This document shows, piece after piece, positions 1-64,000 of a stretch of 64,000 nucleotides of DNA. The DNA is from Allocoleopsis franciscana PCC 7113. GTDB lineage: Bacteria; Cyanobacteriota; Cyanobacteriia; Cyanobacteriales; Coleofasciculaceae. The stretch spans positions 3,374,001 to 3,438,000 of the forward strand of contig NC_019738.1 in the NCBI RefSeq assembly GCF_000317515.1, written 5' to 3'. Both the position numbers and the translations under genes were made by a program. The notes under the pieces were generated by a model that was not told the DNA's origin, made no database searches, and saw only the letters and a program-made list of their open reading frames with translations. Each line of letters begins with the position of its first letter. The stretch's first letter is position 1.

Positions 1-34
1 GTTGTAGATTGAGCCGCATTCCTTGCGGGATTGA

Positions 35-128
35 TACCAAGTTGCAGTCAAAGATAGTAGATAGGGAGACAAGGAAGACAAGGGGGACAAGGGAGAGAGA
101 AAATACTACGTTTGAACGCAACTCGGTA
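35..128. repeat. MITE-like dispersed repeat, copy 1
   Basis: A 94-bp element. It begins TACCAAGTTGCAGTCAAA and ends with a segment whose reverse complement is TACCGAGTTGCGTTCAAA, so it has imperfect terminal inverted repeats of about 18 bp that continue weakly towards the centre. The core is a purine-rich run of GACAAG(G/A) units. A second copy lies at 17691-17782. No coding capacity is seen. The structure suggests a small non-autonomous element or a foldback repeat; which one is inference. Confidence 0.7.
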
Positions 129-215
129 TGAACGCTAAACTCCTAATCCATACCTTATGATTGGCAAGCTAGAAAATCTCGTGAAGAATAGTTAAATGGT
201 TGTTGGTTTTCCTTT

Positions 216-1058
216 ATGTCCGGTTCCCACGAGCAAACTCAGCTCATGACTGAAGCGTCGGTGTTACAAGCACTGCAACAGTTAATCGATGTCGTTGCCC
301 AATTGCGATCGCCTGAAGGGGGCTGCCCTTGGGATTTGGAGCAAACACCCCAAACGCTGATTCCTTACGTGATTGAGGAAGCCTATGAGGTTGTTGATGC
401 GATTCGCAGTGAGGATAAAGATGCGATCGCAGAAGAACTAGGAGACTTACTATTACAAGTCGTTCTCCAAGCCCAGATTGCCAGTGAAACCGATCAATTT
501 AGCCTTAAAGAAGTCGCTCAAGGCATTACCCAAAAGCTGATCCGGCGTCATCCCCATGTCTTCGCAGATGTCCAAGTCCAAAATGCCGCAGAAGTCCATC
601 AGAACTGGGAGCAAATCAAAGCAGCGGAAAAAGGAGAAACTACAGCCGATGCTCATTTCCTCAGCCGCAAACTAACTCGCTATGCCCGAACTTTACCTCC
701 CTTAATGGGAGGGATGAAAATATCCCAAAAAGCAGCGGCGGCTGGCTTTGAGTGGGAGAATGTTGAGGGTGTCTGGGAGAAGTTTAGCGAAGAATTAGCC
801 GAATTCAAAGAGGCACTTGAGCATAAAGATCAAGCTGAACAAGAGGCTGAACTCGGAGATTTACTCTTTACCCTGATTAATATTGCACGCTGGTACGACC
901 TCGACCCTTCGGAAGCGTTGCATGGAACAAATGATCGCTTTATTCAAAGATTATCCAAAATGGAGACTGTTGCTGATCGCCCGCTTTCAGATTATACCTT
1001 GGATGAGTTGGAAACTTTGTGGCAGCAAGCTAAAGCCAGACTTGCTAAGGAACGCTAA
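216..1058 (+). CDS. mazG: nucleoside triphosphate pyrophosphohydrolase MazG
   Basis: MazG hydrolyses (d)NTPs to the monophosphate and pyrophosphate and acts as a house-cleaning enzyme. The 280-residue product has the usual duplicated MazG layout. The first copy, about residues 25-125, contains CPWDLEQTPQTL, EEAYEV and EELGDLLLQV; these acidic EExxE/ExxD patterns bind Mg2+. The second copy, about residues 165-265, repeats the pattern with EELAEFKEA and AELGDLLFTL. An alternative ATG at 246 would remove ten residues with no domain loss. The gene stands alone, with the repeat element just upstream. A hairpin follows the stop and may serve both this gene and the opposing one. Confidence 0.93.
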   Translation: MSGSHEQTQLMTEASVLQALQQLIDVVAQLRSPEGGCPWDLEQTPQTLIPYVIEEAYEVVDAIRSEDKDAIAEELGDLLLQVVLQAQIASETDQFSLKEVAQGITQKLIRRHPHVFADVQVQNAAEVHQNWEQIKAAEKGETTADAHFLSRKLTRYARTLPPLMGGMKISQKAAAAGFEWENVEGVWEKFSEELAEFKEALEHKDQAEQEAELGDLLFTLINIARWYDLDPSEALHGTNDRFIQRLSKMETVADRPLSDYTLDELETLWQQAKARLAKER

Positions 1059-1095
1059 TTGCACTCAAAGTTAGTGATAAAGTTGGCAAAAAAAA

Positions 1096-1127
1096 CTCCC
1101 GTTAAATTCTTTAGATACTAACGGGAG
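1096..1127 (-). terminator. hairpin terminator, probably bidirectional
   Basis: A perfect 9-bp stem, CTCCCGTTA at 1096-1104 with TAACGGGAG at 1119-1127, and a 14-nt loop. On the minus strand the stem is followed by a run of eight T (plus-strand A run at 1088-1095), the classic Rho-independent arrangement for the dioxygenase gene on that strand. On the plus strand only a weaker T-rich stretch follows, so it may also stop mazG transcripts. Confidence 0.75.
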
Positions 1128-1222
1128 CCTTCTCTTTAATTTCCCTTACCTATTTAACAAATCACCTATCAAAATTTAATAAAGCCTATTTCTGATTAAC
1201 TCTGCCTTGAGCATATTCCCAT

Positions 1223-1936
1223 TTAATCAGAAATTAAGCTGGGAGAAGTCAGCACAAAAACATCCCTTGTCCCTTGCTGCTCTAATTCGGGCTTAACGGG
1301 AGTCGTAAAATGTAGAAATTCATGGTCATTGACTAAGAGCAATTCCCCTGGATTCAGCATTTTCCTAAAGACAGGCTTTTCTTTTCTTTCTAGATAGAGA
1401 TGGGTTTCTCCACCTTGAATATTGTCTCTATCTACGGCGAATATACCGATAAAATCCGTCCCATCCCGATGAATTCCTTCTGGTGCTGGGTTGCCATAAT
1501 TATTCGGTGAACAAGTTGTTCTGATCTGATGAATTCCAATTTCGGCTTCTGGGTGCAGTTTGCAAGAATCACTGAAAGCTAAGACCATTTTTCTAAAACT
1601 ATCTAGCTTGATCAGTTCCTCATCGAGTTCAGCAAACTCTCGCTTGATATCCCCTACTAATGGGTTATAGCTTTTGCTTTGATACAGATAGCCATGAGGT
1701 AGCTTAATTAACTCATCGTTAGAGATGGTAAAGCGTGATAAACGCCTAAATCGATAGTTACCTTTGATGTAGGGGTCAACTGGAAGAGTTCTAAAAAAGG
1801 GCTTGATGTCTTCTAGTTTGAGCGCGTTTACCTTTTTGAAGGTAAACATAAACGCATATTCCAGTTCCGTCGATCCCCATACTTTTTGCATGGTATTTTC
1901 ACCTGTTTCCCCTGATCCCATTGCGATTTGCTCCAC
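1223..1936 (-). CDS. 2OG-Fe(II) dioxygenase family protein (PF10014-like)
   Basis: The product resembles the small 2OG-Fe dioxygenase family that includes amino acid hydroxylases and BsmA-type proteins. The substrate cannot be read from sequence. The C-terminal half holds the likely facial triad: HRDGTDF (the HxD pair, about residue 156) and a distal His in NDHEFLHFTTPV, followed by a TRDVFVL strand that would carry the 2-oxoglutarate-binding Arg. The first codon is GTG. An ATG at 1921, preceded by GGAG at suitable distance, is an equally good start and gives about 232 residues. The gene is monocistronic, and its transcripts probably end at the 1096-1127 hairpin. Confidence 0.8.
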   Translation of the reverse strand: MEQIAMGSGETGENTMQKVWGSTELEYAFMFTFKKVNALKLEDIKPFFRTLPVDPYIKGNYRFRRLSRFTISNDELIKLPHGYLYQSKSYNPLVGDIKREFAELDEELIKLDSFRKMVLAFSDSCKLHPEAEIGIHQIRTTCSPNNYGNPAPEGIHRDGTDFIGIFAVDRDNIQGGETHLYLERKEKPVFRKMLNPGELLLVNDHEFLHFTTPVKPELEQQGTRDVFVLTSPSLISD

Positions 1937-2095
1937 AAAGAGGTCTATATCCTCAGTATAGAGTAAATTTTTGAGAGTGTTGCTAATTACACTACAGAAT
2001 TCACCGATTCATGATAATATAGCAATTTTTAGAGTACTAACTAGAAGTGGGCTAAGTTTTTAGCTAAGATAAACTTCTCCTGCCTCAATCTGGGG

Positions 2096-2866
2096 CTAGC
2101 TTTCAGGTCGCACCGCCCTCACCAATCCCTGACATGCCCGCAGGAAAATTCCCACATCTACACCCAGGGCGATATACTGAATCCCGGCGTCAATCCACTG
2201 TTTAGCCGTTTCTGGATTGTCGGCAAAGGTGCCAACGACTTTTCCCGCGCTGCGAATGGTGTCAATACATTGATGCATCAGGTCAACCACACGAGAGTCA
2301 CGCACCTGACCGGGAATACCTAGAGATTGGGACAAATCGTAGGGACCGAGAAAAATCACATCAATGTGAGGCACACTGACAATCTCTGCCAGGTTTTCTA
2401 CCCCCCGTATCCCTTCAACGTGAATCACAACCAGGGATTCTTCGTTAAGTTTGTCTGTAATTTGCGCCCCTGCTGCCGTGTAAACGCCAGCGCGAGTGTA
2501 AAAGGAAAGACCTCGCGCACCAAGGGGATTAAACTTGGCACTCTTGACGCAAGATTGGGCATCGGTCTGGGTTTCAATTTGTGGCACTTGCACGCCTGCA
2601 CTCCCGATATCTAAAGCACGTTGAATTTGCCAAGAGTCATTTTTCCCAACACGCACGAGGGGGGAAATGCCCACACTATCGGCAGCACGGCAGAGGTCTT
2701 CCGCCACCAAGGGGTGAAGCGGGCCATGTTCCAGATCGATAATCACAAAGTCAAATCCGGCATGTCCGCAGATTTCCACAAATCCCGGATAAGAACAGTT
2801 AACAAACAGACCGAGTACAACTCCGCCACGCTGGAGTTTGCGCTTAAGTTGGTTTTCGCGAATCAT
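2096..2866 (-). CDS. HpcH/HpaI aldolase family protein
   Basis: A class II, metal-dependent pyruvate aldolase of the 4-hydroxy-2-oxoheptanedioate / 2-keto-3-deoxy-rhamnonate aldolase family. These enzymes cleave or form 4-hydroxy-2-oxoacids with pyruvate as one partner. The 256-residue length is normal. Family landmarks are present: DLEHGP near residue 45 with the catalytic His, the substrate Arg in PLVRVG, the metal-binding Glu in VIHVEG, and the Asp in FLGPYDLSQSLG. Strands and helices follow a TIM-barrel order to the C-terminus. It is divergent from the YihY gene and alone on its strand. The exact substrate is not determinable. Confidence 0.9.
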   Translation of the reverse strand: MIRENQLKRKLQRGGVVLGLFVNCSYPGFVEICGHAGFDFVIIDLEHGPLHPLVAEDLCRAADSVGISPLVRVGKNDSWQIQRALDIGSAGVQVPQIETQTDAQSCVKSAKFNPLGARGLSFYTRAGVYTAAGAQITDKLNEESLVVIHVEGIRGVENLAEIVSVPHIDVIFLGPYDLSQSLGIPGQVRDSRVVDLMHQCIDTIRSAGKVVGTFADNPETAKQWIDAGIQYIALGVDVGIFLRACQGLVRAVRPES

Positions 2867-2985
2867 TGATGTCGTTGCTTGAAGGGGTGCAATTCAAAGT
2901 ATCTCTCGTGGGGCTGGTCTGAGAACGTCTGATTGCGAAACAATGACGTTAGGGTGGTCAACGGTGACCTTAGGAGCCTGTATCG

Positions 2986-3891
2986 ATGAATATCAGAAGA
3001 ATTTGGCTGCTGTTGAAAATAACATTTTCTCAGTGGAGACAAGACCAAGCCTCCCTGATGGCAGCTGCCTTAGCCTATTACACGGTGTTTTCTCTAGCAC
3101 CCCTGTTGATCATTGTGATTGCGATCGCAGGGGCGGTATTTGGGGAACAGGCGGCAAAAGGTGAACTTGTGATGCAAATGCAAGGACTGATCGGTAAAGA
3201 AGGTGCTCAACTCATCCAGACGGCGATTGAAAATGCCAGTCAGCTTGATCCCAGTCAAGGCCCTATCCCCACCCTGATCAATATTGTCCTCCTGCTTTCC
3301 GGCGCAAGTGTGATTTTTGGTCAACTCCAACAGTCACTCAATCGAATTTGGAACGTGGAACCGAAACCAGGGAACGGCATCATCGACTTCCTTCGCAAAC
3401 GCTTGTTATCGTTCTCTATTGTGCTGGTGATTGGGTTTTTACTGCTTGTGTCGTTAGTTATTAGTACAATTTTGGTAATTTTAGGTAATTATTTGAGGGA
3501 CTTAGTCCCAGGTTTTACCTACTTATGGCAATTGCTCAATTTTCTCGTTTCATTTGGCATTGTTACGCTGCTGTTTGCGCTGATTTTTAAAATTTTGCCC
3601 GATGCCAAAATTGCCTGGAAGGATGTTTGGATGGGGGCTGCTCTCACCGCCTTGTTATTTGATATTGGTAAGTTTCTACTGGGGTTCTATTTGGGTAAAA
3701 CAAGTTTAGCTTCCGCTTATGGTGCGGCTGGCTCCTTAGTGATTATCCTGACCTGGGTTTTTTATTCCGCTCAAATTCTGTTTTTGGGTGCCGAATTTAC
3801 TCAGGTTTATGTCAGAAGTGGTGGTAAAGAAATTGCTCCGGCTGAGTATGCCATGCATGTCCCTAAGACGGCTTGTGAGAAAGTAGATTAG
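2986..3891 (+). CDS. YihY/virulence factor BrkB family membrane protein
   Basis: An integral inner-membrane protein of the YihY/BrkB family. The family was once annotated as RNase BN, wrongly, and its function remains unclear. The 301-residue product shows about six hydrophobic segments: near residues 25-50, 95-115, 140-165, 180-205, 220-240 and 245-275. The family signature is present in the N-terminal ALAYYTVFSLAPLL stretch and in the C-terminal SAYGAAGSLVIILTWVFYSAQI region with FLGAEFT. The stop overlaps the stop of the convergent hydrolase gene by four bases, so the two genes share a tail-to-tail junction without room for a separate terminator. Confidence 0.92.
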   Translation: MNIRRIWLLLKITFSQWRQDQASLMAAALAYYTVFSLAPLLIIVIAIAGAVFGEQAAKGELVMQMQGLIGKEGAQLIQTAIENASQLDPSQGPIPTLINIVLLLSGASVIFGQLQQSLNRIWNVEPKPGNGIIDFLRKRLLSFSIVLVIGFLLLVSLVISTILVILGNYLRDLVPGFTYLWQLLNFLVSFGIVTLLFALIFKILPDAKIAWKDVWMGAALTALLFDIGKFLLGFYLGKTSLASAYGAAGSLVIILTWVFYSAQILFLGAEFTQVYVRSGGKEIAPAEYAMHVPKTACEKVD

Positions 3892-4772
3892 TTTAATAAT
3901 CCGGTTTCCTGTACTTCCGTCCAGGTTAACTCGCTTTCTATATAAGTTTTAGCCAGGGTGAGGAGTTGATCAAGGTATTTATTTCCTTCGAGTTCGGTCA
4001 TCATGGTGTGGGGGATATCTAGCTGTTTATCAAAGCAGTAATACCAGGATTTCGGTTGATAAGCCAGTACAGATTCAAATAATTCCCGGTGTTCGTGCAG
4101 GTTAGTGGCTTGATCGCTGGCACTGGAAACAATTAACATCGGTGTGGCAGGAGTAGTTTTAGCGCGATCAAGAATCTCTTGTCCCATATCTAGAAAAATC
4201 CTGGCGGCAGGGATACGGAAGCCCTCATAACCGAAGTTTCCTGGGTTGTCTTTATTCAGCCACTCATAGTAAAACGGGAGAGTTTCTACCAGCCAATCTA
4301 CGAGTTTGTTCATACCGCTCAAGTAGGGAGCAAAGAGCAGGGTTTTTTCAATATGCTGTGGATATTCTTGAGCTAACCAAGCCGCTAAGGTACCCCCTGT
4401 GGAATAGCCTCCAACTATCAATTGTTTCCCTAGAGATTGAGTTTGATTTAACCACTCTAATACAAACTGTTTATACACTTGGGCATCTTCTGCTAATGGT
4501 GGGGGATTATCCCCGTTCCAATCTCCTGCGATTCCATGACCGGGTTGTAAGGGAGCGATGACATTGTAGCCGGCTTGAAATAAGGCTTCTCCTAGTGGTT
4601 CAAACTGGTAGGGGCCAGCGGTAAAACCGTGAAAAAAAAGGAAAACTTTTGGGGCAATATGGGATTGCAAAAAGAATTTTGAGCGGCATTTTTCGTTCCG
4701 CAACGGCAAAGCATCTTCACGAGTTTTAGCTTGTTCAATTATCATGGCTGTTGTGCTGGAGTAGTCAAACAT
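3888..4772 (-). CDS. alpha/beta hydrolase (carboxylesterase-like)
   Basis: A serine hydrolase of the alpha/beta fold, about 294 residues. The oxyanion-hole segment FFHGFTAGPYQFEPL lies near residue 45. The nucleophile elbow is GGYSTGG near residue 140. A likely catalytic Asp is in SSASDQATN near residue 222, and the His is in IPHTMM near residue 257. This resembles monoacylglycerol lipase/carboxylesterase types, but the substrate is unknown. The first ATG is at 4772, and a second ATG at 4745 (MIIEQAK) would also leave the fold intact. There is no signal peptide, so it is presumably cytoplasmic. Confidence 0.85.
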   Translation of the reverse strand: MFDYSSTTAMIIEQAKTREDALPLRNEKCRSKFFLQSHIAPKVFLFFHGFTAGPYQFEPLGEALFQAGYNVIAPLQPGHGIAGDWNGDNPPPLAEDAQVYKQFVLEWLNQTQSLGKQLIVGGYSTGGTLAAWLAQEYPQHIEKTLLFAPYLSGMNKLVDWLVETLPFYYEWLNKDNPGNFGYEGFRIPAARIFLDMGQEILDRAKTTPATPMLIVSSASDQATNLHEHRELFESVLAYQPKSWYYCFDKQLDIPHTMMTELEGNKYLDQLLTLAKTYIESELTWTEVQETGLLN

Positions 4773-5512
4773 ATAGGGATTAGTGTTGAATGGCTCTTTA
4801 ACTATTGGCTTATTTGGGATGGCGAATAAAACTATCTTTTGTGGTATAATTTATAATCTTTTACGTGATAAGCTGACTGTCTCTGTGTAAATTGTGTTGG
4901 GCGATCGCATGACTTTTCCAACAGACTCGATGAACCTGAACACACCCCAAAACCCTGAAAGCTGATTTCCCCACCCTCTCCCCCTCACTGGTCAGAGCCG
5001 TCTAAGCTCTAAATATAGAGATTTGTTACCTCCACTCTCTGAAGGCATGATGCAGATTTAAATTGGGCGCATTGGCTTGTGCTGACTGATAAATCCAGGG
5101 ATTTGTGACCAATTGAACAAGGGATCAAAGATTTCCCTGCATCTTCTTGAGTGCAGGCCAAACACCTTAAAGAGTCTACAAATCGGCACTTGACGCCATA
5201 GCCAATGTCATTTTTTGCAAATTATCCCTGCAACTTAGCCTTGTACTACACCTTTGTTTTGTACGATAAGTTGATAGAGCAGATACGAGACTCTGCCTGA
5301 CCAGGGGCAATGCCCTAGGGGATAGCTATGCTCAATAAATGCACGAGGCGGCGCAAACACTTTTCTTACTCTTTCAAAAAGCAGGGGTGAGATAGTGAGG
5401 AACCGAGCTTTAGTGAAGGGGAGGGGGAGAAATTCTAATCATGTTTGTTTACATCGATAAAAGGTGCGTAAGCGCTCCTGAACCACTCTCAAGAGAATCC
5501 GATTAACGATAG
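4773..5512. other. intergenic region, about 740 bp, no gene seen
   Basis: No convincing reading frame, RNA gene or tandem repeat is visible. It contains one HIP1 octamer near 4903 and stretches rich in CCC/GGG. It separates the divergent hydrolase and histidine kinase genes and must hold both promoters, but I cannot place them with confidence. Confidence 0.5.
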
Positions 5513-7678
5513 GTGAGCCGGTCATTAGAGCAAATCCGGCGACCCCAATCATCGGTGCCGTACAAACTCGATAATGCCTGGATACAGCCCAAAAACCTAT
5601 TAATGAATATTACGACTTCCGTACTGGCTAGCTTACTACAAGCCATGCCCCAACTGCGGCAACAAGTATATTTCAAGACTTCTCTGACCGCCCTCTCCCA
5701 TGCGATGGAAGATCAAGTTTTGGCTGGCTCCGATCAGCCTTTAGTGATTGCTAACTTTCAACGAGAGCGATTTTACCGTCAGGAAGCACACCGATATCGA
5801 CGAATTGCCGAACGGACATCTCAATTGTACGTACTAGCGGCACCGGATACGGACTTTAAAAATAGCTCGGATGTCTACGAAACTGTAGCCTTCGACCCAG
5901 AAGATGGCCTGAGTCAAGAATGGCATTTAGTGGTGATTGGGCAGAATTATGCCAATTGCCTGATTTGTCGAGAACGACTCGCACAGGTCGTGGAGAGTCC
6001 GAATTCGGAGATGGACACCTCCCGGCGCTTTGAGGGAATCTGGACATTTGACCGAACGGTCAGCCAGAAAGCGGCAGAGTTACTCTTGAATCGTATTGAA
6101 GTGTACCGACCTGAACTGGCGGCAAAACTATTAGAGGCAAAATCCAGGTATTTAGGGGATTTTTCCCGGCGTGACTCGGCAGCACAATCTTTCTCAGAAT
6201 CTCTCAATCCCGACCCCTTTGTCCATCGCTTGGTCACTTACTTGCAGGCGGGTCAATACAAATTACTCAAAGCCTATCGTTCCATCTCGGCTCAAGAACA
6301 GAAAGAACGGCTGGTCAATTCAATTACGGCAGCCATTCGGCGCAGTCTAAATCCCACGGAAATTCTGGAAGTCGCGGTGCAGGAGTTGGGACAAGCGTTG
6401 GGGTCTTGTCGGTGTGTGATTTATTGTTGCAAGGCAACGGATGCGACTACCACCATTAGCCATGAGTTCTTAAAGCTGAGAGAGGGTGAGGTACAGCTTG
6501 CCCCCACACGAGGGCAAACTTGGCCATTACAAGACAATGGCCTATTTCAGGAGGTGGTACAGCATCAAGAACCGGTTTATGTTGAAAATACTCAAGACGA
6601 TCCTCGCTTAAATCAGGCTAAAGCCTCACGGTCAACGCTGCCTGAACGAAGAACGGCGAAGTCTAAAGGAAATAAGCGCCCTTTGCCCAGTATCTCTTTA
6701 AAAGATGTGATGCAGCAGTTTTCGATTCGCTCTCTGCTGATGGTGCCAATGCTGTATCAGGGTCAGTTGTTGGGCATGGTGGAGTTACATCATTGTGGAG
6801 AACAGCCTTATCAATGGCAAGAGGATGAATTGGCATTGGTGGAAGCGATTGCCACTCAAGTGGGTGTTGCTTTAATTCAAGCCCAAGCCTACGCCAACTT
6901 AGAAGATTTGAATCAACAACTCGAAGCGCTTGACCGGACTCGCAGCAACTTAGTGGCAATCACCGGTCACGAACTACGCACCCCTCTTTCTACCATCCAG
7001 GTCTGCCTAGAAAGTCTTGCTAGCGAACCGGATATGCCACCGGAGTTGCGTCAGATTATGCTCAATACCGCTTTAACCGATGCTGAACGGATGCGGAAAC
7101 TGATTCAAGATTTCCTCACCCTGTCGCGTTTAGAAAGTGGTCGCGTGCAATGGCACCCAGAACCTCTCTCGTTGCAAGAATGCGTTGAACTAGCTCTGAG
7201 TAATATCCGTGCTCGTCGGTCGGTGAGTGAACTCCCCCAAATCACCGTCCAAGTGCCAGAAGACCTGCCTCTGGTTCGTGCTGATGGCGAGTGGCTGGTC
7301 GAAGCTTTAGCCAAACTTCTAGACAATGCCTGCAAATTTACCAATCCGCAAGGGGAAGTGATCATTGGCACCCAGACTAACGGGGGTTCCATGCTAGAAG
7401 TCACTGTAGCCGATACGGGGCGAGGAATTGAACCCAACCGTTTAGAAGATGTATTTGATCGCTTCTATCAGGAAGAAGGTGCCCTACGACGCACGGCTGG
7501 CGGCACAGGGTTAGGTTTAGCAATTTGTCGTCAAATTGTCAAGGGGTGGGGCGGTAAAATTTGGGCAGACTCAGGAGGCAAAGATCAGGGAAGTCAGTTT
7601 CACTTCACCGTGCCGATTAGCAGTCGTCCCGCAGAACCTCAGTCAAAAACAGAAAGAGGACTATGGTCGAAGAATTAG
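5513..7678 (+). CDS. DICT-GAF sensor histidine kinase
   Basis: A soluble two-component sensor kinase of 721 residues with no membrane segments. Residues about 30-210 match the DICT sensory domain common in cyanobacterial kinases and diguanylate cyclases. A GAF domain follows at about 265-455, with a low-complexity basic insert (about 365-390). The HisKA phosphoacceptor is the His in ITGHELRTPLS near residue 485. The HATPase domain (about 600-710) has the N-box LLDNACKF, the G1 box VADTGRGI and the G2 box GGTGLGLAI. The start is GTG at 5513. An internal ATG at 5602 would cut into the DICT domain. No response regulator gene adjoins it, so the partner is unknown. Confidence 0.92.
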   Translation: MSRSLEQIRRPQSSVPYKLDNAWIQPKNLLMNITTSVLASLLQAMPQLRQQVYFKTSLTALSHAMEDQVLAGSDQPLVIANFQRERFYRQEAHRYRRIAERTSQLYVLAAPDTDFKNSSDVYETVAFDPEDGLSQEWHLVVIGQNYANCLICRERLAQVVESPNSEMDTSRRFEGIWTFDRTVSQKAAELLLNRIEVYRPELAAKLLEAKSRYLGDFSRRDSAAQSFSESLNPDPFVHRLVTYLQAGQYKLLKAYRSISAQEQKERLVNSITAAIRRSLNPTEILEVAVQELGQALGSCRCVIYCCKATDATTTISHEFLKLREGEVQLAPTRGQTWPLQDNGLFQEVVQHQEPVYVENTQDDPRLNQAKASRSTLPERRTAKSKGNKRPLPSISLKDVMQQFSIRSLLMVPMLYQGQLLGMVELHHCGEQPYQWQEDELALVEAIATQVGVALIQAQAYANLEDLNQQLEALDRTRSNLVAITGHELRTPLSTIQVCLESLASEPDMPPELRQIMLNTALTDAERMRKLIQDFLTLSRLESGRVQWHPEPLSLQECVELALSNIRARRSVSELPQITVQVPEDLPLVRADGEWLVEALAKLLDNACKFTNPQGEVIIGTQTNGGSMLEVTVADTGRGIEPNRLEDVFDRFYQEEGALRRTAGGTGLGLAICRQIVKGWGGKIWADSGGKDQGSQFHFTVPISSRPAEPQSKTERGLWSKN

Positions 7679-7701
7679 TAATGGGTAATGGGTAATGGGT
7701 T
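7679..7701. repeat. tandem heptamer TAATGGG
   Basis: Directly after the kinase stop lies TAATGGG repeated three times. This is a typical short tandemly repeated sequence (STRR) as found between genes in filamentous cyanobacteria. Confidence 0.7.
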
Positions 7702-7888
7702 AGTCAGAAAAACGGGTTGATGCGCTCTATTCTGCAACCTGAAACCTTCTGTTTTCAACGCTCTGAGCCAATGACCCCTCACTAAAATAACTGAGCGAAC
7801 TGTTACAGTTCTTGACAGAGTCGCTAGCCGTGCACAACCTCGGTGATAGCATTCCCTAGATGCTCTATGTAACGTTGAGAAAATAACT

Positions 7889-8314
7889 ATGGCAGAAGAA
7901 CTTACTGGACAAGCTCCCATATTTGGCGGCAGCACTGGCGGCTTGCTGACCAAGGCTCAAGTAGAAGAAAAATATGCCATTACCTGGACTAGCCCCAAAC
8001 AGCAAGTCTTTGAAATGCCGACAGGTGGCGCAGCCGTCATGAACGAAGGCGACAACCTGCTGTACCTTTCTCGCAAGGAGTACTGCATTGCTTTAGGCGG
8101 TCAGCAACTGCGGGCAAAATTCAAAATCAACAACTATAAGATTTACCGGATTTTCCCGAATGGTGAAATCCAGTATCTCCATCCGGCTGATGGCGTATTC
8201 CCTGAAAAAGTGAACAAAGGCCGTCCTTATGTTGGTAAAGTAGACCGCAATATTGGCCGCAACCCAGAACCCGCTACCCTCAAGTTCAGTAGCAAAAAGC
8301 CCTTTGAGGTGTAG
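7889..8314 (+). CDS. psaD: photosystem I subunit II PsaD
   Basis: PsaD is the stromal/cytoplasmic photosystem I subunit that docks ferredoxin and stabilises PsaC. The 141-residue product is the standard cyanobacterial length. Characteristic stretches are recognisable along its whole length: [15 protein letters not shown] at the N-terminus, [11 protein letters not shown], the central [20 protein letters not shown] with its basic ferredoxin-docking residues, and [12 protein letters not shown] followed by [11 protein letters not shown] near the C-terminus. There is no signal peptide, as expected. It lies just upstream of trpE, an order seen in several cyanobacteria, but about 280 bp of repeat-rich DNA separates them, so cotranscription is uncertain. 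Confidence 0.98.
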
Positions 8315-8381
8315 ATGAATCGGTTGTTTGGCGTAGCCATTGCCGTTTGCGTAGCTTTGGTCTTGTAGCGCGTAGCGTCGT

Positions 8382-8567
8382 TAGAAGGTTGCAGGTTACA
8401 GGTGAGAAGGTTGCAGGTTGAAGCTTAGAAGGTTGTAGTTTATCGGTTAGAAGGTTAGCCGATTATAGGTGACGGCTTATAATCTTTAACATTTAACCGT
8501 TCAACCGTCAAGATTCAACCTGGCAACTTTTCATCCTTCAACACCTAAAAACCTTCAACCTGTTGAC
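8382..8567. repeat. heptamer-based inverted repeat cluster
   Basis: The left half is built from AGAAGGTTGCAGGTT-like units and the right half from their complements (TTCAACC, CCTTCAACCTG). The segment could fold into long imperfect hairpins. Related GGTTGAA clusters occur at 44739-44803 and 57574-57642. It fills the psaD-trpE gap, and no gene is visible in it. It may attenuate readthrough from psaD, which is inference. Confidence 0.65.
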
Positions 8568-8594
8568 TTGGCTCACCTTCAACTCTTAAAAAGC

Positions 8595-10121
8595 ATGATT
8601 TTCCCGGATTTCTCGCAGTTTCGTGCACTGGCAAGCCAGGGTAATTTTGTGCCGGTTTACCAGGAGTGGGTAGCGGACTTAGAAACGCCAGTGTCGGCTT
8701 GGTATAAGGTTTGTGCAGGTCAGCCTTACAGCTTCCTGTTGGAATCGGTAGAGGGCGGGGAGAATATCGGACGCTACAGTTTCTTAGGCTGTGACCCATT
8801 ATGGGTGCTGGAAGCCAGAGGAGAACACACGACCCAAACGCACCGAGATGCTTCCGTACAGGTGTTTGAGGGCGACCCCTTTCTGGCGTTAGCCAATTGC
8901 CTAAAACCTTATCATCCTGTCAAGTTACCTCAACTCCCACCGGGGATTGGCGGTTTGTTCGGGTTTTGGGGTTACGAACTGATTCGTGCTTGTGAACCGC
9001 GTGTCCCTGTTTATCCAGTTCAGGAAGGGGACTTGCCCGATGGACTGTGGATGCAGGTGGATAACCTGATTATTTTTGATCAAGTCAAGCGCAAGATTTG
9101 GGCGATCGCCTATGCAGATTTGCGGGATGCGGAGGTTGATTTAGAACAGGCGTATCAAAAAGCGTGCGATCGCGTGTGTGCCTTGGTAAGCAAACTTCAG
9201 TTGCCCCTAAATGCAGCAGACACCATCTTAGAATGGACACCGCCTGAGAGTGCGACCCAAAAACTATCCTATATCAGCAACACAGAACCCTCCGAGTTCT
9301 GCGCGAATGTCAAAAAAGCCAAAGAATACATCAAAGCAGGGGATATCTTTCAGGTGGTTATCTCCCAGCGTCTCTCGGCAGAGTATAGCGGAGAACCCTT
9401 TGCTCTGTATCGCTCTCTGCGCCTGATTAATCCTTCGCCTTACATGGCCTATTTCAACTTTAGGGATTGGCAAATTATTGGCTCTAGCCCAGAAGTGATG
9501 GTTAAAGCCACCAAGTCACCCCAAGGGGGAATTACTACAACCTTACGTCCCATTGCCGGAACTCGACCCCGGGGTAAAACCCATCAAGAAGATGAAGCCC
9601 TAGCACAAGAGTTGCTGCAAGACCCCAAAGAAATTGCCGAACATGTCATGCTGGTTGACCTGGGGCGTAATGATTTGGGTCGCGCCTGCAAAAAGGGTAC
9701 GGTAAAGGTGGATGAATTAATGCTGATCGAGCGCTACTCCCACGTTATGCACATTGTCAGCAATGTGGTGGGCGAACTCGATGAGGATAAAACCGCTTGG
9801 GATTTGCTCAAAGCCTGTTTCCCGGCGGGGACGGTAAGTGGAGCACCCAAGATTCGGGCGATGGAAATTATTCACGAACTCGAACCCGAACGGCGTGGCC
9901 CTTATTCGGGTGCCTATGGCTATTATGATTTTGAGGGACAACTCAATAGTGCGATCACCATTCGCACGATGGTGGTTCGCCCTACCGAGTCGGGTCAGCA
10001 TATCGTATCTGTTCAAGCCGGTGCCGGTTTGGTTGCAGATTCTGAGCCAGAGAAAGAATACGAAGAAACGCTCAATAAAGCTAGGGGACTATTAGAGGCT
10101 ATTCGCTGTCTAGGGACGTAG
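8595..10121 (+). CDS. trpE: anthranilate synthase component I
   Basis: TrpE converts chorismate to anthranilate with ammonia from TrpG in the first step of tryptophan synthesis. I chose the ATG at 8595 because the in-frame TTG at 8568 lies inside the repeat cluster. The product is then 508 residues. Chorismate-binding landmarks are clear: FQVVISQRLS near residue 250, IAGTRPRGKT, LVDLGRNDLGR, SGAPKIRAMEIIHELEP and QAGAGLVADSEPEKEYEE near the C-terminus. The N-terminal part matches TrpE rather than isochorismate or aminodeoxychorismate synthase, including an LLES-type tryptophan-feedback motif. No leader-peptide attenuator is visible upstream. Confidence 0.95.
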   Translation: MIFPDFSQFRALASQGNFVPVYQEWVADLETPVSAWYKVCAGQPYSFLLESVEGGENIGRYSFLGCDPLWVLEARGEHTTQTHRDASVQVFEGDPFLALANCLKPYHPVKLPQLPPGIGGLFGFWGYELIRACEPRVPVYPVQEGDLPDGLWMQVDNLIIFDQVKRKIWAIAYADLRDAEVDLEQAYQKACDRVCALVSKLQLPLNAADTILEWTPPESATQKLSYISNTEPSEFCANVKKAKEYIKAGDIFQVVISQRLSAEYSGEPFALYRSLRLINPSPYMAYFNFRDWQIIGSSPEVMVKATKSPQGGITTTLRPIAGTRPRGKTHQEDEALAQELLQDPKEIAEHVMLVDLGRNDLGRACKKGTVKVDELMLIERYSHVMHIVSNVVGELDEDKTAWDLLKACFPAGTVSGAPKIRAMEIIHELEPERRGPYSGAYGYYDFEGQLNSAITIRTMVVRPTESGQHIVSVQAGAGLVADSEPEKEYEETLNKARGLLEAIRCLGT

Positions 10122-10366
10122 GGGTGAGTCATAGAGGAACGATATGTCGTGCCTCTATTCTTAGTTTATCTAATTCAAAATCGCTGTATTTGCTGAGTGC
10201 AGATTAGCTTTCATTGGTGGCATAAACAACACTAACCAACCCCCTGCTTGATGCCATAACAATATTCCAGCCAAACTCATCGTTGCCGTTTTCGATACAT
10301 GGCCTGAACGCCTACTCTTTCGCTGATATAACCGAGACAGCGTGAAGTAAAGGAAGAGTTCTGCCC

Positions 10367-10951
10367 ATGAAACCCCTGTGGCGTAGCGTCATGATTGGTA
10401 CTGCTTTATTGATAAGCGGCATCGTTGCTGTTGGTGTTGCCCCACAGTTATTAGCACAACAAGAACTAGCCAGAGAACAAAGCCGTTGGGAAAATCGTGA
10501 CTTTCAGCGTTATCGCATGGTTGTCGAGACTGATAACGGGCTTTCTCAAATCTGTCGGCAAGAGGTTGAAATTAAAAACGAAAAGGTAATTAACGTTGTT
10601 CAGGATTGCAAAAAACCAGGGTCATTTGTGGAACAGCCGACACAGACTATTACAGACTTGTTTAATGAACTCGAAAAGTATAGCTCGAAAACGGAATGCG
10701 GCCCCAATGGCTGCTCATGTGATGGTGTGATTAGCGCCGATGTTAGCTACGATCCACAACTAGGATATCCACGCCAAATAGAACTTAAGTTAAAGCAATT
10801 GAATTTTGTAGAGCAATGGATGCATCCTCAACGAAGGCGGGAAGCTATAACTAAGCTTAGGGGTGGGTCGTGTACATTGATTGGCTTCGTCGGACGTAAA
10901 TTTAAAGTCGTTTCCCTCACACCGTCCCCAGCCACGCCCAAAAACCCCTGA
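10367..10951 (+). CDS. DUF6174-like secreted or membrane-anchored protein
   Basis: A 194-residue protein with an N-terminal hydrophobic segment (residues about 8-30) followed by an AQQ cleavage-like site, so it is likely exported or anchored. The rest resembles DUF6174 proteins: a W-x-YRMVVET start, a Cys in QICRQEVEIKN and a second Cys in VVQDCKKPGS, a central C-x-C-x-C cluster (ECGPNGCSC) and a YDPQLGYPRQIEL strand. The function of this family is unknown. GGAAGAG upstream of the ATG is a reasonable ribosome site. The gene stands alone. Confidence 0.65.
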   Translation: MKPLWRSVMIGTALLISGIVAVGVAPQLLAQQELAREQSRWENRDFQRYRMVVETDNGLSQICRQEVEIKNEKVINVVQDCKKPGSFVEQPTQTITDLFNELEKYSSKTECGPNGCSCDGVISADVSYDPQLGYPRQIELKLKQLNFVEQWMHPQRRREAITKLRGGSCTLIGFVGRKFKVVSLTPSPATPKNP

Positions 10952-11089
10952 AGTCCAGACTTGATCGCTTAGATTATGGGAGAGCATTACGCTTCCTTAT
11001 TCTGAATCCTTATTTGAAGCGATCGCTCCTAACCCTCATCATCCGGTACACCCGACACATAAATCCCGCACGCCTGACAGATTACCTGA

Positions 11090-11341
11090 CTACAGTTCAT
11101 CATTGGGAATCTTGCTCACGTCTAGTCCCATTACTTTAGCCAGAACCCTGAGGGAAACCCCTAACTCACCCGCTAAAGCAACCGCATTATCAAAACGGGG
11201 AATTTTTCTCCCGCTTTCCCAATCACCAATAATTCTTATCCCTACGTTCATTCGCCTACTTAACTCCGGCTGAGTTAAGTTAACGCTTTCTCGAAGTGCT
11301 TTTAACGTTGGTTTATCTTCTGATGATTTCTCTGGAGTCAT
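11090..11341 (-). CDS. small XRE-family transcriptional regulator
   Basis: An 83-residue DNA-binding protein with a helix-turn-helix: LRESVNLTQPELSRRMNVG, then DWESGRKIPRFDNAVALA, which is the lambda-repressor/Cro-type pattern. The reading frame is open to 11449, but that extension (with Cys-rich low-complexity residues) is unlike a repressor and runs through operator-like repeats, so the ATG at 11341 is preferred. It may regulate itself and the divergent gene at 11654. No partner toxin is obvious. Confidence 0.75.
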   Translation of the reverse strand: MTPEKSSEDKPTLKALRESVNLTQPELSRRMNVGIRIIGDWESGRKIPRFDNAVALAGELGVSLRVLAKVMGLDVSKIPNDEL

Positions 11342-11415
11342 AATAGCACTATTGCACTTGCACTTTAGTACTTGACAGGGATTATTACTCTGCACTAAAG
11401 TGCTAATCAAGACAC
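11342..11415. promoter_or_regulatory. operator-like GCACTTTAGT repeats upstream of the XRE gene
   Basis: The region just upstream of the preferred XRE start contains GCACTTTAGTACT near 11358 and the inverted element GCACTAAAGTGC near 11392, plus two more GCACT/GCACTT half-sites. Inverted copies flank a TTGACA at about 11373. Iterated half-sites next to a small XRE regulator suggest an autoregulatory operator. This is inference from position and symmetry. Confidence 0.45.
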
Positions 11416-11587
11416 AAAAAAGACCACCCAGTCTCGCTGGCTCCCTCAAGATACAACGCGGCTGACTGGTCTCCTCTAAAAGTGTCTCACCATTGAGTTC
11501 AAAGGGTGCCTATGAAGCAATAATTACCAGGCAAGTCTCTTCTTCCATTTGGTCACAAGTACGGCGATTGCTTCACTTGCCCGTGTC

Positions 11588-11628
11588 AGCGTTAGCGCTA
11601 GCGGCTCCGTAGGAGCATCGCCTTACCT
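11588..11628. repeat. cyanobacterial GC-rich palindromic repeat
   Basis: A segment of the type GCGTTAGCGCTAGCGG...CCGTAGGAGCATCGC. It is a short imperfect palindrome of a class scattered between genes in large cyanobacterial genomes. It lies in the open frame upstream of the 11654 start, which is why that longer frame is not trusted. Confidence 0.5.
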
Positions 11629-11653
11629 TAACACCCACTATCAGCAATCTACC

Positions 11654-12271
11654 ATGTCCCAGAACTTAATTACATCTGGGGTCGTTGACCCTGCCCAATT
11701 ACCCTTAGAGCAAGTACGCGAGGAAGTCGCCGCCTTGCTGAAAATTTCCCTGAACCAAATCGAACGCCTAGAGTGTTGGCCTCACCAAATTTGGGTGAAG
11801 TTAGTAGAATCTCGTGCTAAATTCGTCAGTTATCGCCGCTTGTCCCTTTGGATCAAACAGGGGCTAGAAGCGATCGCGCGCTGCACTTCACGCGCCAACC
11901 TCGACCAGTTGGGCGAAATACTGCGTACTGAACGAGAGTGGTACGATAACCACAAACAGCCCGAAGCCGTGCAGCCGTGGCGCAACGCCTGGGCGCAACA
12001 AGCGCAACACCTGCGTCAAGAAGAAGAACAGCTTAAACCCGTAAAAGCCCATCAGCAGGCAGGAGTTGAATGGCAAAAAGCTTGGCAACAAATTCTGTAC
12101 TGTTGCCGAGACTGTATGGGATTAGAGCATATAGCCCCAGAACTGAAACGCCAAAGCCAGGAATTTGCCGATTTGCCAGAGGTGGTAGGAGCGATTGCAC
12201 AATTGTGGCAGCAGCGCTGGCAGCAACTCTTCTCTTGTCCACTACCTAAATCATCCACGTTTTTTCCTTGA
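11654..12271 (+). CDS. hypothetical protein, Trp- and Gln-rich
   Basis: I do not recognise a family. The frame is open from 11549, but the first 35 residues are encoded by a repeat, so the ATG at 11654 (MSQNLITSG) is preferred, giving 205 residues. The protein is predicted to be mostly helical and soluble. It has many tryptophans and repeated WxxxW-type spacing (for example EWQKAWQQIL and AQLWQQRWQQLF), and no signal peptide. Its upstream neighbour is a divergent XRE regulator; the convergent neighbour is galT. The even amino-acid periodicity and the HIP1 octamer suggest a real gene. Confidence 0.6.
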   Translation: MSQNLITSGVVDPAQLPLEQVREEVAALLKISLNQIERLECWPHQIWVKLVESRAKFVSYRRLSLWIKQGLEAIARCTSRANLDQLGEILRTEREWYDNHKQPEAVQPWRNAWAQQAQHLRQEEEQLKPVKAHQQAGVEWQKAWQQILYCCRDCMGLEHIAPELKRQSQEFADLPEVVGAIAQLWQQRWQQLFSCPLPKSSTFFP

Positions 12272-12283
12272 CAATAGAAATTT

Positions 12284-13288
12284 TCATAAAGACAAGCCAT
12301 TTAAAAAATCGGCGTCTATTTCTGGAAGAGAGGGGTTAATACTAATACCTGTTGCCAACTCAAAACCTGCCGGAGTCGTTAGGCGAGGTTGAATTTGGCA
12401 ATACCAGTGTACCTGAGGTTCCTCCGCTTTGTAGCGAGCCGCTGTATTGATCACGTAGTTGTAATCAGGGTCATTCAATTTATCGTACAAATTCCGCAGA
12501 ATGCTCTGCAAAATTAAGGCAAAGTCCGATTTTTCCTGTTCAGAAATACTGCCAAAATCAGCTTGATGATTTTTCGGCATAATCCAGGTTTCAAAAGGAA
12601 CCTCGGCAGAAAAGGGAACAAAGGCTAAAAACGAGTCATTCTCCTGAACAACTCGCCTGCGGTTTTGCAATTCAAACTCCAAAATGTCGCAGTACACACA
12701 CCGTCCCCAGACATCAAAGTAGCGCTGAGCCTGTTCCTCTCGGTATCGACGATGCTGAGGAACCACACCCGTAACGATAATCTGAGAGTGAGGATGCTTT
12801 AAAGAAGCACCCGCCCGTTCACCATGATTGCGAAAAATAATCGCCATCATATTCTCATGGGCTACCATTAAATCGAGGTAGCGTTTGTGATAAGTTTCAA
12901 TCACAATCTCCACTTCTTCTGGTGACATTGTAGCGATGTCTTTGTCGTGTTCAGGAGTTTCAACAATCAACTCATGTTGACCATAACCGGGCATCGCGAT
13001 ATAAATTCCTTCAGTGGAACGCTGAGTATGTTCATGGGGTGTTAAGGCAGGAAACTTGTTAGGAACTACCCTCGTTTGCCAAGAAGTTTGTTGCTTGTTC
13101 GGTATCTCCAGAAGAATCGTCTCTAACATCGGTTCCCTACAAAAAGGGCATTTTTGCTCCTGGTTGACTGGATGTTGTGGAGTCTGACTATTTTTTTTCT
13201 GAAAATCTTGGGGGCGTTTACGCCGACCTGGTGCATAAATCACCCATTCTCTCGTCACTTTATTGAGCCTGATTTGACCGTCTTGCAT
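12284..13288 (-). CDS. galT: galactose-1-phosphate uridylyltransferase
   Basis: GalT transfers UMP between UDP-glucose and galactose-1-phosphate in the Leloir pathway. The 334-residue product has the N-terminal RPQDF segment and a CPFC zinc-binding pair near residue 48. The NHGERAGASLKHPHSQI block near residue 160 carries the HPH nucleophile motif. A second zinc site is likely in CVYCDILEFE. The C-terminal domain carries EVPFETWIMP and VHWYCQIQPRL. It ends 12 bp past the stop of the convergent 11654 gene. No other Leloir gene is nearby. Confidence 0.93.
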   Translation of the reverse strand: MQDGQIRLNKVTREWVIYAPGRRKRPQDFQKKNSQTPQHPVNQEQKCPFCREPMLETILLEIPNKQQTSWQTRVVPNKFPALTPHEHTQRSTEGIYIAMPGYGQHELIVETPEHDKDIATMSPEEVEIVIETYHKRYLDLMVAHENMMAIIFRNHGERAGASLKHPHSQIIVTGVVPQHRRYREEQAQRYFDVWGRCVYCDILEFELQNRRRVVQENDSFLAFVPFSAEVPFETWIMPKNHQADFGSISEQEKSDFALILQSILRNLYDKLNDPDYNYVINTAARYKAEEPQVHWYCQIQPRLTTPAGFELATGISINPSLPEIDADFLNGLSL

Positions 13289-13937
13289 AATCTAAAGTTG
13301 AATAGTTTTTTGGTTATTACTGCTATTTAATCTGAAGTATGAAGGATAAACTATGGAGGAAGAAACACTATCCCCATCCGGGAAACATCGTGAACAACCC
13401 AACAAGCGCCGTGGCGTTTCAGCGTCTTCCCCTAACCCTGATTTCTATCCACAACATCAAAAGAGAAAGTCAGCCTCAACAGGAGTGTCATCATTAACAG
13501 ACTGTTGCCAAGCACTTCTTTTTGGACAGCGCTCAAGGTACGATGGGCTGTGGCGATACCCTAAAGCGTTGCTACGCTTGAGTACCGACTCTGCTTTCCT
13601 AAACGCGTAAGTTCTCTAACAAGAATATCTAACTGAGCCCTAGCAGTGGGATACATTTTTTAAATCAGGAGCAGTTCACAAGGGCTTATCCACCCGTTAT
13701 AGATAAAAGAAACATGAAAAGAATTTCTCCTTCTGTCCTCCTCACGGTCACTAAAGCTTTGGTGGATATCTCCACTCCTGTTTTTTAGAAGCCTTTCCCG
13801 CAGAGTAAGCGAAGCATTGCTAGGATCGAGAAACGAGCCGTTACCAGGGAAAAACGAAAATTTAAGCAATCGCCCCTTGGGCGGTGCGCTTAGCGCAATC
13901 GCATACTAGAGCTATCCGTGTGAAAACCGCCAACCCG
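13289..13937. other. repeat-rich intergenic region, about 650 bp
   Basis: This stretch separates galT from the HEAT-repeat gene. It contains several short GC-rich cyanobacterial repeat fragments: GCTACGCTTGAG near 13570, CGCAGAGTAAGCGAAGC near 13800, and GGGCGGTGCGCTTAGCGCAA near 13879. Open frames at 13353-13610 (+) and 13660-13869 (-) have the composition of translated repeats, and I do not treat them as genes. Confidence 0.5.
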
Positions 13938-16121
13938 ATGGAATCTCAGCAGCAGCGGCTTCAGCTATCCGAAGTAGCCAACACTCTTCGAGCGCAGTTG
14001 CCTCATCTAAATGATGAGCAGCTTAAATATGAATATTTAAACGACCTGAAATGGACAGAACCCTTAATCCTGGCTTTGCAGCAGGTGGAGGAGAAGTCTC
14101 AGGCGTTACGAGTGGTCAAGTTAGCCTTAGAGGTGGATGGGTGCCTCGGCGCAAGACTCGCAGGAACGGTGAAATCGGAGTTTCACACCGCAACAGTAGG
14201 CTGGTTAGCGGGGTTAGATATGCCTGTGCTGCTCAAAACTCAACTTCTGGGCCTTACAGGTTCGGATATCGCCATTCCACCTCTACTGGAAACGTTGAAT
14301 GCCCAAGACTCTGGAGTGCGCTGTAGTGCCACAGAGGCGTTAGGTGCGATCGCGTCTGTTGCCGCCGTAGCCGCGCTCTCAACCGTGTTGAATCATCAAG
14401 ATACAGAAGTTCGCTCCCAGGCCGCTTACGAGTTAGGGCAAATCGGCAATGAGTCAGGAGTGGCAGCACTCAGGCGAGCATTGGATGACCCAGAGTATCA
14501 GGTGCGAGAAAGTGCTGCCTTGGCACTGGGTACCATCAGCTCTGAGGCATCCGTAGCAGCGCTAGCACAAGCCTTGAACCATAACAACCTTGATTTACGG
14601 GGGAGAGCGGCTTCAGCCTTGGGTCAAATCCGCACAGAGGCAGCCGTTGCCGTGTTGGAGCAAGCCCTCAACGATGAAGTTTATCGAGTGCGCGAGACAG
14701 CCGCTCACGCCTTAGGGAAAATCGGCACGGAAGCCGCTGTTGCGGTATTACGGCGCTCCGTTAACCATGAAAACTTTGATTTTCGGGGCATCGTCACCTC
14801 AGCTTTAGGGGCAATTGGATCAGAAACAGCCGTGGCAGCTTTACAGGAGGCTTTAGACCACCCCGACTACCGCGTGCGGGGAAGAGCTGCATTAGCATTA
14901 GGGTCGATTGGGACTGAGACAGCCATCGCCGCACTGCAACGAGCCTTAAATGATCAAAATTATCGAGTGCGTGAGAAAGCCGCTTTAGGCTTAGGGTCTA
15001 CGAATTCTGATGCGGCGCTTGTGGCATTGCAGCAAGCTTTAAGTGATGAAGACTCTTACGTTCGCAGAACCGCCGCCGAAGCATTGGGTTATATCGGCTC
15101 TGAGGTAGGATTGGTGGGATTGCAGAGAGCCTTGAGCGATGAAGATGCCTATGTTCGGAGAACAGCAGCTTGGGCGTTAGGGCGAATCGGTACCTCTGTG
15201 GCGACCTCTGAAAGGACAGATGACCCAGAAGCGGCTTTAAGTCCAGCCGCCGTAACCGCATTGCGCCTCGCTTTAAATGATCAAGATGCTTGGGTGCGTT
15301 TAAGTGCGGCTTATGGTTTAGGGAAAGTAGGCTCTGAACTCGGTGTAGCTGCCTTGCAACAATCGTTGAGTGATGAAAACTTTGAAGTTCGAGAAAAAGC
15401 CGCCGAGGCGTTGGGGAAAATTGGCTCCCAGGCAGGCGTGCCAGGACTGAGACAATCTCTGTACGATGAAGACTTTGGAGTTCGCCGCAAAGCCGCCGAG
15501 GCACTCGGAAAAATTGGCACGGAGGCGGCTGTCGCTGCCCTGCGGCAGGCTTTAAGAGATAATGACACGGAAGTACGTTGTCGGGCTGCTTCTGGGTTAG
15601 GAAGAATTGGCACGGAGTCCGCTGTAGCCGCACTACGAATCGCCTTGAGAGATGAGGACTCAGAGGTGCGTTTAATCGCCGTTCAAGCCTTAGGGGAAAG
15701 CGGCTCAGATACAGCGGTAGTCTTACTCCGTAGTGCCTTGACCGAAGAAGACTCTCAACTGCGGGGAAGAGCGGCTTATGCCTTAGGCTCGATCCACTCC
15801 AAGACGGCGGTAGAAGCACTAGTGCCCGCCTTGAGCGATCAAGATTCTTGGGTGCGTTGGATGGCAACCTCCGCATTAGGTACGATTGGCTCACAGACAG
15901 CGGCGCTGGCGCTGGAGCAAGCCTTGAGAGATGAAGATTTTCGGGTTCGTTATACGGCGGCTGAAGCCTTGGGCAGAATGGGGCGGCCCGAATTATTACC
16001 GGCTCTATCCTCCATGCTCCTAACTACGGTGGATACTTATGAGCTGAGTACTTTACTGAATGCGATCGCATTAATTCAAAAGCGCTGTGGCTACTACAAC
16101 CATCACATCGCTGCGCCTTGA
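13938..16121 (+). CDS. HEAT-repeat (PBS-lyase-like) protein
   Basis: A scaffold protein of about 727 residues made almost wholly of some twenty HEAT-like repeats of about 31 residues. Each has a core such as VRxxAAxALGxIGxxxAVxALxxAL and NDxxxxVR. The same repeat type occurs in phycobilisome lyases (CpcE/F) and in many cyanobacterial interaction scaffolds. No catalytic domain is present, so a protein-protein interaction role is inferred. The first repeat is about residue 110, after a helical N-terminal region. The frame opens with a GTG at 13884 inside a repeat; the ATG at 13938 is preferred. One repeat, about residue 430, holds an extra insert (TSERTDDPEAAL). Confidence 0.88.
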   Translation: MESQQQRLQLSEVANTLRAQLPHLNDEQLKYEYLNDLKWTEPLILALQQVEEKSQALRVVKLALEVDGCLGARLAGTVKSEFHTATVGWLAGLDMPVLLKTQLLGLTGSDIAIPPLLETLNAQDSGVRCSATEALGAIASVAAVAALSTVLNHQDTEVRSQAAYELGQIGNESGVAALRRALDDPEYQVRESAALALGTISSEASVAALAQALNHNNLDLRGRAASALGQIRTEAAVAVLEQALNDEVYRVRETAAHALGKIGTEAAVAVLRRSVNHENFDFRGIVTSALGAIGSETAVAALQEALDHPDYRVRGRAALALGSIGTETAIAALQRALNDQNYRVREKAALGLGSTNSDAALVALQQALSDEDSYVRRTAAEALGYIGSEVGLVGLQRALSDEDAYVRRTAAWALGRIGTSVATSERTDDPEAALSPAAVTALRLALNDQDAWVRLSAAYGLGKVGSELGVAALQQSLSDENFEVREKAAEALGKIGSQAGVPGLRQSLYDEDFGVRRKAAEALGKIGTEAAVAALRQALRDNDTEVRCRAASGLGRIGTESAVAALRIALRDEDSEVRLIAVQALGESGSDTAVVLLRSALTEEDSQLRGRAAYALGSIHSKTAVEALVPALSDQDSWVRWMATSALGTIGSQTAALALEQALRDEDFRVRYTAAEALGRMGRPELLPALSSMLLTTVDTYELSTLLNAIALIQKRCGYYNHHIAAP

Positions 16122-16205
16122 TTTCCCGATCATTTCTGTACAAGTTTCCTGACTACCACTCCTAATCCCTGTCAAAAGGGAAGAGAGTGTGATGGAGTCA
16201 CTGAT

Positions 16206-17321
16206 ATGAGCGATCCTTATCTGCTGGCAGCCAGTGTAATCAGCGTGGGACCCATCTGTGCGCCGCCCCCCCCGGCGCTACCCCTGCGCCAACTCGATGA
16301 GCTGTCTACCTTGTTAGTGTCAACGACCGCTAAGCTATTTAAATCGGTTGTCACTCCTGAGATTGTCCCCCTTGTCGAAACAGTCTCTGCTGAGTTCAGT
16401 CCGCCATCGCCCAGTCCAGCCCAATGGCGTACACAACCCGTTTCACAATCGCTTACCCCCATCCTCATCCCCAGTGAGGCTCAAGAGGCGACACAACAAG
16501 ATACGACGAATCTGCCAGTTTTGCCCAAGCCTCAGTTCACGGCTCTATTTCCCACCTCTGGTAGCCAACTGTATCTTCAACGATTGGCGGCTTTGAAAGC
16601 GGGTACACTATTTACACGCTTGCCGGCTGACAGCTTCCAGTCTTTGTGGGCAAAGGGAACTCATACCAAGGCACAACCGTTACCCTCACCCACTCATGAG
16701 CAGTGGAAACGTCTTCTAGAACAAGAGGCCAAAGCCGTTGCCAAAGGACAGGGTGCTAATCGTCTGACGATTTTATTAGGAGATTCACTCACTCTGTGGT
16801 TCCCCTCACAACGACTTCCAGGGCGTCAACTTTGGCTGAATCAAGGCATTTCTGGGGAAAATTCCGGTCAAATTCGCAGGCGATTATCGGCTTTTGCCCA
16901 AACGCAACCGGATACAATTTATGTTTTGGCTGGCATTAATGACTTACGTCAGGGTGTAGCGGATGATGTGATTCTGAATAACTTACGTCAGATTGTGCAA
17001 CGCTTGCGTCAGAATCACCCACGAGGGCAAGTGGTTTTGCAGTCCATTCTTCCCGCCCGCTTAAATGCGATTAGTAATGAGCGCATTCGTAACCTCAACC
17101 AACAAATTGCCGGGATTGCTCAACGAGAAGGAGCCGGTTTTCTCAATCTCCACCCCTTGTTTACGGATGAGCAAGGCGAGATGCGGCAGGAATTGACGAC
17201 GGATGGCATTCATTTGAGCCATCAGGGCTATGAGGTTTGGCAAAAAGGATTACAGTATGCGGAATCCGCCCTGGCAGCTAAGCGGGCAGAGAGAACAAGG
17301 AAATTAAGCGATCGCTCCTGA
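16206..17321 (+). CDS. SGNH/GDSL-family hydrolase with proline-rich N-terminus
   Basis: An esterase-type protein of 371 residues. The C-terminal half holds the four SGNH blocks: GDSLTLWF near residue 195 (Ser), GISGENSGQI (Gly), AGINDLRQG near residue 240 (Asn) and DGIHLSHQGYEVW near residue 340 (Asp, His). The first about 150 residues are Pro/Ser/Thr-rich and poorly ordered, with no clear signal peptide or membrane helix. The substrate is unknown; lipid, sugar-ester and peptidoglycan-O-acetyl substrates are all known in the fold. An 84-bp gap follows the HEAT gene, so cotranscription is possible. Confidence 0.85.
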   Translation: MSDPYLLAASVISVGPICAPPPPALPLRQLDELSTLLVSTTAKLFKSVVTPEIVPLVETVSAEFSPPSPSPAQWRTQPVSQSLTPILIPSEAQEATQQDTTNLPVLPKPQFTALFPTSGSQLYLQRLAALKAGTLFTRLPADSFQSLWAKGTHTKAQPLPSPTHEQWKRLLEQEAKAVAKGQGANRLTILLGDSLTLWFPSQRLPGRQLWLNQGISGENSGQIRRRLSAFAQTQPDTIYVLAGINDLRQGVADDVILNNLRQIVQRLRQNHPRGQVVLQSILPARLNAISNERIRNLNQQIAGIAQREGAGFLNLHPLFTDEQGEMRQELTTDGIHLSHQGYEVWQKGLQYAESALAAKRAERTRKLSDRS

Positions 17322-17441
17322 ACCCCAATTTTGCCCAATGGCTGATCAGGGCGTATTCTCCCTAAGTTTCCTGATCGCACGGCTGCTCTTTGAACCCTAG
17401 AATATAGCCTATTTAACCAACGTTCGCTCTACCTAAGTCTT

Positions 17442-17690
17442 ATGGCAATTAAAACACCTTTAGTGACAAACCAGCCAGCCATTGGCAAGCTCATCCGTGA
17501 ACTCCGTATCGAGACAGGGTTAACACAATCCAAATTCGGGGCAGCGTTAGGTGTTACTTACCCAACCGTTAGCCGATGGGAAAATGGACTCGCCAAACCT
17601 TCACCCTTGGCGATCAAAAAAATCGAGAAGCAGTTGCGGCAGATTGGTGAGCGCCGAAAGGATTTGCTGGAACAATATTTAAGAGAGTGA
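17442..17690 (+). CDS. small XRE-family transcriptional regulator
   Basis: An 82-residue helix-turn-helix protein: IRELRIETGLTQSKFGAAL, then VTYPTVSRWENGLAKPSPLA, a textbook XRE pattern, followed by a short helical tail. The stop codon at 17688-17690 lies directly against the left end of the second MITE-like repeat. No toxin or target gene is adjacent. Confidence 0.85.
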   Translation: MAIKTPLVTNQPAIGKLIRELRIETGLTQSKFGAALGVTYPTVSRWENGLAKPSPLAIKKIEKQLRQIGERRKDLLEQYLRE

Positions 17691-17782
17691 TACCAAGTTG
17701 CACTCAAAGGTAGTAGATAGAAGGACAAGGAGGACAAGGGGGACAAGGGAGAGAAAGTACTACGTATGAACGCAACTCAGCA
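17691..17782. repeat. MITE-like dispersed repeat, copy 2
   Basis: This 92-bp copy matches the element at 35-128 closely, with the same left end TACCAAGTTGCA(C/G)TCAAA, the purine-rich GGACAAGG core, and a right end GTACTACGTATGAACGCAACTC. Most differences are single bases. It begins at the first base after the XRE stop codon. Confidence 0.7.
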
Positions 17783-18135
17783 TGACATCCTCCTGCGCTA
17801 ACACAGTTGTGATATTCGCAGGCTCAAGTCTTTTTTAACTTCTCCATTTAATTTTGGACATAAGTGTCACTATAGTACGGTTATCCGATGGAGTATTAGT
17901 AATTTTTGGACTGAACTCGACTAATTTTCCCCTGCGCTTACCCGTCTCATCGGTTGCTGTGGCGGGAGTCTTCTCGGCGGTATGATAAAAGTTTAACTTT
18001 TGAAATACGAGAGTCCCACGCGCTATTCTTTGGTTTTTCAGCGCATGGGACTGTGTGTTGGCTTCATAAAACTGTTACCGCGCTTACCACTCACGCTTCC
18101 TTCGCGGATGAAGCGGAGCTTTCTCACACGGATTT
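17783..18135. other. intergenic region with a 13-bp hairpin
   Basis: No gene is visible. The main structure is a near-perfect hairpin: AGTCCCACGCGCT at 18012-18024 pairs with AGCGCATGGGACT at 18040-18052 with one G-T wobble and a 15-nt loop. The function is unknown. It lacks a following T-run on either strand. Confidence 0.5.
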
Positions 18136-18336
18136 TTAAATGACCTGTCGCGAGACAAGCTTTTCAATATTGGCTTGGGTTTGCTGTAATAGTTGCTCTC
18201 GGCTATCCTTGGCTTTTGTGAGGGTCGGCACTAAGTTACGGGCTTGCAACGCCATGTGAAGCTGAAGTTGAGCCACGTACTCACTAATATCTTCACGAAA
18301 AAACTCGTTGGTGGCTTGAGCAGAATGCAAATCCAA
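18136..18336 (-). CDS. small helical hypothetical protein
   Basis: A 66-residue protein of no known family. A strong ribosome site, AAAGGAGGACAC, lies directly before a TTG at 18336, which I take as the start (M-DLHSAQATNEFF). The frame is open to an ATG at 18378, but that would bury the Shine-Dalgarno inside the gene. The sequence is amphipathic and helical, with a coiled-coil-like tail (SREQLLQQTQANIEKLVS). It could be a small adaptor or regulatory protein, but I assign no function. Confidence 0.55.
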   Translation of the reverse strand: MDLHSAQATNEFFREDISEYVAQLQLHMALQARNLVPTLTKAKDSREQLLQQTQANIEKLVSRQVI

Positions 18337-18938
18337 AGTGTCCTCCTTTCTTATCACTGCACGCTTGATCAACATCAATAGAAGTTATCACGTCCTTACT
18401 AGCGTATCGCTGACTTTGCAATGAAGTTTAAATATTTTTAGATGACTTTGTTGAGAAAAGTAAATTTACACAACCCTGCTTCAAGATTGTTTGCCTTTTG
18501 ATTAATTTTATGATATATATGCGTTCTCGTCTCTATCGTGTTCGCTACCACAGCCTAAGCAAAGTATCGAACGCACTGACAAATCAATGTTTCCCCATTT
18601 ATAACCACAATCCGAACAACTTTGGCTTGTTGGTTCCCAGCGACTGCGGAGCAATAGTTACGCAGCTTGTGTCCCATTAATTTCGGTCAAGCACTTATGC
18701 CAGAAGTCTATTCTTCAGACCTGAGCTAGATATATTCCGGCGGCAAAATTGTTAGTCTTGCCTAAACTGACTCTGACTGGCAAGCCGATGCCCGTGTTAA
18801 CCAGTTAGCAGCCTCAGCTTGTGAATTATTAAGGCGTCATCATTTGCAATGACGCCTTGAATTCTGTTTTTCTTAAAGCCTAAAAAACTTAAGACTTCCG
18901 GAAGTCATCTCAAGCCACTTAGGAGACTGAAAGTAAGG
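18337..18938. other. intergenic region upstream of the PAS kinase
   Basis: About 600 bp without a supported gene. An open frame at 18498-18680 has no ribosome site and no recognisable protein character. Towards the right end are several short stems (for example ACTGG...CCAGT at about 18775-18805) and then a strong hairpin at 18831-18858, so a short structured transcript is possible. Confidence 0.4.
18831..18858 (+). terminator. strong hairpin with downstream T-rich tract
   Basis: AAGGCGTCAT at 18831-18840 pairs perfectly with ATGACGCCTT at 18849-18858 around an 8-nt loop. The stem can extend with GAATT/AATTC across a small bulge. A TGTTTTTCTT tract follows on the plus strand. No plus-strand protein gene ends nearby, so it may terminate a small RNA or act in the leader of the kinase gene that starts 80 bp later. 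Confidence 0.6.
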
Positions 18939-21032
18939 ATGTGCGAGACCGAGTTGACGATCGCACCACAAAACAGTAACTGGGCGACAAGAGTGTGTAC
19001 TCAAGCCCAAGCCAAGGAGACGATGCAGAATATAGAAGAATCGCCCCCTACATCGTTACTTCTACACCCAGAGAGCTATGTTGATTTGGTGCAAGGACTC
19101 GATGTGATCATCTGGGAGATGGACGCTTTGACGTGGAAATTCACGTTTGTGAGCGATCGCGCCCAAGATATTCTGGGTTATCCCATCAGCCAGTGGTTCG
19201 ATCAACCTCAATTTTGGCAAGACCAATTACTCCATCCCGAAGACCGGGAGTGGTGCATTCATTTCTGCGTAACGGCAACTCAGGCTGCAAAAGACCATCA
19301 ATTCGAGTATAGAGCGATCGCCGCAGATGGTCGCGTAGTGTGGCTCAAAGATTTAGTCCGCGTGGTGTGTGACGAAAACGGTTGCGCTAAGCGGCTGCGA
19401 GGTGTCATGGTTGATATCACCCAAGAGAAAGAAGCACAACAGAGAACTCAGCAACTGTTGCGTGAACGGGAGGAACGTAGTGAACTGGAAAGGGTGCAAA
19501 AAGCCCTCCGCCAGAGCGAAGAACGCTACCGTTCCCTGGTTGAGGCGACTTCTCCCATCATCTGGGACACGAATGCCGAAGGAGAATTGGTCACCGAACA
19601 GGCTCGATGGAGTGCCTTCACCGGGCAGACTTATGCAGAATACCAAGGATGGGGATGGCTCAATGCCATTCATCCCGCCGATCGAACTCATACCGCACAG
19701 GCATGGCGTGAGGCTCTTGCCAACCGTACCCTTTACCAAGTCGAGCATCGTGTGCGGCGTAATGACGGTGAGTATCGCTATATGAGTGCTCGTGCTGTAC
19801 CTGTGTTGGAACCCGACGGCAGCATTCGGGAATGGGTGGGCGTACACACGGATATTACCCAACGTAAGCAAGTCGAAGCGGCACGGGATAGCGCGTTATG
19901 TGAAGCGCAAGCCGCCCGTGCGGCACTCCAGTGGGTGTTTATGCAAGCCCCAGCCGCCATTCAAGTGACTCGCGGGTCTAACCATATCACGGAAACGGCT
20001 AACTCCCTGTACATCAAACTGACGGGGAAGCGGGATTTGGTGGGCAAACCCGTCCGTGAGGCGTTCTCGGAGTTGGAAGGGCAGGGCTTTTTTGAGTTGT
20101 TAGATCAGGTTTATGCCACGGGTGAACCGTTTATCGGTAAGGAAATGCCGGCTGTATTTGACCGCAATGATGATGGCAAATTGGAAGAGAGCTTTTGGAA
20201 TTTCGTTTATCAACCGTTGGTTGATGGCGAGGGCAACGTTTATGGAATTATGACCCATGCGGTGGAAGTCACCGAGCAAGTGCAGGCGCGGCAAGAAATT
20301 GAGAAAAAAGCCGAGGAACTGGCTGAACTGACGCGATCGCTAGAGCGCTCCAACCAGGAACTCGATCAGTTTGCTTATATCACCTCTCATGACCTCAAAG
20401 CCCCCTTGCGTGCGATCTCAACCCTCTCGGAGTGGATTGAGGAAGACTTAGGCGACCAAATTCAGGACGACTCCCGTGAACATTTAAGGTTGTTGCGCGG
20501 ACGGGTACAACGCATGACAGACCTAATTGACGGAATATTGCAATATTCCCGTGCAGGTCGCGTGCAACAGGTGGAACGGGTGGATGTCGCGGTTTTAATC
20601 GCTGAAGTGATGGAACTGATCGCCCCATCCCCAGATATTTTAATGGTGGTTGAACCAGGAATGCCGACACTGAAGACGGAAAAGATACCCCTAGAACAGG
20701 TCTTGATCAATTTAATTGGCAATGCCATCAAGTATGCTCAGTGTCCCCATGCCCGTATCCAGGTTAGTGTTCGAGACGTGGGACGGTACTATGAGTTTGC
20801 GATCGCAGACAATGGGCCAGGAATTGCACCAGAGTACCATGAGAAGATTTGGGTGATTTTCCAAAGGCTAGAAGCACGAGATAAAGTGGAAGGAACAGGC
20901 ATCGGACTCTCCGTCGTGAAAAAGATTGTCGAGAGTCGAGGCGGGCAGGTGTGGGTCGAATCCGAACTTGGGGCGGGAGCGACCTTCCGCTTTACATGGC
21001 CTAAATACTTCCAGAAGCGTGTCAAGGCATAA
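18939..21032 (+). CDS. multi-PAS sensor histidine kinase
   Basis: A soluble sensor kinase of 697 residues. Three PAS domains are seen: about 50-160 (ending with a PAC-type GVMVDITQEKEA), about 190-315 (ending GVHTDITQRKQV), and about 320-450, where the ADSx core is degenerate. A short coiled coil precedes the HisKA domain with the phosphoacceptor in YITSHDLKAPLRA, near residue 483. This is the phytochrome/Cph1-like HisKA subtype. The HATPase has LIGNAIKY, IADNGPGI and GTGIGLSVV. No chromophore-binding GAF domain is present, so the signal is unknown. No response regulator is adjacent. Confidence 0.92.
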   Translation: MCETELTIAPQNSNWATRVCTQAQAKETMQNIEESPPTSLLLHPESYVDLVQGLDVIIWEMDALTWKFTFVSDRAQDILGYPISQWFDQPQFWQDQLLHPEDREWCIHFCVTATQAAKDHQFEYRAIAADGRVVWLKDLVRVVCDENGCAKRLRGVMVDITQEKEAQQRTQQLLREREERSELERVQKALRQSEERYRSLVEATSPIIWDTNAEGELVTEQARWSAFTGQTYAEYQGWGWLNAIHPADRTHTAQAWREALANRTLYQVEHRVRRNDGEYRYMSARAVPVLEPDGSIREWVGVHTDITQRKQVEAARDSALCEAQAARAALQWVFMQAPAAIQVTRGSNHITETANSLYIKLTGKRDLVGKPVREAFSELEGQGFFELLDQVYATGEPFIGKEMPAVFDRNDDGKLEESFWNFVYQPLVDGEGNVYGIMTHAVEVTEQVQARQEIEKKAEELAELTRSLERSNQELDQFAYITSHDLKAPLRAISTLSEWIEEDLGDQIQDDSREHLRLLRGRVQRMTDLIDGILQYSRAGRVQQVERVDVAVLIAEVMELIAPSPDILMVVEPGMPTLKTEKIPLEQVLINLIGNAIKYAQCPHARIQVSVRDVGRYYEFAIADNGPGIAPEYHEKIWVIFQRLEARDKVEGTGIGLSVVKKIVESRGGQVWVESELGAGATFRFTWPKYFQKRVKA

Positions 21033-21151
21033 AGGATGAAGGATGAAGTGTAAAGGAGAAAGGATGAATTTTCATCCCGCCCAGAATTTGGAGGTTCAGG
21101 CTCTTAGCTCACACCCATTTTTTTATACTTTATACTTCGTAGTTCATACTT
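21033..21151. repeat. AAGGATGAAG/CTTCATAC repeat cluster
   Basis: Directly after the kinase stop there are two AAGGATG units and related AAAGGAGAAAGGATGAA. At the right end lie the pyrimidine-strand relatives TATACTTTATACTTCG and TCATACTTCAG. The halves form an imperfect long inverted repeat. A close relative occupies 44274-44421. Confidence 0.6.
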
Positions 21152-21154
21152 CAG

Positions 21155-21862
21155 ATGATTCTTTTTGGCGGAGACCCCCACGGGGATTTCAAACCGATTA
21201 TCAGGGCTGTGGAGGCTTATACTCCACAAGCGGTGATTTTGCTGGGCGATCTCGATTTAGAGCGATCGCTTGAACAAGAAGTTTCCGCCATCATTGACAA
21301 AACTGAAGTTTGGTTTATCCCTGGCAATCATGACGGCGACCGAGATTGTTGGTACGATCACCTGTTTGCTTCAAAACTAGGCGATCGCAATCTACATGGT
21401 CGTGTTGTCGAAATTGATGGCAAGCGAGTCGCGGGTTTAGGTGGTGTGTTTCGTGAAAAAATTTGGATGCCACCCGCTCAACCGAAATTTCGCAGCCACA
21501 AAGAACTATTGTTTGCCTGTGCCAAAAAAGACCGTTGGCGCGATGGTATCCCCCGCAAGCATCATGTCACGATATTTTGGCAACAATATGAGGCACTTTG
21601 GGACGAACGAGCGGATATCTTAGTGACCCATGAAGCGCCTTCCTGCCATCGCTACGGATTTAAAGAACTTGATCATTTAGCTCTAGCGCTTGGGGTCAAA
21701 ACAGTCGTACATGGTCATCACCACGAACAGTATAGTCGGAGAATTTGCGATAGCCAAATTCGAGTTCATGGAGTCGGTAAAGCTGGGGTGTGTGATGAGT
21801 CTGGCAACATCTTGATCACGGGCAAGCAAGACGAACAACGTCGGCGACGATGGTACCGGTAG
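21155..21862 (+). CDS. metallophosphoesterase
   Basis: A 235-residue calcineurin-like phosphoesterase. Metal-binding motifs appear in family order: GDPHGDF near residue 6 (D-x-H), LGDLDLE near residue 32 (GD), GNHDGD near residue 53 (GNHD), VTHEAP near residue 154 (H) and HGHHHEQY near residue 188 (GHxH). The substrate is unknown; phosphodiester or nucleotide substrates are possible. The ATG follows directly on the repeat cluster, with no clear ribosome site. Confidence 0.88.
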   Translation: MILFGGDPHGDFKPIIRAVEAYTPQAVILLGDLDLERSLEQEVSAIIDKTEVWFIPGNHDGDRDCWYDHLFASKLGDRNLHGRVVEIDGKRVAGLGGVFREKIWMPPAQPKFRSHKELLFACAKKDRWRDGIPRKHHVTIFWQQYEALWDERADILVTHEAPSCHRYGFKELDHLALALGVKTVVHGHHHEQYSRRICDSQIRVHGVGKAGVCDESGNILITGKQDEQRRRRWYR

Positions 21863-22294
21863 CCTTCAATGATATTAAGGAGGTTATAGATTCGGATTGG
21901 GTAATAGCCGTTTACTCAAACGCGATGAATGTTTTTCCTTTGTCCTGGATATTTATCCGGATTGGCACACAGAAGAATTGAAGTTAATTTGAACCATCTC
22001 TTCACAGATTGGGTCTAAACTAAGACAGTCTCTTCTACACCTTACTTTTCAAATACTAGTAGAAGGGCGATTTTTGATGCGTTATTTTTAGGTAATTATC
22101 CTGTGCTATCGGTTCAGGCAAGTGAGTAGGGGGAACTACTAGATTTATTAAATGAATCTGCTTTAGAGGAGTCAGGAAAAATGCTGGGGTCAGTAGGGCA
22201 TATCTTGAGAAAAATTTTTAGAATTCTGGCTAATTATATTACAAAAATACTACAATGGAATAAGAAGACTAATCAACAATGGTAAAAGGACGCT
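21863..22294. other. intergenic region, possible gene remnant
   Basis: About 430 bp with no intact gene. A short plus-strand frame near 21887-21992 reads like protein (LLKRDECFSFVLDIYPDWHT, ending in TGA) but has no start or upstream continuation, so it may be a decayed gene end. The right part is AT-rich, like the following gene. Confidence 0.35.
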
Positions 22295-22885
22295 GTGAAA
22301 CAACGGAAAGAGCAGCGATGGGCATTCAATCAAATGGCTGAATGGTTATCCAAAAACTTTGGGGAGAAGCCAATCAAGCAGGAGATTATTGATGAGCGAG
22401 ACATCAGTTGGCCTTTAGAAGAAAAACCTGTAAGAATTTTTTTGATTAAATACAGGCTAAAGAGTGGGTTAGAAGGTATTGGTTTTACAGGGCCGACCAC
22501 TTGGAGTTTTGTTGGTTTTAAGGAGAGAATGGCATTAACTCCGGAAGAATGGGTTTATTGCTATGTAGGTTGGTTTATCCAATTTTTTTTTATCCATGCC
22601 CAGTCGGCTACTAATATTGAGAACAAAAAGAAGGCTGAGCAGTTTATACAAGATTTAATATCCAGAAAGATTATAGAAGCTAATTTTTATAGGCTTTGTC
22701 ATATCTTTCAGTTGGAAGAAGACCTAATTTACTACGCCATAGAAGTCATCAAAAAGGGAGAACAATTTTATTTAGTGGGAACTAAGGATAATTACATTTT
22801 TTACCGTAAAGACTTCCCACCCATGCAGCTTCCACCTTTATTTTACTTTCTGGGAAAGACATTTAATCCATTCATGAAAATGTAA
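22295..22885 (+). CDS. orphan hypothetical protein, AT-rich gene
   Basis: A 196-residue protein of no family I recognise. It is rich in aromatic residues and Lys/Ile (for example WVYCYVGWFIQFFFIHA near residue 88, which could be one membrane-associated helix). It starts with GTG, preceded by AAAAGGA. Base use is markedly more AT-rich than in its flanking genes, which suggests acquisition from elsewhere. No signal peptide and no partner gene are seen. Confidence 0.6.
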   Translation: MKQRKEQRWAFNQMAEWLSKNFGEKPIKQEIIDERDISWPLEEKPVRIFLIKYRLKSGLEGIGFTGPTTWSFVGFKERMALTPEEWVYCYVGWFIQFFFIHAQSATNIENKKKAEQFIQDLISRKIIEANFYRLCHIFQLEEDLIYYAIEVIKKGEQFYLVGTKDNYIFYRKDFPPMQLPPLFYFLGKTFNPFMKM

Positions 22886-22982
22886 TTGATGTGCTGTCTT
22901 TCAGTCTGTAGCTCAATTTTCAGGAAAAAAAGTAACATAGCTTGTATAAATGAGTATGAAGTGAAGCGAAGAAATAACGGCT

Positions 22983-24308
22983 GTGACGTTTGAAATTCTG
23001 TTTATTCTCCTCCTGATTATTGCTAACGGCGTCTTTTCCATGTCAGAGACGGCTCTTGTTTCAGCACGCAAAGCACGGCTGCAACAATTAGCCAATGAGG
23101 GTGATGCCAAAGCACGCACGGCGCTAGAAGTCGCCAATGCGCCGAATCGCTTCCTCTCCACGGTTCAGATTGGTATCACCCTCATCGGTATCATGACTGG
23201 TGCCTTTGGTGGAGCCACTATCGCTTCAAAACTGGTGGGCATCTTGAACTTGGTGCCGTTGCTTGCGCCCTACAGCGAAAGCCTCAGTCTCGGTATTGTG
23301 ATTGCGTGCATTACCTATCTTTCACTGGTGATTGGGGAACTGGTGCCTAAGCGGCTGGCATTGAATAGCCCCGAACGCATCGCCTTGGCTGTCGCCTCCC
23401 CAATGAGTCTCTTGTCGAGGCTAACGGCTCCAGTCGTCTATCTGTTGAGCGTCTCGACTGATGCGGTTGTTCGGCTCTTAGGCATCCGAACCTCTACAGA
23501 GCCACCCATCACAGAAGAAGAAATCCGAGTTTTGATCGAGCAAGGTACCCAAGCTGGGATGTTTAAGGCAACCGAGCAAGAAATGCTAGAACGGGTGTTC
23601 AACCTGGAGGAGTTGCGTGTCAATGCATTGATGACGCCCCGCAGACGGCTTGCTTGGCTTGACGTTGACGATAGCCCCGAAGAGAACCGACGCAAAATAA
23701 ATAATAGTGTCTATTCTCGTTTTCCCGTTTGCTCTGGCAGTCTTGATAACGTCCTTGGTGTAGTGCAAATCAAAGATTTATTTGTCTGTACTTCGGAAGG
23801 TCAGCCGATCAATCTAACAGCTTCATTGCGACAGCCAATTGTTGTACCCGAAAGTATAAATGCTCTGAAGGTCTTGGAGCTATTCAAGCAATCAGGTCTG
23901 CATATAGCACTGGTAGTGGACGAATACGATATTGTTCAGGGATTGGTCACGCTCAACGATATTTTGGAAGCGATTGTGGGTGAAGTGCCCTCAGTTGATG
24001 AGCAGACAGAACCGCAAGTGGTGCAACGCGCCGATGGTTCGTGGTTGTTGGATGGAATGTTACCCATATACGAATTGAAAGAACGCCTCGATGTTGAGAA
24101 GCTACCTGGAGAAGAAGGAGGTGGATATCATACATTGGGTGGCTTTGTGATTTCGCAGGTGGGGCATATTCCCACTTCCGGCAATTATTTTGAATGGCGT
24201 CAGTTGCGTTTTGAAGTGGTAGATATGGATGGAAACCGAGTCGATAAGGTGCTGGTTATGCCGATTTCAAAGGATTCTTTTGGGTCGCGTAACGCGCTTA
24301 GTGGTTAG
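22983..24308 (+). CDS. CNNM/CBS-domain transporter-like protein (HlyC/CorC family)
   Basis: An inner-membrane protein of 441 residues in the family of putative Mg2+/Co2+ exporters, historically annotated as hemolysins. The GTG start gives MTFEILFILLLI, the first of four membrane segments of the CNNM (DUF21) domain, about residues 1-190. It includes the conserved SMSETALVSARKARL stretch and VIGELVPKRLAL. A CBS pair follows at about 205-330 (MTPRRRLAWLDV, VVDEYDIVQGLVTLNDILE), and the CorC/HlyC C-terminal domain at about 350-430 (DGMLPIYEL, TLGGFV). The true substrate in cyanobacteria is not established. Confidence 0.93.
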   Translation: MTFEILFILLLIIANGVFSMSETALVSARKARLQQLANEGDAKARTALEVANAPNRFLSTVQIGITLIGIMTGAFGGATIASKLVGILNLVPLLAPYSESLSLGIVIACITYLSLVIGELVPKRLALNSPERIALAVASPMSLLSRLTAPVVYLLSVSTDAVVRLLGIRTSTEPPITEEEIRVLIEQGTQAGMFKATEQEMLERVFNLEELRVNALMTPRRRLAWLDVDDSPEENRRKINNSVYSRFPVCSGSLDNVLGVVQIKDLFVCTSEGQPINLTASLRQPIVVPESINALKVLELFKQSGLHIALVVDEYDIVQGLVTLNDILEAIVGEVPSVDEQTEPQVVQRADGSWLLDGMLPIYELKERLDVEKLPGEEGGGYHTLGGFVISQVGHIPTSGNYFEWRQLRFEVVDMDGNRVDKVLVMPISKDSFGSRNALSG

Positions 24309-24322
24309 GACATATTTGAACC

Positions 24323-24466
24323 TTATAAAGCTAGCTTGGGCTTTGTTTGGGCTTGACAATTTGTGTAGCCCACCGCTTGAAGTTGATCGACTAACGCCTG
24401 AACCACATCGCGATCGCTACCCGTGCTATCTTGAATCACGACCCTCTGAAGAATCGGCAACTCAAT
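24323..24466 (-). pseudogene. remnant of a LytR_C-type domain
   Basis: On the minus strand an open stretch without a good start codon reads LQRVVIQDSTGSDRDVVQ and continues with a VDQLQAVGY helix before a stop at 24323-24325. The pattern (strand with I-x-D/N-x-T-G, then a helix ending in L-x-x-x-G-Y) is that of the LytR C-terminal domain found on cyanobacterial LCP-family proteins. The rest of such a gene is absent, since mutS begins on the other side, so I take it for a 3' remnant. Confidence 0.45.
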
Positions 24467-24483
24467 AGTGCAACTCAATAGTA
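24458..24483. repeat. 13-bp tandem duplication
   Basis: CAACTCAATAGTG occurs twice in tandem with one mismatch at the last base, upstream of the LytR_C remnant frame and close to the 3' end of mutS. Confidence 0.6.
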
Positions 24484-24522
24484 AGATAGTATGCGCTTAG
24501 CCCGCCCTACCACTAGCGGTCA

Positions 24523-27282
24523 TTATTCACTAAAAATATCTAACTGTTCCATGGGTGCGGCTTGAGCAGCATCCGGCACAGGTGGCTTGTTTTGAATTCC
24601 TTTACGCAGCCCAACTGCAATTTTGCTGTGCTTTTCAATTTGCTTCATCACCTGCTTTGCCCGTTGAATCACAGATGTGGGTAACCCCGCTAAACGCCCT
24701 GCTTCAATTCCATAAGACTTATCCGCCCCACCGGGTTGAACTTGGTGCAAAAACACAATTTCATCCGCTAATTCTTTCACCGTTACCTGATAGTTAGCAA
24801 CATTGGGTAGCAGCGAAGCAAGTTCATTCAGTTCGTGATAATGGGTAGCAAAAATTGTCCGTGATTGAATCTCAGTTGCTAAATATTCTGCCACCGACCA
24901 AGCAATAGAAAGACCATCAAAGGTTGCCGTACCTCTGCCAATTTCATCGAGAAGAACCAGAGATTTAGCCGTCGCATGGTTAAGGATATTCGCCGTTTCA
25001 TTCATCTCCACCATAAACGTCGATTGACCCGTCGCCAAATCATCCACCGCACCCACCCGCGTAAAAATGCGATCGCATATTCCTAAAGTCGCCGACGCCG
25101 CCGGCACAAAACTCCCGGTTTGTGCCATCAACTGAATCAACCCCACCTGCCGCAAATAACAACTCTTCCCACTGGCATTCGGCCCCGTCAAAATAATCAA
25201 ATCCGGACGTTCTAAACTCTTCTCCCCCCTTGCCCCCCTTTTTAAGGGGGGTGCCGCAGGCGGGGGGATCGGGGGTTGGGGGGGATCGACTGACTCCCCT
25301 CCTAAATAAGCCGAATTTGGTACAAAAAACCCAGTCGGCAAAGACTGTTCCACCACCGGATGACGCCCATCAATAATCCTAATTTCCCGCCCTTCCACCA
25401 TATTGGGACGGCAATATCCTTGATACACCGCCACATCTGCCAAACCACACAAAACATCAACAGCCGCCACCGCACGAGACACATTGCGAATCTCTTCCGA
25501 GAGTTCCCCTACCTGTGTTCTTAACTCCACAAAAATCTCGTATTCCAAACGATTTAAATCTTCCCGTGCCGTCAGAATTCGCGCTTCCCGTTCCTTCAAC
25601 TCCGGGGTAATAAAACGCTCCTCATTGGTTAGCGTTTGCTTGCGAATATAATTAATCGGAACCTGGTCTGCCTTACTCCGAGTAATACTAATGTAGTAAC
25701 CGAACGCTTTATTAAACCCCACCTTCAAGTTAGAAATCCCCGTGCGTTCTCTCTCCGTCACTTCCAAATTGGCAATCCATTCTTGGTCACCTTTTGCCGT
25801 TTCCCGCATCTCATCCAACTGAGGATTAATCCCCACTCGAATCAAGTTCCCTTCCATCAAATGTAAAGGAGGCGATTCCATCAAATTGGCACGGAGTTTT
25901 TGCCCTAACTGTTCCAATTGGGGCGGCACTTTCTGCAAAGCTTTTAAGTAGGGAGAGGAACCATAGGCGGCAAGCTCTGCCAGTTCTGGTAATTTTAAAA
26001 GAGAATCAGCTAATGCTACTAAATCTCGCGCATTCGCCTTACCTGAACCCGCACGTCCCGTCAGCCGTTCTAAGTCATAGATACCGCGCAATAATTGCCG
26101 CAAATCTTCCCGTAGTCCAGGATTTTCTACCAATTCCTGAATCGTATCGTGCCGCGCCCGAATCCCTTTAATATCCAAAAGGGGTTGCAACAACCAACGA
26201 CGTAACGCCCTACCCCCCATGGCGGTGTGAGTTTTATCCAATGCCCACAGTAGGGAACCATGAAAGGTGTTATCCCGAACTGTCGCGGTAATTTCCAGAT
26301 TGCGGCGACTTTGATGGTCGAGAATTAAGTAATCGGCAATGGTATAAGTGCGTAAGCACTGAAGCGCGACATAATTCTCTTTTTGGGTATCTTCCAAATA
26401 TTCCAGCAAACCCCCAGCCGCACGGACACCTAGGGGAAGATGTTCGCAACCCATCCCTTCGAGCGATCGCACCCTAAACCGTTCTATAATTCTTTGTCTG
26501 GCTTCGGCTGGAGAAAAGGGCGATTGGGGACGAAAGGTATAGCAAAATGAATTCGGCAAACACTCGGGCAGATGCTGGGATTTCTCGCCCGGTCGCAGCA
26601 TACTAATTAAATCAGGGGCATTGGTGGGAATCAGCACTTCTGAGGGTTGCAAGCGCATGAGCTCCTGCACCAGCAGTTCTAACTCCGTTGATTGCGTAGT
26701 GAGGAATTCTCCTGTGGAAATATCGGCATACGCCAAACCCCAATGATTTCCCGCCATCACCATAGCCGCGAGGAAGTTATTGCGCCGCGCTGCCAGCATT
26801 CCCTCATCCAGCAACGTACCTGGGGTAAGGATTTGCGTAACTTCACGCCGCACTTGTCGCCCTTCTTTCGCCGCAACCGCCGCATCTTCGACTTGGTCAC
26901 AAATTGCGATCGCAAATCCTTTTTCCACCAACAGCCGACAATAGCGATCCAAGGCGTGGTGGGGAACTCCCGTCATATAGACTCGCCCAATCCCTTTCCC
27001 AGCATCCTTACTGGTTAAGACGAGTTCCAGTTCTTCCGCTAGTCTTCGGGCATCCTGAAAGAAGGTTTCATAAAAGTCCCCAACCCGATAAAGCAACAGT
27101 GCATGAGGATACTGCTCTTTTACCTCCACGAAGTGCTGCATCATCGGTGTCAGTTTAGTTCGATCCACCGTGTGATGGTCTGCATTTTCGGCCGCGACGC
27201 TTAATGCCCTTTCGGTAGCGCGAATTGGGTTAGCACCGTTAGGTTCATTGGGAGAGGTAGATGCTTCGAGGTATCCGCTCAT
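24523..27282 (-). CDS. mutS: DNA mismatch repair protein MutS
   Basis: MutS recognises mispairs and recruits MutL with ATP. The 919-residue product has domain I with the mismatch-reading [11 protein letters not shown] near residue 70. Connector and lever domains follow, then the ATPase with Walker A GPNASGKS near residue 703, the [10 protein letters not shown] segment, Walker [12 protein letters not shown] and FATHYHEL. The tail LDIFSE is typical. Unusually, about 30 extra residues sit just before Walker A (about residues 660-690, rich in Pro then Lys/Arg). They are encoded by a GC-rich palindromic repeat at 25222-25296, inserted in frame. The gene stands alone on its strand. Confidence 0.95.
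25222..25296. repeat. GC-rich palindromic repeat inserted in mutS
   Basis: The element contains CCCCCCTTTTTAAGGGGGG as a perfect-arm palindrome, followed by a G-run-rich segment GGGGGGATCGGGGGTTGGGG. Its length keeps the mutS frame open. The encoded stretch ([17 protein letters not shown]) is foreign to the MutS fold and lies between the domain V start and the P-loop strand, presumably as a surface loop. Confidence 0.75.
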
Positions 27283-27389
27283 GGAGAGTCAGTGATAGGC
27301 CAGGTTCTTATCGACTTTATCGTATGGTAGGGATGACTGTCTTTTCTTTAAAGGTTTGTATAGGATAGCGCTTGGCTCAGCGGTTTGCG

Positions 27390-28592
27390 TTACACAGTTA
27401 ACTGTATCTGCGTTACCCCTTGGCGTAACTGGCGCTGCCTAGAGAGCCAAGAATGCCTCACGCCCTTGCCCAGTAGGGGCGCTAGCTGACTCGCCCCCCA
27501 TCGCAATAGTGCGTTTTTACGCAATAGCTCAGCCTGAGCCGCTTCCTGACTTTGAAGCTGCTGCGCTCGAATAATTTCCGGCTCCCGCTCAACTTGAATC
27601 TGTGGCAAGACGGCATCAATTGCCGCATCTGTTGCTCCCTCACGCAACAGGGGAACTAGATGATTGGCTGCAACAATCACATCCCGCAAAGCCATATTGA
27701 TACCTTGGGCGCGAATCGGTGACATCGGGTGAACCGCATCGCCCAGTAACAGTAATCCTGGTGCATACCAACGCGGACAACGCCCAACGACAACGGATAA
27801 TAGAACAGGTCGCTCCATCATTTCTGCATGAGTCCGGATATGTTGGGCTAACCAGGGGGGCGATGCAGAAGCCAAAATATCAGGCCAATCGGCTTGTTTC
27901 CAGTCTATTCGGTCATCCTCATGGAGTGCCCAGCCTATCTGAAGATTCCCCTCGGAAGAGCAAAACAGCCCAAATGCATCGCGATCGCGCACAATCGAAT
28001 AAAATACATTTTCGGATTCAAAGCGTGGACTATCCGCCAATTTAAACCAAAGAATATCAAAGCTTCCAGACTGTTGCTCTAAAGGTATGTTGACTCGCTG
28101 CCGAACAAGGGAATTACGACCATCTGCGCCAATGACTAGATTGGCAGAAATAGAGCGATCGTCACCCAGCTTCACGCCCGAAACCCGGCGATCGCTCCAC
28201 AGCAAATCTTGCACAGGACTGCCGGGGATAAACTCAAAATTGGGATAAGTGGTTGCCTGGTCGATCACGGCTTCCAGGAAAGCTGGCTGTGAGACAAGGG
28301 TGCAGGGCTTACCACCCGGTTCGATCGGCTCATCAACTCGAAACAGAAATCGGTTCTCGATCAGGACTTCCCAGGCATCTAAAGGTCGATGAGGGATGTG
28401 TTCTAGCACAGACGATAATCCCATCTGTTCTAGAGCATCTAGCCCACTAGGCATCAGTCCCTCACCGCGAAACACTCTGCGGAAGTTACGGGAGGATTCA
28501 ATCAGTTTGACGGCGATGCCTCGTTTGACGAGAAGCAGTGCAAGCGTTGCACCAGCAGGCCCAGCCCCGACAATTACAACCTGAGTCATCAC
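27390..28592 (-). CDS. FAD-dependent monooxygenase (UbiH/PHBH-like)
   Basis: A 400-residue flavoprotein of the group A aromatic hydroxylase fold. The N-terminal Rossmann motif VGAGPAGATLALLL binds FAD. The DG motif appears as VIGADGRNSLVRQ near residue 155. The second FAD motif is LLGDAVHPMSPIRAQGINMALRD near residue 285. Relatives hydroxylate quinones, tetracyclines or simple aromatics. No biosynthetic partner adjoins, so the substrate is open. There is no signal peptide or membrane helix. A 108-bp gap separates its stop from the start of mutS, which lies downstream on the same strand, so cotranscription is possible. Confidence 0.88.
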   Translation of the reverse strand: MMTQVVIVGAGPAGATLALLLVKRGIAVKLIESSRNFRRVFRGEGLMPSGLDALEQMGLSSVLEHIPHRPLDAWEVLIENRFLFRVDEPIEPGGKPCTLVSQPAFLEAVIDQATTYPNFEFIPGSPVQDLLWSDRRVSGVKLGDDRSISANLVIGADGRNSLVRQRVNIPLEQQSGSFDILWFKLADSPRFESENVFYSIVRDRDAFGLFCSSEGNLQIGWALHEDDRIDWKQADWPDILASASPPWLAQHIRTHAEMMERPVLLSVVVGRCPRWYAPGLLLLGDAVHPMSPIRAQGINMALRDVIVAANHLVPLLREGATDAAIDAVLPQIQVEREPEIIRAQQLQSQEAAQAELLRKNALLRWGASQLAPLLGKGVRHSWLSRQRQLRQGVTQIQLTV

Positions 28593-28769
28593 GTTAAAAC
28601 TGCATTGAATGACTTCAGAATACCAAACTTCTCTGTATAACCGTGCTTTACAACTTGCTGGTGAGTAGCCTACGGTTTAACGGTTTACTTTTTCGGCGAT
28701 CACACTAATCAAAGAAGCTATAATACCTACAGAAGTGCATTTAAGGGCTTCAGCTAATTTTAGCTACTT

Positions 28770-29375
28770 ATGTTTTTGGTAAACCAATTTGATAATTTTC
28801 TAACACTAGAGAACTTCCATCTAGCTTTTAGCCGTTTACAGACAGCAACTAGAGATTTATATAAAGAACTCTATTATGAAGACCTGAAAATATTTGGATT
28901 GTTTTTAGATGAAAATATAAAGTTTGTATTAAATGAGATAGAACAAGGAATATTTAAGCCAGAAAGCTCCTATAAAATATTTATACCTAAAAAAAATAAT
29001 CTTGTAAGGCCATTATCTTTATTGAAATTTAAGGATTTGCTAGTTTATCAAGCAATTATCAACGTAATTGCTGATGCTGTCTATGATGATATAGCTCCGT
29101 ATTACAATAATATTATATTTGGGAATGTTTATCATACCTCAACAGATAGCGAAAAGGACAGAATTTTTTTCTTCAAGCCTTGGAAGCAGCAATGGAAAAA
29201 GTTTGAGCAGAAAACCAGAAATTATTATGAAGCTGGTTACAAGTTTCTATCTGAGTTCGATATGGCGTCATTTTTTGACACTATAGATCATTATATTCTT
29301 AAACAGATCTTATATAAAAATTACAAAATTAATGAACAACTTTTAGATTTGCTACTAGAGTTGTTGGAAGCATGA
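28770..29375 (+). pseudogene. truncated reverse transcriptase (defence-type RT)
   Basis: The 201-residue product matches the N-terminal fingers and the start of the palm of a bacterial reverse transcriptase. It has FIPKKNNLVRPLSLLKFKDLL near residue 70, then VYQAIINVIAD, then motif A SEFDMASFFDTIDHYIL near residue 165 with the first catalytic Asp. It stops after LLELLEA, before the PQG segment, the YxDD catalytic motif and the thumb, so as written it cannot polymerise DNA. The style (no maturase domain, no group II intron around it) is closer to Abi/DRT defence RTs than to intron RTs. The gene is strongly AT-rich. It overlaps the next ORF by ATGA. A deletion of the middle of a larger RT gene is the likeliest history. 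Confidence 0.7.
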
Positions 29376-29815
29376 GCGAATTTTCAATTTCAGCTCCGGA
29401 TTGTTTTTTTAATGAGAAAATATGGACTGATAGAGAAATATATACAGAATTGAATTTCTCTTTTCGTTCCTTTTTTAAATATAGAATTATAGACCCTTCA
29501 AAATCATTACTAAATCTTAACTTATTCAACAATTTGATTTATGATAGAATATGCGAAATTTTAAATGTTTCCAAGCCAAACAAGGAATATGGTGTAAATT
29601 TAGATTCTAAGTGTATCGAAGATCATTTCCCAATTGCCAATAGGTATTTCACTGAAATTAATGCACAGAGAAATCAGAGGACGGACGCTCATCCTTATGA
29701 CAAACATGGAAACCTGAGAATTAGGATTAACGACAAGGAATTAGAAAAACTTATACATAAACAAAATAAAGCTTTGGAAGAAATTTGTAGCTTCGACTTT
29801 TTAAAATATCTCTAA
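29372..29815 (+). CDS. HEPN-like protein or C-terminal part of the RT gene
   Basis: A 147-residue, strongly AT-rich ORF whose ATG overlaps the stop of the truncated RT (ATGA), which implies translational coupling or a broken fusion. The C-terminal half carries EINAQRNQRTDAHPYDKHGN, an R-x6-H pattern like the active site of HEPN RNases, followed by a helical tail (KELEKLIHKQNKALEEI). AbiA-type RTs carry a HEPN domain at their C-terminus, so this could be the surviving end of such a protein or a separate toxin. The HEPN call rests on this motif and on context only. Confidence 0.45.
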   Translation: MSEFSISAPDCFFNEKIWTDREIYTELNFSFRSFFKYRIIDPSKSLLNLNLFNNLIYDRICEILNVSKPNKEYGVNLDSKCIEDHFPIANRYFTEINAQRNQRTDAHPYDKHGNLRIRINDKELEKLIHKQNKALEEICSFDFLKYL

Positions 29816-29928
29816 GGAGGCGAGAAAATCCTAATACCAACTCACAGCGTATGGAATCAACCTGTGTTAGTTAGTTAGAATCCGAATTGATAAAGGTCAA
29901 CAAAGCACTAGAATCGGCGGTATATCTC

Positions 29929-30276
29929 TCAATCATCTTGGACAGGCAATAGAGGCACAATCATAATAAGTAAATCTGGGATATTTCGCTGAATCACTTG
30001 CCAGACAATATTCATATCAAGCCGATCATATTGGTGAGCAATCATGTCTCGCATTCCAGCGATATCATCCCAAGGTACTTCTGTATGCTGCGATCGAAAC
30101 TCACGGGACAATCGTTTTGTCGCCTCTCCCATAATTGTAATTTGATACAGAATTGCGGATTGCCTCATCACATCTGATTCCAACTGCTCACGACTTACCC
30201 CTTGAGCAAACTGTAAAATCAATTCCCCATCTCTGACAATATCAATTAGCGATGCACTATCCCGCGACATAAGCAA
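29929..30276 (-). CDS. hepT: HepT-like HEPN toxin (DUF86)
   Basis: A 115-residue, all-helical protein of the HepT family, the RNase-type toxin of the HEPN-MNT toxin-antitoxin modules. The catalytic motif R-x4-H-x-Y is intact in GMRDMIAHQYDRLD near residue 75. The start overlaps the 3' end of the upstream mntA gene by 20 bp, typical of a coupled pair. In studied systems MntA AMPylates the Tyr of this motif to silence HepT. Confidence 0.88.
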   Translation of the reverse strand: MLMSRDSASLIDIVRDGELILQFAQGVSREQLESDVMRQSAILYQITIMGEATKRLSREFRSQHTEVPWDDIAGMRDMIAHQYDRLDMNIVWQVIQRNIPDLLIMIVPLLPVQDD

Positions 30277-30598
30277 CTTGAGCAGTATCTAAAATTTCTT
30301 GCCGTCGAATCCAATTGTGACTTTGCTCAATTGACGTTTTTGTCACTAAATCAATCTCACGTTTTAGAAGAATTTCTAACTCGTCTTTCATCCGCACAAA
30401 CTCCAACAATCCCCAAGTAGCTTCCGCATCAAATCGCACCATAACATCAATATCACTATCGGGTCGAAAATCGTCTCGCAACACAGAACCGAAGAAGTAA
30501 AATTCTGCAATCTTCCATCGCTGGCAAAACTCTGGTATGTGGGACGCGATCGCATCCATCATTGCTGGAGGTAGTTGGATTGGTAACTTTTGTTTCAT
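30257..30598 (-). CDS. mntA: MntA-like nucleotidyltransferase antitoxin
   Basis: A 113-residue minimal nucleotidyltransferase. The signature GSVLRDDFRPDSDIDVMVRF near residue 36 supplies GS-x10-D-x-D, the metal-binding pair; a third carboxylate is likely in LLKREIDLVT. It is upstream of and overlapping hepT, as antitoxins of this type are. It probably neutralises HepT by AMPylation. The pair lies beside the truncated RT, which supports a small defence or stability islet. Confidence 0.88.
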   Translation of the reverse strand: MKQKLPIQLPPAMMDAIASHIPEFCQRWKIAEFYFFGSVLRDDFRPDSDIDVMVRFDAEATWGLLEFVRMKDELEILLKREIDLVTKTSIEQSHNWIRRQEILDTAQVAYVAG

Positions 30599-30764
30599 AC
30601 TTGACTCACCTTTCCCTTATAGGGTGTAGCTTTACTTCGCGCAAAGAAATCAGCAATCGAATGCGCTTATTCGTCATGTTATCCCCCGATAGACGGTCTA
30701 GCGTTACGAGGAATGTTAGCGACAATAACGGTATAAGCAGTCTAATCGAGGCAGGTATAGGGCA

Positions 30765-32690
30765 ATGGTGCGATTAAAACCTTGGCAGTGGGTGGTATTA
30801 GCAACCCCGATCGCAATTATCATCGTCTTCCTACTAATCTCCGCAGGAAGGCAGATTCACGAATGGGGCATTAATTGGATTTGGGCTGTATTCACCCTTC
30901 TATTAGTCGGTTGGCGTTGGTTGCTGGTGAAATGGACTCGATCTGAGGTAAACCAGCTAGAAGCTGTATTAGCAGAAGTCAATCAAGAACTGGAATCTAC
31001 CGCCGACGACACAACCGTACAGCCAACGGGAACAGACGCCACCAGTAAAGCCGAAATTGCAATCCAAGACATCTTAAAAGACGCACAAAACGATCCACCG
31101 ATTTGGGAAGACTGGTCAATTTTTTGGAAGCGATGCCAGGAAGTTGTGGTGGCGATCGCACACATCTACCATCCTGAAGTCAAGTATCCCCTGCTTTCCA
31201 TCTACGTTCCCCAGGCTTACGGGCTAATTCGGGGAACAATGGATGATATGGATCGGTGGATGCAAAAGTTATCCCCTGCCCTCAATCAGGTTACAGTTGG
31301 GCAAGCCTACCAAGCCTACGAAGTCTACCGCAAACTAGAGCCAACCGCCCGTAAACTCTGGCAAGTCTGGAACTGGGCGCAGTGGGTATTAAATCCGGCG
31401 GCAGCCGCCGCAAGAGTCGCGAGTCAAGGTTCTAGTAATCAAGCTACTCAGCAATTGTTGGTCAATTTAGGTCAGTCGTTACGGGCAGCGGCGCTGCGAA
31501 ACTTATGTCGGCAAGCGATCGCACTTTACGGAGGTACTACCCAATTACCCTCAGAATTTGCCACTACTACACCGACGTTACCCAAGGCAAAAACCCAAAC
31601 CCTCCGAGAAATCCTGACTCAAGCCGAACCCACAGAAGCGGTTGAGCAAAAACCTGTCAATATTTTACTGGTAGGGCGAACGGGTTCAGGAAAAAGTAGC
31701 TTAATTAATACGCTATTTCAGGCAGATTTAGCTGAAGTTGATGTTTTACCCAGTACTGATCGGATTCAAAATTACCACTGGCAGTCCCAATCTGGAGAAA
31801 CCTTGACGCTTTGGGATACTCCCGGTTACGAACAAGTCAACCGTGGTGATTTGCGGGAACTTGTACTTGATTATGCCACCAATGCCGATTTGCTGCTACT
31901 CATCACCCCTGCCCTCGATCCAGCGTTGCAAATGGATGTGGACTTTCTTAAGGATATGAAGGCGGATATTGCAGACTTACCTGCGATCGCTATTGTCACT
32001 CAAGTGGATCGTTTGCGTCCCATCCGCGAGTGGGAACCGCCTTATGATTGGGAATGGGGCGATCGTCCCAAGGAAAAAGCGATTCGAGAAGCGACTGAGT
32101 ATCGTGCTCAGTTACTGGATAATTTCTGTGATTTTGTTCTACCTGTCGTAACCAGTGACAGCAAAACAGGACGAACGGCTTGGGGAGTGGACGCGCTATC
32201 GTTAGCATTAGTGGATGCGATCGACCCTGTTAAACAACTGCGTCTTGCCCGCTTTTTACGTAACTTAGAAGCCCGCACCGTTGCCGCCGCTAAAATTATC
32301 GAGCGCTACACCTTCCAGATGGCAACCACTCAGGGACTCACAACACTGCTCAAAAGTCCCGTCCTCCAGTTTATTTCCACGCTGACTACTGGACAGCCAA
32401 CTTTAGCTTATTTGCTTGCCGAGCAAATTCCGGTCGAACAATTGCCGGTGGTTATTGGTAAACTCCAGATGGCCTATGACTTATTTTCGCTCTTGAGTTC
32501 AGGTGAAACTAACATTCGTAATTTTGATTTGCTATCGCTTTGGCCTTTATTGTTGGAAAATCCGGCTTCACCTGAGCGCAATGCTTGGGCATTTGGTCAC
32601 GCCTTGGTTGAATATTGGACTCAAAATCTGACGGATAAACAACTGCGGGAACGGATTGAATATTACCTCAACACAACAGTCAATAATTAA
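30765..32690 (+). CDS. membrane-anchored GTPase
   Basis: A 641-residue protein with two N-terminal membrane helices (about residues 8-28 and 38-55), a helical linker and a central G domain. G1 is GRTGSGKSSLINTLF near residue 305, G3 is WDTPGYE near residue 352, and G4 is TQVDRLRP near residue 412. The C-terminal 170 residues are helical with no known domain. It belongs to the broad Era/Dynamin-like P-loop GTPases; I recognise no narrower family. It is followed 26 bp later by the TrkA-type gene, so the two may be cotranscribed, hinting at a link with ion transport. That link is inference. Confidence 0.75.
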   Translation: MVRLKPWQWVVLATPIAIIIVFLLISAGRQIHEWGINWIWAVFTLLLVGWRWLLVKWTRSEVNQLEAVLAEVNQELESTADDTTVQPTGTDATSKAEIAIQDILKDAQNDPPIWEDWSIFWKRCQEVVVAIAHIYHPEVKYPLLSIYVPQAYGLIRGTMDDMDRWMQKLSPALNQVTVGQAYQAYEVYRKLEPTARKLWQVWNWAQWVLNPAAAAARVASQGSSNQATQQLLVNLGQSLRAAALRNLCRQAIALYGGTTQLPSEFATTTPTLPKAKTQTLREILTQAEPTEAVEQKPVNILLVGRTGSGKSSLINTLFQADLAEVDVLPSTDRIQNYHWQSQSGETLTLWDTPGYEQVNRGDLRELVLDYATNADLLLLITPALDPALQMDVDFLKDMKADIADLPAIAIVTQVDRLRPIREWEPPYDWEWGDRPKEKAIREATEYRAQLLDNFCDFVLPVVTSDSKTGRTAWGVDALSLALVDAIDPVKQLRLARFLRNLEARTVAAAKIIERYTFQMATTQGLTTLLKSPVLQFISTLTTGQPTLAYLLAEQIPVEQLPVVIGKLQMAYDLFSLLSSGETNIRNFDLLSLWPLLLENPASPERNAWAFGHALVEYWTQNLTDKQLRERIEYYLNTTVNN

Positions 32691-32716
32691 GTAATTAAGT
32701 AATTAAAAGATTAGCG

Positions 32717-33424
32717 ATGTACGTATTAATTGGTGGAGCAGGTTTAGTGGGGCTGAACTTAGCCCAAGAGTTAGTGTCATTGGGGCATACAATAGCCGTG
32801 ATTGATATTGACCCGGCTGCCTGCCGATATGCACGGGAGCAGGTGGGGGTGATGGCGTTTGACGGTAGCGCCGTCAATACGCAATTGCTGCTAGAAGCAG
32901 GAATTCGCAAAGCTGATGCCGTCGTTGCTGCCCTCCGAGATGATCCGCTCAATCTGGCAATGATTACCCTTGCCAAGCACTATGGCGCTCCCCATATTGT
33001 GACTCGGATGCGTAACCGAGATTTTGCCGAACCCTATCGTCTTGCCGGAGCACATCATGTTATCAGCACTGTTGACTTGGCAGTGAATACAATGGTGACG
33101 GTGCTGGAATATCCCCAAGTAGAATCGATGATGCACTACGAGCAGGGGCAAGTAGAAATTTTCAAACTATCACTTCCACCGGATTCCCATGTGGCTGGTC
33201 GTAGCGTTGCTCTAATCGCTAAGGATTCCCGTTTCCCAGAGGGTTCTTTGATCATTGGCTATCAACCCCATCCTCATGCTGATCTTGTCATTCCCAATGG
33301 CAATACTACGCTAGAAGCAGGGTCAACGATTCTAGTAGTGACTAAATCTGAACAGTTGCATCAGGTGGTTGATTATTTGGCTCTTCGCTCTAGTCATCCT
33401 CCAGCTTCAGGAGTTGCTCATTGA
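32717..33424 (+). CDS. TrkA-type K+ channel/transport regulator (RCK)
   Basis: A 235-residue cytoplasmic RCK protein. The N-terminal Rossmann domain has GGAGLVGLNLAQEL (GxGxxG) and an acidic end to strand two in AVIDIDPAAC, so it should bind NAD(H). DAVVAALRDDPLN and HHVISTVDLAVN follow the TrkA_N pattern. Residues about 150-230 form a TrkA_C ligand domain (ILVVTKSEQLHQVVDY). It lacks a membrane channel of its own and presumably gates a Trk/Ktr transporter elsewhere. Its 3' end overlaps the convergent antiporter gene by 35 bp. Confidence 0.9.
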   Translation: MYVLIGGAGLVGLNLAQELVSLGHTIAVIDIDPAACRYAREQVGVMAFDGSAVNTQLLLEAGIRKADAVVAALRDDPLNLAMITLAKHYGAPHIVTRMRNRDFAEPYRLAGAHHVISTVDLAVNTMVTVLEYPQVESMMHYEQGQVEIFKLSLPPDSHVAGRSVALIAKDSRFPEGSLIIGYQPHPHADLVIPNGNTTLEAGSTILVVTKSEQLHQVVDYLALRSSHPPASGVAH

Positions 33425-35048
33425 GGGTTTTGATGCGCTCTTCAACGACTTCTTCTGAGAGAATCCGTCGGCGGAGAGCATCAGTGAGTGCCCCTTTTTC
33501 GGCGAGGAGCAATTGCCGACGAATCGCGTCTAGTTTGGTGCGACCTGCGCTTCGCAGCAGCGCTTCGCTATCGCCAAGTGCATCCGAAAGACTTTCACCA
33601 TTACTTTCAGACGCTCGCCCCGGACGCTGATTGTAGATATCCCGCAATGTTCTCTCAGACGCAGCCACCCGCACCTGATAAGCCGCTCGCATCTCTTCGT
33701 AGACGGCTTTGGGCAAAACTCCCGATTTGAATAGATCATCTAATTCATCCTGAGCTGCCTTAGCTGTCATGAGTTGGGCTTGCAATTCCTCAATCTGATG
33801 GTACGATTCCGAGCGGTGAGCGACCTTTAAGCGTCGCACAACCCAAGGCAGACTCAGCCCCTGTCCCACCAGAGACACCAAAACAATGCCCAAGACGATC
33901 GCAATTAGTTTCTCTCGTCCTGGCAATCCAAGCGGTAAGCTCAAAGCCAAGGCGGTTGAGAGCGATCCTTTAATATTGCCGACAAACAGAACGTGCCGCC
34001 AGCGCATCGGAATGGGTCGGTCAAAAAACCGAACCGTCGCTAACAGTGGATAAACGGTAATTGCCCTCCCGACTTGATAGGCAATAAAGGCTAAGAAAAC
34101 GGCTGGCAATGTCTCCCAGAGAGTGTTGATATTAATCTCTAAACCAATGAGTAAAAAAATAAAGGTATTGACCCCAAAGCCAGCGTATTCCCAGAAGCTA
34201 AACAACGTTACTTGAGTCGAGGCTGAGGTTACTTGAGAATGCTCGAAGTTGCCAACAATCAATCCCGCTACAACAACAGCCACTACACCCGATACGTGGA
34301 GAAACTGACCCGCTTGGAAAGCTCCCAAGGCAATGGCAACGGTGAGGAGAATGCTACTCAATGGGTCATCGGATTGGCTTAATAAACCAATACTGAGGTA
34401 GCCCAATGCGGCACCCACTAAGGCACCGCCGATGATGACGAACAAAAATTCCTGGACTACGTATAAAGGCGATAATGTACCCGTCTTGTAAACGGTCAAA
34501 ATCAGACTAAATAAAACGAGAGCCACATCATCGTTAACCAGACTTTCACCCTCAACGAGGGTGACTAAGCGGTGAGGCGCAGACACCTCCTTAAACACCG
34601 CAATCACTAGGGCTGTATCTGTAATGGACAAAATCACGCCGACCAATGAGGCGGGTATCCAATCTAAACCGAGCTCTAGTCTCAGTAAAACTGAAGTAAT
34701 GCCAGCACACAGCAGAATTCCCGGCCCCGCCAGCAGGGCAATGGGTTTAATCGTACTTCGCAAACGACTGATATCTGTATTCAGTGCAGCTTCAAAGAGC
34801 AGAATCGGCAAGAATAAATTGAAAATTAGGGAAGAGTCTAGGCGGATGCGATTGGTCTCAGGCAAAAGCTCAGTAATGGCTAGCCCTGCCAACACCAAAC
34901 CTGCAATATAAGGAATACGAAGTCGGCGTGAGATGAGGGCAACCCCTGTGGCGACCAGCAACAGGACGATCAGAACGGTTAATACTTCCGCCAGGTTGCT
35001 ATCGCCGCCTGAGACGGGGACTGCCAGGAGGATGCGATCGCGCAGCAT
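33390..35048 (-). CDS. NhaP-type Na+(K+)/H+ antiporter
   Basis: A CPA1 family antiporter with about twelve membrane helices, followed by a cytoplasmic helical tail of about 140 residues. The active-site helix contains EGESLVNDDVALVLF, with the ND pair that binds the cation. LPILLFEAALNTDI is typical for NhaP/NhaS proteins. I chose the ATG at 35048 (MLRDRILLA), because the further 28 residues back to 35132 are encoded by a duplicated repeat. It sits tail to tail with the TrkA gene; both concern K+/Na+ balance, which suits a marine or brackish life style. Confidence 0.88.
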   Translation of the reverse strand: MLRDRILLAVPVSGGDSNLAEVLTVLIVLLLVATGVALISRRLRIPYIAGLVLAGLAITELLPETNRIRLDSSLIFNLFLPILLFEAALNTDISRLRSTIKPIALLAGPGILLCAGITSVLLRLELGLDWIPASLVGVILSITDTALVIAVFKEVSAPHRLVTLVEGESLVNDDVALVLFSLILTVYKTGTLSPLYVVQEFLFVIIGGALVGAALGYLSIGLLSQSDDPLSSILLTVAIALGAFQAGQFLHVSGVVAVVVAGLIVGNFEHSQVTSASTQVTLFSFWEYAGFGVNTFIFLLIGLEININTLWETLPAVFLAFIAYQVGRAITVYPLLATVRFFDRPIPMRWRHVLFVGNIKGSLSTALALSLPLGLPGREKLIAIVLGIVLVSLVGQGLSLPWVVRRLKVAHRSESYHQIEELQAQLMTAKAAQDELDDLFKSGVLPKAVYEEMRAAYQVRVAASERTLRDIYNQRPGRASESNGESLSDALGDSEALLRSAGRTKLDAIRRQLLLAEKGALTDALRRRILSEEVVEERIKTLNEQLLKLEDD

Positions 35049-35118
35049 CCCGATCGGGTTATCGCAATAGCGAAGCGGTAGTGAGTTTACGAGCGTCAGC
35101 ATCCCGATAGGGCTATCG
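35043..35118. repeat. 22-bp direct repeat upstream of the antiporter
   Basis: CAGCATCCCGATCGGGTTATCG at 35043-35064 recurs with three changes at 35097-35118, 54 bp apart. Each unit contains a small palindrome around CCCGATCGGG or CCCGATAGGG. Confidence 0.6.
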
Positions 35119-35299
35119 TCTAGCCATTGCATAGCATCTACTTACTCAGATAAAGGACAAATCTAGGGTCAGGTTCCACAGAACAACTCTTCGTATCTTA
35201 AGGGATGAACTGAAACTCAACCTAGAGGGTTTTCTGATTCCAACCCTCAGCTTTGTACCGTTGCATCCTGAGTCAAATTTTGCTATTGCGATCAACTTG

Positions 35300-35674
35300 C
35301 TATTGTGTTAAACCTGTATCTTTCATATAACTCAACAGCCAATTAGCTGCCGTAGCTCGGCGAGTCTGCCGGGGACCAAATTCACCGATTTTATAACCTT
35401 TAAAACCCAATTGCTCTTTTAACAGTTGTTTATTGGCTGGTGGAATCGAGCGAGTCAATTTTACTGTTGCAGGACGGCTTTCAATAAAGTTCGGTGGTTC
35501 TGGATATTCCTCTTGCCATTCAGGAGCAACCTGGGTAATATCCCATTGATTTGCGGTTGAATCATAGCGATATCCTAGATAGTTCCAAACCAGTTTATTG
35601 ACGGTATCATCGGCAATTTCTTCATTCAATATTGCCCAGATAGTATCGGGAGTGAGTGAGGGGAGTTCATGCAT
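35300..35674 (-). CDS. DUF1823 family protein
   Basis: A 124-residue protein that matches DUF1823, a family found in cyanobacteria and plastid-bearing eukaryotes. Recognisable stretches are LVWNYLGYRYD near residue 28, WDITQVAPEWQ, PPNFIESRPATVKLTRSIP and LGFKGYKIGEFGPRQTRRATAANWLL. The biochemical function is unknown. It is soluble with no signal peptide. It lies 53 bp beyond the 3' end of the hybrid kinase cluster on the same strand, so it could be the last gene of that transcript. Confidence 0.85.
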   Translation of the reverse strand: MHELPSLTPDTIWAILNEEIADDTVNKLVWNYLGYRYDSTANQWDITQVAPEWQEEYPEPPNFIESRPATVKLTRSIPPANKQLLKEQLGFKGYKIGEFGPRQTRRATAANWLLSYMKDTGLTQ

Positions 35675-35727
35675 GAGTAGGTATTCTTTGTCAATACGGA
35701 TTTGTTATCAGTTGTATTCTCAGGCTA

Positions 35728-37563
35728 TCAATGATCGGCTTTCGCTCTTACTGGAATCTCTACGATAAACTCTGCTCCTTGCCCTGGGGTAGAAATGCAA
35801 CTGATATGTCCCTGATGTTTTTCTACCACAATCTGGTAGCTAATGGCTAATCCTAAACCCGTACCACTCCCTACAGGCTTGGTAGTAAAAAATGGGTCAA
35901 AGATCTGATGCTGCACTTTCTGATTCATCCCAGTCCCATTGTCAGCAATCCGAATCACAACAAAATGAGGAATTTCCTCTGGGAATGAGGGAGACTGGAT
36001 AGAGGTTTTTTGCTCTGTCTTGTCCCCGCTCTTTTGTGGTTCCCAGCCCCCATCTCTTACCTGAGTAAATATGGTAATTCGGCGCGGAACTGCTTGATTT
36101 TCTAGGGCATCAATTGCATTACTGAGCAAATTCATAAACACCTGATTTAATTGACTGGCATAACAAGTAATCAGGGGAAGTTGACCATAGTTTTTTATCA
36201 CTTCAATCTCAGGGGTGTCACCTTTGGATCTTAGGCGATGCTGCAAAAGTAATAAAGTATTGTCGATGCCTTCGTGAATATCAACTGATTTGAGTTCGGA
36301 TTCATCCAGTCTAGAAAACAGCCGAAGTGAGCGCACAATTTGGTGAATGCGCTCCGCCCCCACTTCCATTGAGTTCACGAGTTTTTGCCAATCGTTGACC
36401 AAAAAAAACCAATCGATTTCCTGAATAATCTGCTGAATTTCAGGTGTGGGATTAGGGTAAGTCTGCTGATAAATTTCGATTAAGCGGCTGAGGTCTTGAA
36501 AGTATTCCCTAGCCACATGAAGATTGCCGTAAATAAAGCTGACAGGATTATTGATTTCATGAGCAACGCCTGCAACCATTTGCCCCAAACTCGACATTTT
36601 TTCGGCTTGAATCAGTTGGGCTTGGGTGCGTTTTAATTGTGATAAGGTTAGTTCTACTTCTCTCGCCTTTTCTTGTTTTCGTGCTTCTGATTCTCGCAGT
36701 GCTTTCTCTACTAGTTTGCGTTCAGTAATATCGAGTATCGTGCCAAACAGTCGAATAACCTGTCCTTGTTCGTTGAAAATGGCTTTCCCTCTGGCCTCAA
36801 CATACCGGATAGAACAATCAGGGCGTACCAGGCGAAAGTCAGATTCGTAGGATTTTCCAGATTTCAACACTTGCTCAATCAATTTTTTCCATAAAGCTCG
36901 GTCATCATGATGAACTTTCTTTAAAAGCTGAGCATGGTTTGGTTCTGGATCTCTTGGATCAAGACCAAAAATGCGGAATAATTCTTCTGACCAAGTAATT
37001 TTTTGAGTGATGACATCAAATTCCCAACTCCCGACATGAGCAACTCGTTGAGCCGTTGCCAGGTTCGCCTCACTCCGTCGTAGTTTTTCGTCTGCCCGTT
37101 TGCGATCGCTAATTTCCTGCTGGAGTCGGCTATTTTGTTGTTTTAACTGCTGAGAGAGGCGTTGAATGGTCAGTTGATTTTCGATTCGTGCTAAAAGTTC
37201 TTCGACTTGAAATGGCTTAGTAATATAGTCAACGCAACCCCCCTTAAAGGCTTTGACTTTTTCCACCGTTTCATTTAATGCCGTCAGGAAAATAATTGGA
37301 ACTTCTTTCGTTTCGTCCCTAGATTTCAGCCTACGACACACTTCATTACCATCCATATCTGGCATGATAATATCAAGCAAAATCAAATCAGGGGGAGATG
37401 CGATCGCGGCATTCAAGGCTAGTTGTCCAGAAATAGCCCTTTGCACTTTATACCCCCGTTCGATCAGAATTTGGGATAAAAAACGTAGGTTTGTTGGTTT
37501 ATCATCAACCAATAAAATTCTCGGTTCTTTATTATTACTTGTAATGGATGTTTTTTTGCCCAT
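35728..37563 (-). CDS. response regulator-PAS-histidine kinase hybrid
   Basis: A 611-residue signalling protein. Receiver domain about 10-130 with phospho-Asp in LILLDIIMPDMDG, coiled coil to about 165, PAS about 170-285 (GTILDITERK end), and a second coil. The HisKA His lies in MVAGVAHEINNPVSF near residue 335 (the EINNP subtype). The HATPase has LSNAIDAL, IADNGTGM and GTGLGLAI. A low-complexity stretch of about 25 residues (about 515-545) separates two strands of the ATPase. It is third of three kinases in a row, 17 bp downstream of the previous stop, hence one operon with it. The N-terminal receiver suggests it takes phosphate from an upstream kinase. Confidence 0.93.
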   Translation of the reverse strand: MGKKTSITSNNKEPRILLVDDKPTNLRFLSQILIERGYKVQRAISGQLALNAAIASPPDLILLDIIMPDMDGNEVCRRLKSRDETKEVPIIFLTALNETVEKVKAFKGGCVDYITKPFQVEELLARIENQLTIQRLSQQLKQQNSRLQQEISDRKRADEKLRRSEANLATAQRVAHVGSWEFDVITQKITWSEELFRIFGLDPRDPEPNHAQLLKKVHHDDRALWKKLIEQVLKSGKSYESDFRLVRPDCSIRYVEARGKAIFNEQGQVIRLFGTILDITERKLVEKALRESEARKQEKAREVELTLSQLKRTQAQLIQAEKMSSLGQMVAGVAHEINNPVSFIYGNLHVAREYFQDLSRLIEIYQQTYPNPTPEIQQIIQEIDWFFLVNDWQKLVNSMEVGAERIHQIVRSLRLFSRLDESELKSVDIHEGIDNTLLLLQHRLRSKGDTPEIEVIKNYGQLPLITCYASQLNQVFMNLLSNAIDALENQAVPRRITIFTQVRDGGWEPQKSGDKTEQKTSIQSPSFPEEIPHFVVIRIADNGTGMNQKVQHQIFDPFFTTKPVGSGTGLGLAISYQIVVEKHQGHISCISTPGQGAEFIVEIPVRAKADH

Positions 37564-37579
37564 ATTCCATTACCCACGC

Positions 37580-39640
37580 TTAAGCCTTTAACACTTGTTG
37601 AGTGACATTCACAATGACATCAAGACGAAAATCATTAAACAAATCGGTTAAAGCTTCAGATAGAGCCGTATTTTCTGGGGGAATTTGCTGAATTAAATCA
37701 AAAACTAAGTCTTCATTCACTACATTCGCAGCCTGATAAAGTTCTTTTACCCAAAGTATGGGCATCTTAGCCAATTCTGAGAGAAAAAATGAATCCGATT
37801 TTTCGCCCGTCTTATCTCCTTTTCGAGATGCCTGAGGGGATGGAGGTAAATCTTCATAAATGTAACGCACTTCCAGGTATTCAGCGAGCTTTTCAAAGAT
37901 TACTTCTTCAGTAAAAGGTTTACGGACAAAATCATCGGAACCGATGGCTAAAAGCTCTCCCCGCTTTTCCTCGAAAGTACTCGCTGTCAGTGCAATAATC
38001 CGGGTAGTCGGGGGAGAGTTTGATAATAGGGAAACACTCAAAGACTGATTGGAGGCAAAAACTGGCTGTCTCTCCCCATTACTCCATCGTCTTGTATCTG
38101 TCCCTCTGCCTGTGTGTCTCTGTCTTTCCCTAGCTCGAATTTGTCTAGTCGCCTCTAATCCATCCATTACAGGCATCCGTGTATCCATCAAAATCAGATG
38201 AGGCTGCCAACTCTCCCATAGAGCTAATCCTTCAACACCATTTTCAGCCTCCCGCACCTCAAAACCAATCGGTTGGAGCAATTTAACGAGGAGTAAACGG
38301 TTTTCTTTGCTATCATCAACCACAAGCAGGCGATACACCTCTTGATTTGGCTCTAAACCTATGACACGCCGGAGGGGTTTGGTGATCAGTTCAATCGAAT
38401 CTGGCTCATCAATTTTAATATCAAATTTAAAAATTGCCCCCTCACCTAAAACACTGCTAATCTGAATTTCTCCTCCCATCAGTTGCACAAATTTTCGGGT
38501 TATGGCTAAACCCAATCCCGTTCCTTCAGAAAATTTTCGACCTGTTTCCGTTTGCACAAAGGCATCAAATAAGTCTGTCATTTCCGCTGGTGCAATTCCA
38601 GGTCCCGTATCTTCTACTTCAAAATGGATGGTATGAGGAAATAAGGATTGGAAATCAGACGAAGGGCAAAGAGTCCATCTAGATTTTTCAGTATCTTTTT
38701 CTGCCGTCTCTAGTCCTGTATTCACTCGTAAAGTAACAGTCCCATTGTCCGTGAACTTAATAGCATTTCCTAAAAGATTGATTAAACAAATTCGTAGTTT
38801 TTTAGGGTCTGTCTTTATATATTGAGGAACATTCGAGGGGATATTAAAAATTAGTTTGATTTTTTTCTGTTCAGCTTTGATTTGTAACATTTCCTCCAAA
38901 GAGTCAAGGAGGCGATACAGGTCAAAGCTACTTTCATGAAGTGTACTTAAACCCGCCTCTATTTTAGACAAATCCAAAACATCATTGATTAAATCTAGTA
39001 AATGCTCACCACTGCGATTGATGATTCTGAGATATTCTCGCTGCTCGGTACTCAGTTGTAAATCGCGGCTCATCACTTGAGTAAAACCGAGAATTGCATT
39101 AAGAGGAGTCCGGAGTTCATGACTCATATTTGCCAGAAACTCACTTTTCGCTTTAGAGGCTGCTTCAGCCGCTTTTTCAGCCTTTAATCGCTCTTGAATT
39201 TCCTGTTGTAATTGTTGATTTTGTTCTTGGAGTTGATGGGAGAGTCTGCGAATCGTCAGTTGATGCTCAACTCTTGCTAAAACTTCTGCAACTTGAAAGG
39301 GTTTGGTAATATAGTCAGCTCCACCAACTGCAAAGGCTTTAATTTTGTCCAATACTTCATCCAAAGCACTAATAAAAATAACTGGAATTTCGCGAGTTTT
39401 TGGTTCAGCTTTGAGTTGAGAGCAGACCTCATAGCCATCCATTTCTGGCATTCTAATATCCAATAAAATCAGATCAGGTGGAGCTGATTTAGCGGCTCTT
39501 AGCGCCATTTTCCCTTTGACAACGCCCCGGACTTTATATCCCCTCTCTGAGAGAGTTGCGGATAATATTTGCAGATTTTCCGGTGTATCATCAACGATTA
39601 AAATGTTTCCTGATATAGCCTCAAGCTGGTTAGTATTCAT
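37580..39640 (-). CDS. receiver-kinase-receiver hybrid histidine kinase
   Basis: A 686-residue hybrid kinase. Receiver 1 is about 10-130 (LILLDIRMPEMDG), then a coiled coil, HisKA His in LANMSHELRTPLNAI near residue 173, HATPase to about 415 (LLGNAIKF, EDTGPGI, GTGLGLAI), receiver 2 about 432-580 (LILMDTRMPVMDG), and a C-terminal module of about 60 residues. Receiver 2 is interrupted between its fourth helix and IIALTAS by about 40 Arg/Ser/Thr-rich residues (about 503-545), encoded by low-complexity DNA. The paralogous kinase upstream lacks this insert. The insert sits in an external loop, so activity may survive. No PAS or membrane domain is present. Confidence 0.93.
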   Translation of the reverse strand: MNTNQLEAISGNILIVDDTPENLQILSATLSERGYKVRGVVKGKMALRAAKSAPPDLILLDIRMPEMDGYEVCSQLKAEPKTREIPVIFISALDEVLDKIKAFAVGGADYITKPFQVAEVLARVEHQLTIRRLSHQLQEQNQQLQQEIQERLKAEKAAEAASKAKSEFLANMSHELRTPLNAILGFTQVMSRDLQLSTEQREYLRIINRSGEHLLDLINDVLDLSKIEAGLSTLHESSFDLYRLLDSLEEMLQIKAEQKKIKLIFNIPSNVPQYIKTDPKKLRICLINLLGNAIKFTDNGTVTLRVNTGLETAEKDTEKSRWTLCPSSDFQSLFPHTIHFEVEDTGPGIAPAEMTDLFDAFVQTETGRKFSEGTGLGLAITRKFVQLMGGEIQISSVLGEGAIFKFDIKIDEPDSIELITKPLRRVIGLEPNQEVYRLLVVDDSKENRLLLVKLLQPIGFEVREAENGVEGLALWESWQPHLILMDTRMPVMDGLEATRQIRARERQRHTGRGTDTRRWSNGERQPVFASNQSLSVSLLSNSPPTTRIIALTASTFEEKRGELLAIGSDDFVRKPFTEEVIFEKLAEYLEVRYIYEDLPPSPQASRKGDKTGEKSDSFFLSELAKMPILWVKELYQAANVVNEDLVFDLIQQIPPENTALSEALTDLFNDFRLDVIVNVTQQVLKA

Positions 39641-39729
39641 AGGTTTAAATAATAGTTAAGATAACGTTTTTGCAAGATGCAGAAATAAATAGAATGTATA
39701 AATAACCTTTATTTATTTGTCGGCTATCC

Positions 39730-42700
39730 TTAATCAGTTCCTTGTTCCAAGATTTTAGCTTGTTCAATTAAATCCAGAATTTTGTCGCAACGGAAATTAT
39801 TGACTAAATCAGCTATTACTTTGGCTAGTGGGTTATGGGCAGCAGGGATTTGCTCGATGAGCTGAAGTATTCGCTCATTATCAATGGTGACAGCCGCCTG
39901 GTATAGTTCCTGAACCCACTCAATTGGCATTACGTAGAAGGATGAAGGCTCAAGGATGTAGGGCACAGCAGAATCCGCAGGGTAAGATGAATCCCCTGGT
40001 TCGCTTTCCATCTTTTGCCTTCCACCTTCTGACGCGGATGAGGCGGATTCTGCATAAATATAACGCACCCCTAAATGTTGAGTCATCTTTTCAAAGATAA
40101 CCGACTCTCGAAAGGGCTTACGCACAAAGTCGTCACAGCCTGCTGACAAAACAACGGAACGTTCTTCCTCAAAAGCACTGGCGGTTAAGGCAACAATTGC
40201 CGTGGCTTGACCTTTTAAGTCTGCTTTGATGCGTTTAGTGGCTTCATACCCATCCATGACCGGCATCCGCATATCCATCCAGATCAGGTGAGGTTCCCAG
40301 CTTGACCACAATTCAATCGCTTCTTGCCCATTCACCGCTTCGAGTACCTCAAAACCGACAGATGCCAGAAGTTTAACTAACAGAACACGACTTTCCAGGC
40401 GATCGTCAACAACAAGGATGCGATATTTCGGTTGTCCAGATTCTAAGCCAATCACCCTACGGCTGGCTTGGGTCGTTACAATTTTAGGTTCTTGGGCAAT
40501 ATCGACCTCGATCTCAAAGTGAAAAATACTTCCCTTACCTAAATGACTGCTAACCCTAATATCTCCCCCCATCAGTTGCACAAATTGTCGGGCTATGGGT
40601 AAACCTAGACCTGTTCCTTCTAAGGCTTGCCGACCCGTTTGTGTTTGCAAAAAGGGTTCAAATAAGGAGTCCATTTCTTCTGGGGCAATGCCGAATCCCG
40701 TGTCTTCTACCTCAAAATAAAGAGTTACAGGTTGAAGCTTCAAATGTTGCTGATATGAAGACGGTTGAGAACCTTCAACGTTCAATCTTTTAACTGGTAA
40801 ATTATTAGATTCTTCGCTCTTGAACTTACTAGCTATTCGCAAGGTAACACCCCCCTCAGTAGTAAATTTAATTGCGTTTCCTAGGAGGTTAATTAAAACT
40901 TGACGCAACTTACTTTCGTCAGTTTGCACGTATTGAGGAAGGGTGGGCGTGCGGTCAAATACTAACTGCAAATTCTTATTTTGGACGGGCAACTTGAACA
41001 TGGCTTCAAGAGTATCCAGCAGATGGTACAGGTCAAAATTATTCTTATTCAGCGTGACCCGACCCACCTCGATTTTGGACATTTGCAGAACATTATTAAT
41101 TAGTTCTAGTAAATGCTCACCCGAACGCTGAATAATTCCTAGATACTCCTGCTGTTCTGGATTGAGGGATGAGTCACGAGTAAGTAATTGGGTAAATCCG
41201 ATGATGGCATTGAGGGGAGTCCGCAGTTCGTGACTCATATTGGCGAGGAATCGGCTTTTGGCGCGATTTGCCGTTTCTGCCGCTTCTTTTGCCTGTTGCA
41301 ATGCGGCTTGTGCCTGCTTGCGATCGCTGATATCTTGACTGACAGAAATAATATGAATTTGTCCATCCAAGTCAATCATCTCTGCGGATAATAATGCTGT
41401 CCTCACTTCACCGGATTTGGTTCTAAACGTGAATTCATAGTTGCGAATGACGCCCTCCTCTTGCAGAATCTGGAACAGTTGGGTACGGTCTTCCCAATTC
41501 ACCCAAAGGTTCAGATCGACGGCAGTACGACCCAGCACTTCTGCACGGGTGTAACCTATAAACTGACAGAAACTATCGTTAATTTCGATATGACAACCAT
41601 CGATTTGCCGAGTGATTGTGAAGGCACTCGGACAGGAACGAAAGGCTTTGGCAAACTTTTCTTCTGATTGACGCAGTGCCATCTCTGCACGTTTACGAGC
41701 CGTGATATTGCGAGCAACCCAGAGGACTGAACCATCGGGCAAAGGTGAAAGGCTAGCCGTGAACCAAACTTCAGAAGGGTGAAGGGTGAAGGATAAAGTC
41801 TGAAGTGAATGATCGGCGGGTTCCCCTCGTTCCTGAGTCGTGTTTCCCACAGATTTGAAACTTCCTACTTCATCCTTGTTAATGGGTAAGCTGTAATCGA
41901 AATCGATAGTTTCCTGGGTTTCTATAACCCGCCGAATTTGGCTTAACCAATTTTCAGCTCTCTCACCTTGAATAAATTGTTCAATAGTCTGGTTAACTAA
42001 GTAAGTTGTTCCTTCGTATAAACGACCTGGATTTGTTGGTGCGACTTCTATATTGGTTCCTTGGGAATCAATCACCAAGATAATGTCAGTCATTGCCTCA
42101 AAAACCGCCCGCATTCTCTTTTCAGAAGTTCTCAGTTTATCCTCTAACAACTGGCGCTGTCTGGCGGCTATTTCACTCGCCCGAATTTCTTGTTGGAGTT
42201 GTCGATTTTTTTCTTCTAATTCCTGAGTGCGATCGGCAACTTCTTGTTCCAAATTCCGGTTGTAATCCGCTAATATTTTCTCCGTTCGTTTGCGTTCCGC
42301 GATGTCTTGCAAAGCGTTAATACTATAAGCAATATTCCCATCTGCATCATAGATAGGTGTTGCCCAAACTTCGATAGGAATTCTTTGATTGCCTTGGTGG
42401 ACTTCCAAATCGTCAGCGGTTACATTTTCCCCCTTCAGCGATCGCACGATGGGCAAGTTTTCAGAGGGATATAATTCATTCGTACCTGCGATATAGATTT
42501 GATAAGCTTCCGAAAGCCTGTCAACGGGTGTGTCTGGATCGACTCCTTTAGCAAAAATTTCCTTCGCTTTTTGATTTAAAAAGTAAAGTTTACTGTTAGC
42601 ATCAAGTACTCCCACCCCAACCGGTACAGCTTCTAAAAATTGAGCCAGCTTACGTTCGCTTTCCCGTACAGCTTCATCGGCTTGGTCTTTCAACTGATTG

Positions 42701-43188
42701 ACTACTGTATCACCGTGTTCAGTTGAAGTTTCTAGCAAGATTTTGAGGTCAGTATTTTCCTGCTTCAATGCTTTCCCTTCCCTGGAAAGACGTTGATTTT
42801 CAGCTTTGAGCCGGCAAAGCTCTATCTGAGTATTGATCCGGAAAATCAGTTCCTCTTTGGAGAGGGGTTGGGTTAGATAATCATTGACCCCCATTTCTAA
42901 ACCCGTTTCCCAATTCTGGTTTTGGTTTTTATCAATTAACCATAAAATCGGCACTTGCTCAGCCTGCCAAATTTTACGGATTTTTTGAGTGACTTTAGAG
43001 CCACCCCTATGAGGCATATCCAACAAGATTAGGCTGGGTTTCAGACCGTTTTCTATAATTTTTAAGGCTTCCTCTCCATTGCTAGCTTGGGTAATGTCAT
43101 ATTTGGATTGGGATAAATATTGGACAAATACCTGGCGATTCTCTATCCGATTGCCTATTATCAAGATTGGGTTATTCTTGCATTGCAT
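39730..43188 (-). CDS. receiver-PAS3-kinase-receiver hybrid histidine kinase
   Basis: The largest of three hybrid kinases, 1152 residues. It has an N-terminal receiver (about 5-125, phospho-Asp in LILLDMPHRG, with an unusual PHRG in place of the MP-x-MDG motif), coil, PAS1 about 180-300, long coiled coil, PAS2 about 360-500, PAS3 about 515-635, HisKA His in LANMSHELRTPLNAIIGF near residue 653, HATPase to about 890, receiver 2 about 915-1040 (LIWMDMRMPVMDG), and the C-terminal module. Low-complexity inserts sit in PAS2 (about 455-480), in the HATPase (about 790-815) and before the tail. It is the first gene of the cluster and 89 bp from the next. Confidence 0.93.
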   Translation of the reverse strand: MQCKNNPILIIGNRIENRQVFVQYLSQSKYDITQASNGEEALKIIENGLKPSLILLDMPHRGGSKVTQKIRKIWQAEQVPILWLIDKNQNQNWETGLEMGVNDYLTQPLSKEELIFRINTQIELCRLKAENQRLSREGKALKQENTDLKILLETSTEHGDTVVNQLKDQADEAVRESERKLAQFLEAVPVGVGVLDANSKLYFLNQKAKEIFAKGVDPDTPVDRLSEAYQIYIAGTNELYPSENLPIVRSLKGENVTADDLEVHQGNQRIPIEVWATPIYDADGNIAYSINALQDIAERKRTEKILADYNRNLEQEVADRTQELEEKNRQLQQEIRASEIAARQRQLLEDKLRTSEKRMRAVFEAMTDIILVIDSQGTNIEVAPTNPGRLYEGTTYLVNQTIEQFIQGERAENWLSQIRRVIETQETIDFDYSLPINKDEVGSFKSVGNTTQERGEPADHSLQTLSFTLHPSEVWFTASLSPLPDGSVLWVARNITARKRAEMALRQSEEKFAKAFRSCPSAFTITRQIDGCHIEINDSFCQFIGYTRAEVLGRTAVDLNLWVNWEDRTQLFQILQEEGVIRNYEFTFRTKSGEVRTALLSAEMIDLDGQIHIISVSQDISDRKQAQAALQQAKEAAETANRAKSRFLANMSHELRTPLNAIIGFTQLLTRDSSLNPEQQEYLGIIQRSGEHLLELINNVLQMSKIEVGRVTLNKNNFDLYHLLDTLEAMFKLPVQNKNLQLVFDRTPTLPQYVQTDESKLRQVLINLLGNAIKFTTEGGVTLRIASKFKSEESNNLPVKRLNVEGSQPSSYQQHLKLQPVTLYFEVEDTGFGIAPEEMDSLFEPFLQTQTGRQALEGTGLGLPIARQFVQLMGGDIRVSSHLGKGSIFHFEIEVDIAQEPKIVTTQASRRVIGLESGQPKYRILVVDDRLESRVLLVKLLASVGFEVLEAVNGQEAIELWSSWEPHLIWMDMRMPVMDGYEATKRIKADLKGQATAIVALTASAFEEERSVVLSAGCDDFVRKPFRESVIFEKMTQHLGVRYIYAESASSASEGGRQKMESEPGDSSYPADSAVPYILEPSSFYVMPIEWVQELYQAAVTIDNERILQLIEQIPAAHNPLAKVIADLVNNFRCDKILDLIEQAKILEQGTD

Positions 43189-43299
43189 ATTTAAGATAGG
43201 TGCAAGTTATTCCGTTTCCGGTAAAAAAATACTGTAGGGGCACAACCGATTGTACCCCCACTCAATAACACCTAATGTACGACAAGTCTCCTCACCTGC

Positions 43300-44256
43300 C
43301 TAATGCCGATTATGAGGGGAATCAAAGTCAAGAATTGGACCCTTGGGAACAAGACCATGAGGGTTTACATTAGGATGACTTTTGTAATAATGCAACTTGA
43401 TATGTTCAAGATTGCAGGTTTCTTTCACCCCTGGCTGTTGATAAAGGTCTTTGAGATAATTCCAGAGATTGGGGTATTCATAGATGTGGCGCAGGTTGCA
43501 CTTGAAGTGAACGTAATAAACAGCATCGAAGCGGAATAACGTCGTAAACATACACCAATCTGCTTCAGTGATACCGTCTCCACACAAATACCGCTGCTTC
43601 TCTAAAACGCTTTCCCAGTAATCGAGAGCATCAAACAATTCGGTTACAGCGTCTTCGTATGCCTGTTGTTTCGTGGCAAATCCTGCCCGGTAGACACCAT
43701 TGTTGATGGGTTGATAGATGGCATCAATGGTCTGATCAATTTTGTCCCGCAAGTCCTCTTGATAAAAGTTAGCCTCAGACTTGGCAACGCTGTCAAATTC
43801 TGTATCTAACATTTGAATGATCTCACGGGATTCGTTATTGACGATTGTGTTTGTTTGCTTATCCCAGAGAATGGGAACAGTCACTCGTCCTGTGTACTTA
43901 GGGTCAGCTTTGAGATAAATATCTCGAATGTATTGCGTACCATTCACCGTATCAGGGATGGAACCTGGAAAATCGGAGAACATCCAACCCTCTTCACCCA
44001 TCACCGGATCGACCACAGACAAACCGATTGCATCCTCTAAACCTTTGAGTTTCCGCATAATCGCGGTTCGATTCGCCCAAGGACAAGCCCAGGAAATATA
44101 GAGATGATAGCGCCCGGACTCCGCCTTAAAGCCACTAGCACCATCGGCAGTAATGCGATCGCGGAATGTGGTCGATGGACGGAGGAAGCGTCCGTTGGAA
44201 TCTTCTTGTTCGCGTTTGGATACCCACTTCCCCTCAACAAGCTGACCTAATGCCAT
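43300..44256 (-). CDS. glutathionyl-hydroquinone reductase (Xi-class GST)
   Basis: A 318-residue enzyme of the YqjG/ECM4 family, which reduces glutathionyl-hydroquinones. The active-site Cys lies in ISWACPWANRT near residue 57, and the Trp/Arg neighbours are conserved. The thioredoxin-like domain runs to VPILWDKQTNTIVNNESREI near residue 160, followed by an all-helical GST C-terminal domain (LCGDGITEADWCMFTTLFRFD). The frame opens at 44277 with MIWQGVI; the ATG at 44256 (MALGQLVEGKW) agrees better with the family start. Confidence 0.92.
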   Translation of the reverse strand: MALGQLVEGKWVSKREQEDSNGRFLRPSTTFRDRITADGASGFKAESGRYHLYISWACPWANRTAIMRKLKGLEDAIGLSVVDPVMGEEGWMFSDFPGSIPDTVNGTQYIRDIYLKADPKYTGRVTVPILWDKQTNTIVNNESREIIQMLDTEFDSVAKSEANFYQEDLRDKIDQTIDAIYQPINNGVYRAGFATKQQAYEDAVTELFDALDYWESVLEKQRYLCGDGITEADWCMFTTLFRFDAVYYVHFKCNLRHIYEYPNLWNYLKDLYQQPGVKETCNLEHIKLHYYKSHPNVNPHGLVPKGPILDFDSPHNRH

Positions 44257-44273
44257 AATGACCCCCTGCCAAA

Positions 44274-44421
44274 TCAAGGATGAAAAATAAAGTATGAAGT
44301 CTGAAAAACAGCTTACTTTATCTGCTAAGAAAGAGTTTCAATACCAAAAGCTTTGCTCTGGGCTTTGGTAAAATGATCTCTAACCTAAACCGTATTTCAT
44401 TTTTCATCCTTCATACTTCAA
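44274..44421. repeat. AAGGATGAA/TTCATCCTT inverted repeat
   Basis: AAGGATGAAAAATAAAGTATGAAG on the left faces TTCATTTTTCATCCTTCATACTTC on the right, in inverted orientation around about 80 bp. It resembles the cluster at 21033-21151 and fills the gap between the reductase and gatC. Confidence 0.6.
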
Positions 44422-44423
44422 AA

Positions 44424-44723
44424 TTACTCTTCCGCTTGTAGAATTTGTGGCACTTTAAAGAAGTCACCATCCTGATCAGGAGCCTCTCCAAGCAGTGCAT
44501 CTCGATCAGGGTAAGGTTGCAACTCATCCGGGCGAGTAACGTTACTCACATCAATCGCCCTCGTCGTCGGCGCTACATCCGATGTATCTAATTCGCTCAG
44601 TTGTTCAAAATATTCCAAAATGCTACTCAGTTGAGCGGTCATTTGCTCTTCTTGCTCCACTGCCATCTCCAAGCGGGCAAGATTAGCAACTTTACGAACT
44701 TGTTCTCGATCAATAATAGACAT
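44424..44723 (-). CDS. gatC: Asp/Glu-tRNA amidotransferase subunit C
   Basis: GatC is the small scaffold subunit of the GatCAB complex, which converts Glu-tRNA(Gln) to Gln-tRNA(Gln) and, where needed, Asp-tRNA(Asn) to Asn-tRNA(Asn). The 99-residue length is standard. Typical features are VRKVANLARLEM near the N-terminus, LSSILEYFEQLSELDTSDV in the middle, and the C-terminal RPDELQPYPDRDALLGEAPDQDGDFFKVP. gatA and gatB are not in the window, which is normal for cyanobacteria where the subunits are scattered. Confidence 0.95.
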   Translation of the reverse strand: MSIIDREQVRKVANLARLEMAVEQEEQMTAQLSSILEYFEQLSELDTSDVAPTTRAIDVSNVTRPDELQPYPDRDALLGEAPDQDGDFFKVPQILQAEE

Positions 44724-44738
44724 GGTTGGTAATTATCA

Positions 44739-44803
44739 GGTTGAAGGTTGGGGGTTGAAGGTTGAAGGTTGAAGGTTTTATCGATCAACTTATCAACTTT
44801 CAA
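44739..44803. repeat. GGTTGAA heptamer hairpin
   Basis: Tandem GGTTGAA units (one variant GGTTGGG), followed after TTTTATCGATC by AACTTATCAACTTTCAACC, the inverted partner. It lies between ycf3 and gatC and could fold in RNA. Confidence 0.7.
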
Positions 44804-44814
44804 CCAGCTCACTT

Positions 44815-45336
44815 CTAAAAGTAGACATCCAGCTCCGATCGCCCTGTGGTTTTCAGCCAGTTTTGTGCCTCAATGTAGTTATTCGGGGCAAGGCGAATCG
44901 CACGTTTCCAGTATTCAGCCGCTTCGTCAAACAAAGCATTAGCCCCATCCGGGTTTCCCGCTTCCTTTGCCTGTTCCCCCTGGTAGTGGTAGATTACGGC
45001 AATATTGTTAAGGGCTTGAGGCAGACGCGGGTTGAGTTCGAGCGCCTCATGATAGAGTTCCAACGCTTGCTGATGATCACCGTTACTGGCGTAAATCAGC
45101 CCCATATTGTAAAGGATATAGCTCTTGTCGTAGGAGTCTTCCTCTAGTGTCAAAGCTTCTTTATAGTTTTCCAAGGCTTCGGCATATTCACCATCCGCTT
45201 GAGCTGACATCCCGTCACGGTAGTAGGCAAAGGCTTCTTTGGCTTGCTTGTTGGCTGGCATCAGCTTCAGGATTAGATCTGCCATCACCGTAAAGCTTTT
45301 GTCGATGAAGTTATCGTTACGTTGACTTCTGGGCAT
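44815..45336 (-). CDS. ycf3: photosystem I assembly protein Ycf3
   Basis: Ycf3 is a thylakoid-associated TPR chaperone required for photosystem I assembly. The 173-residue product is the usual length, starting [20 protein letters not shown]. It carries three TPR motifs: about residues 35-68 ([28 protein letters not shown]), about 72-105 ([20 protein letters not shown]) and about 120-150. The strongly conserved [20 protein letters not shown] stretch is intact. It is followed by the heptamer hairpin and gatC. Confidence 0.97.
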
Positions 45337-45380
45337 AGATACCTGTATGTTATTGCGCTCAGTTGACTAGAGTAGCGTGG

Positions 45381-45615
45381 TTAGTTGGTGTTTTCGGATA
45401 CTACTTGTAAATTTAACGTCGATTGGTCACGGCTGAGAGGGTTACCCAGTGCTTGGAGAATGGCGAGTCCGCTTTGGATATCATCTGGGTATCTGACCCA
45501 CAATGGCTTTTCAGCCTGTACGATGTCTAATTCCGAGATTAAATGGTCTAGCTGTCGCCATAAAGGTTAGGACTTTCTTTAACGGCTTAAATGACCACGT
45601 ACTATTAATAAACAT
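45381..45615 (-). pseudogene. small frameshifted gene
   Basis: On the minus strand AAGGAG precedes an ATG at 45615 (MFINSTWSFKPLKKVLT), but that frame soon ends. From about 45566 a second frame reads convincing protein (LWRQLDHLISELDIVQAEKP, then WVRYPDDIQSGLAILQAL) to a stop at 45381-45383. This frame has in-frame stops just upstream and no start codon. The simplest reading is a gene of about 77 codons with a single-base frameshift near 45565, real or a sequencing error. Protein family not recognised. Confidence 0.5.
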
Positions 45616-45786
45616 AAGCTCCTTCTGTCCTCGTATGAGCTCCGGTCTACCCTCTACCTTCTACCTCCTGCCTCCTACCTCCTGCCTTCTGCTATATGTG
45701 CCATTGTTTGATGCTACACAAGGCAACCACAAAACCATGTTTCCTTTTTTTACGATGAATGAGTAGGTGATTATCTGAAATTTGAG
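45616..45786. other. intergenic with pyrimidine-rich repeat
   Basis: Contains a run of (CTACCTC/CTGCCTC/CTTCTGC)-type heptamers at about 45649-45692, a STRR-like tract. Close relatives occur at 49985-50008 (purine strand) and 60514-60536. Confidence 0.6.
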
Positions 45787-46515
45787 ATGAAACGTTTTCA
45801 AAATTTATCTTTGCTGGGAGCCATTTTAGCCCTAAGTACAATTGCGGCCTGTACATCGGGTTCAAATAATACCGTTGATTCAGACGTTGGCAGCGATCGC
45901 GCTAACGTCCCCACTCAAAGCGAACAATCCACCGCACCATCACCTGCGGCAACGCCTAATAATCAGCCAGAGCAAACCCCTGACACAACCCAGGTATCAA
46001 CAAAACCCAGCACGAAAACTGACACGATTAGTATTGAAGGGGAAAAGAGTGAGGTGACGCTGAAGCTTTACGATGAGCTCAGTCAGATTTTTACCACCTA
46101 TTTCCCTAAAGATGATTTTGTTGCCGAATCTGTTAGTTCTGGGGAAGGGACAGGAAGCCTATTTTATTTCAACATAGATGGCAATAAAAATAGCGATGCC
46201 TACGTCTCCGTTTTCTTTCCTAACGAGGTAAACAATGCAGAACAGCTTGAAAGATTACTAACGGCAAAGGGTGGACTGGTTCAAAAAAATCAGTGGCAAA
46301 TGGAGAATCGGACGAAAGATGTTCCGTATTCTTGGGCAAAGGAAAAAATTATTTACAAACAACCTGGAAGTGAGCAAAACATCCTTGCTGCACTCTATAT
46401 TGGCGAAGCGAATGGGAAAGTATTTTATGTAATTACCCATTATCCAGCCGAATATGGAGATGGGTTTGCACCACGAGCTGACTTTATTCTGAAGAATTTG
46501 GACGTTAAAGGTTAA
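45787..46515 (+). CDS. lipoprotein of unknown function
   Basis: A 242-residue predicted lipoprotein. The signal peptide (MKRFQNLSLLGAILALSTIAAC) ends in a lipobox with Cys at residue 22. A Ser/Thr/Pro/Gln-rich linker runs to about residue 80. The folded part (about 85-240) has mixed alpha/beta features (VTLKLYDELSQIFTTYFPKDDF and SWAKEKIIYKQ). I recognise no family. It would be anchored to a membrane facing the periplasm. Its end overlaps the convergent desaturase gene by 11 bp. Confidence 0.7.
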   Translation: MKRFQNLSLLGAILALSTIAACTSGSNNTVDSDVGSDRANVPTQSEQSTAPSPAATPNNQPEQTPDTTQVSTKPSTKTDTISIEGEKSEVTLKLYDELSQIFTTYFPKDDFVAESVSSGEGTGSLFYFNIDGNKNSDAYVSVFFPNEVNNAEQLERLLTAKGGLVQKNQWQMENRTKDVPYSWAKEKIIYKQPGSEQNILAALYIGEANGKVFYVITHYPAEYGDGFAPRADFILKNLDVKG

Positions 46516-47371
46516 CGGTTTCCTCTTCTTGGTACTCGGTTACAGGCTTGCTCTGATTCAGCCACTTGCTAAGAAATTTCCAGTGACGGAAGGGGTAAAG
46601 CAATTGAGCCATAAAGTTTTCTGTGATTGTCTCGCCATAGAGTCCAAAATTCTTGGGCTGGCGACCACGAGGCATGTAAAACGTGCCAAAAATTACATCA
46701 TAAATGGGGAAGAGTCCTGCAAAGTTCTTGCCCCATCCTTCTTCGTCCATGGTATGGTGCCAACGGTGAAAGGCAGGACTCGCTAGGACATAGCGAAAAG
46801 GCCCATAAGTCCAGGAAATATTGGCATGAATCAAAGCCACGTAGCTGGATAAGAAAGGTACATAAACTTCAACCGCGATCGGAGAGATGCCTAGAATCAG
46901 CAAAGGAGAGGCTTGCATCACTCGCGAGATGATGTCATTGACCGGATGCAGACGAACTGCCGTCAGCCAGTCCACGATCTCTGCACTATGGTGGACAGCA
47001 TGATAATCCCAGAGTTGGCGGGTATGGTGCCAGCGATGAGTCCAGTAACCAATAAAATCGCCAATGACAATCGCGATCGCACCTTGTACCCAAAGGGGTA
47101 ACTGTGAGATCGGACCGTAGCCTGCCAAAACGCTGTCCCATTGTAGCGATCGCCCCAGCAGCAGGTATAGCGGCAGAACGACTAATGCGATGGAAATCAT
47201 GCTCAGGATCTGAATCACCATGGGGGTGAAAAACCAATAGAACGAGTCTAACCAGACACCACGCCGCCATTTAGGTTGATTGGGAATGCTTGGATAGAAG
47301 CGTTCGAGGATACCAAACAGAACTGTGAGCAGAATATATAGAACTAGCGCCCTAACCAACCGTCCTTTCAT
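46505..47371 (-). CDS. sterol desaturase / fatty acid hydroxylase family protein
   Basis: A membrane-bound di-iron oxygenase-like protein of 288 residues. Four membrane helices (about 5-25, 48-72, 80-100, 150-175) surround three His clusters: HRWHH near residue 112, HAVHHS near residue 124, and FHRWHHTMDEEGWGKNF near residue 198. These form the eight-His iron site of the family. Relatives act on sterols, carotenoids or fatty acids; the substrate here is unknown. Confidence 0.88.
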   Translation of the reverse strand: MKGRLVRALVLYILLTVLFGILERFYPSIPNQPKWRRGVWLDSFYWFFTPMVIQILSMISIALVVLPLYLLLGRSLQWDSVLAGYGPISQLPLWVQGAIAIVIGDFIGYWTHRWHHTRQLWDYHAVHHSAEIVDWLTAVRLHPVNDIISRVMQASPLLILGISPIAVEVYVPFLSSYVALIHANISWTYGPFRYVLASPAFHRWHHTMDEEGWGKNFAGLFPIYDVIFGTFYMPRGRQPKNFGLYGETITENFMAQLLYPFRHWKFLSKWLNQSKPVTEYQEEETVNL

Positions 47372-47447
47372 GAATTCAATGTTTGATCAAAGTTTTCTTA
47401 CAACTTTTACCCTGATCACCCGGAAAAGACAACTGCGCTTTGACCTT

Positions 47448-48551
47448 CTACTCATAATTCAAATGCTTTCGAGCTGCCACTGTAGCCACACGACCACGAG
47501 GCGTCCGGTGTACATAACCAATCTGTAAAAGATAAGGCTCATACACCTCCTCAATGGTTTGAGCATCTTCCCCGGTTGCCGATGCCACAGCTTCTAAACC
47601 CACAGGCCCCCCATTGAATTGCTCAATCATCACCTTCAGTACCAGCCGATCCGTCCAATCTAACCCCATCGGGTCTACATTAAATACTTCTAACGCTTCT
47701 TCGGCAAACTTTCGGTCAATGGATTCAACTTTATTGACCTGGCAATAGTCTCGCACCCGCTTTAAAAGTCGGTTCGCAATTCGGGGGGTTCCACGAGAAC
47801 GACGAGCAATTTCTTCGGCACCCTCTTCAGTTACACATACTTTGAGAACGTCGGCGGTTCTTTTTACAATTAAAGTCAGTTCATCAGTTTCATAAAAGCG
47901 TAGGCGTTGAATCAAACCAAAGCGATCGCGCAGAGGCGAAGTGAGTGACCCAACTCGTGTGGTTGCCCCTACTAGCGTAAACTTGGGCAAGGGGATACTA
48001 CGAGTCTTAGCCGTTTGACCCTTACCAATGGTGATATCTAAGCGATAGTCCTCCATTGCCGGATAAAGCAATTCCTCCGTCATCCTCGTCATCCGATGGA
48101 TTTCGTCAATAAATAAGATATCCCCTTCTTTCAGGCTGCACAGAATGCCCATAATGTCTCGCGGACGTTCTAAGGCCGGTGCTGCCGTAATTTTGCAATT
48201 CACCCCCATCTCCGTTGCCAAAATCAGCGACATGGTGGTTTTCCCTAATCCGGGTGGACCATACAACAGGAGGTGATCGAGTGATTCGTTTCTACCTTTT
48301 GCCGCTTGAATCGCTATATGCAAAACACTCTTTAATTCTTTTTGCCCAATATAGTCATCCAGTCGTTGGGGTCGGATACCCTCTTCCTGGTTACCCGTTT
48401 CGTCCGCCATTGCCGTTGCCAGCAAAAGGTCTGGGTCTTCTGTCTCAGGTTTGCGGAAATTGTTACGGCGACCCTTACCCTTGGATTTCTTGCTGGACTG
48501 AGGCTGCCGATCCGGTTCTTGAGACTGTTGTTTAAAGGAGGTTATCGCCAT
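47448..48551 (-). CDS. ruvB: Holliday junction helicase RuvB
   Basis: RuvB is the AAA+ motor that drives branch migration with RuvA. I chose the ATG at 48551 (MAITSFKQQ), giving 367 residues; the frame is open 30 codons further but without support. A basic, low-complexity N-terminal extension ([14 protein letters not shown]), common in cyanobacterial RuvB, precedes [11 protein letters not shown]. Walker A is [11 protein letters not shown] and Walker B is FIDEIHR. Sensor 1 is [18 protein letters not shown], and the C-terminal winged helix ends [10 protein letters not shown]. Confidence 0.96.
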
Positions 48552-48644
48552 AATTAAACCATTCGTTCTGAGTGAGCTTCCTCTGATCCAGAGAATGATG
48601 AGAGCATGGAGGACTAATGACTGATTACTAAGGACACTCAAGCC

Positions 48645-49412
48645 ATGCTCGCTAAACGAATCTTACCTTGCTTAGATGTGAAAGCCGGACGGGTTGTCAA
48701 AGGTATTAACTTCGTTGATCTCAAAGATGCCGGTGATCCAGTGGAGTTAGCTCAAGCTTATAACGAGGCAGGGGCGGATGAACTGGTGTTTCTCGATATC
48801 ACTGCCACCCATGAAGACCGGGAGATTATCATTGATGTGGTCTATCGCACCGCAGAACAGGTCTTTATCCCCTTAACCGTGGGTGGAGGGATTCAATCCT
48901 TAGAAATGATTAAACAATTGTTAAGGGCTGGGGCGGATAAAGTTAGTATTAATTCCTCGGCGGTGCGTAATCCAGACTTTGTGAATCAAGCTAGCGATCG
49001 CTTCGGCAATCAGTGCATTGTTGTTGCCATTGATGCGCGACGCCGCCAAGACCCCAATAATCCAGGATGGGATGTCTACGTCCGAGGTGGACGAGAAAAT
49101 ACAGGCAAGGACGCCATCTCGTGGGCGAAAGAAGTTGAGCGACGCGGTGCTGGCGAACTACTCGTGACGAGCATGGATGCCGATGGAACCCAAGCCGGGT
49201 ATGATTTAGAACTGACACGTACCATCGCTGAACAAGTGCAAATTCCCGTGATTGCCTCTGGCGGCGCAGGGAATTGTGCTCATATTCATGAAGCCCTCAC
49301 CGCCGGGAAAGCCGAAGCGGCGCTTCTGGCATCTCTGCTGCATTACGGGCAACTCAGCGTCTCCCAAATCAAAACCTATCTGAAAGAACATCAAGTTGCT
49401 GTGCGATTTTAG
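48645..49412 (+). CDS. hisF: imidazole glycerol phosphate synthase subunit HisF
   Basis: HisF is the cyclase subunit that makes imidazole glycerol phosphate and AICAR from PRFAR with ammonia from HisH, a late step in histidine synthesis. The 255-residue TIM barrel has the catalytic Asp in [15 protein letters not shown] near residue 10 and the second Asp in VVAIDARR near residue 130. Phosphate loops are VGGGIQS and SGGAGN. The gene is divergent from ruvB, with about 90 bp between the starts. No other his gene is nearby. Confidence 0.96.
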
Positions 49413-49537
49413 CGTAATACATTTGGCTTTAAGCGCCCGAAGTCATCAATTTTTGTCATACAGATCATACAGCTTTACTCTGTGCAGCAGTCATAGCGAC
49501 TGCTAGAATAGGGGGTGACTGTTACATTTCGTAATTT

Positions 49538-49750
49538 ATGTTGATTTTTATTTTAATACTTGATGTCGCGTTGGTGGCTTGGTCGCTGCACCTGATGCAG
49601 GAAGCCTTCGACACCCAAGAATTCTCTCTCATGTTAGCGGGTACTTTAGTGGCGATGTCTGCTGCTGCCATGTTAGTGGTTTATTTCCTAATGGGTAGCT
49701 ACGTTGGCTATCTGACTCACATGGCTCAATCTTCCAGCTTGTTTTACTAA
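49538..49750 (+). CDS. small two-helix membrane protein
   Basis: A 70-residue protein with two predicted membrane helices (residues about 2-18 and 32-55) and a short polar loop containing QEAFDTQEF. It resembles small conserved cyanobacterial membrane proteins of unknown role. It lies between hisF and the tRNA gene. Confidence 0.65.
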   Translation: MLIFILILDVALVAWSLHLMQEAFDTQEFSLMLAGTLVAMSAAAMLVVYFLMGSYVGYLTHMAQSSSLFY

Positions 49751-49818
49751 ATTATGGATCTTTCTCCCCAAAAGCTTGACGAAGCAAAATTATCAAGCTA
49801 TCGTAGAATACGCGGTAC

Positions 49819-49891
49819 GGGGTTATAGCTCAGTTGGTAGAGCACCTCAATGGCATTGAGGGGGTCAGCGGTTCGAATCCGCTTAGCTCCA
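49819..49891 (+). tRNA. tRNA-Ala (anticodon GGC)
   Basis: A 73-nt cloverleaf. Acceptor GGGGTTA pairs with TAGCTCC, including the G3-U70 wobble that is the alanine identity element. The D arm is GCTC...GAGC. The anticodon stem CCTCA/TGAGG closes the loop ATGGCAT with anticodon GGC. The T arm is AGCGG TTCGAATC CCGCT-like. CCA is not fully encoded, as is common in cyanobacteria. No intron. Confidence 0.97.
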
Positions 49892-50023
49892 TGTAAAGTA
49901 ACCAAGAATCAAGAAGGCGACAGTGGATGGAATTCCTGTGTTTGGCGTGGCAGCCCATGGGGATTGCCACATCCATATTGATATAGCAGAAGGCAGAAGG
50001 CAGAAGAAACCAGCCCAGAGGCT

Positions 50024-50200
50024 CGGAAATGTTGTCTTGCACGATAGAACCAGCCAGAGTTCCATAGTCGGGATAGGGACATCCTGATACTTTAATGTTT
50101 ACGGGTTGTCCGATTTCGACTTGACCAATATCCTGAGGGGAAACAAACGTTTTCACCACCAAAGGAACATTAGATCTAGTTGACTTAATAGTGGTAGGAA
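50024..50200 (-). pseudogene. fragment of an HlyD-family membrane fusion protein
   Basis: On the minus strand the frame reads KTFVSPQDIGQVEIGQPVNI and then KVSGCPYPDYGTLAGSI, which matches the beta-barrel segment of HlyD-type adaptors used with bacteriocin or hemolysin exporters. Both the long N-terminal part and the C-terminus are missing; the reading runs on into an AGAAGGC repeat and then the tRNA antisense strand. I take it for a gene fragment. Confidence 0.65.
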
Positions 50201-50265
50201 ATAAGCAAAGAGTCTTGCACGTTCTTGCAGTTTTTGCACAATCTTGCTATGGCTTGAGTAAAGTT

Positions 50266-50562
50266 TTAGGAGTCACTCCAGTCAGGCATCGGACAAAGCC
50301 CTACGGCACCCGTAAACATTAACCCGGTTTGCAGATGCCGATCCAAAATTCGCTCTACGTGAACACTCTGCCCAAGATTAATAGTGATAACAAATTGTTC
50401 AAGAAAATACTCAGGAGTCTCTCCCGCCGGTAGGTAGTAATGTTCCAGACTCATCCCGTTCCATAGTGTCTTTCCGCTAAAGAGTGTTGACGGTTGGGGT
50501 AAAACCTCCGAAAAGACATTTTCGCAGTTTGCACCAATATCTGGTAAATCTGCACCTGGCAT
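50266..50562 (-). pseudogene. N-terminal fragment of an AraC-family regulator
   Basis: The 98-residue frame resembles the ligand-binding N-terminus of cyanobacterial AraC-type regulators: WNGMSLEHYYLPAGETPEYF followed by EQFVITINLGQSVHVER. It then stops after FTGAVGLCPMPDWSDS, long before the helix-turn-helix region, of which no trace follows. As it stands it cannot bind DNA. It is preceded by HlyD-type debris, so the area looks like a decayed insertion. Confidence 0.5.
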
Positions 50563-51061
50563 TGCTCACCTCGCAGCAACCGAGTATATCGGTTATTGTA
50601 GTCTGGCTCAGGATCTAGTCTCCTGGTTAATGACCCTGGGCATGATACCTCTATAATCTTTTCTCCTTCGTTTTGCTCCTCAACCCAGGTATAAACGCAA
50701 CCCTGAAATAGCCCGAAAAAACCGATAATTTATCTAAATTTAGCGTCATTACTCACTCAAAATCTCTCTGCCAAAGCGTGGGCAAGAAAATTAGTCACAG
50801 CAGGGGCTTCAGCTAGAGACCCTAAAGAGCGATCATGGAAGAAGGCTTCGATAAGCTGTGTCACGGAAACGAACAGTGACACTATTTATATAGATGTTGA
50901 TGTCGATCCTAAAGATATTGGCTACATTGAAATCTATCTAAGGTAACGATAAATGATACGTGAGCCGTAAGCTGTGGAAGTAAATTTCAAGCTTTGAGGT
51001 TCCGGGTGGATATAGGGGCGGGTGTCCCCAGATTACTGAAGACTCTTATAGGGATATTAGT
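50563..51061. other. intergenic with a protein-like remnant
   Basis: From 50707 to 50946 a plus-strand frame lacks any usual start codon but reads like real protein near its end (TETNSDTIYIDVDVDPKDIG, then YIEIYLR and a stop). It is probably the 3' end of a lost gene; no family recognised. Downstream is the leader of the CheA-like gene. Confidence 0.4.
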
Positions 51062-54000
51062 ATGCAGTCTGAACAACAACAGCGCATCATGGGCTACTTC
51101 ATTGAGGAGGCAAAAGACCACCTCAATACCATTGAGCAGGGTTTGCTCAGTCTGCAAAGCACCATGGAAGACAGGGAGATGCTCAACGAAATCTTCCGTG
51201 CTGCCCATTCCGTCAAAGGTGGGGCAGCGATGTTGGGAATTAATAGCATTCAGCAGACAGCCCATCGCCTCGAAGACTGTTTCAAAACCCTACAAGAGTC
51301 GTCAGTCAAACCAGACAATCAGTTAGAATCTCTCTTCTTGCGGGTCTTTGATACCCTTCAGGCACTCGTAGAGCAACTTCAAAGCCCATTTGGCCTAAGC
51401 GACGACACCGCTGGGGAAATCATGTCGGATGCTGAACCCGTCTTTGAGGAACTGCACACCCATCTAGAAACGCTGGTGCAAACAGCAAGCGATTCTCCTG
51501 CCGTAATGGTTGAAGCCCCCAAGGTAACCTTGGCAAATTCTCAGATGAATACAGCAAATCCCAAACCCCTGCCAGCGAACTTTAAACGAGATGTCCTGAT
51601 AGAACTGCGGGAGATGTTACAGCTGTTTAAACAGCAAGACCTGCCCGAACATCGGGAAGCCTTACAGGCTCATTGTCTGAATCTAGTTCGTTTGGGCGAA
51701 CCGCAAGACTTGCCCGGTTGGGACGAGTTACTGGAGACGGCACGGGTCGCGATCGCCTGTTCGGCCAATTCCTATCGCCTGCTGGCTAACATTGTCATCA
51801 AAGAAATCAAACAAGCTCAAGAATTAGTGATCGCCGGTCGCTCAGTTGAAATTTGCGCCAGCGAACAGCTCAACGCCCTCGTTCCAGAGTCCCACGCCTC
51901 AGAGATTCCCGTGGAACTCCAATCCCAAGAATCAGAATTTGATCGGAGTTTTGACCAGGATTTTGCACCCGATGCTCAAGAGTCCGAAACCCTAGAATCC
52001 CATAGCCAGACGTTTCAAGACGAGAGTGAATCGTCATTAACGCATCTCTTTGACGGCTCAGACACAGAGATTCAATCCGACCTCCAAGACTACATCCCCG
52101 AAACCTTAGTAGAAGGTGACAGTGCTTCCTCTCCAGCCTTTATCCAGTCGGAACAGCAAAAAACGAGAAGAATTTACCGATTTGCAGCCCCTAGCGAACC
52201 CGAAGTTGGCGTGGCAGAATTGAACACTCTGGCGGATATTTTTGAAGGTCAAATGCCCGATTTGGATGAAACCTGGCAAGACGAAGAAGTTATCAATTTA
52301 GACGACAACTCGACGGCATCTTACTCCGGCAACTCATTTAGTTTAGATGAGCAGAGTGATTTTTCTGACCTCGTCAGCGATCTAGATAGCTTAAACCTCA
52401 GCGATGACGCCTCGACCAGCGAAGACTTGATGGATTTGTTTGGAGATGAATCCCTAGAAGAAGTCGTTCCTCATACTCCAGAATCAAGCGATTCAAACTG
52501 GAGAGGTCTAGACGCTGAAACACCCCTCAGTACAACCGATTCAGGGATGGATGACTTTTCTGATTTGCTATTTGAGGAAGATAGCCCCGATCCCGTGTTC
52601 GCTTCCAGCCGCGAATCAGAGGACTTAAGCAATTTATTTGGGGACAGCTTCTTTGAAGAAAACAGTCTTTTGGAACAAGACTTAGACGATTTTGATTTGG
52701 AGGCTGACCCTACCTCCCAATTGCAGCATCCGGACGATGATTTGTTTGCCATGCCCATGGCGGATGTGTTTGCATCAGAGCCAGAGGAGTTCTCGAACGA
52801 GACAGAAGCATTAATCCGTGAGAGCTTCCCTACCCAGGACAATGAGTTTTTTGATTGGGAAGACTCATCACAGCCATTGGAAAACCTGGAGGATGAAGCG
52901 ATTGGGTTGGACTCAGTCGCCCCTACTCAGTCAGACATGGACTTTGGCGAACTGACGGAAATTTCCGCCAATGTTGGGGGTGAACGTCCTCATACCGCGA
53001 GTCCTGCGAGTGGAACGGCACCCGATCCAGAGTTGAGTGACGAACCCGTCATTGACAACCAAGCTACAGTTTTGGGCTGGGAAGAATTAGACGAATCTAC
53101 GGCAGATTTTGATTTTGATACCCAGGCCGATTTTAATCAAGGCAAAGAAGTAGGAGACCTGACCCCGGTTGAGAGTCTCCAATTTGATGATTTTGGCCTC
53201 GATGCAGATACGGCTGATTTATTTCAGCCAAGCGACCTATCCCTGGACGACAGCTTCTTCGATACCTCTACCTCTGACATCCCAGCACAAGAGAGGGAGA
53301 GTTTTTCAGATTTGGCTCTGGAAAACTTTATGTCAACGGATGAGCTGAGCGGTGTAGATGATTGGAACTGGGATGAAGAAAATGAAATCCCCCTTGATGA
53401 GGCGGCTACCTTCGAGCTCGGAGGAGATTTGACCGATCCCACGACAACTGACCTGATGCCAGAAAGCTTAGGGCAGTCAGAGAGTGAGGCAGACGACGAT
53501 TTGTCTTCCTGGCAGGATAGTGCAACCGAAGAGTCTTTTTGGGATGTGAATCAGCCAGAGTCAACCTCAAATGAGTTTGAGTTAGCCGGAAGGGACGCAG
53601 AGGGCGATGCATCTGCCCTCGATTTTGATTTCGAGGAAACATCCAGCGATGCCTTCAACTTTGAGGTTAATAATATTGGCGATCGGGATGACTTGTTGGA
53701 GGATGAAGCCCTTTCTACCAGCATGGCAGCCCAAAGTGCCGCATTGCAAGCTCTAGAAGCTTTCGAGGATTTGTTAGAGACACCCACACAAGAAGCGGCA
53801 ACTCAGGCCAGCGAAGGCTTGGAATTCTCCGACTTAGATCAGATAGAAGCTCACTCTGAGTTAGATGACCTGAATGGCTTCTTGAATGCAGAGGACGTGA
53901 GCGAGGCTGATGCGCGATCGCCGATTAACGACGATGACGATGGCTCTTTTTGGGAGGAAACACACGAGCCAAGCGACTCGCAGGTCGAACAGCCCCTCAA

Positions 54001-57000
54001 CTTTGAAGACTTTTCCCTCTTCGACATACCAGAGGCATCGGACAACGCCGGCGTCGCCAGTCTACAAGAATCAGCGCTGCCAGAAGAAACGTTTGAAGAC
54101 TTGCTCTTCGAGTCCAGCGCTTCCGAGGAAGACCAGAGTGCAGAACTCTCAGATGCCTTCTTTGATACCCCGGAAAATGACCTCTTTGACCTGGAATTCA
54201 CCGAAGCTTCCTCTGCGGAAAGGGAAAGTGCGGCGTTAGACGCCTCACCCGTGTCAGATTTCGAGGCTATGTTTGGGGATGAATCTTCCGGGGAAACCGA
54301 TAGCGCAGCCGTAGAGGCTCCAACGCCATCAGATTTCGATTTGTCATCGTTGAGCGCCAATGACTCCAATGCAGATGCGGATTCATGGGCTGACAATTCG
54401 TCATCATTAGATTGGGCGTTTGAGGCAGGGGAAGAAACCACCGCAGAGGCTCAAACTCCGCTTTTTGAATGGGACGAAGCGGATAGTGCGGTCTTAGAGG
54501 GGCTAGAAGTATCGGTTCCGGATGCCAGTGTTGAGAGCAGGGCATTAGACAGTCCGTCCGCGTCAGACTTCGATGGGCTGTTGGGTGACGGACTCTTTGG
54601 AGATAGCGATTCCTTCGATGTTTCAGAGAGTGCAACGGATCACTTATTTGACACGGAGATAGATGTTAGTGAGGAGCAGCCGCTGACAGAGGAAGCCGTA
54701 GCTGATGATCTCCTCAATTTTGATTGGGAAGGTACAGGCGCGACTGAGTCCGAGAATTTTGAGGATGTCTTCAGTTCTCAGACCGATGAGGTTCCGGAGG
54801 CTGAAACTTGGGATGATTTGTTAAGCGCGACTCAAGAGAGTGATGTTCCGGATACCGAACTCACGGCGCTATCCGATGACGAAGTGGACACACCTGTTCA
54901 GGCAGCAGCCTTTGACTTTGAGGCCCTAGAGGATGAAACGACAACCGAACTGAATCTGGATTGGGAAACACAGGAGAGTGATCACCTGTTCACCGAGAGC
55001 GAGGCGGACGCGCATCTGGACGCGACTGCTGCACAGGATTCAGCAGCAGATCGTTCTCAATCCTTGGAATTTGACGATTTGGAATCCATGCTGGATGGGG
55101 GGGCGGCGGATAATTCTCAATCCTTGGAATTTGACGATTTAGAATCCATGCTGGATGGGGGTGCAGCGGATAATTCTCAAGCCTTGGAATTTGATGATTT
55201 AGAATCCATGCTAGGTGGGGGCGAAGAACTAGCGATTTCGGGTCTAGACGCTTGGGATACCACATCTGGGAATGGTGAATTCGACGGACTCGATGAATTT
55301 GCCGATTTAGAGGCGATGCTGGCTGAGGCTCCAAGTCACCCAACTACCGAATCGAGCGACTTGGATGTGTTTCAAGACCTCGATTCCCTATTAGAAGACC
55401 AGACCCAAGCACCGGATTCACCAGCCCCAGCCCCCGTGAATCGTGCCACCTCGAAGGCCAGTTCTTTAGCAGACGAATTTGGAGACCTGGAGAGCTTACT
55501 AAAGCAAGCCGATAAAAGTCTGGGGGGGCCTCCGAGTGCCATGCCTGACCAAAGTAGAACGCGCCCTTCTATGCGTCCCCGTCCCCCCCGCGTGTTCGAG
55601 CATACAATGCGGGTACCGGTTAAACATCTAGATAGCCTCAGCAATTTGGTGGGAGAACTGGTGGTCAACCGCAATACCCTAGAGCAAGACCAAGAACGCC
55701 TGCGGCAATTTTTGGATAATTTATCCCATCAGGTTTTAGCTCTGAGTGATGTGGGGGCGAGGATGCAGGACTTGTATGAGCGCAGTCTCTTGGAAAGTTC
55801 GCTCTTGGCGAGCCGTCCGGGTCATCGTTCCCCAGGACAGTCCGATCTCTTCTCCCTTCCGCTTCATCACTCCGGTGAAGAATACGATCCCCTAGAAATG
55901 GATCGGTTCACCGGCTTCCATTTGCTGTCCCAAGAAATGATTGAACTGATCGTTCGAGTCCGGGAGTCGGCATCTGACATTGAATTTTTGGTGGATGAAA
56001 CCGATCAGGTGGCTCGGATGTTACGGCAAATCACCACCCAACTCCAAGAAGGATTAACCCGAGCACGGATGGTGCCCTTTGCCCAGAATGCTGATCGCTT
56101 GCTGCGTGCCGTACACGAAATTTCTCGGAAGTTAGGCAAAGAGGCTCAGTTACAGGTTGAGGGTCGGGAAACTTTGATCGATAAGATGATTCTCGAACAC
56201 CTCTATGACCCGATGACACACCTGGTCAACAACGCCCTGACGCATGGGATTGAGTCGCCAGAAGTCCGCAAAGCCGCTCGGAAGCCACCCGTTGGTAGAG
56301 TGACGCTGCGAGCGTTCCACCAAGGGAACCAGACGGTGATTTCTATCTCCGATGATGGAGCCGGAATCGATGCCGAACGAGTCCGATCTAAGGCCATTCA
56401 GCAAAGACTGATTAAGGCCGATGACGCCAAAACTCTGACGAATGTAGAGTTATATGACTGTCTGTTCCACCCTGGTTTTAGTACCAAAGACAAAGCCGAC
56501 GATTTCTCCGGTCGAGGTGTGGGGATGGATGTTGTCCGCACCAGCTTGAGTGAAATTCGCGGAACGATCCACATTGATTCCACTGTGGGCAAAGGCACAA
56601 CTTTTACCATTCGTCTACCTCTGACGCTGAGTATTTGTAAAGCGCTCTGTTGCCTGAGCGATCGCGCCCGCATTGCTTTCCCCATGGATGGGGTGGAAGA
56701 CATGATGGATATTTTGAACGATCGCGTTCAGACCAATGCAGAGGGTCAATCCTGCATTCAATGGCGAGATACGCTCCTACCCTTCCACTCTCTCTCGGAT
56801 CTGCTCACCTACAAGCGTCAACTCAGTCGCAACACGGTCTACGGCGGCAAACGGGAAGATGACATGATTTCCATTGTGGTGCTGCGGAGTGCGGGGAACT
56901 TCCTCGCCATCCAAGTGGATCAAGTGTTAGGTGAACAAGAAATCGTGATTAAGCAACTCGAAGGCCCACCGCCTAAGCCCGTGGGAATCGCTGGGGCTAC

Positions 57001-57547
57001 GGTTTTAGGGGATGGTCGGATTATGGCGATCGCGGATGTTCTAGAATTAATTGACCTGGCGAACGGACGGATTCGCAAGGATGGTGGTGTGACCCTCTGG
57101 CCTAGGGAAGAACCTCAGGTTGAACTGCCAGGAGAAATCATTGAGGCCAAGTCTGAACCGATGGTGCTGATTGTGGATGACTCCATTACCGTGCGCGAAC
57201 TGCTTTCCATGACCTTCAGTAAATCCGGTTATCGGGTCGAACAAGCTCGTGACGGTCAGGAGGCTTGGGATAAACTCCGCTCAGGTTTACCTTGCGACAT
57301 TGTGTTTTGTGACATTGAAATGCCGAGAATGGATGGTCTAGAGTTGCTGTCTCGACTCCAGAAAGACGAGAAGCTCGCCAACCTACCCATTGCGATGCTC
57401 ACCTCACGCGGTGCCGACCGACACCGACAAATGGCATCTCAGTTGGGAGCCAGTGGCTACTTCACCAAGCCCTATTTGGAAGAAGTCCTATTGGATGCCG
57501 CTCAGCGCATGATTAAAGGCGAAGTCCTGTTTAACAGCAATGCTTGA
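51062..57547 (+). CDS. giant CheA-type hybrid histidine kinase with acidic linker
   Basis: A 2161-residue chemotaxis-type kinase. It has an N-terminal Hpt domain with phospho-His in FRAAHSVKGG (His49), then a second Hpt-like helical bundle (about 175-265) lacking the His. From about 270 to 1500 runs an acidic, Ser/Asp/Glu-rich low-complexity linker. Then comes the CheA core: dimerisation about 1515-1680, HATPase about 1690-1850 (LVNNALTHGIES, DDGAGIDAE, GRGVGMDVV), and a CheW-like domain about 1855-2010. A C-terminal receiver about 2030-2150 has phospho-Asp in VFCDIEMPRMDG. This layout is that of PilL/ChpA-type kinases of the cyanobacterial pilus and phototaxis systems. No CheW, MCP or CheY gene is adjacent. 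The linker includes three 60-bp tandem repeats. Confidence 0.93.
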   Translation: MQSEQQQRIMGYFIEEAKDHLNTIEQGLLSLQSTMEDREMLNEIFRAAHSVKGGAAMLGINSIQQTAHRLEDCFKTLQESSVKPDNQLESLFLRVFDTLQALVEQLQSPFGLSDDTAGEIMSDAEPVFEELHTHLETLVQTASDSPAVMVEAPKVTLANSQMNTANPKPLPANFKRDVLIELREMLQLFKQQDLPEHREALQAHCLNLVRLGEPQDLPGWDELLETARVAIACSANSYRLLANIVIKEIKQAQELVIAGRSVEICASEQLNALVPESHASEIPVELQSQESEFDRSFDQDFAPDAQESETLESHSQTFQDESESSLTHLFDGSDTEIQSDLQDYIPETLVEGDSASSPAFIQSEQQKTRRIYRFAAPSEPEVGVAELNTLADIFEGQMPDLDETWQDEEVINLDDNSTASYSGNSFSLDEQSDFSDLVSDLDSLNLSDDASTSEDLMDLFGDESLEEVVPHTPESSDSNWRGLDAETPLSTTDSGMDDFSDLLFEEDSPDPVFASSRESEDLSNLFGDSFFEENSLLEQDLDDFDLEADPTSQLQHPDDDLFAMPMADVFASEPEEFSNETEALIRESFPTQDNEFFDWEDSSQPLENLEDEAIGLDSVAPTQSDMDFGELTEISANVGGERPHTASPASGTAPDPELSDEPVIDNQATVLGWEELDESTADFDFDTQADFNQGKEVGDLTPVESLQFDDFGLDADTADLFQPSDLSLDDSFFDTSTSDIPAQERESFSDLALENFMSTDELSGVDDWNWDEENEIPLDEAATFELGGDLTDPTTTDLMPESLGQSESEADDDLSSWQDSATEESFWDVNQPESTSNEFELAGRDAEGDASALDFDFEETSSDAFNFEVNNIGDRDDLLEDEALSTSMAAQSAALQALEAFEDLLETPTQEAATQASEGLEFSDLDQIEAHSELDDLNGFLNAEDVSEADARSPINDDDDGSFWEETHEPSDSQVEQPLNFEDFSLFDIPEASDNAGVASLQESALPEETFEDLLFESSASEEDQSAELSDAFFDTPENDLFDLEFTEASSAERESAALDASPVSDFEAMFGDESSGETDSAAVEAPTPSDFDLSSLSANDSNADADSWADNSSSLDWAFEAGEETTAEAQTPLFEWDEADSAVLEGLEVSVPDASVESRALDSPSASDFDGLLGDGLFGDSDSFDVSESATDHLFDTEIDVSEEQPLTEEAVADDLLNFDWEGTGATESENFEDVFSSQTDEVPEAETWDDLLSATQESDVPDTELTALSDDEVDTPVQAAAFDFEALEDETTTELNLDWETQESDHLFTESEADAHLDATAAQDSAADRSQSLEFDDLESMLDGGAADNSQSLEFDDLESMLDGGAADNSQALEFDDLESMLGGGEELAISGLDAWDTTSGNGEFDGLDEFADLEAMLAEAPSHPTTESSDLDVFQDLDSLLEDQTQAPDSPAPAPVNRATSKASSLADEFGDLESLLKQADKSLGGPPSAMPDQSRTRPSMRPRPPRVFEHTMRVPVKHLDSLSNLVGELVVNRNTLEQDQERLRQFLDNLSHQVLALSDVGARMQDLYERSLLESSLLASRPGHRSPGQSDLFSLPLHHSGEEYDPLEMDRFTGFHLLSQEMIELIVRVRESASDIEFLVDETDQVARMLRQITTQLQEGLTRARMVPFAQNADRLLRAVHEISRKLGKEAQLQVEGRETLIDKMILEHLYDPMTHLVNNALTHGIESPEVRKAARKPPVGRVTLRAFHQGNQTVISISDDGAGIDAERVRSKAIQQRLIKADDAKTLTNVELYDCLFHPGFSTKDKADDFSGRGVGMDVVRTSLSEIRGTIHIDSTVGKGTTFTIRLPLTLSICKALCCLSDRARIAFPMDGVEDMMDILNDRVQTNAEGQSCIQWRDTLLPFHSLSDLLTYKRQLSRNTVYGGKREDDMISIVVLRSAGNFLAIQVDQVLGEQEIVIKQLEGPPPKPVGIAGATVLGDGRIMAIADVLELIDLANGRIRKDGGVTLWPREEPQVELPGEIIEAKSEPMVLIVDDSITVRELLSMTFSKSGYRVEQARDGQEAWDKLRSGLPCDIVFCDIEMPRMDGLELLSRLQKDEKLANLPIAMLTSRGADRHRQMASQLGASGYFTKPYLEEVLLDAAQRMIKGEVLFNSNA
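55055..55225. repeat. 60-bp coding tandem repeat in the CheA-like gene
   Basis: Three head-to-tail copies starting at 55055, 55115 and 55175. Each encodes SQSLEFDDLESMLDGGAADN or a close variant (SQALEF, MLGGG in the last). The near identity at DNA level indicates recent amplification. Confidence 0.85.
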
Positions 57548-57573
57548 TTGATGTCATCGGTCATGGGGCGAAC

Positions 57574-57642
57574 CGTTGAAGGTTGAAGGTTAAAAAGTTA
57601 AGGCTTAAAACCTTGAACCATATTTCCTTGTCAACCTTCAAT
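57574..57642. repeat. GTTGAAG hairpin after the CheA-like gene
   Basis: GTTGAAGGTTGAAGGTTAAAAAG faces CCTTGAACC and GTCAACCTTCAAT in inverted order. It belongs to the same heptamer family as 8382-8567 and 44739-44803 and may fold as a transcript end. Confidence 0.65.
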
Positions 57643-57795
57643 CCCTCTCCGGATGAATAACTAACCTGACAGGATTCAGTTTGGCACGACCCTATTGCGT
57701 GAAACGATGGGTGGGATGGGAAAGATTGCCTGTCCACCAAGTGTAAATGCAATTTTATTGGCGCGACAGCTTAATCACGAATGACGTAATCACGA

Positions 57796-59463
57796 ATGAC
57801 TAAGATTTTGAAACATCAAACGCTGACCAACAAACGAATTCCTAAAGCCTTGGGTACCCTGCTGGTGGTGATGAGCCTATACGGACTGACGACTGGGCCT
57901 GAACCGGCGGCGAAAGCTCAGGAAGTCGATTTAAAGGTGGGAATTGTGCAACGCTTCGGCGAGGAACTCACAGATCAGGTGACCTTGAAAGCCACTTCAG
58001 GCGATCGCCTAACGGTACGCTTTTTGTCAGGCGACATGAAACCCGAAACGGTCCAACTGGAGAGTTTGAAGCTGGAAACGGTGATGCAGCCACTACAGAC
58101 TCCCGCGCTGGAAGAGTATTTAGTTCTGAATCACGAATCGACGTTTGAAACCGCAGAAGATAAGGCTAATCAATGGCGACAACTGGGGATTGAGGTAGAA
58201 GTCGTACAACCGGAGCGTTGGCAGGTTTGGGCGAAGCGAGATGTTTATCAAACGCCTTTACTACGGCGTATGCTTCTGCAAAATCTGAAAGCTCAAGGCG
58301 ACACAACGGCTTATCTCGCGACAAAAATGGTGGAAAAAGAGCCGAAAGCTTCATTTGTGGTCAATGGCTTTCGCTACAATCGTCGGGAGTTAGAGATTTC
58401 TGCGAAGAAAAATTTAATCCAGGTCAGTCGGGGTGCTAACAATAAAAACCCTCGTCTCTATGCTGGACGTTTGCGACTTCAGCCGAATGCCTACGGTACC
58501 TACACTTTGGTGAATCAGGTACCGTTAGAAACCTATTTACGGGGTGTTGTTCCTCACGAAATTGGTGGGGGGGCACCTTATGCCGCCGTCGTCGCCCAGA
58601 CGATCTTGGCTCGAACCTATGCCTTACGCAACCTACGCCGATTTACCGCTGACAATTACCAACTTTGCGCTGATGTCCACTGTCAAGTTTACAAGGGACT
58701 TACGGATACAGTTCCCCTAGCGGATAAAGCGATCGCACAAACAAAGGGGTTGGTGCTGACTTACAACAATGAGCTGATTGATGCCCTCTATTCTTCTACC
58801 ACTGGCGGTGTTACGGCTCCTTTTAGTGATGTCTGGAATGGGCCAGAACGTCCTTACTTAACCGCCAAAGTAGACTCGCCTAACGCCGTCTGGGATTTGT
58901 CACAAAAATCTTTAGCCAATGAAAACAACCTCCGCCAGTTCTTGAACTTAAAGCAGGGATTCAATGAAACAGGACGAGATGTCTTCCGTTGGCGCAGAAC
59001 AAAAACCCTCGAACAAATCACCAAGCATCTAAAGCGTTATCTGAAGAATCGGAATCATCCCCTGGTTAACTTTACGACCATTCAGCAAATACAAATCGTG
59101 AATCGATCGCCAGCCGGACGGATTCTCAAACTTGTTGTACAAACCGATATCGGCAACATTGAAATCCATAAAAACGACGCCCGTAGTGCCTTTGAACCTC
59201 CCTTAAGTACTCTCTATTACCTAGAGCCAATCTACGGGGACAATAAAATCCTGAAAGGCTATGCATTCGTCGGTGGTGGCTTTGGGCATGGTGTCGGTAT
59301 GAGTCAATACGGTGCTTACAACTTAGCGAATATTGGTTGGTCAGGAGAGCAAATTTTGAATTTCTACTATCCCGGCACTCAAATTCAACCCTTATCGCCT
59401 TCACTCGTCTTTTGGCAACCGCCGGAAGCTTCTTCCCCTTTTCAGCTATCTCCTCATAAATGA
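57796..59463 (+). CDS. SpoIID/LytB domain protein
   Basis: A secreted or membrane-anchored protein of 555 residues with an N-terminal signal segment (about residues 20-42, ending KAQ). The SpoIID domain (about 225-530) has the typical VPLETYLRGVVPHEIG start, the AQTILARTYALRNL helix, YSSTTGGVTAPFSDVWNG and the C-terminal GFGHGVGMSQYGAYNLA. SpoIID proteins in sporeformers are lytic transglycosylases acting on peptidoglycan denuded of peptides. Cyanobacterial versions probably act on the cell wall too. The N-terminal about 180 residues carry no known domain. Confidence 0.9.
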   Translation: MTKILKHQTLTNKRIPKALGTLLVVMSLYGLTTGPEPAAKAQEVDLKVGIVQRFGEELTDQVTLKATSGDRLTVRFLSGDMKPETVQLESLKLETVMQPLQTPALEEYLVLNHESTFETAEDKANQWRQLGIEVEVVQPERWQVWAKRDVYQTPLLRRMLLQNLKAQGDTTAYLATKMVEKEPKASFVVNGFRYNRRELEISAKKNLIQVSRGANNKNPRLYAGRLRLQPNAYGTYTLVNQVPLETYLRGVVPHEIGGGAPYAAVVAQTILARTYALRNLRRFTADNYQLCADVHCQVYKGLTDTVPLADKAIAQTKGLVLTYNNELIDALYSSTTGGVTAPFSDVWNGPERPYLTAKVDSPNAVWDLSQKSLANENNLRQFLNLKQGFNETGRDVFRWRRTKTLEQITKHLKRYLKNRNHPLVNFTTIQQIQIVNRSPAGRILKLVVQTDIGNIEIHKNDARSAFEPPLSTLYYLEPIYGDNKILKGYAFVGGGFGHGVGMSQYGAYNLANIGWSGEQILNFYYPGTQIQPLSPSLVFWQPPEASSPFQLSPHK

Positions 59464-59739
59464 AGCAGGAACACCCAAACCGTGCTCCTGCTTATAATTC
59501 TGTTTGACTCTGAAGCCCACGAACCCAAGCCAAAAGGTAAAATTACTGACTTTAATGGGGGTTATCCCAAAAAACATGAGATTGCGGCAAAATAGCGCTA
59601 GGCGCTGTTCGACTTTGTCGGATCGCTTGGCGCGATCAGCTTCTCTACGAGACGCTACGCGAACGCTGTTACCCCTTGGGCGATCGCTAGCTCTCAGAGC
59701 CTTTGAAGTGAAAACAGGTTTGTTTGGTTTCTCGCTAAT
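59464..59739. repeat. intergenic cyanobacterial GC-rich repeat
   Basis: The stretch at about 59597-59692 is packed with short palindromes such as GCGCTAGGCGC, CGCTTGGCGCGATC, GAGACGCTACGCGAACGC and CCTTGGGCGATCGCTAGC. It is a dispersed repeat of the kind also seen near 8325-8375 and 13865-13902. Open frames through it are not genes. Confidence 0.55.
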
Positions 59740-60752
<1,013 letters not shown>

Positions 60753-61301
60753 CTAAAATAAGTTACCTCTAATGAAACTTTGGAGATAAGCTCTTTTATC
60801 AGCAATGCTCATCTTAGTTTCGAGATAGTGATGCCATAAAGCATATTCATGATTCATAACTTTAATTTCCCACGTACAAGCCACCCCCGTCTTTTCCAGT
60901 GGTTTTGGCGATAACTCAGGAAAACTGCCTTCAACTGTATACGTTTGGGTAAACAAAACATTGCCACGTCCCCAAATGTTAATGCTCAAGAATCCTTGGG
61001 ACAAAATAGCAAAACCAACACCTTGTTTTGCATCCACACGACCATGATTAATTTCGTCAAGAATAAAAGATTGTAAATTATCTTGCAAATGTTGTGGCAG
61101 TGGCTCGGCTTCCCGTAGCATATGATAGAGTTTCAGCACCAATTTCTCATGGACTAAAAAGCCGATCGGCTTGGCTGAACGACGAATATACTGATAAGTT
61201 TTCTGATACTGATCGCTCAGGGTATCCACATTAGCCTGGTTTTGCAGGTAATCATTGGTTATTGCAGGTGGCAAATCTAAGATGATGGTGGTGGCGTCCA
61301 T
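60753..61301 (-). CDS. unknown protein, last gene of the radical SAM operon
   Basis: A 182-residue soluble protein with no family I recognise. It starts with MDATTIILDLPPAITNDYLQ, has a helical middle (LVLKLYHMLREAEPLPQHLQ) and a beta-rich C-terminal half (FAILSQGFLSINIWGRGNVL and TCTW-like VACTWEIKVMNHEYALWHHYL). There are only one Cys and many aromatics. It lies 27 bp after the FGE-like gene on the same strand, so it is probably translated from the same transcript. It could be the substrate or a partner of the two enzymes. That role is inference. Confidence 0.65.
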   Translation of the reverse strand: MDATTIILDLPPAITNDYLQNQANVDTLSDQYQKTYQYIRRSAKPIGFLVHEKLVLKLYHMLREAEPLPQHLQDNLQSFILDEINHGRVDAKQGVGFAILSQGFLSINIWGRGNVLFTQTYTVEGSFPELSPKPLEKTGVACTWEIKVMNHEYALWHHYLETKMSIADKRAYLQSFIRGNLF

Positions 61302-61328
61302 CCGTTTTCTTCTCCGTTGTATCCTCTG

Positions 61329-62072
61329 TTAAAATGCGACGACACGAAAGCTAAGTCCGCTTCCTCTGACATGCGGTTTGTTCCAATCGCGGTAAGCACA
61401 GCGAATCAAAGAAGGCGTGTATTTCCATCCACCGCTGCGTACAACGCGCAGAATATCTGGATTATCCATATTTTCCCGCCCATCGTCAGCTTGATAAGGA
61501 TAGCGAAATTCAGGATTATGGGTATCTGTTCCCCAAATCGTACTTGTCCATTCCCAAGTATTACCCGCCATATCAAATAAGCCGTAATAACTTTTCCCTT
61601 GTGGATAGGCGTCTACTGCTGTTGTCTTACCAACCTGCTTGTCATAATTAGCCAATTGGGAGGTCGGCGCGTGATTCCCCCAAGGATACAGGCGTTTATC
61701 TATCCCGCGCGCCGCTTTTTCCCATTCAGCTTCGGTGGGTAAACGCACACCCGTCCACTTACAAAAAGCGACAGCGTCATGCCATGTCACCCACACAATG
61801 GGATGATTTTCTTGACCTTTTGGTAAACCATGTCCCCACAGTTTATCCCGATCAGCCCAAGGATAATTGCTGTGTGCTAAAAATTGTACCCATTGTGCAT
61901 TGGTGACGGGAAAACGGCTGATTTGATAGCTGGGCAAAGAAACTTTGTGTTGTGGTAGTTCAACAAGTTTCGCCCAATCATCCGCAGCGGCGACCTGATC
62001 TACCTCCAGATTAGTACCCATCCAAAAGAAACCTGCGGGGATTGTAACCCAGTCAAAGCTGTCTAATAACAT
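61329..62072 (-). CDS. FGE-sulfatase (SUMF1)-domain protein
   Basis: A 247-residue protein consisting of one formylglycine-generating-enzyme fold. Markers are FDWVTIPAGFFWMGTN at the N-terminus, SRFPVTNAQWVQFL, PIVWVTWHDAVAFCKWTGVRLPTEAEWEKAARG, YDMAGNTWEWT-like LFDMAGNTWEWTST, and RVVRSGGWKY near the end. One Cys (IRCAYRDW) sits where FGE has its second catalytic Cys, while the partner Cys five residues before it is absent, so classical sulfatase activation is unlikely. Other members hydroxylate, form C-S bonds (EgtB) or act as binding scaffolds. It lies 17 bp after the radical SAM gene, and no sulfatase is nearby. Confidence 0.88.
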   Translation of the reverse strand: MLLDSFDWVTIPAGFFWMGTNLEVDQVAAADDWAKLVELPQHKVSLPSYQISRFPVTNAQWVQFLAHSNYPWADRDKLWGHGLPKGQENHPIVWVTWHDAVAFCKWTGVRLPTEAEWEKAARGIDKRLYPWGNHAPTSQLANYDKQVGKTTAVDAYPQGKSYYGLFDMAGNTWEWTSTIWGTDTHNPEFRYPYQADDGRENMDNPDILRVVRSGGWKYTPSLIRCAYRDWNKPHVRGSGLSFRVVAF

Positions 62073-62089
62073 TGCTCACCTAAAGTTAT

Positions 62090-63088
62090 TCACAGCAGAA
62101 TTAGTTGAGATTGATACTGTCTGTCATCAAGTTTGCTCTGGTAAAAAAGTTGAAGCAAAGCAAAATCTTGAGTTTTATTAAATTGTTTCAGGGCATTGCG
62201 GGTTTCTGGTTGATAATCCTTATGGACAGTATAATCGCCATAACCATCAGTATTGTTCTCAGACCACAACCCTGTATAAATCGGTACGTTCAAATCACGG
62301 GTTTCGGCAATTACTTCAACAACACTTTGGATACGAACTGGCTTATACTGATGAAGTGAAAAAGCTTTGGCTAAAGGTGTGCCTTTGGCGACGTATACGG
62401 GATTGAGATAAATCACCAAATCAGTACCAAATTTTTGACAAACTCCTGCCAGATATTCAATTGTTAAAATAGCCTCATTAATCCCTTCTTTTTCGGTCAT
62501 TGTTGGGCCGGGTTTTAACAAGACATAGCTTGTCAGCCTAACCCCCATTTCACCCAGCAGCTTAATCTTGGCTTCAAAATTTTTCCGGCGAATGGTTTTA
62601 TTCAAAATGACTTCGCGCAAATAATCGTCTTGTGTTTCAAAACCAACTGTCACATCAATGATCTCAGCATGGGTTAAATGGAAAATGTCTTCTAGGGTTG
62701 CTGGTAAAATATATTCTGGGCGAGTTTCCAATGATAGGACTTTCAAAGAAGAAATCGCTCGTGCTTGCTCAAGTAAGTAAACTATTGCTTCCTTAGGAAA
62801 ACGTTCCCGATCTAGGATAGACCCTTCGTTACCGACTGAAAGTTGTTGGAAACTACTCAATTCATCTGCATATTGCTCAAAACTCCAATCAATTTGTTGT
62901 TTAATTTTCTTAACTGGCAGGGGTTCAGGATGGGATTTCGTTGGCAAACTACAATAAGAACATTGAAATGGACATTTTTGGGCATAAAACGCAATTACCA
63001 AATCTTTGAGGCCGAGAAATGTACGTTTACTTAGATAAATGGGACGCAAAATTTTATCCTGACTTTCCATATCGTGTAGCCTTTTCAT
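62090..63088 (-). CDS. radical SAM protein
   Basis: A radical S-adenosylmethionine enzyme. The [4Fe-4S] motif C-x3-C-x2-C is intact in QKCPFQCSYCSLP. Further landmarks are SVGNEGSILDRERF, SLETRPEY (the GxIxGxxE-like region), VGFETQDDYLREVILNK, and GVRLTSYVLLKPGPTMTEKEG. The pattern recalls the archaeosine radical SAM (RaSEA/TIGR01210) and Elp3-like branch rather than SPASM RiPP enzymes, but the match is loose. The frame opens with TTG at 63124; ATG 63088 or 63070 are more likely starts. First gene of a three-gene operon with the FGE-like and unknown proteins. Confidence 0.85.
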   Translation of the reverse strand: MKRLHDMESQDKILRPIYLSKRTFLGLKDLVIAFYAQKCPFQCSYCSLPTKSHPEPLPVKKIKQQIDWSFEQYADELSSFQQLSVGNEGSILDRERFPKEAIVYLLEQARAISSLKVLSLETRPEYILPATLEDIFHLTHAEIIDVTVGFETQDDYLREVILNKTIRRKNFEAKIKLLGEMGVRLTSYVLLKPGPTMTEKEGINEAILTIEYLAGVCQKFGTDLVIYLNPVYVAKGTPLAKAFSLHQYKPVRIQSVVEVIAETRDLNVPIYTGLWSENNTDGYGDYTVHKDYQPETRNALKQFNKTQDFALLQLFYQSKLDDRQYQSQLILL

Positions 63089-63124
63089 TTGTATGGGTTT
63101 TAAACAATTAGCAAGCTGTCCCAA

Positions 63125-63622
63125 GAGAAGAAATCTTAATCAGCCTTGGGATAGGTTAGATATGTTTAAATTTTTTTGACGTTAGACTAATCAACCGATC
63201 AATTCAGAAATAAAACACGTAATTTTTTTCATTTTCATTTTAAAGTCTAGCTTTTTTGATTGTTGCGAATCGAGAGATTGAATTTTTACTTTGAGTAAGA
63301 ATACCAAAAAGTCATCACTTTGACAATTCATGTTTTTTGGTGTTCTTTAACTAATCTTTGTAATTAGCAACATAAAATATCCTTGATTTTTTTATTTTAT
63401 GTCTTGAGATAGATATACAAAATGAATTGAACCTTGGCTCAGTCTGAAATCCCTGAGAAACTACCTATCTATAGATAGATATAGCGAGAAATATATGTAA
63501 ATAAATTTTTCATGGATTAAATATTGATGATTTACGCATTGACAAATTAGATAAAACTTGTAACTATTTTCTAACTACTTAACCAACCAAATACGCCAAA
63601 TGAGACATTAACAATTACGATT
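63125..63622. other. AT-rich divergent promoter region with a palindrome
   Basis: About 500 bp of AT-rich DNA between the divergent radical SAM operon and amidohydrolase gene. A perfect 12-bp palindrome, TATCTATAGATA at 63466-63477, extended by further CTAT/ATAG units, is an operator candidate. I see no small gene or RNA in it. Confidence 0.45.
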
Positions 63623-64000
63623 ATGGAAATACCTATCATCTCCGCAGACTCCCACGTTATCGAACCCCCTAACCTGTGGGTCGAGAGACTTGATAAGCAA
63701 TACCGGGACAGAGCACCGCACATCTTCTGGAATGAGGAACGCCAAGGGTGGTTTTTCGTATGCGAAGGGCTGCAACCTGCATTGGTCAACTCGCTGTATG
63801 CAGTGGACAAATCTCCAGAAGAGTTTGCTAAACAGCGGAAGGTGGGAATTGAGGCTGTCCGGCGTGGCGGGAATGATCCCGGCGAGCGCCTCAAGGATAT
63901 GGAGCGTGACGGTGTTGCGGCGGAGGTTCTTTACACCAGCTTAGGTATGTCGTTGTTCTGGCTTCAGGATGCTGCGTTCCAGAAAGCCTGTTTTCGGGCA
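63623..64000 (+). CDS. amidohydrolase family protein, N-terminal part
   Basis: The frame starts with ATG at 63623 and is open to the window edge, 126 codons. The N-terminus MEIPIISADSHVIEPPNLW has the D-x-H metal motif and the context of the amidohydrolase 2 (PF04909) family, of decarboxylase and hydrolase type. Further typical text is LKDMERDGVAAEVLYTSLGMSLF near residue 95. The remainder, including the distal His and Asp ligands, lies beyond the window. Substrate unknown. Confidence 0.85.
   Translation, partial: MEIPIISADSHVIEPPNLWVERLDKQYRDRAPHIFWNEERQGWFFVCEGLQPALVNSLYAVDKSPEEFAKQRKVGIEAVRRGGNDPGERLKDMERDGVAAEVLYTSLGMSLFWLQDAAFQKACFRA

Follow-up and report, generated by a model that had tools for sequence, protein, structure and literature searches.

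What do a radical SAM enzyme, an FGE-fold protein and a 182-residue protein without a known family do side by side in the cyanobacterium Allocoleopsis franciscana PCC 7113, and is their clustering more than chance? The genes lie in a stretch of 64,000 nucleotides (hereafter the window; NC_019738.1, positions 3,374,001 to 3,438,000), of which an initial annotation had described three same-strand genes 17 and 27 bp apart. These coordinates were borne out: the three intact ORFs, free of internal stops, follow one another on the minus strand as radical SAM, FGE-fold and X182 genes, separated by 17 and 27 bp (Table 1). The unit had been placed at 60753-63124; the trio stood, but the end at 63124 did not, as the island to which it belongs runs ~6.7 kb beyond the window. 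For the radical SAM gene, ATG 63070 is a more probable start than TTG 63124, which would add 18 residues, because AAAAGG lies just upstream of the ATG and the N-terminus of the relative begins there. No Rfam family was found in the region, and promoter and terminator scans of the region gave a signal no better than chance.

Table 1. Features of the island in A. franciscana and trio orthologues at the Campylobacteraceae locus L003. L018 is the DNA beyond the window; window position = L018 position + 63500.
Feature	Position	Strand	Description
Dispersed repeat	60457..60597	.	Left edge of island; multi-copy in both congeneric genomes
X182 gene	60753..61301	-	182 aa; orphan family with two known members
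FGE-fold gene (SUMF1/EgtB/PvdO-type, stand-alone)	61329..62072	-	247 aa; PF03781
Radical SAM gene	62090..63070	-	326 aa from probable start ATG 63070; CPFQCSYC motif intact
PF04909 amidohydrolase	63623..64000, continuing as L018:123-1238	+	371 aa; start of divergent arm
u422	L018:1266-2534		Orphan 422-aa protein; divergent arm
HilA-like Fe/2OG protein	L018:2637-3506		Related to L-isoleucine dioxygenase HilA, 104 bits vs cut-off 500; divergent arm
GT4 glycosyltransferase	L018:3665-4858		Divergent arm
B12-type radical SAM protein	L018:4934-7009		Divergent arm
L003 FGE-fold orthologue	4937-5677		63% identical to trio FGE-fold protein
L003 X182 orthologue	7435-7983		63% identical to X182
L003 radical SAM orthologue	7983-8915		62% identical to trio radical SAM protein

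We searched for the trio in other genomes. When 84,980 species genomes were scanned by exact short peptides, which detects close relatives only, with the radical SAM protein alone as the query (its neighbourhood excluded), one relative was found, at locus L003 of a Campylobacteraceae MAG. All three trio orthologues were present there inside 4 kb, in shuffled order and at 61-63% identity. As gene order differs, linkage of the trio was kept through rearrangement. With all three orthologues together at an independent locus in another phylum, the clustering is no accident, and the trio is a real and extremely rare module. The initial annotation had named rare adjacency of the homologues as something that would refute it; in both genomes known to carry them (n = 2), they are clustered. 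Elsewhere in the cyanobacterial sample, neither the radical SAM protein nor X182 was found. Specifically, the radical SAM protein was detected in none of 385 other cyanobacteria. X182 was found in none of 96 relatives, in none of 376 other cyanobacteria searched with a two-sequence profile, and in none of 298 other genomes in the order of the Campylobacteraceae relative. A weak X182 match in one cyanobacterial genome (G179) was a chance match, out of frame inside a recN-like gene. No strong RaSEA-like match was found in 396 other Campylobacterota, and the profile matches in 46 of them were rejected as short or weak superfamily matches. Searches of plasmids, phages and IMG/VR with X182 and the radical SAM protein returned nothing close.

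The L003 cluster also contains an NspC-family decarboxylase (472 bits, above the cut-off), an SDR and another radical SAM protein of RaSEA-like type, which has additional cysteines at its C-terminus. The six cluster genes match the low GC of the contig (0.25-0.31, compared with 0.27). Neither an NspC-like decarboxylase nor a second TIGR01210/RaSEA-like match was found in the A. franciscana genome, and the trio genes are the only ones common to the two loci. L003 carries two nspC paralogues, one in the trio cluster (3786-4925) and one 8 kb away (13188-14333), which are 63% identical; the in-cluster copy is a recruited polyamine-type decarboxylase.

In A. franciscana, the trio forms one arm of an island of ~10.2 kb with eight intact genes (60423 to ~70666; right part L018:501-7166). 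In the only congener compared (G001), both flanks are colinear at 91-93% identity and ~15 bp replaces the island. The failure to find island genes in other cyanobacteria makes insertion in the source genome more probable than loss in G001. A 32-bp direct repeat (94%) occurs at the left (~60527-60559, within the dispersed repeat) and right (~70621-70652) ends. The clean insertion relative to the congener, the repeat copies at both ends and the lack of radical SAM, u422 and X182 matches elsewhere in the sample favour horizontal gain, and a recently or horizontally gained island is the best reading.

The divergent arm encodes biosynthesis-type enzymes together with u422, which was found in none of the 385 other cyanobacteria and is the second orphan family of the island. 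A Streptomyces NRPS cluster contains relatives of the HilA-like protein, and others lie next to a diaminobutyrate transaminase on rhizobial plasmids, which makes an amino-acid-like substrate plausible. GC3 was mosaic: 0.32-0.41 for the trio, 0.57-0.59 for the amidohydrolase and u422, and 0.32-0.35 for the Fe/2OG and GT4 genes. The arms may thus stem from different sources and need not cooperate. Among the island genes, none was recognised as encoding a transporter, carrier or ligase, and the only defence-system model to match was a very weak 2OG model.

We then examined each trio protein. PF03781 matched the FGE-fold protein with 176.2 bits (1.2e-51; Pfam cut-off 23.3), and the fold spans the whole protein. 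Its only cysteines are C104 and C225, both of which are kept in the L003 orthologue. C225 aligns with Cys341 of human FGE, while Cys336 has no counterpart. The initial annotation had noted a single cysteine at the catalytic position, concluded that the protein is not a classical sulfatase activator, and seen no sulfatase nearby. All three points held: C225 occupies the Cys341 position, the two-Cys pair (human C336 and C341) is incomplete, and no link to a sulfatase was found. The one-Cys fold is a weaker sign of something special than initially supposed, since visual inspection revealed the Cys-x4-Cys of classical FGE in none of the cyanobacterial FGE-fold C-termini sampled.

The closest solved structure to the FGE-fold protein was EgtB (7.6e-29), followed by human FGE. 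Its best cyanobacterial matches were EgtB-like proteins, with at most ~45% identity among the matches listed from 37 cyanobacterial genomes. However, the 247-residue protein consists of the FGE domain only and lacks the DinB iron-site domain; HxxxHxE was present in 17 of 18 EgtB-like relatives, the remaining one is truncated at the edge of a contig or frame. In the FGE-fold tree, the trio protein and its L003 orthologue formed their own pair (support 100/99). Although it shares the PF03781 fold with EgtB/SenA/OvoA and FGE (SUMF1), it differs in lacking the DinB half and a Cys336 equivalent and in pairing with L003. By membership tests, it is neither a classical FGE nor an EgtB. Since both the two-Cys copper site and the DinB iron site are missing, it may use a different site or only bind. 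PvdO, the dihydropyoverdine dehydrogenase, is a stand-alone FGE-fold protein of a natural-product pathway. The trio protein resembles it in its stand-alone fold and gave a full-length but weak NCBIfam match, far under the cut-off (64 bits vs 500), and pyoverdine genes are absent.

The radical SAM protein has the intact C-x3-C-x2-C motif reported initially (C33-x3-C37-x2-C40), which is kept in both RaSEA-like proteins of L003. Its PF04055 score (2e-7, 31.8 bits vs Pfam cut-off 29.5) places it in the radical SAM superfamily. The best NCBIfam family was TIGR01210 (RaSEA, the radical SAM enzyme of archaeosine biosynthesis), at 121.9 bits, below the cut-off of 212, with 258 of 313 profile positions aligned. 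The two L003 proteins scored 120.4 and 146.3 bits against the same cut-off. When a profile of the three RaSEA-like proteins was used, queuine lyase (PDB 6p78) was the only significant PDB sequence match (E 1.4e-5). The AF2 model (pLDDT 72) was a radical SAM barrel, for which Foldseek returned generic radical SAM barrels only (PFL-AE, viperin and others). By the cut-off test, the protein is a RaSEA relative outside the family.

RaSEA is the best NCBIfam family for the trio protein, both L003 proteins and proteins of Streptomyces plasmids. The trio protein differs from RaSEA in being sub-threshold, bacterial and located beside metabolic enzymes, with no ArcS or TGT partner gene recognised in the island or the L003 locus. 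The resemblance to queuine lyase covers the cluster-binding half, but spans just 147 positions, and there are no queuosine-salvage genes near the trio. A 7-deazaguanine derivative is cleaved at a C-N bond by both RaSEA and queuine lyase. The lysine adduct preQ0-Lys is converted by RaSEA, and ArcS requires a complex with RaSEA for its activity (PMC11298593). Streptomyces pFRL3 and pFRL5 also carry a sub-threshold RaSEA relative (173 bits) within a metabolic gene cluster, although identity is only ~25% and no FGE or X182 is annotated. Such relatives suggest that bacteria have a RaSEA-like group associated with gene clusters, in which the trio's radical SAM protein is a new variant. The Streptomyces linear-plasmid clusters (L004, L005; RaSEA-like gene at 7677-8792) also contain P450, SHMT, GT9, carbamoyltransferase and rfaE2 genes.

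X182 matched no family in Pfam, NCBIfam, PHROGs, PADLOC or PDB sequences, so these five comparisons bear out the initial view that it has no known family. It aligns with its L003 orthologue over the full length with 63% identity and zero gaps, a level of conservation equal to that of the two enzymes, and residues 92-118 are invariant. The pair lacks a conserved Asp-Ser (phosphopantetheine) site, a short variable core and a leader/core layout of the kind seen in RiPP precursors. HxxxH and HxxxHxE are also absent, the only conserved histidines being H51 and H60. Structure prediction, a check named in the initial annotation, gave a barrel for the radical SAM protein but no usable fold for X182; the AF2 model from its two sequences was uninformative (pLDDT 40.6). 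The initial annotation had suggested that X182 might be a modification target or carrier. Its end-to-end conservation and the absence of an Asp-Ser site and a variable core speak against this and make a role as enzyme or radical SAM partner likelier than one as peptide target or phosphopantetheine carrier.

Taken with its context, the trio can be read, at a probability of roughly 60%, as a co-inherited module of a small-molecule pathway, forming one of the two arms of a ~10.2-kb cluster gained by horizontal transfer. What is observed is the conserved trio, the island, the empty site in the congener and the mosaic composition. The small-molecule reading is favoured because the trio is clustered in a second phylum with metabolic enzymes, because the enzymes of the divergent arm are all of biosynthesis type, and because other sub-threshold RaSEA-like enzymes lie in metabolic clusters of Streptomyces plasmids. 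Module membership rests on n = 2, as only two trio loci are known. The initial proposal of an undescribed modification pathway was partly sustained: the unit is undescribed, but the hydroxylase, glycosyltransferase, amidohydrolase and B12 radical SAM protein of the island and the NspC-like decarboxylase and SDR of L003 favour small-molecule biosynthesis over protein modification. Literature searches on TIGR01210, on NspC with radical SAM clusters and on stand-alone FGE with radical SAM turned up no account of such a cluster.

In this pathway, the RaSEA-type enzyme would generate a 5'-deoxyadenosyl radical, which would abstract a hydrogen beside the amine or amide nitrogen of an amino-acid-, polyamine- or nucleoside-like small substrate. 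We infer this abstraction beside the nitrogen of an amine-rich substrate from the C-N cleavage by RaSEA and queuine lyase, although both enzymes are only distantly related to the trio protein (E 1.4e-5 for queuine lyase; a sub-cut-off score for RaSEA). X182 may be a dedicated partner of the radical SAM enzyme, for which the RaSEA-ArcS complex is a precedent (PMC11298593), or a separate enzyme that shares its substrate. Binding or oxidation of the product would fall to the FGE-fold protein, which lacks the classical two-Cys copper site. The Campylobacteraceae relative may complete the route by an NspC-like decarboxylation, an SDR reduction and another RaSEA-like step. The cyanobacterial amidohydrolase, amino-acid-hydroxylase-like Fe/2OG protein, glycosyltransferase and B12 radical SAM protein may be analogous tailoring enzymes. 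As no gene beyond the trio is common to both loci, the scaffolds on which the trio acts may differ between them, or the island arms may be unrelated.

Other readings fit part of these data. The enzyme could act on deazaguanine or a tRNA-bound nucleoside in the manner of RaSEA or queuine lyase, with X182 as an ArcS-like substrate-binding partner. TIGR01210 is indeed the best family for all RaSEA-like proteins compared, queuine lyase is the sole significant PDB sequence match of the profile, and RaSEA functions within a complex (PMC11298593). This is nevertheless unlikely, given that no queC/D/E/F or TGT gene was recognised in either cluster, every score is under the RaSEA cut-off and X182 matches no family. 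We consider it rather improbable, too, that the radical SAM and FGE-fold enzymes modify X182 as a RiPP-like substrate or carrier. X182 is an orphan family and adjoins or is near both enzymes in both loci, but a gap-free, full-length protein of 182 residues, conserved at the enzymes' level and having neither a leader/core layout nor a conserved Asp-Ser carrier site, is a poor fit. The island neighbours are metabolite-tailoring enzymes, and no RRE, protease or exporter was recognised in either cluster; nor was a leader/core precursor gene, very short ORFs being outside the systematic scope.

A split EgtB/OvoA/SenA-like enzyme for sulfur or selenium insertion, in which the FGE-fold protein corresponds to EgtB minus the DinB half and X182 gives the iron site, would agree with the EgtB-like top matches in both the PDB and cyanobacteria. 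It is very unlikely, as the FGE-fold protein has no DinB and X182 no HxxxHxE, in contrast to 17 of 18 EgtB-like relatives; the tree position of the FGE-fold protein may itself be a long-branch effect. There is also a slim chance that the trio is a passenger among unrelated pathway pieces joined by recombination at dispersed repeats. Mosaic GC3, repeat copies at the island edges and a divergent arm without a gene in common with the L003 cluster speak for this, but all eight island genes are intact and the trio is together in two phyla despite its changed order.

We return to small-molecule biosynthesis. The island, whose best reading is a non-modular small-molecule biosynthetic cluster, probably makes a small molecule, as far as its gene content indicates. 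Rule-based genome mining readily overlooks clusters of this kind, which lack the hallmarks of NRPS, PKS or RiPP pathways. A more specific version, which we put forward only tentatively, is that X182 founds a new family of obligate RaSEA-type partners and, with the FGE-fold protein, may carry out a novel radical/oxidative conversion leading to a new small-molecule class common, by lateral transfer, to a cyanobacterium and a Campylobacteraceae member. The trio is a compact, testable three-gene set, combining an orphan family, a non-archaeal sub-threshold RaSEA relative and an FGE-fold protein that lacks both known metal sites, and the two independent loci define a minimal gene set for expression. 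Elsewhere in the window, a CheA-like hybrid protein of 2161 aa (51062-57547) has a very long acidic, repeat-rich middle section.
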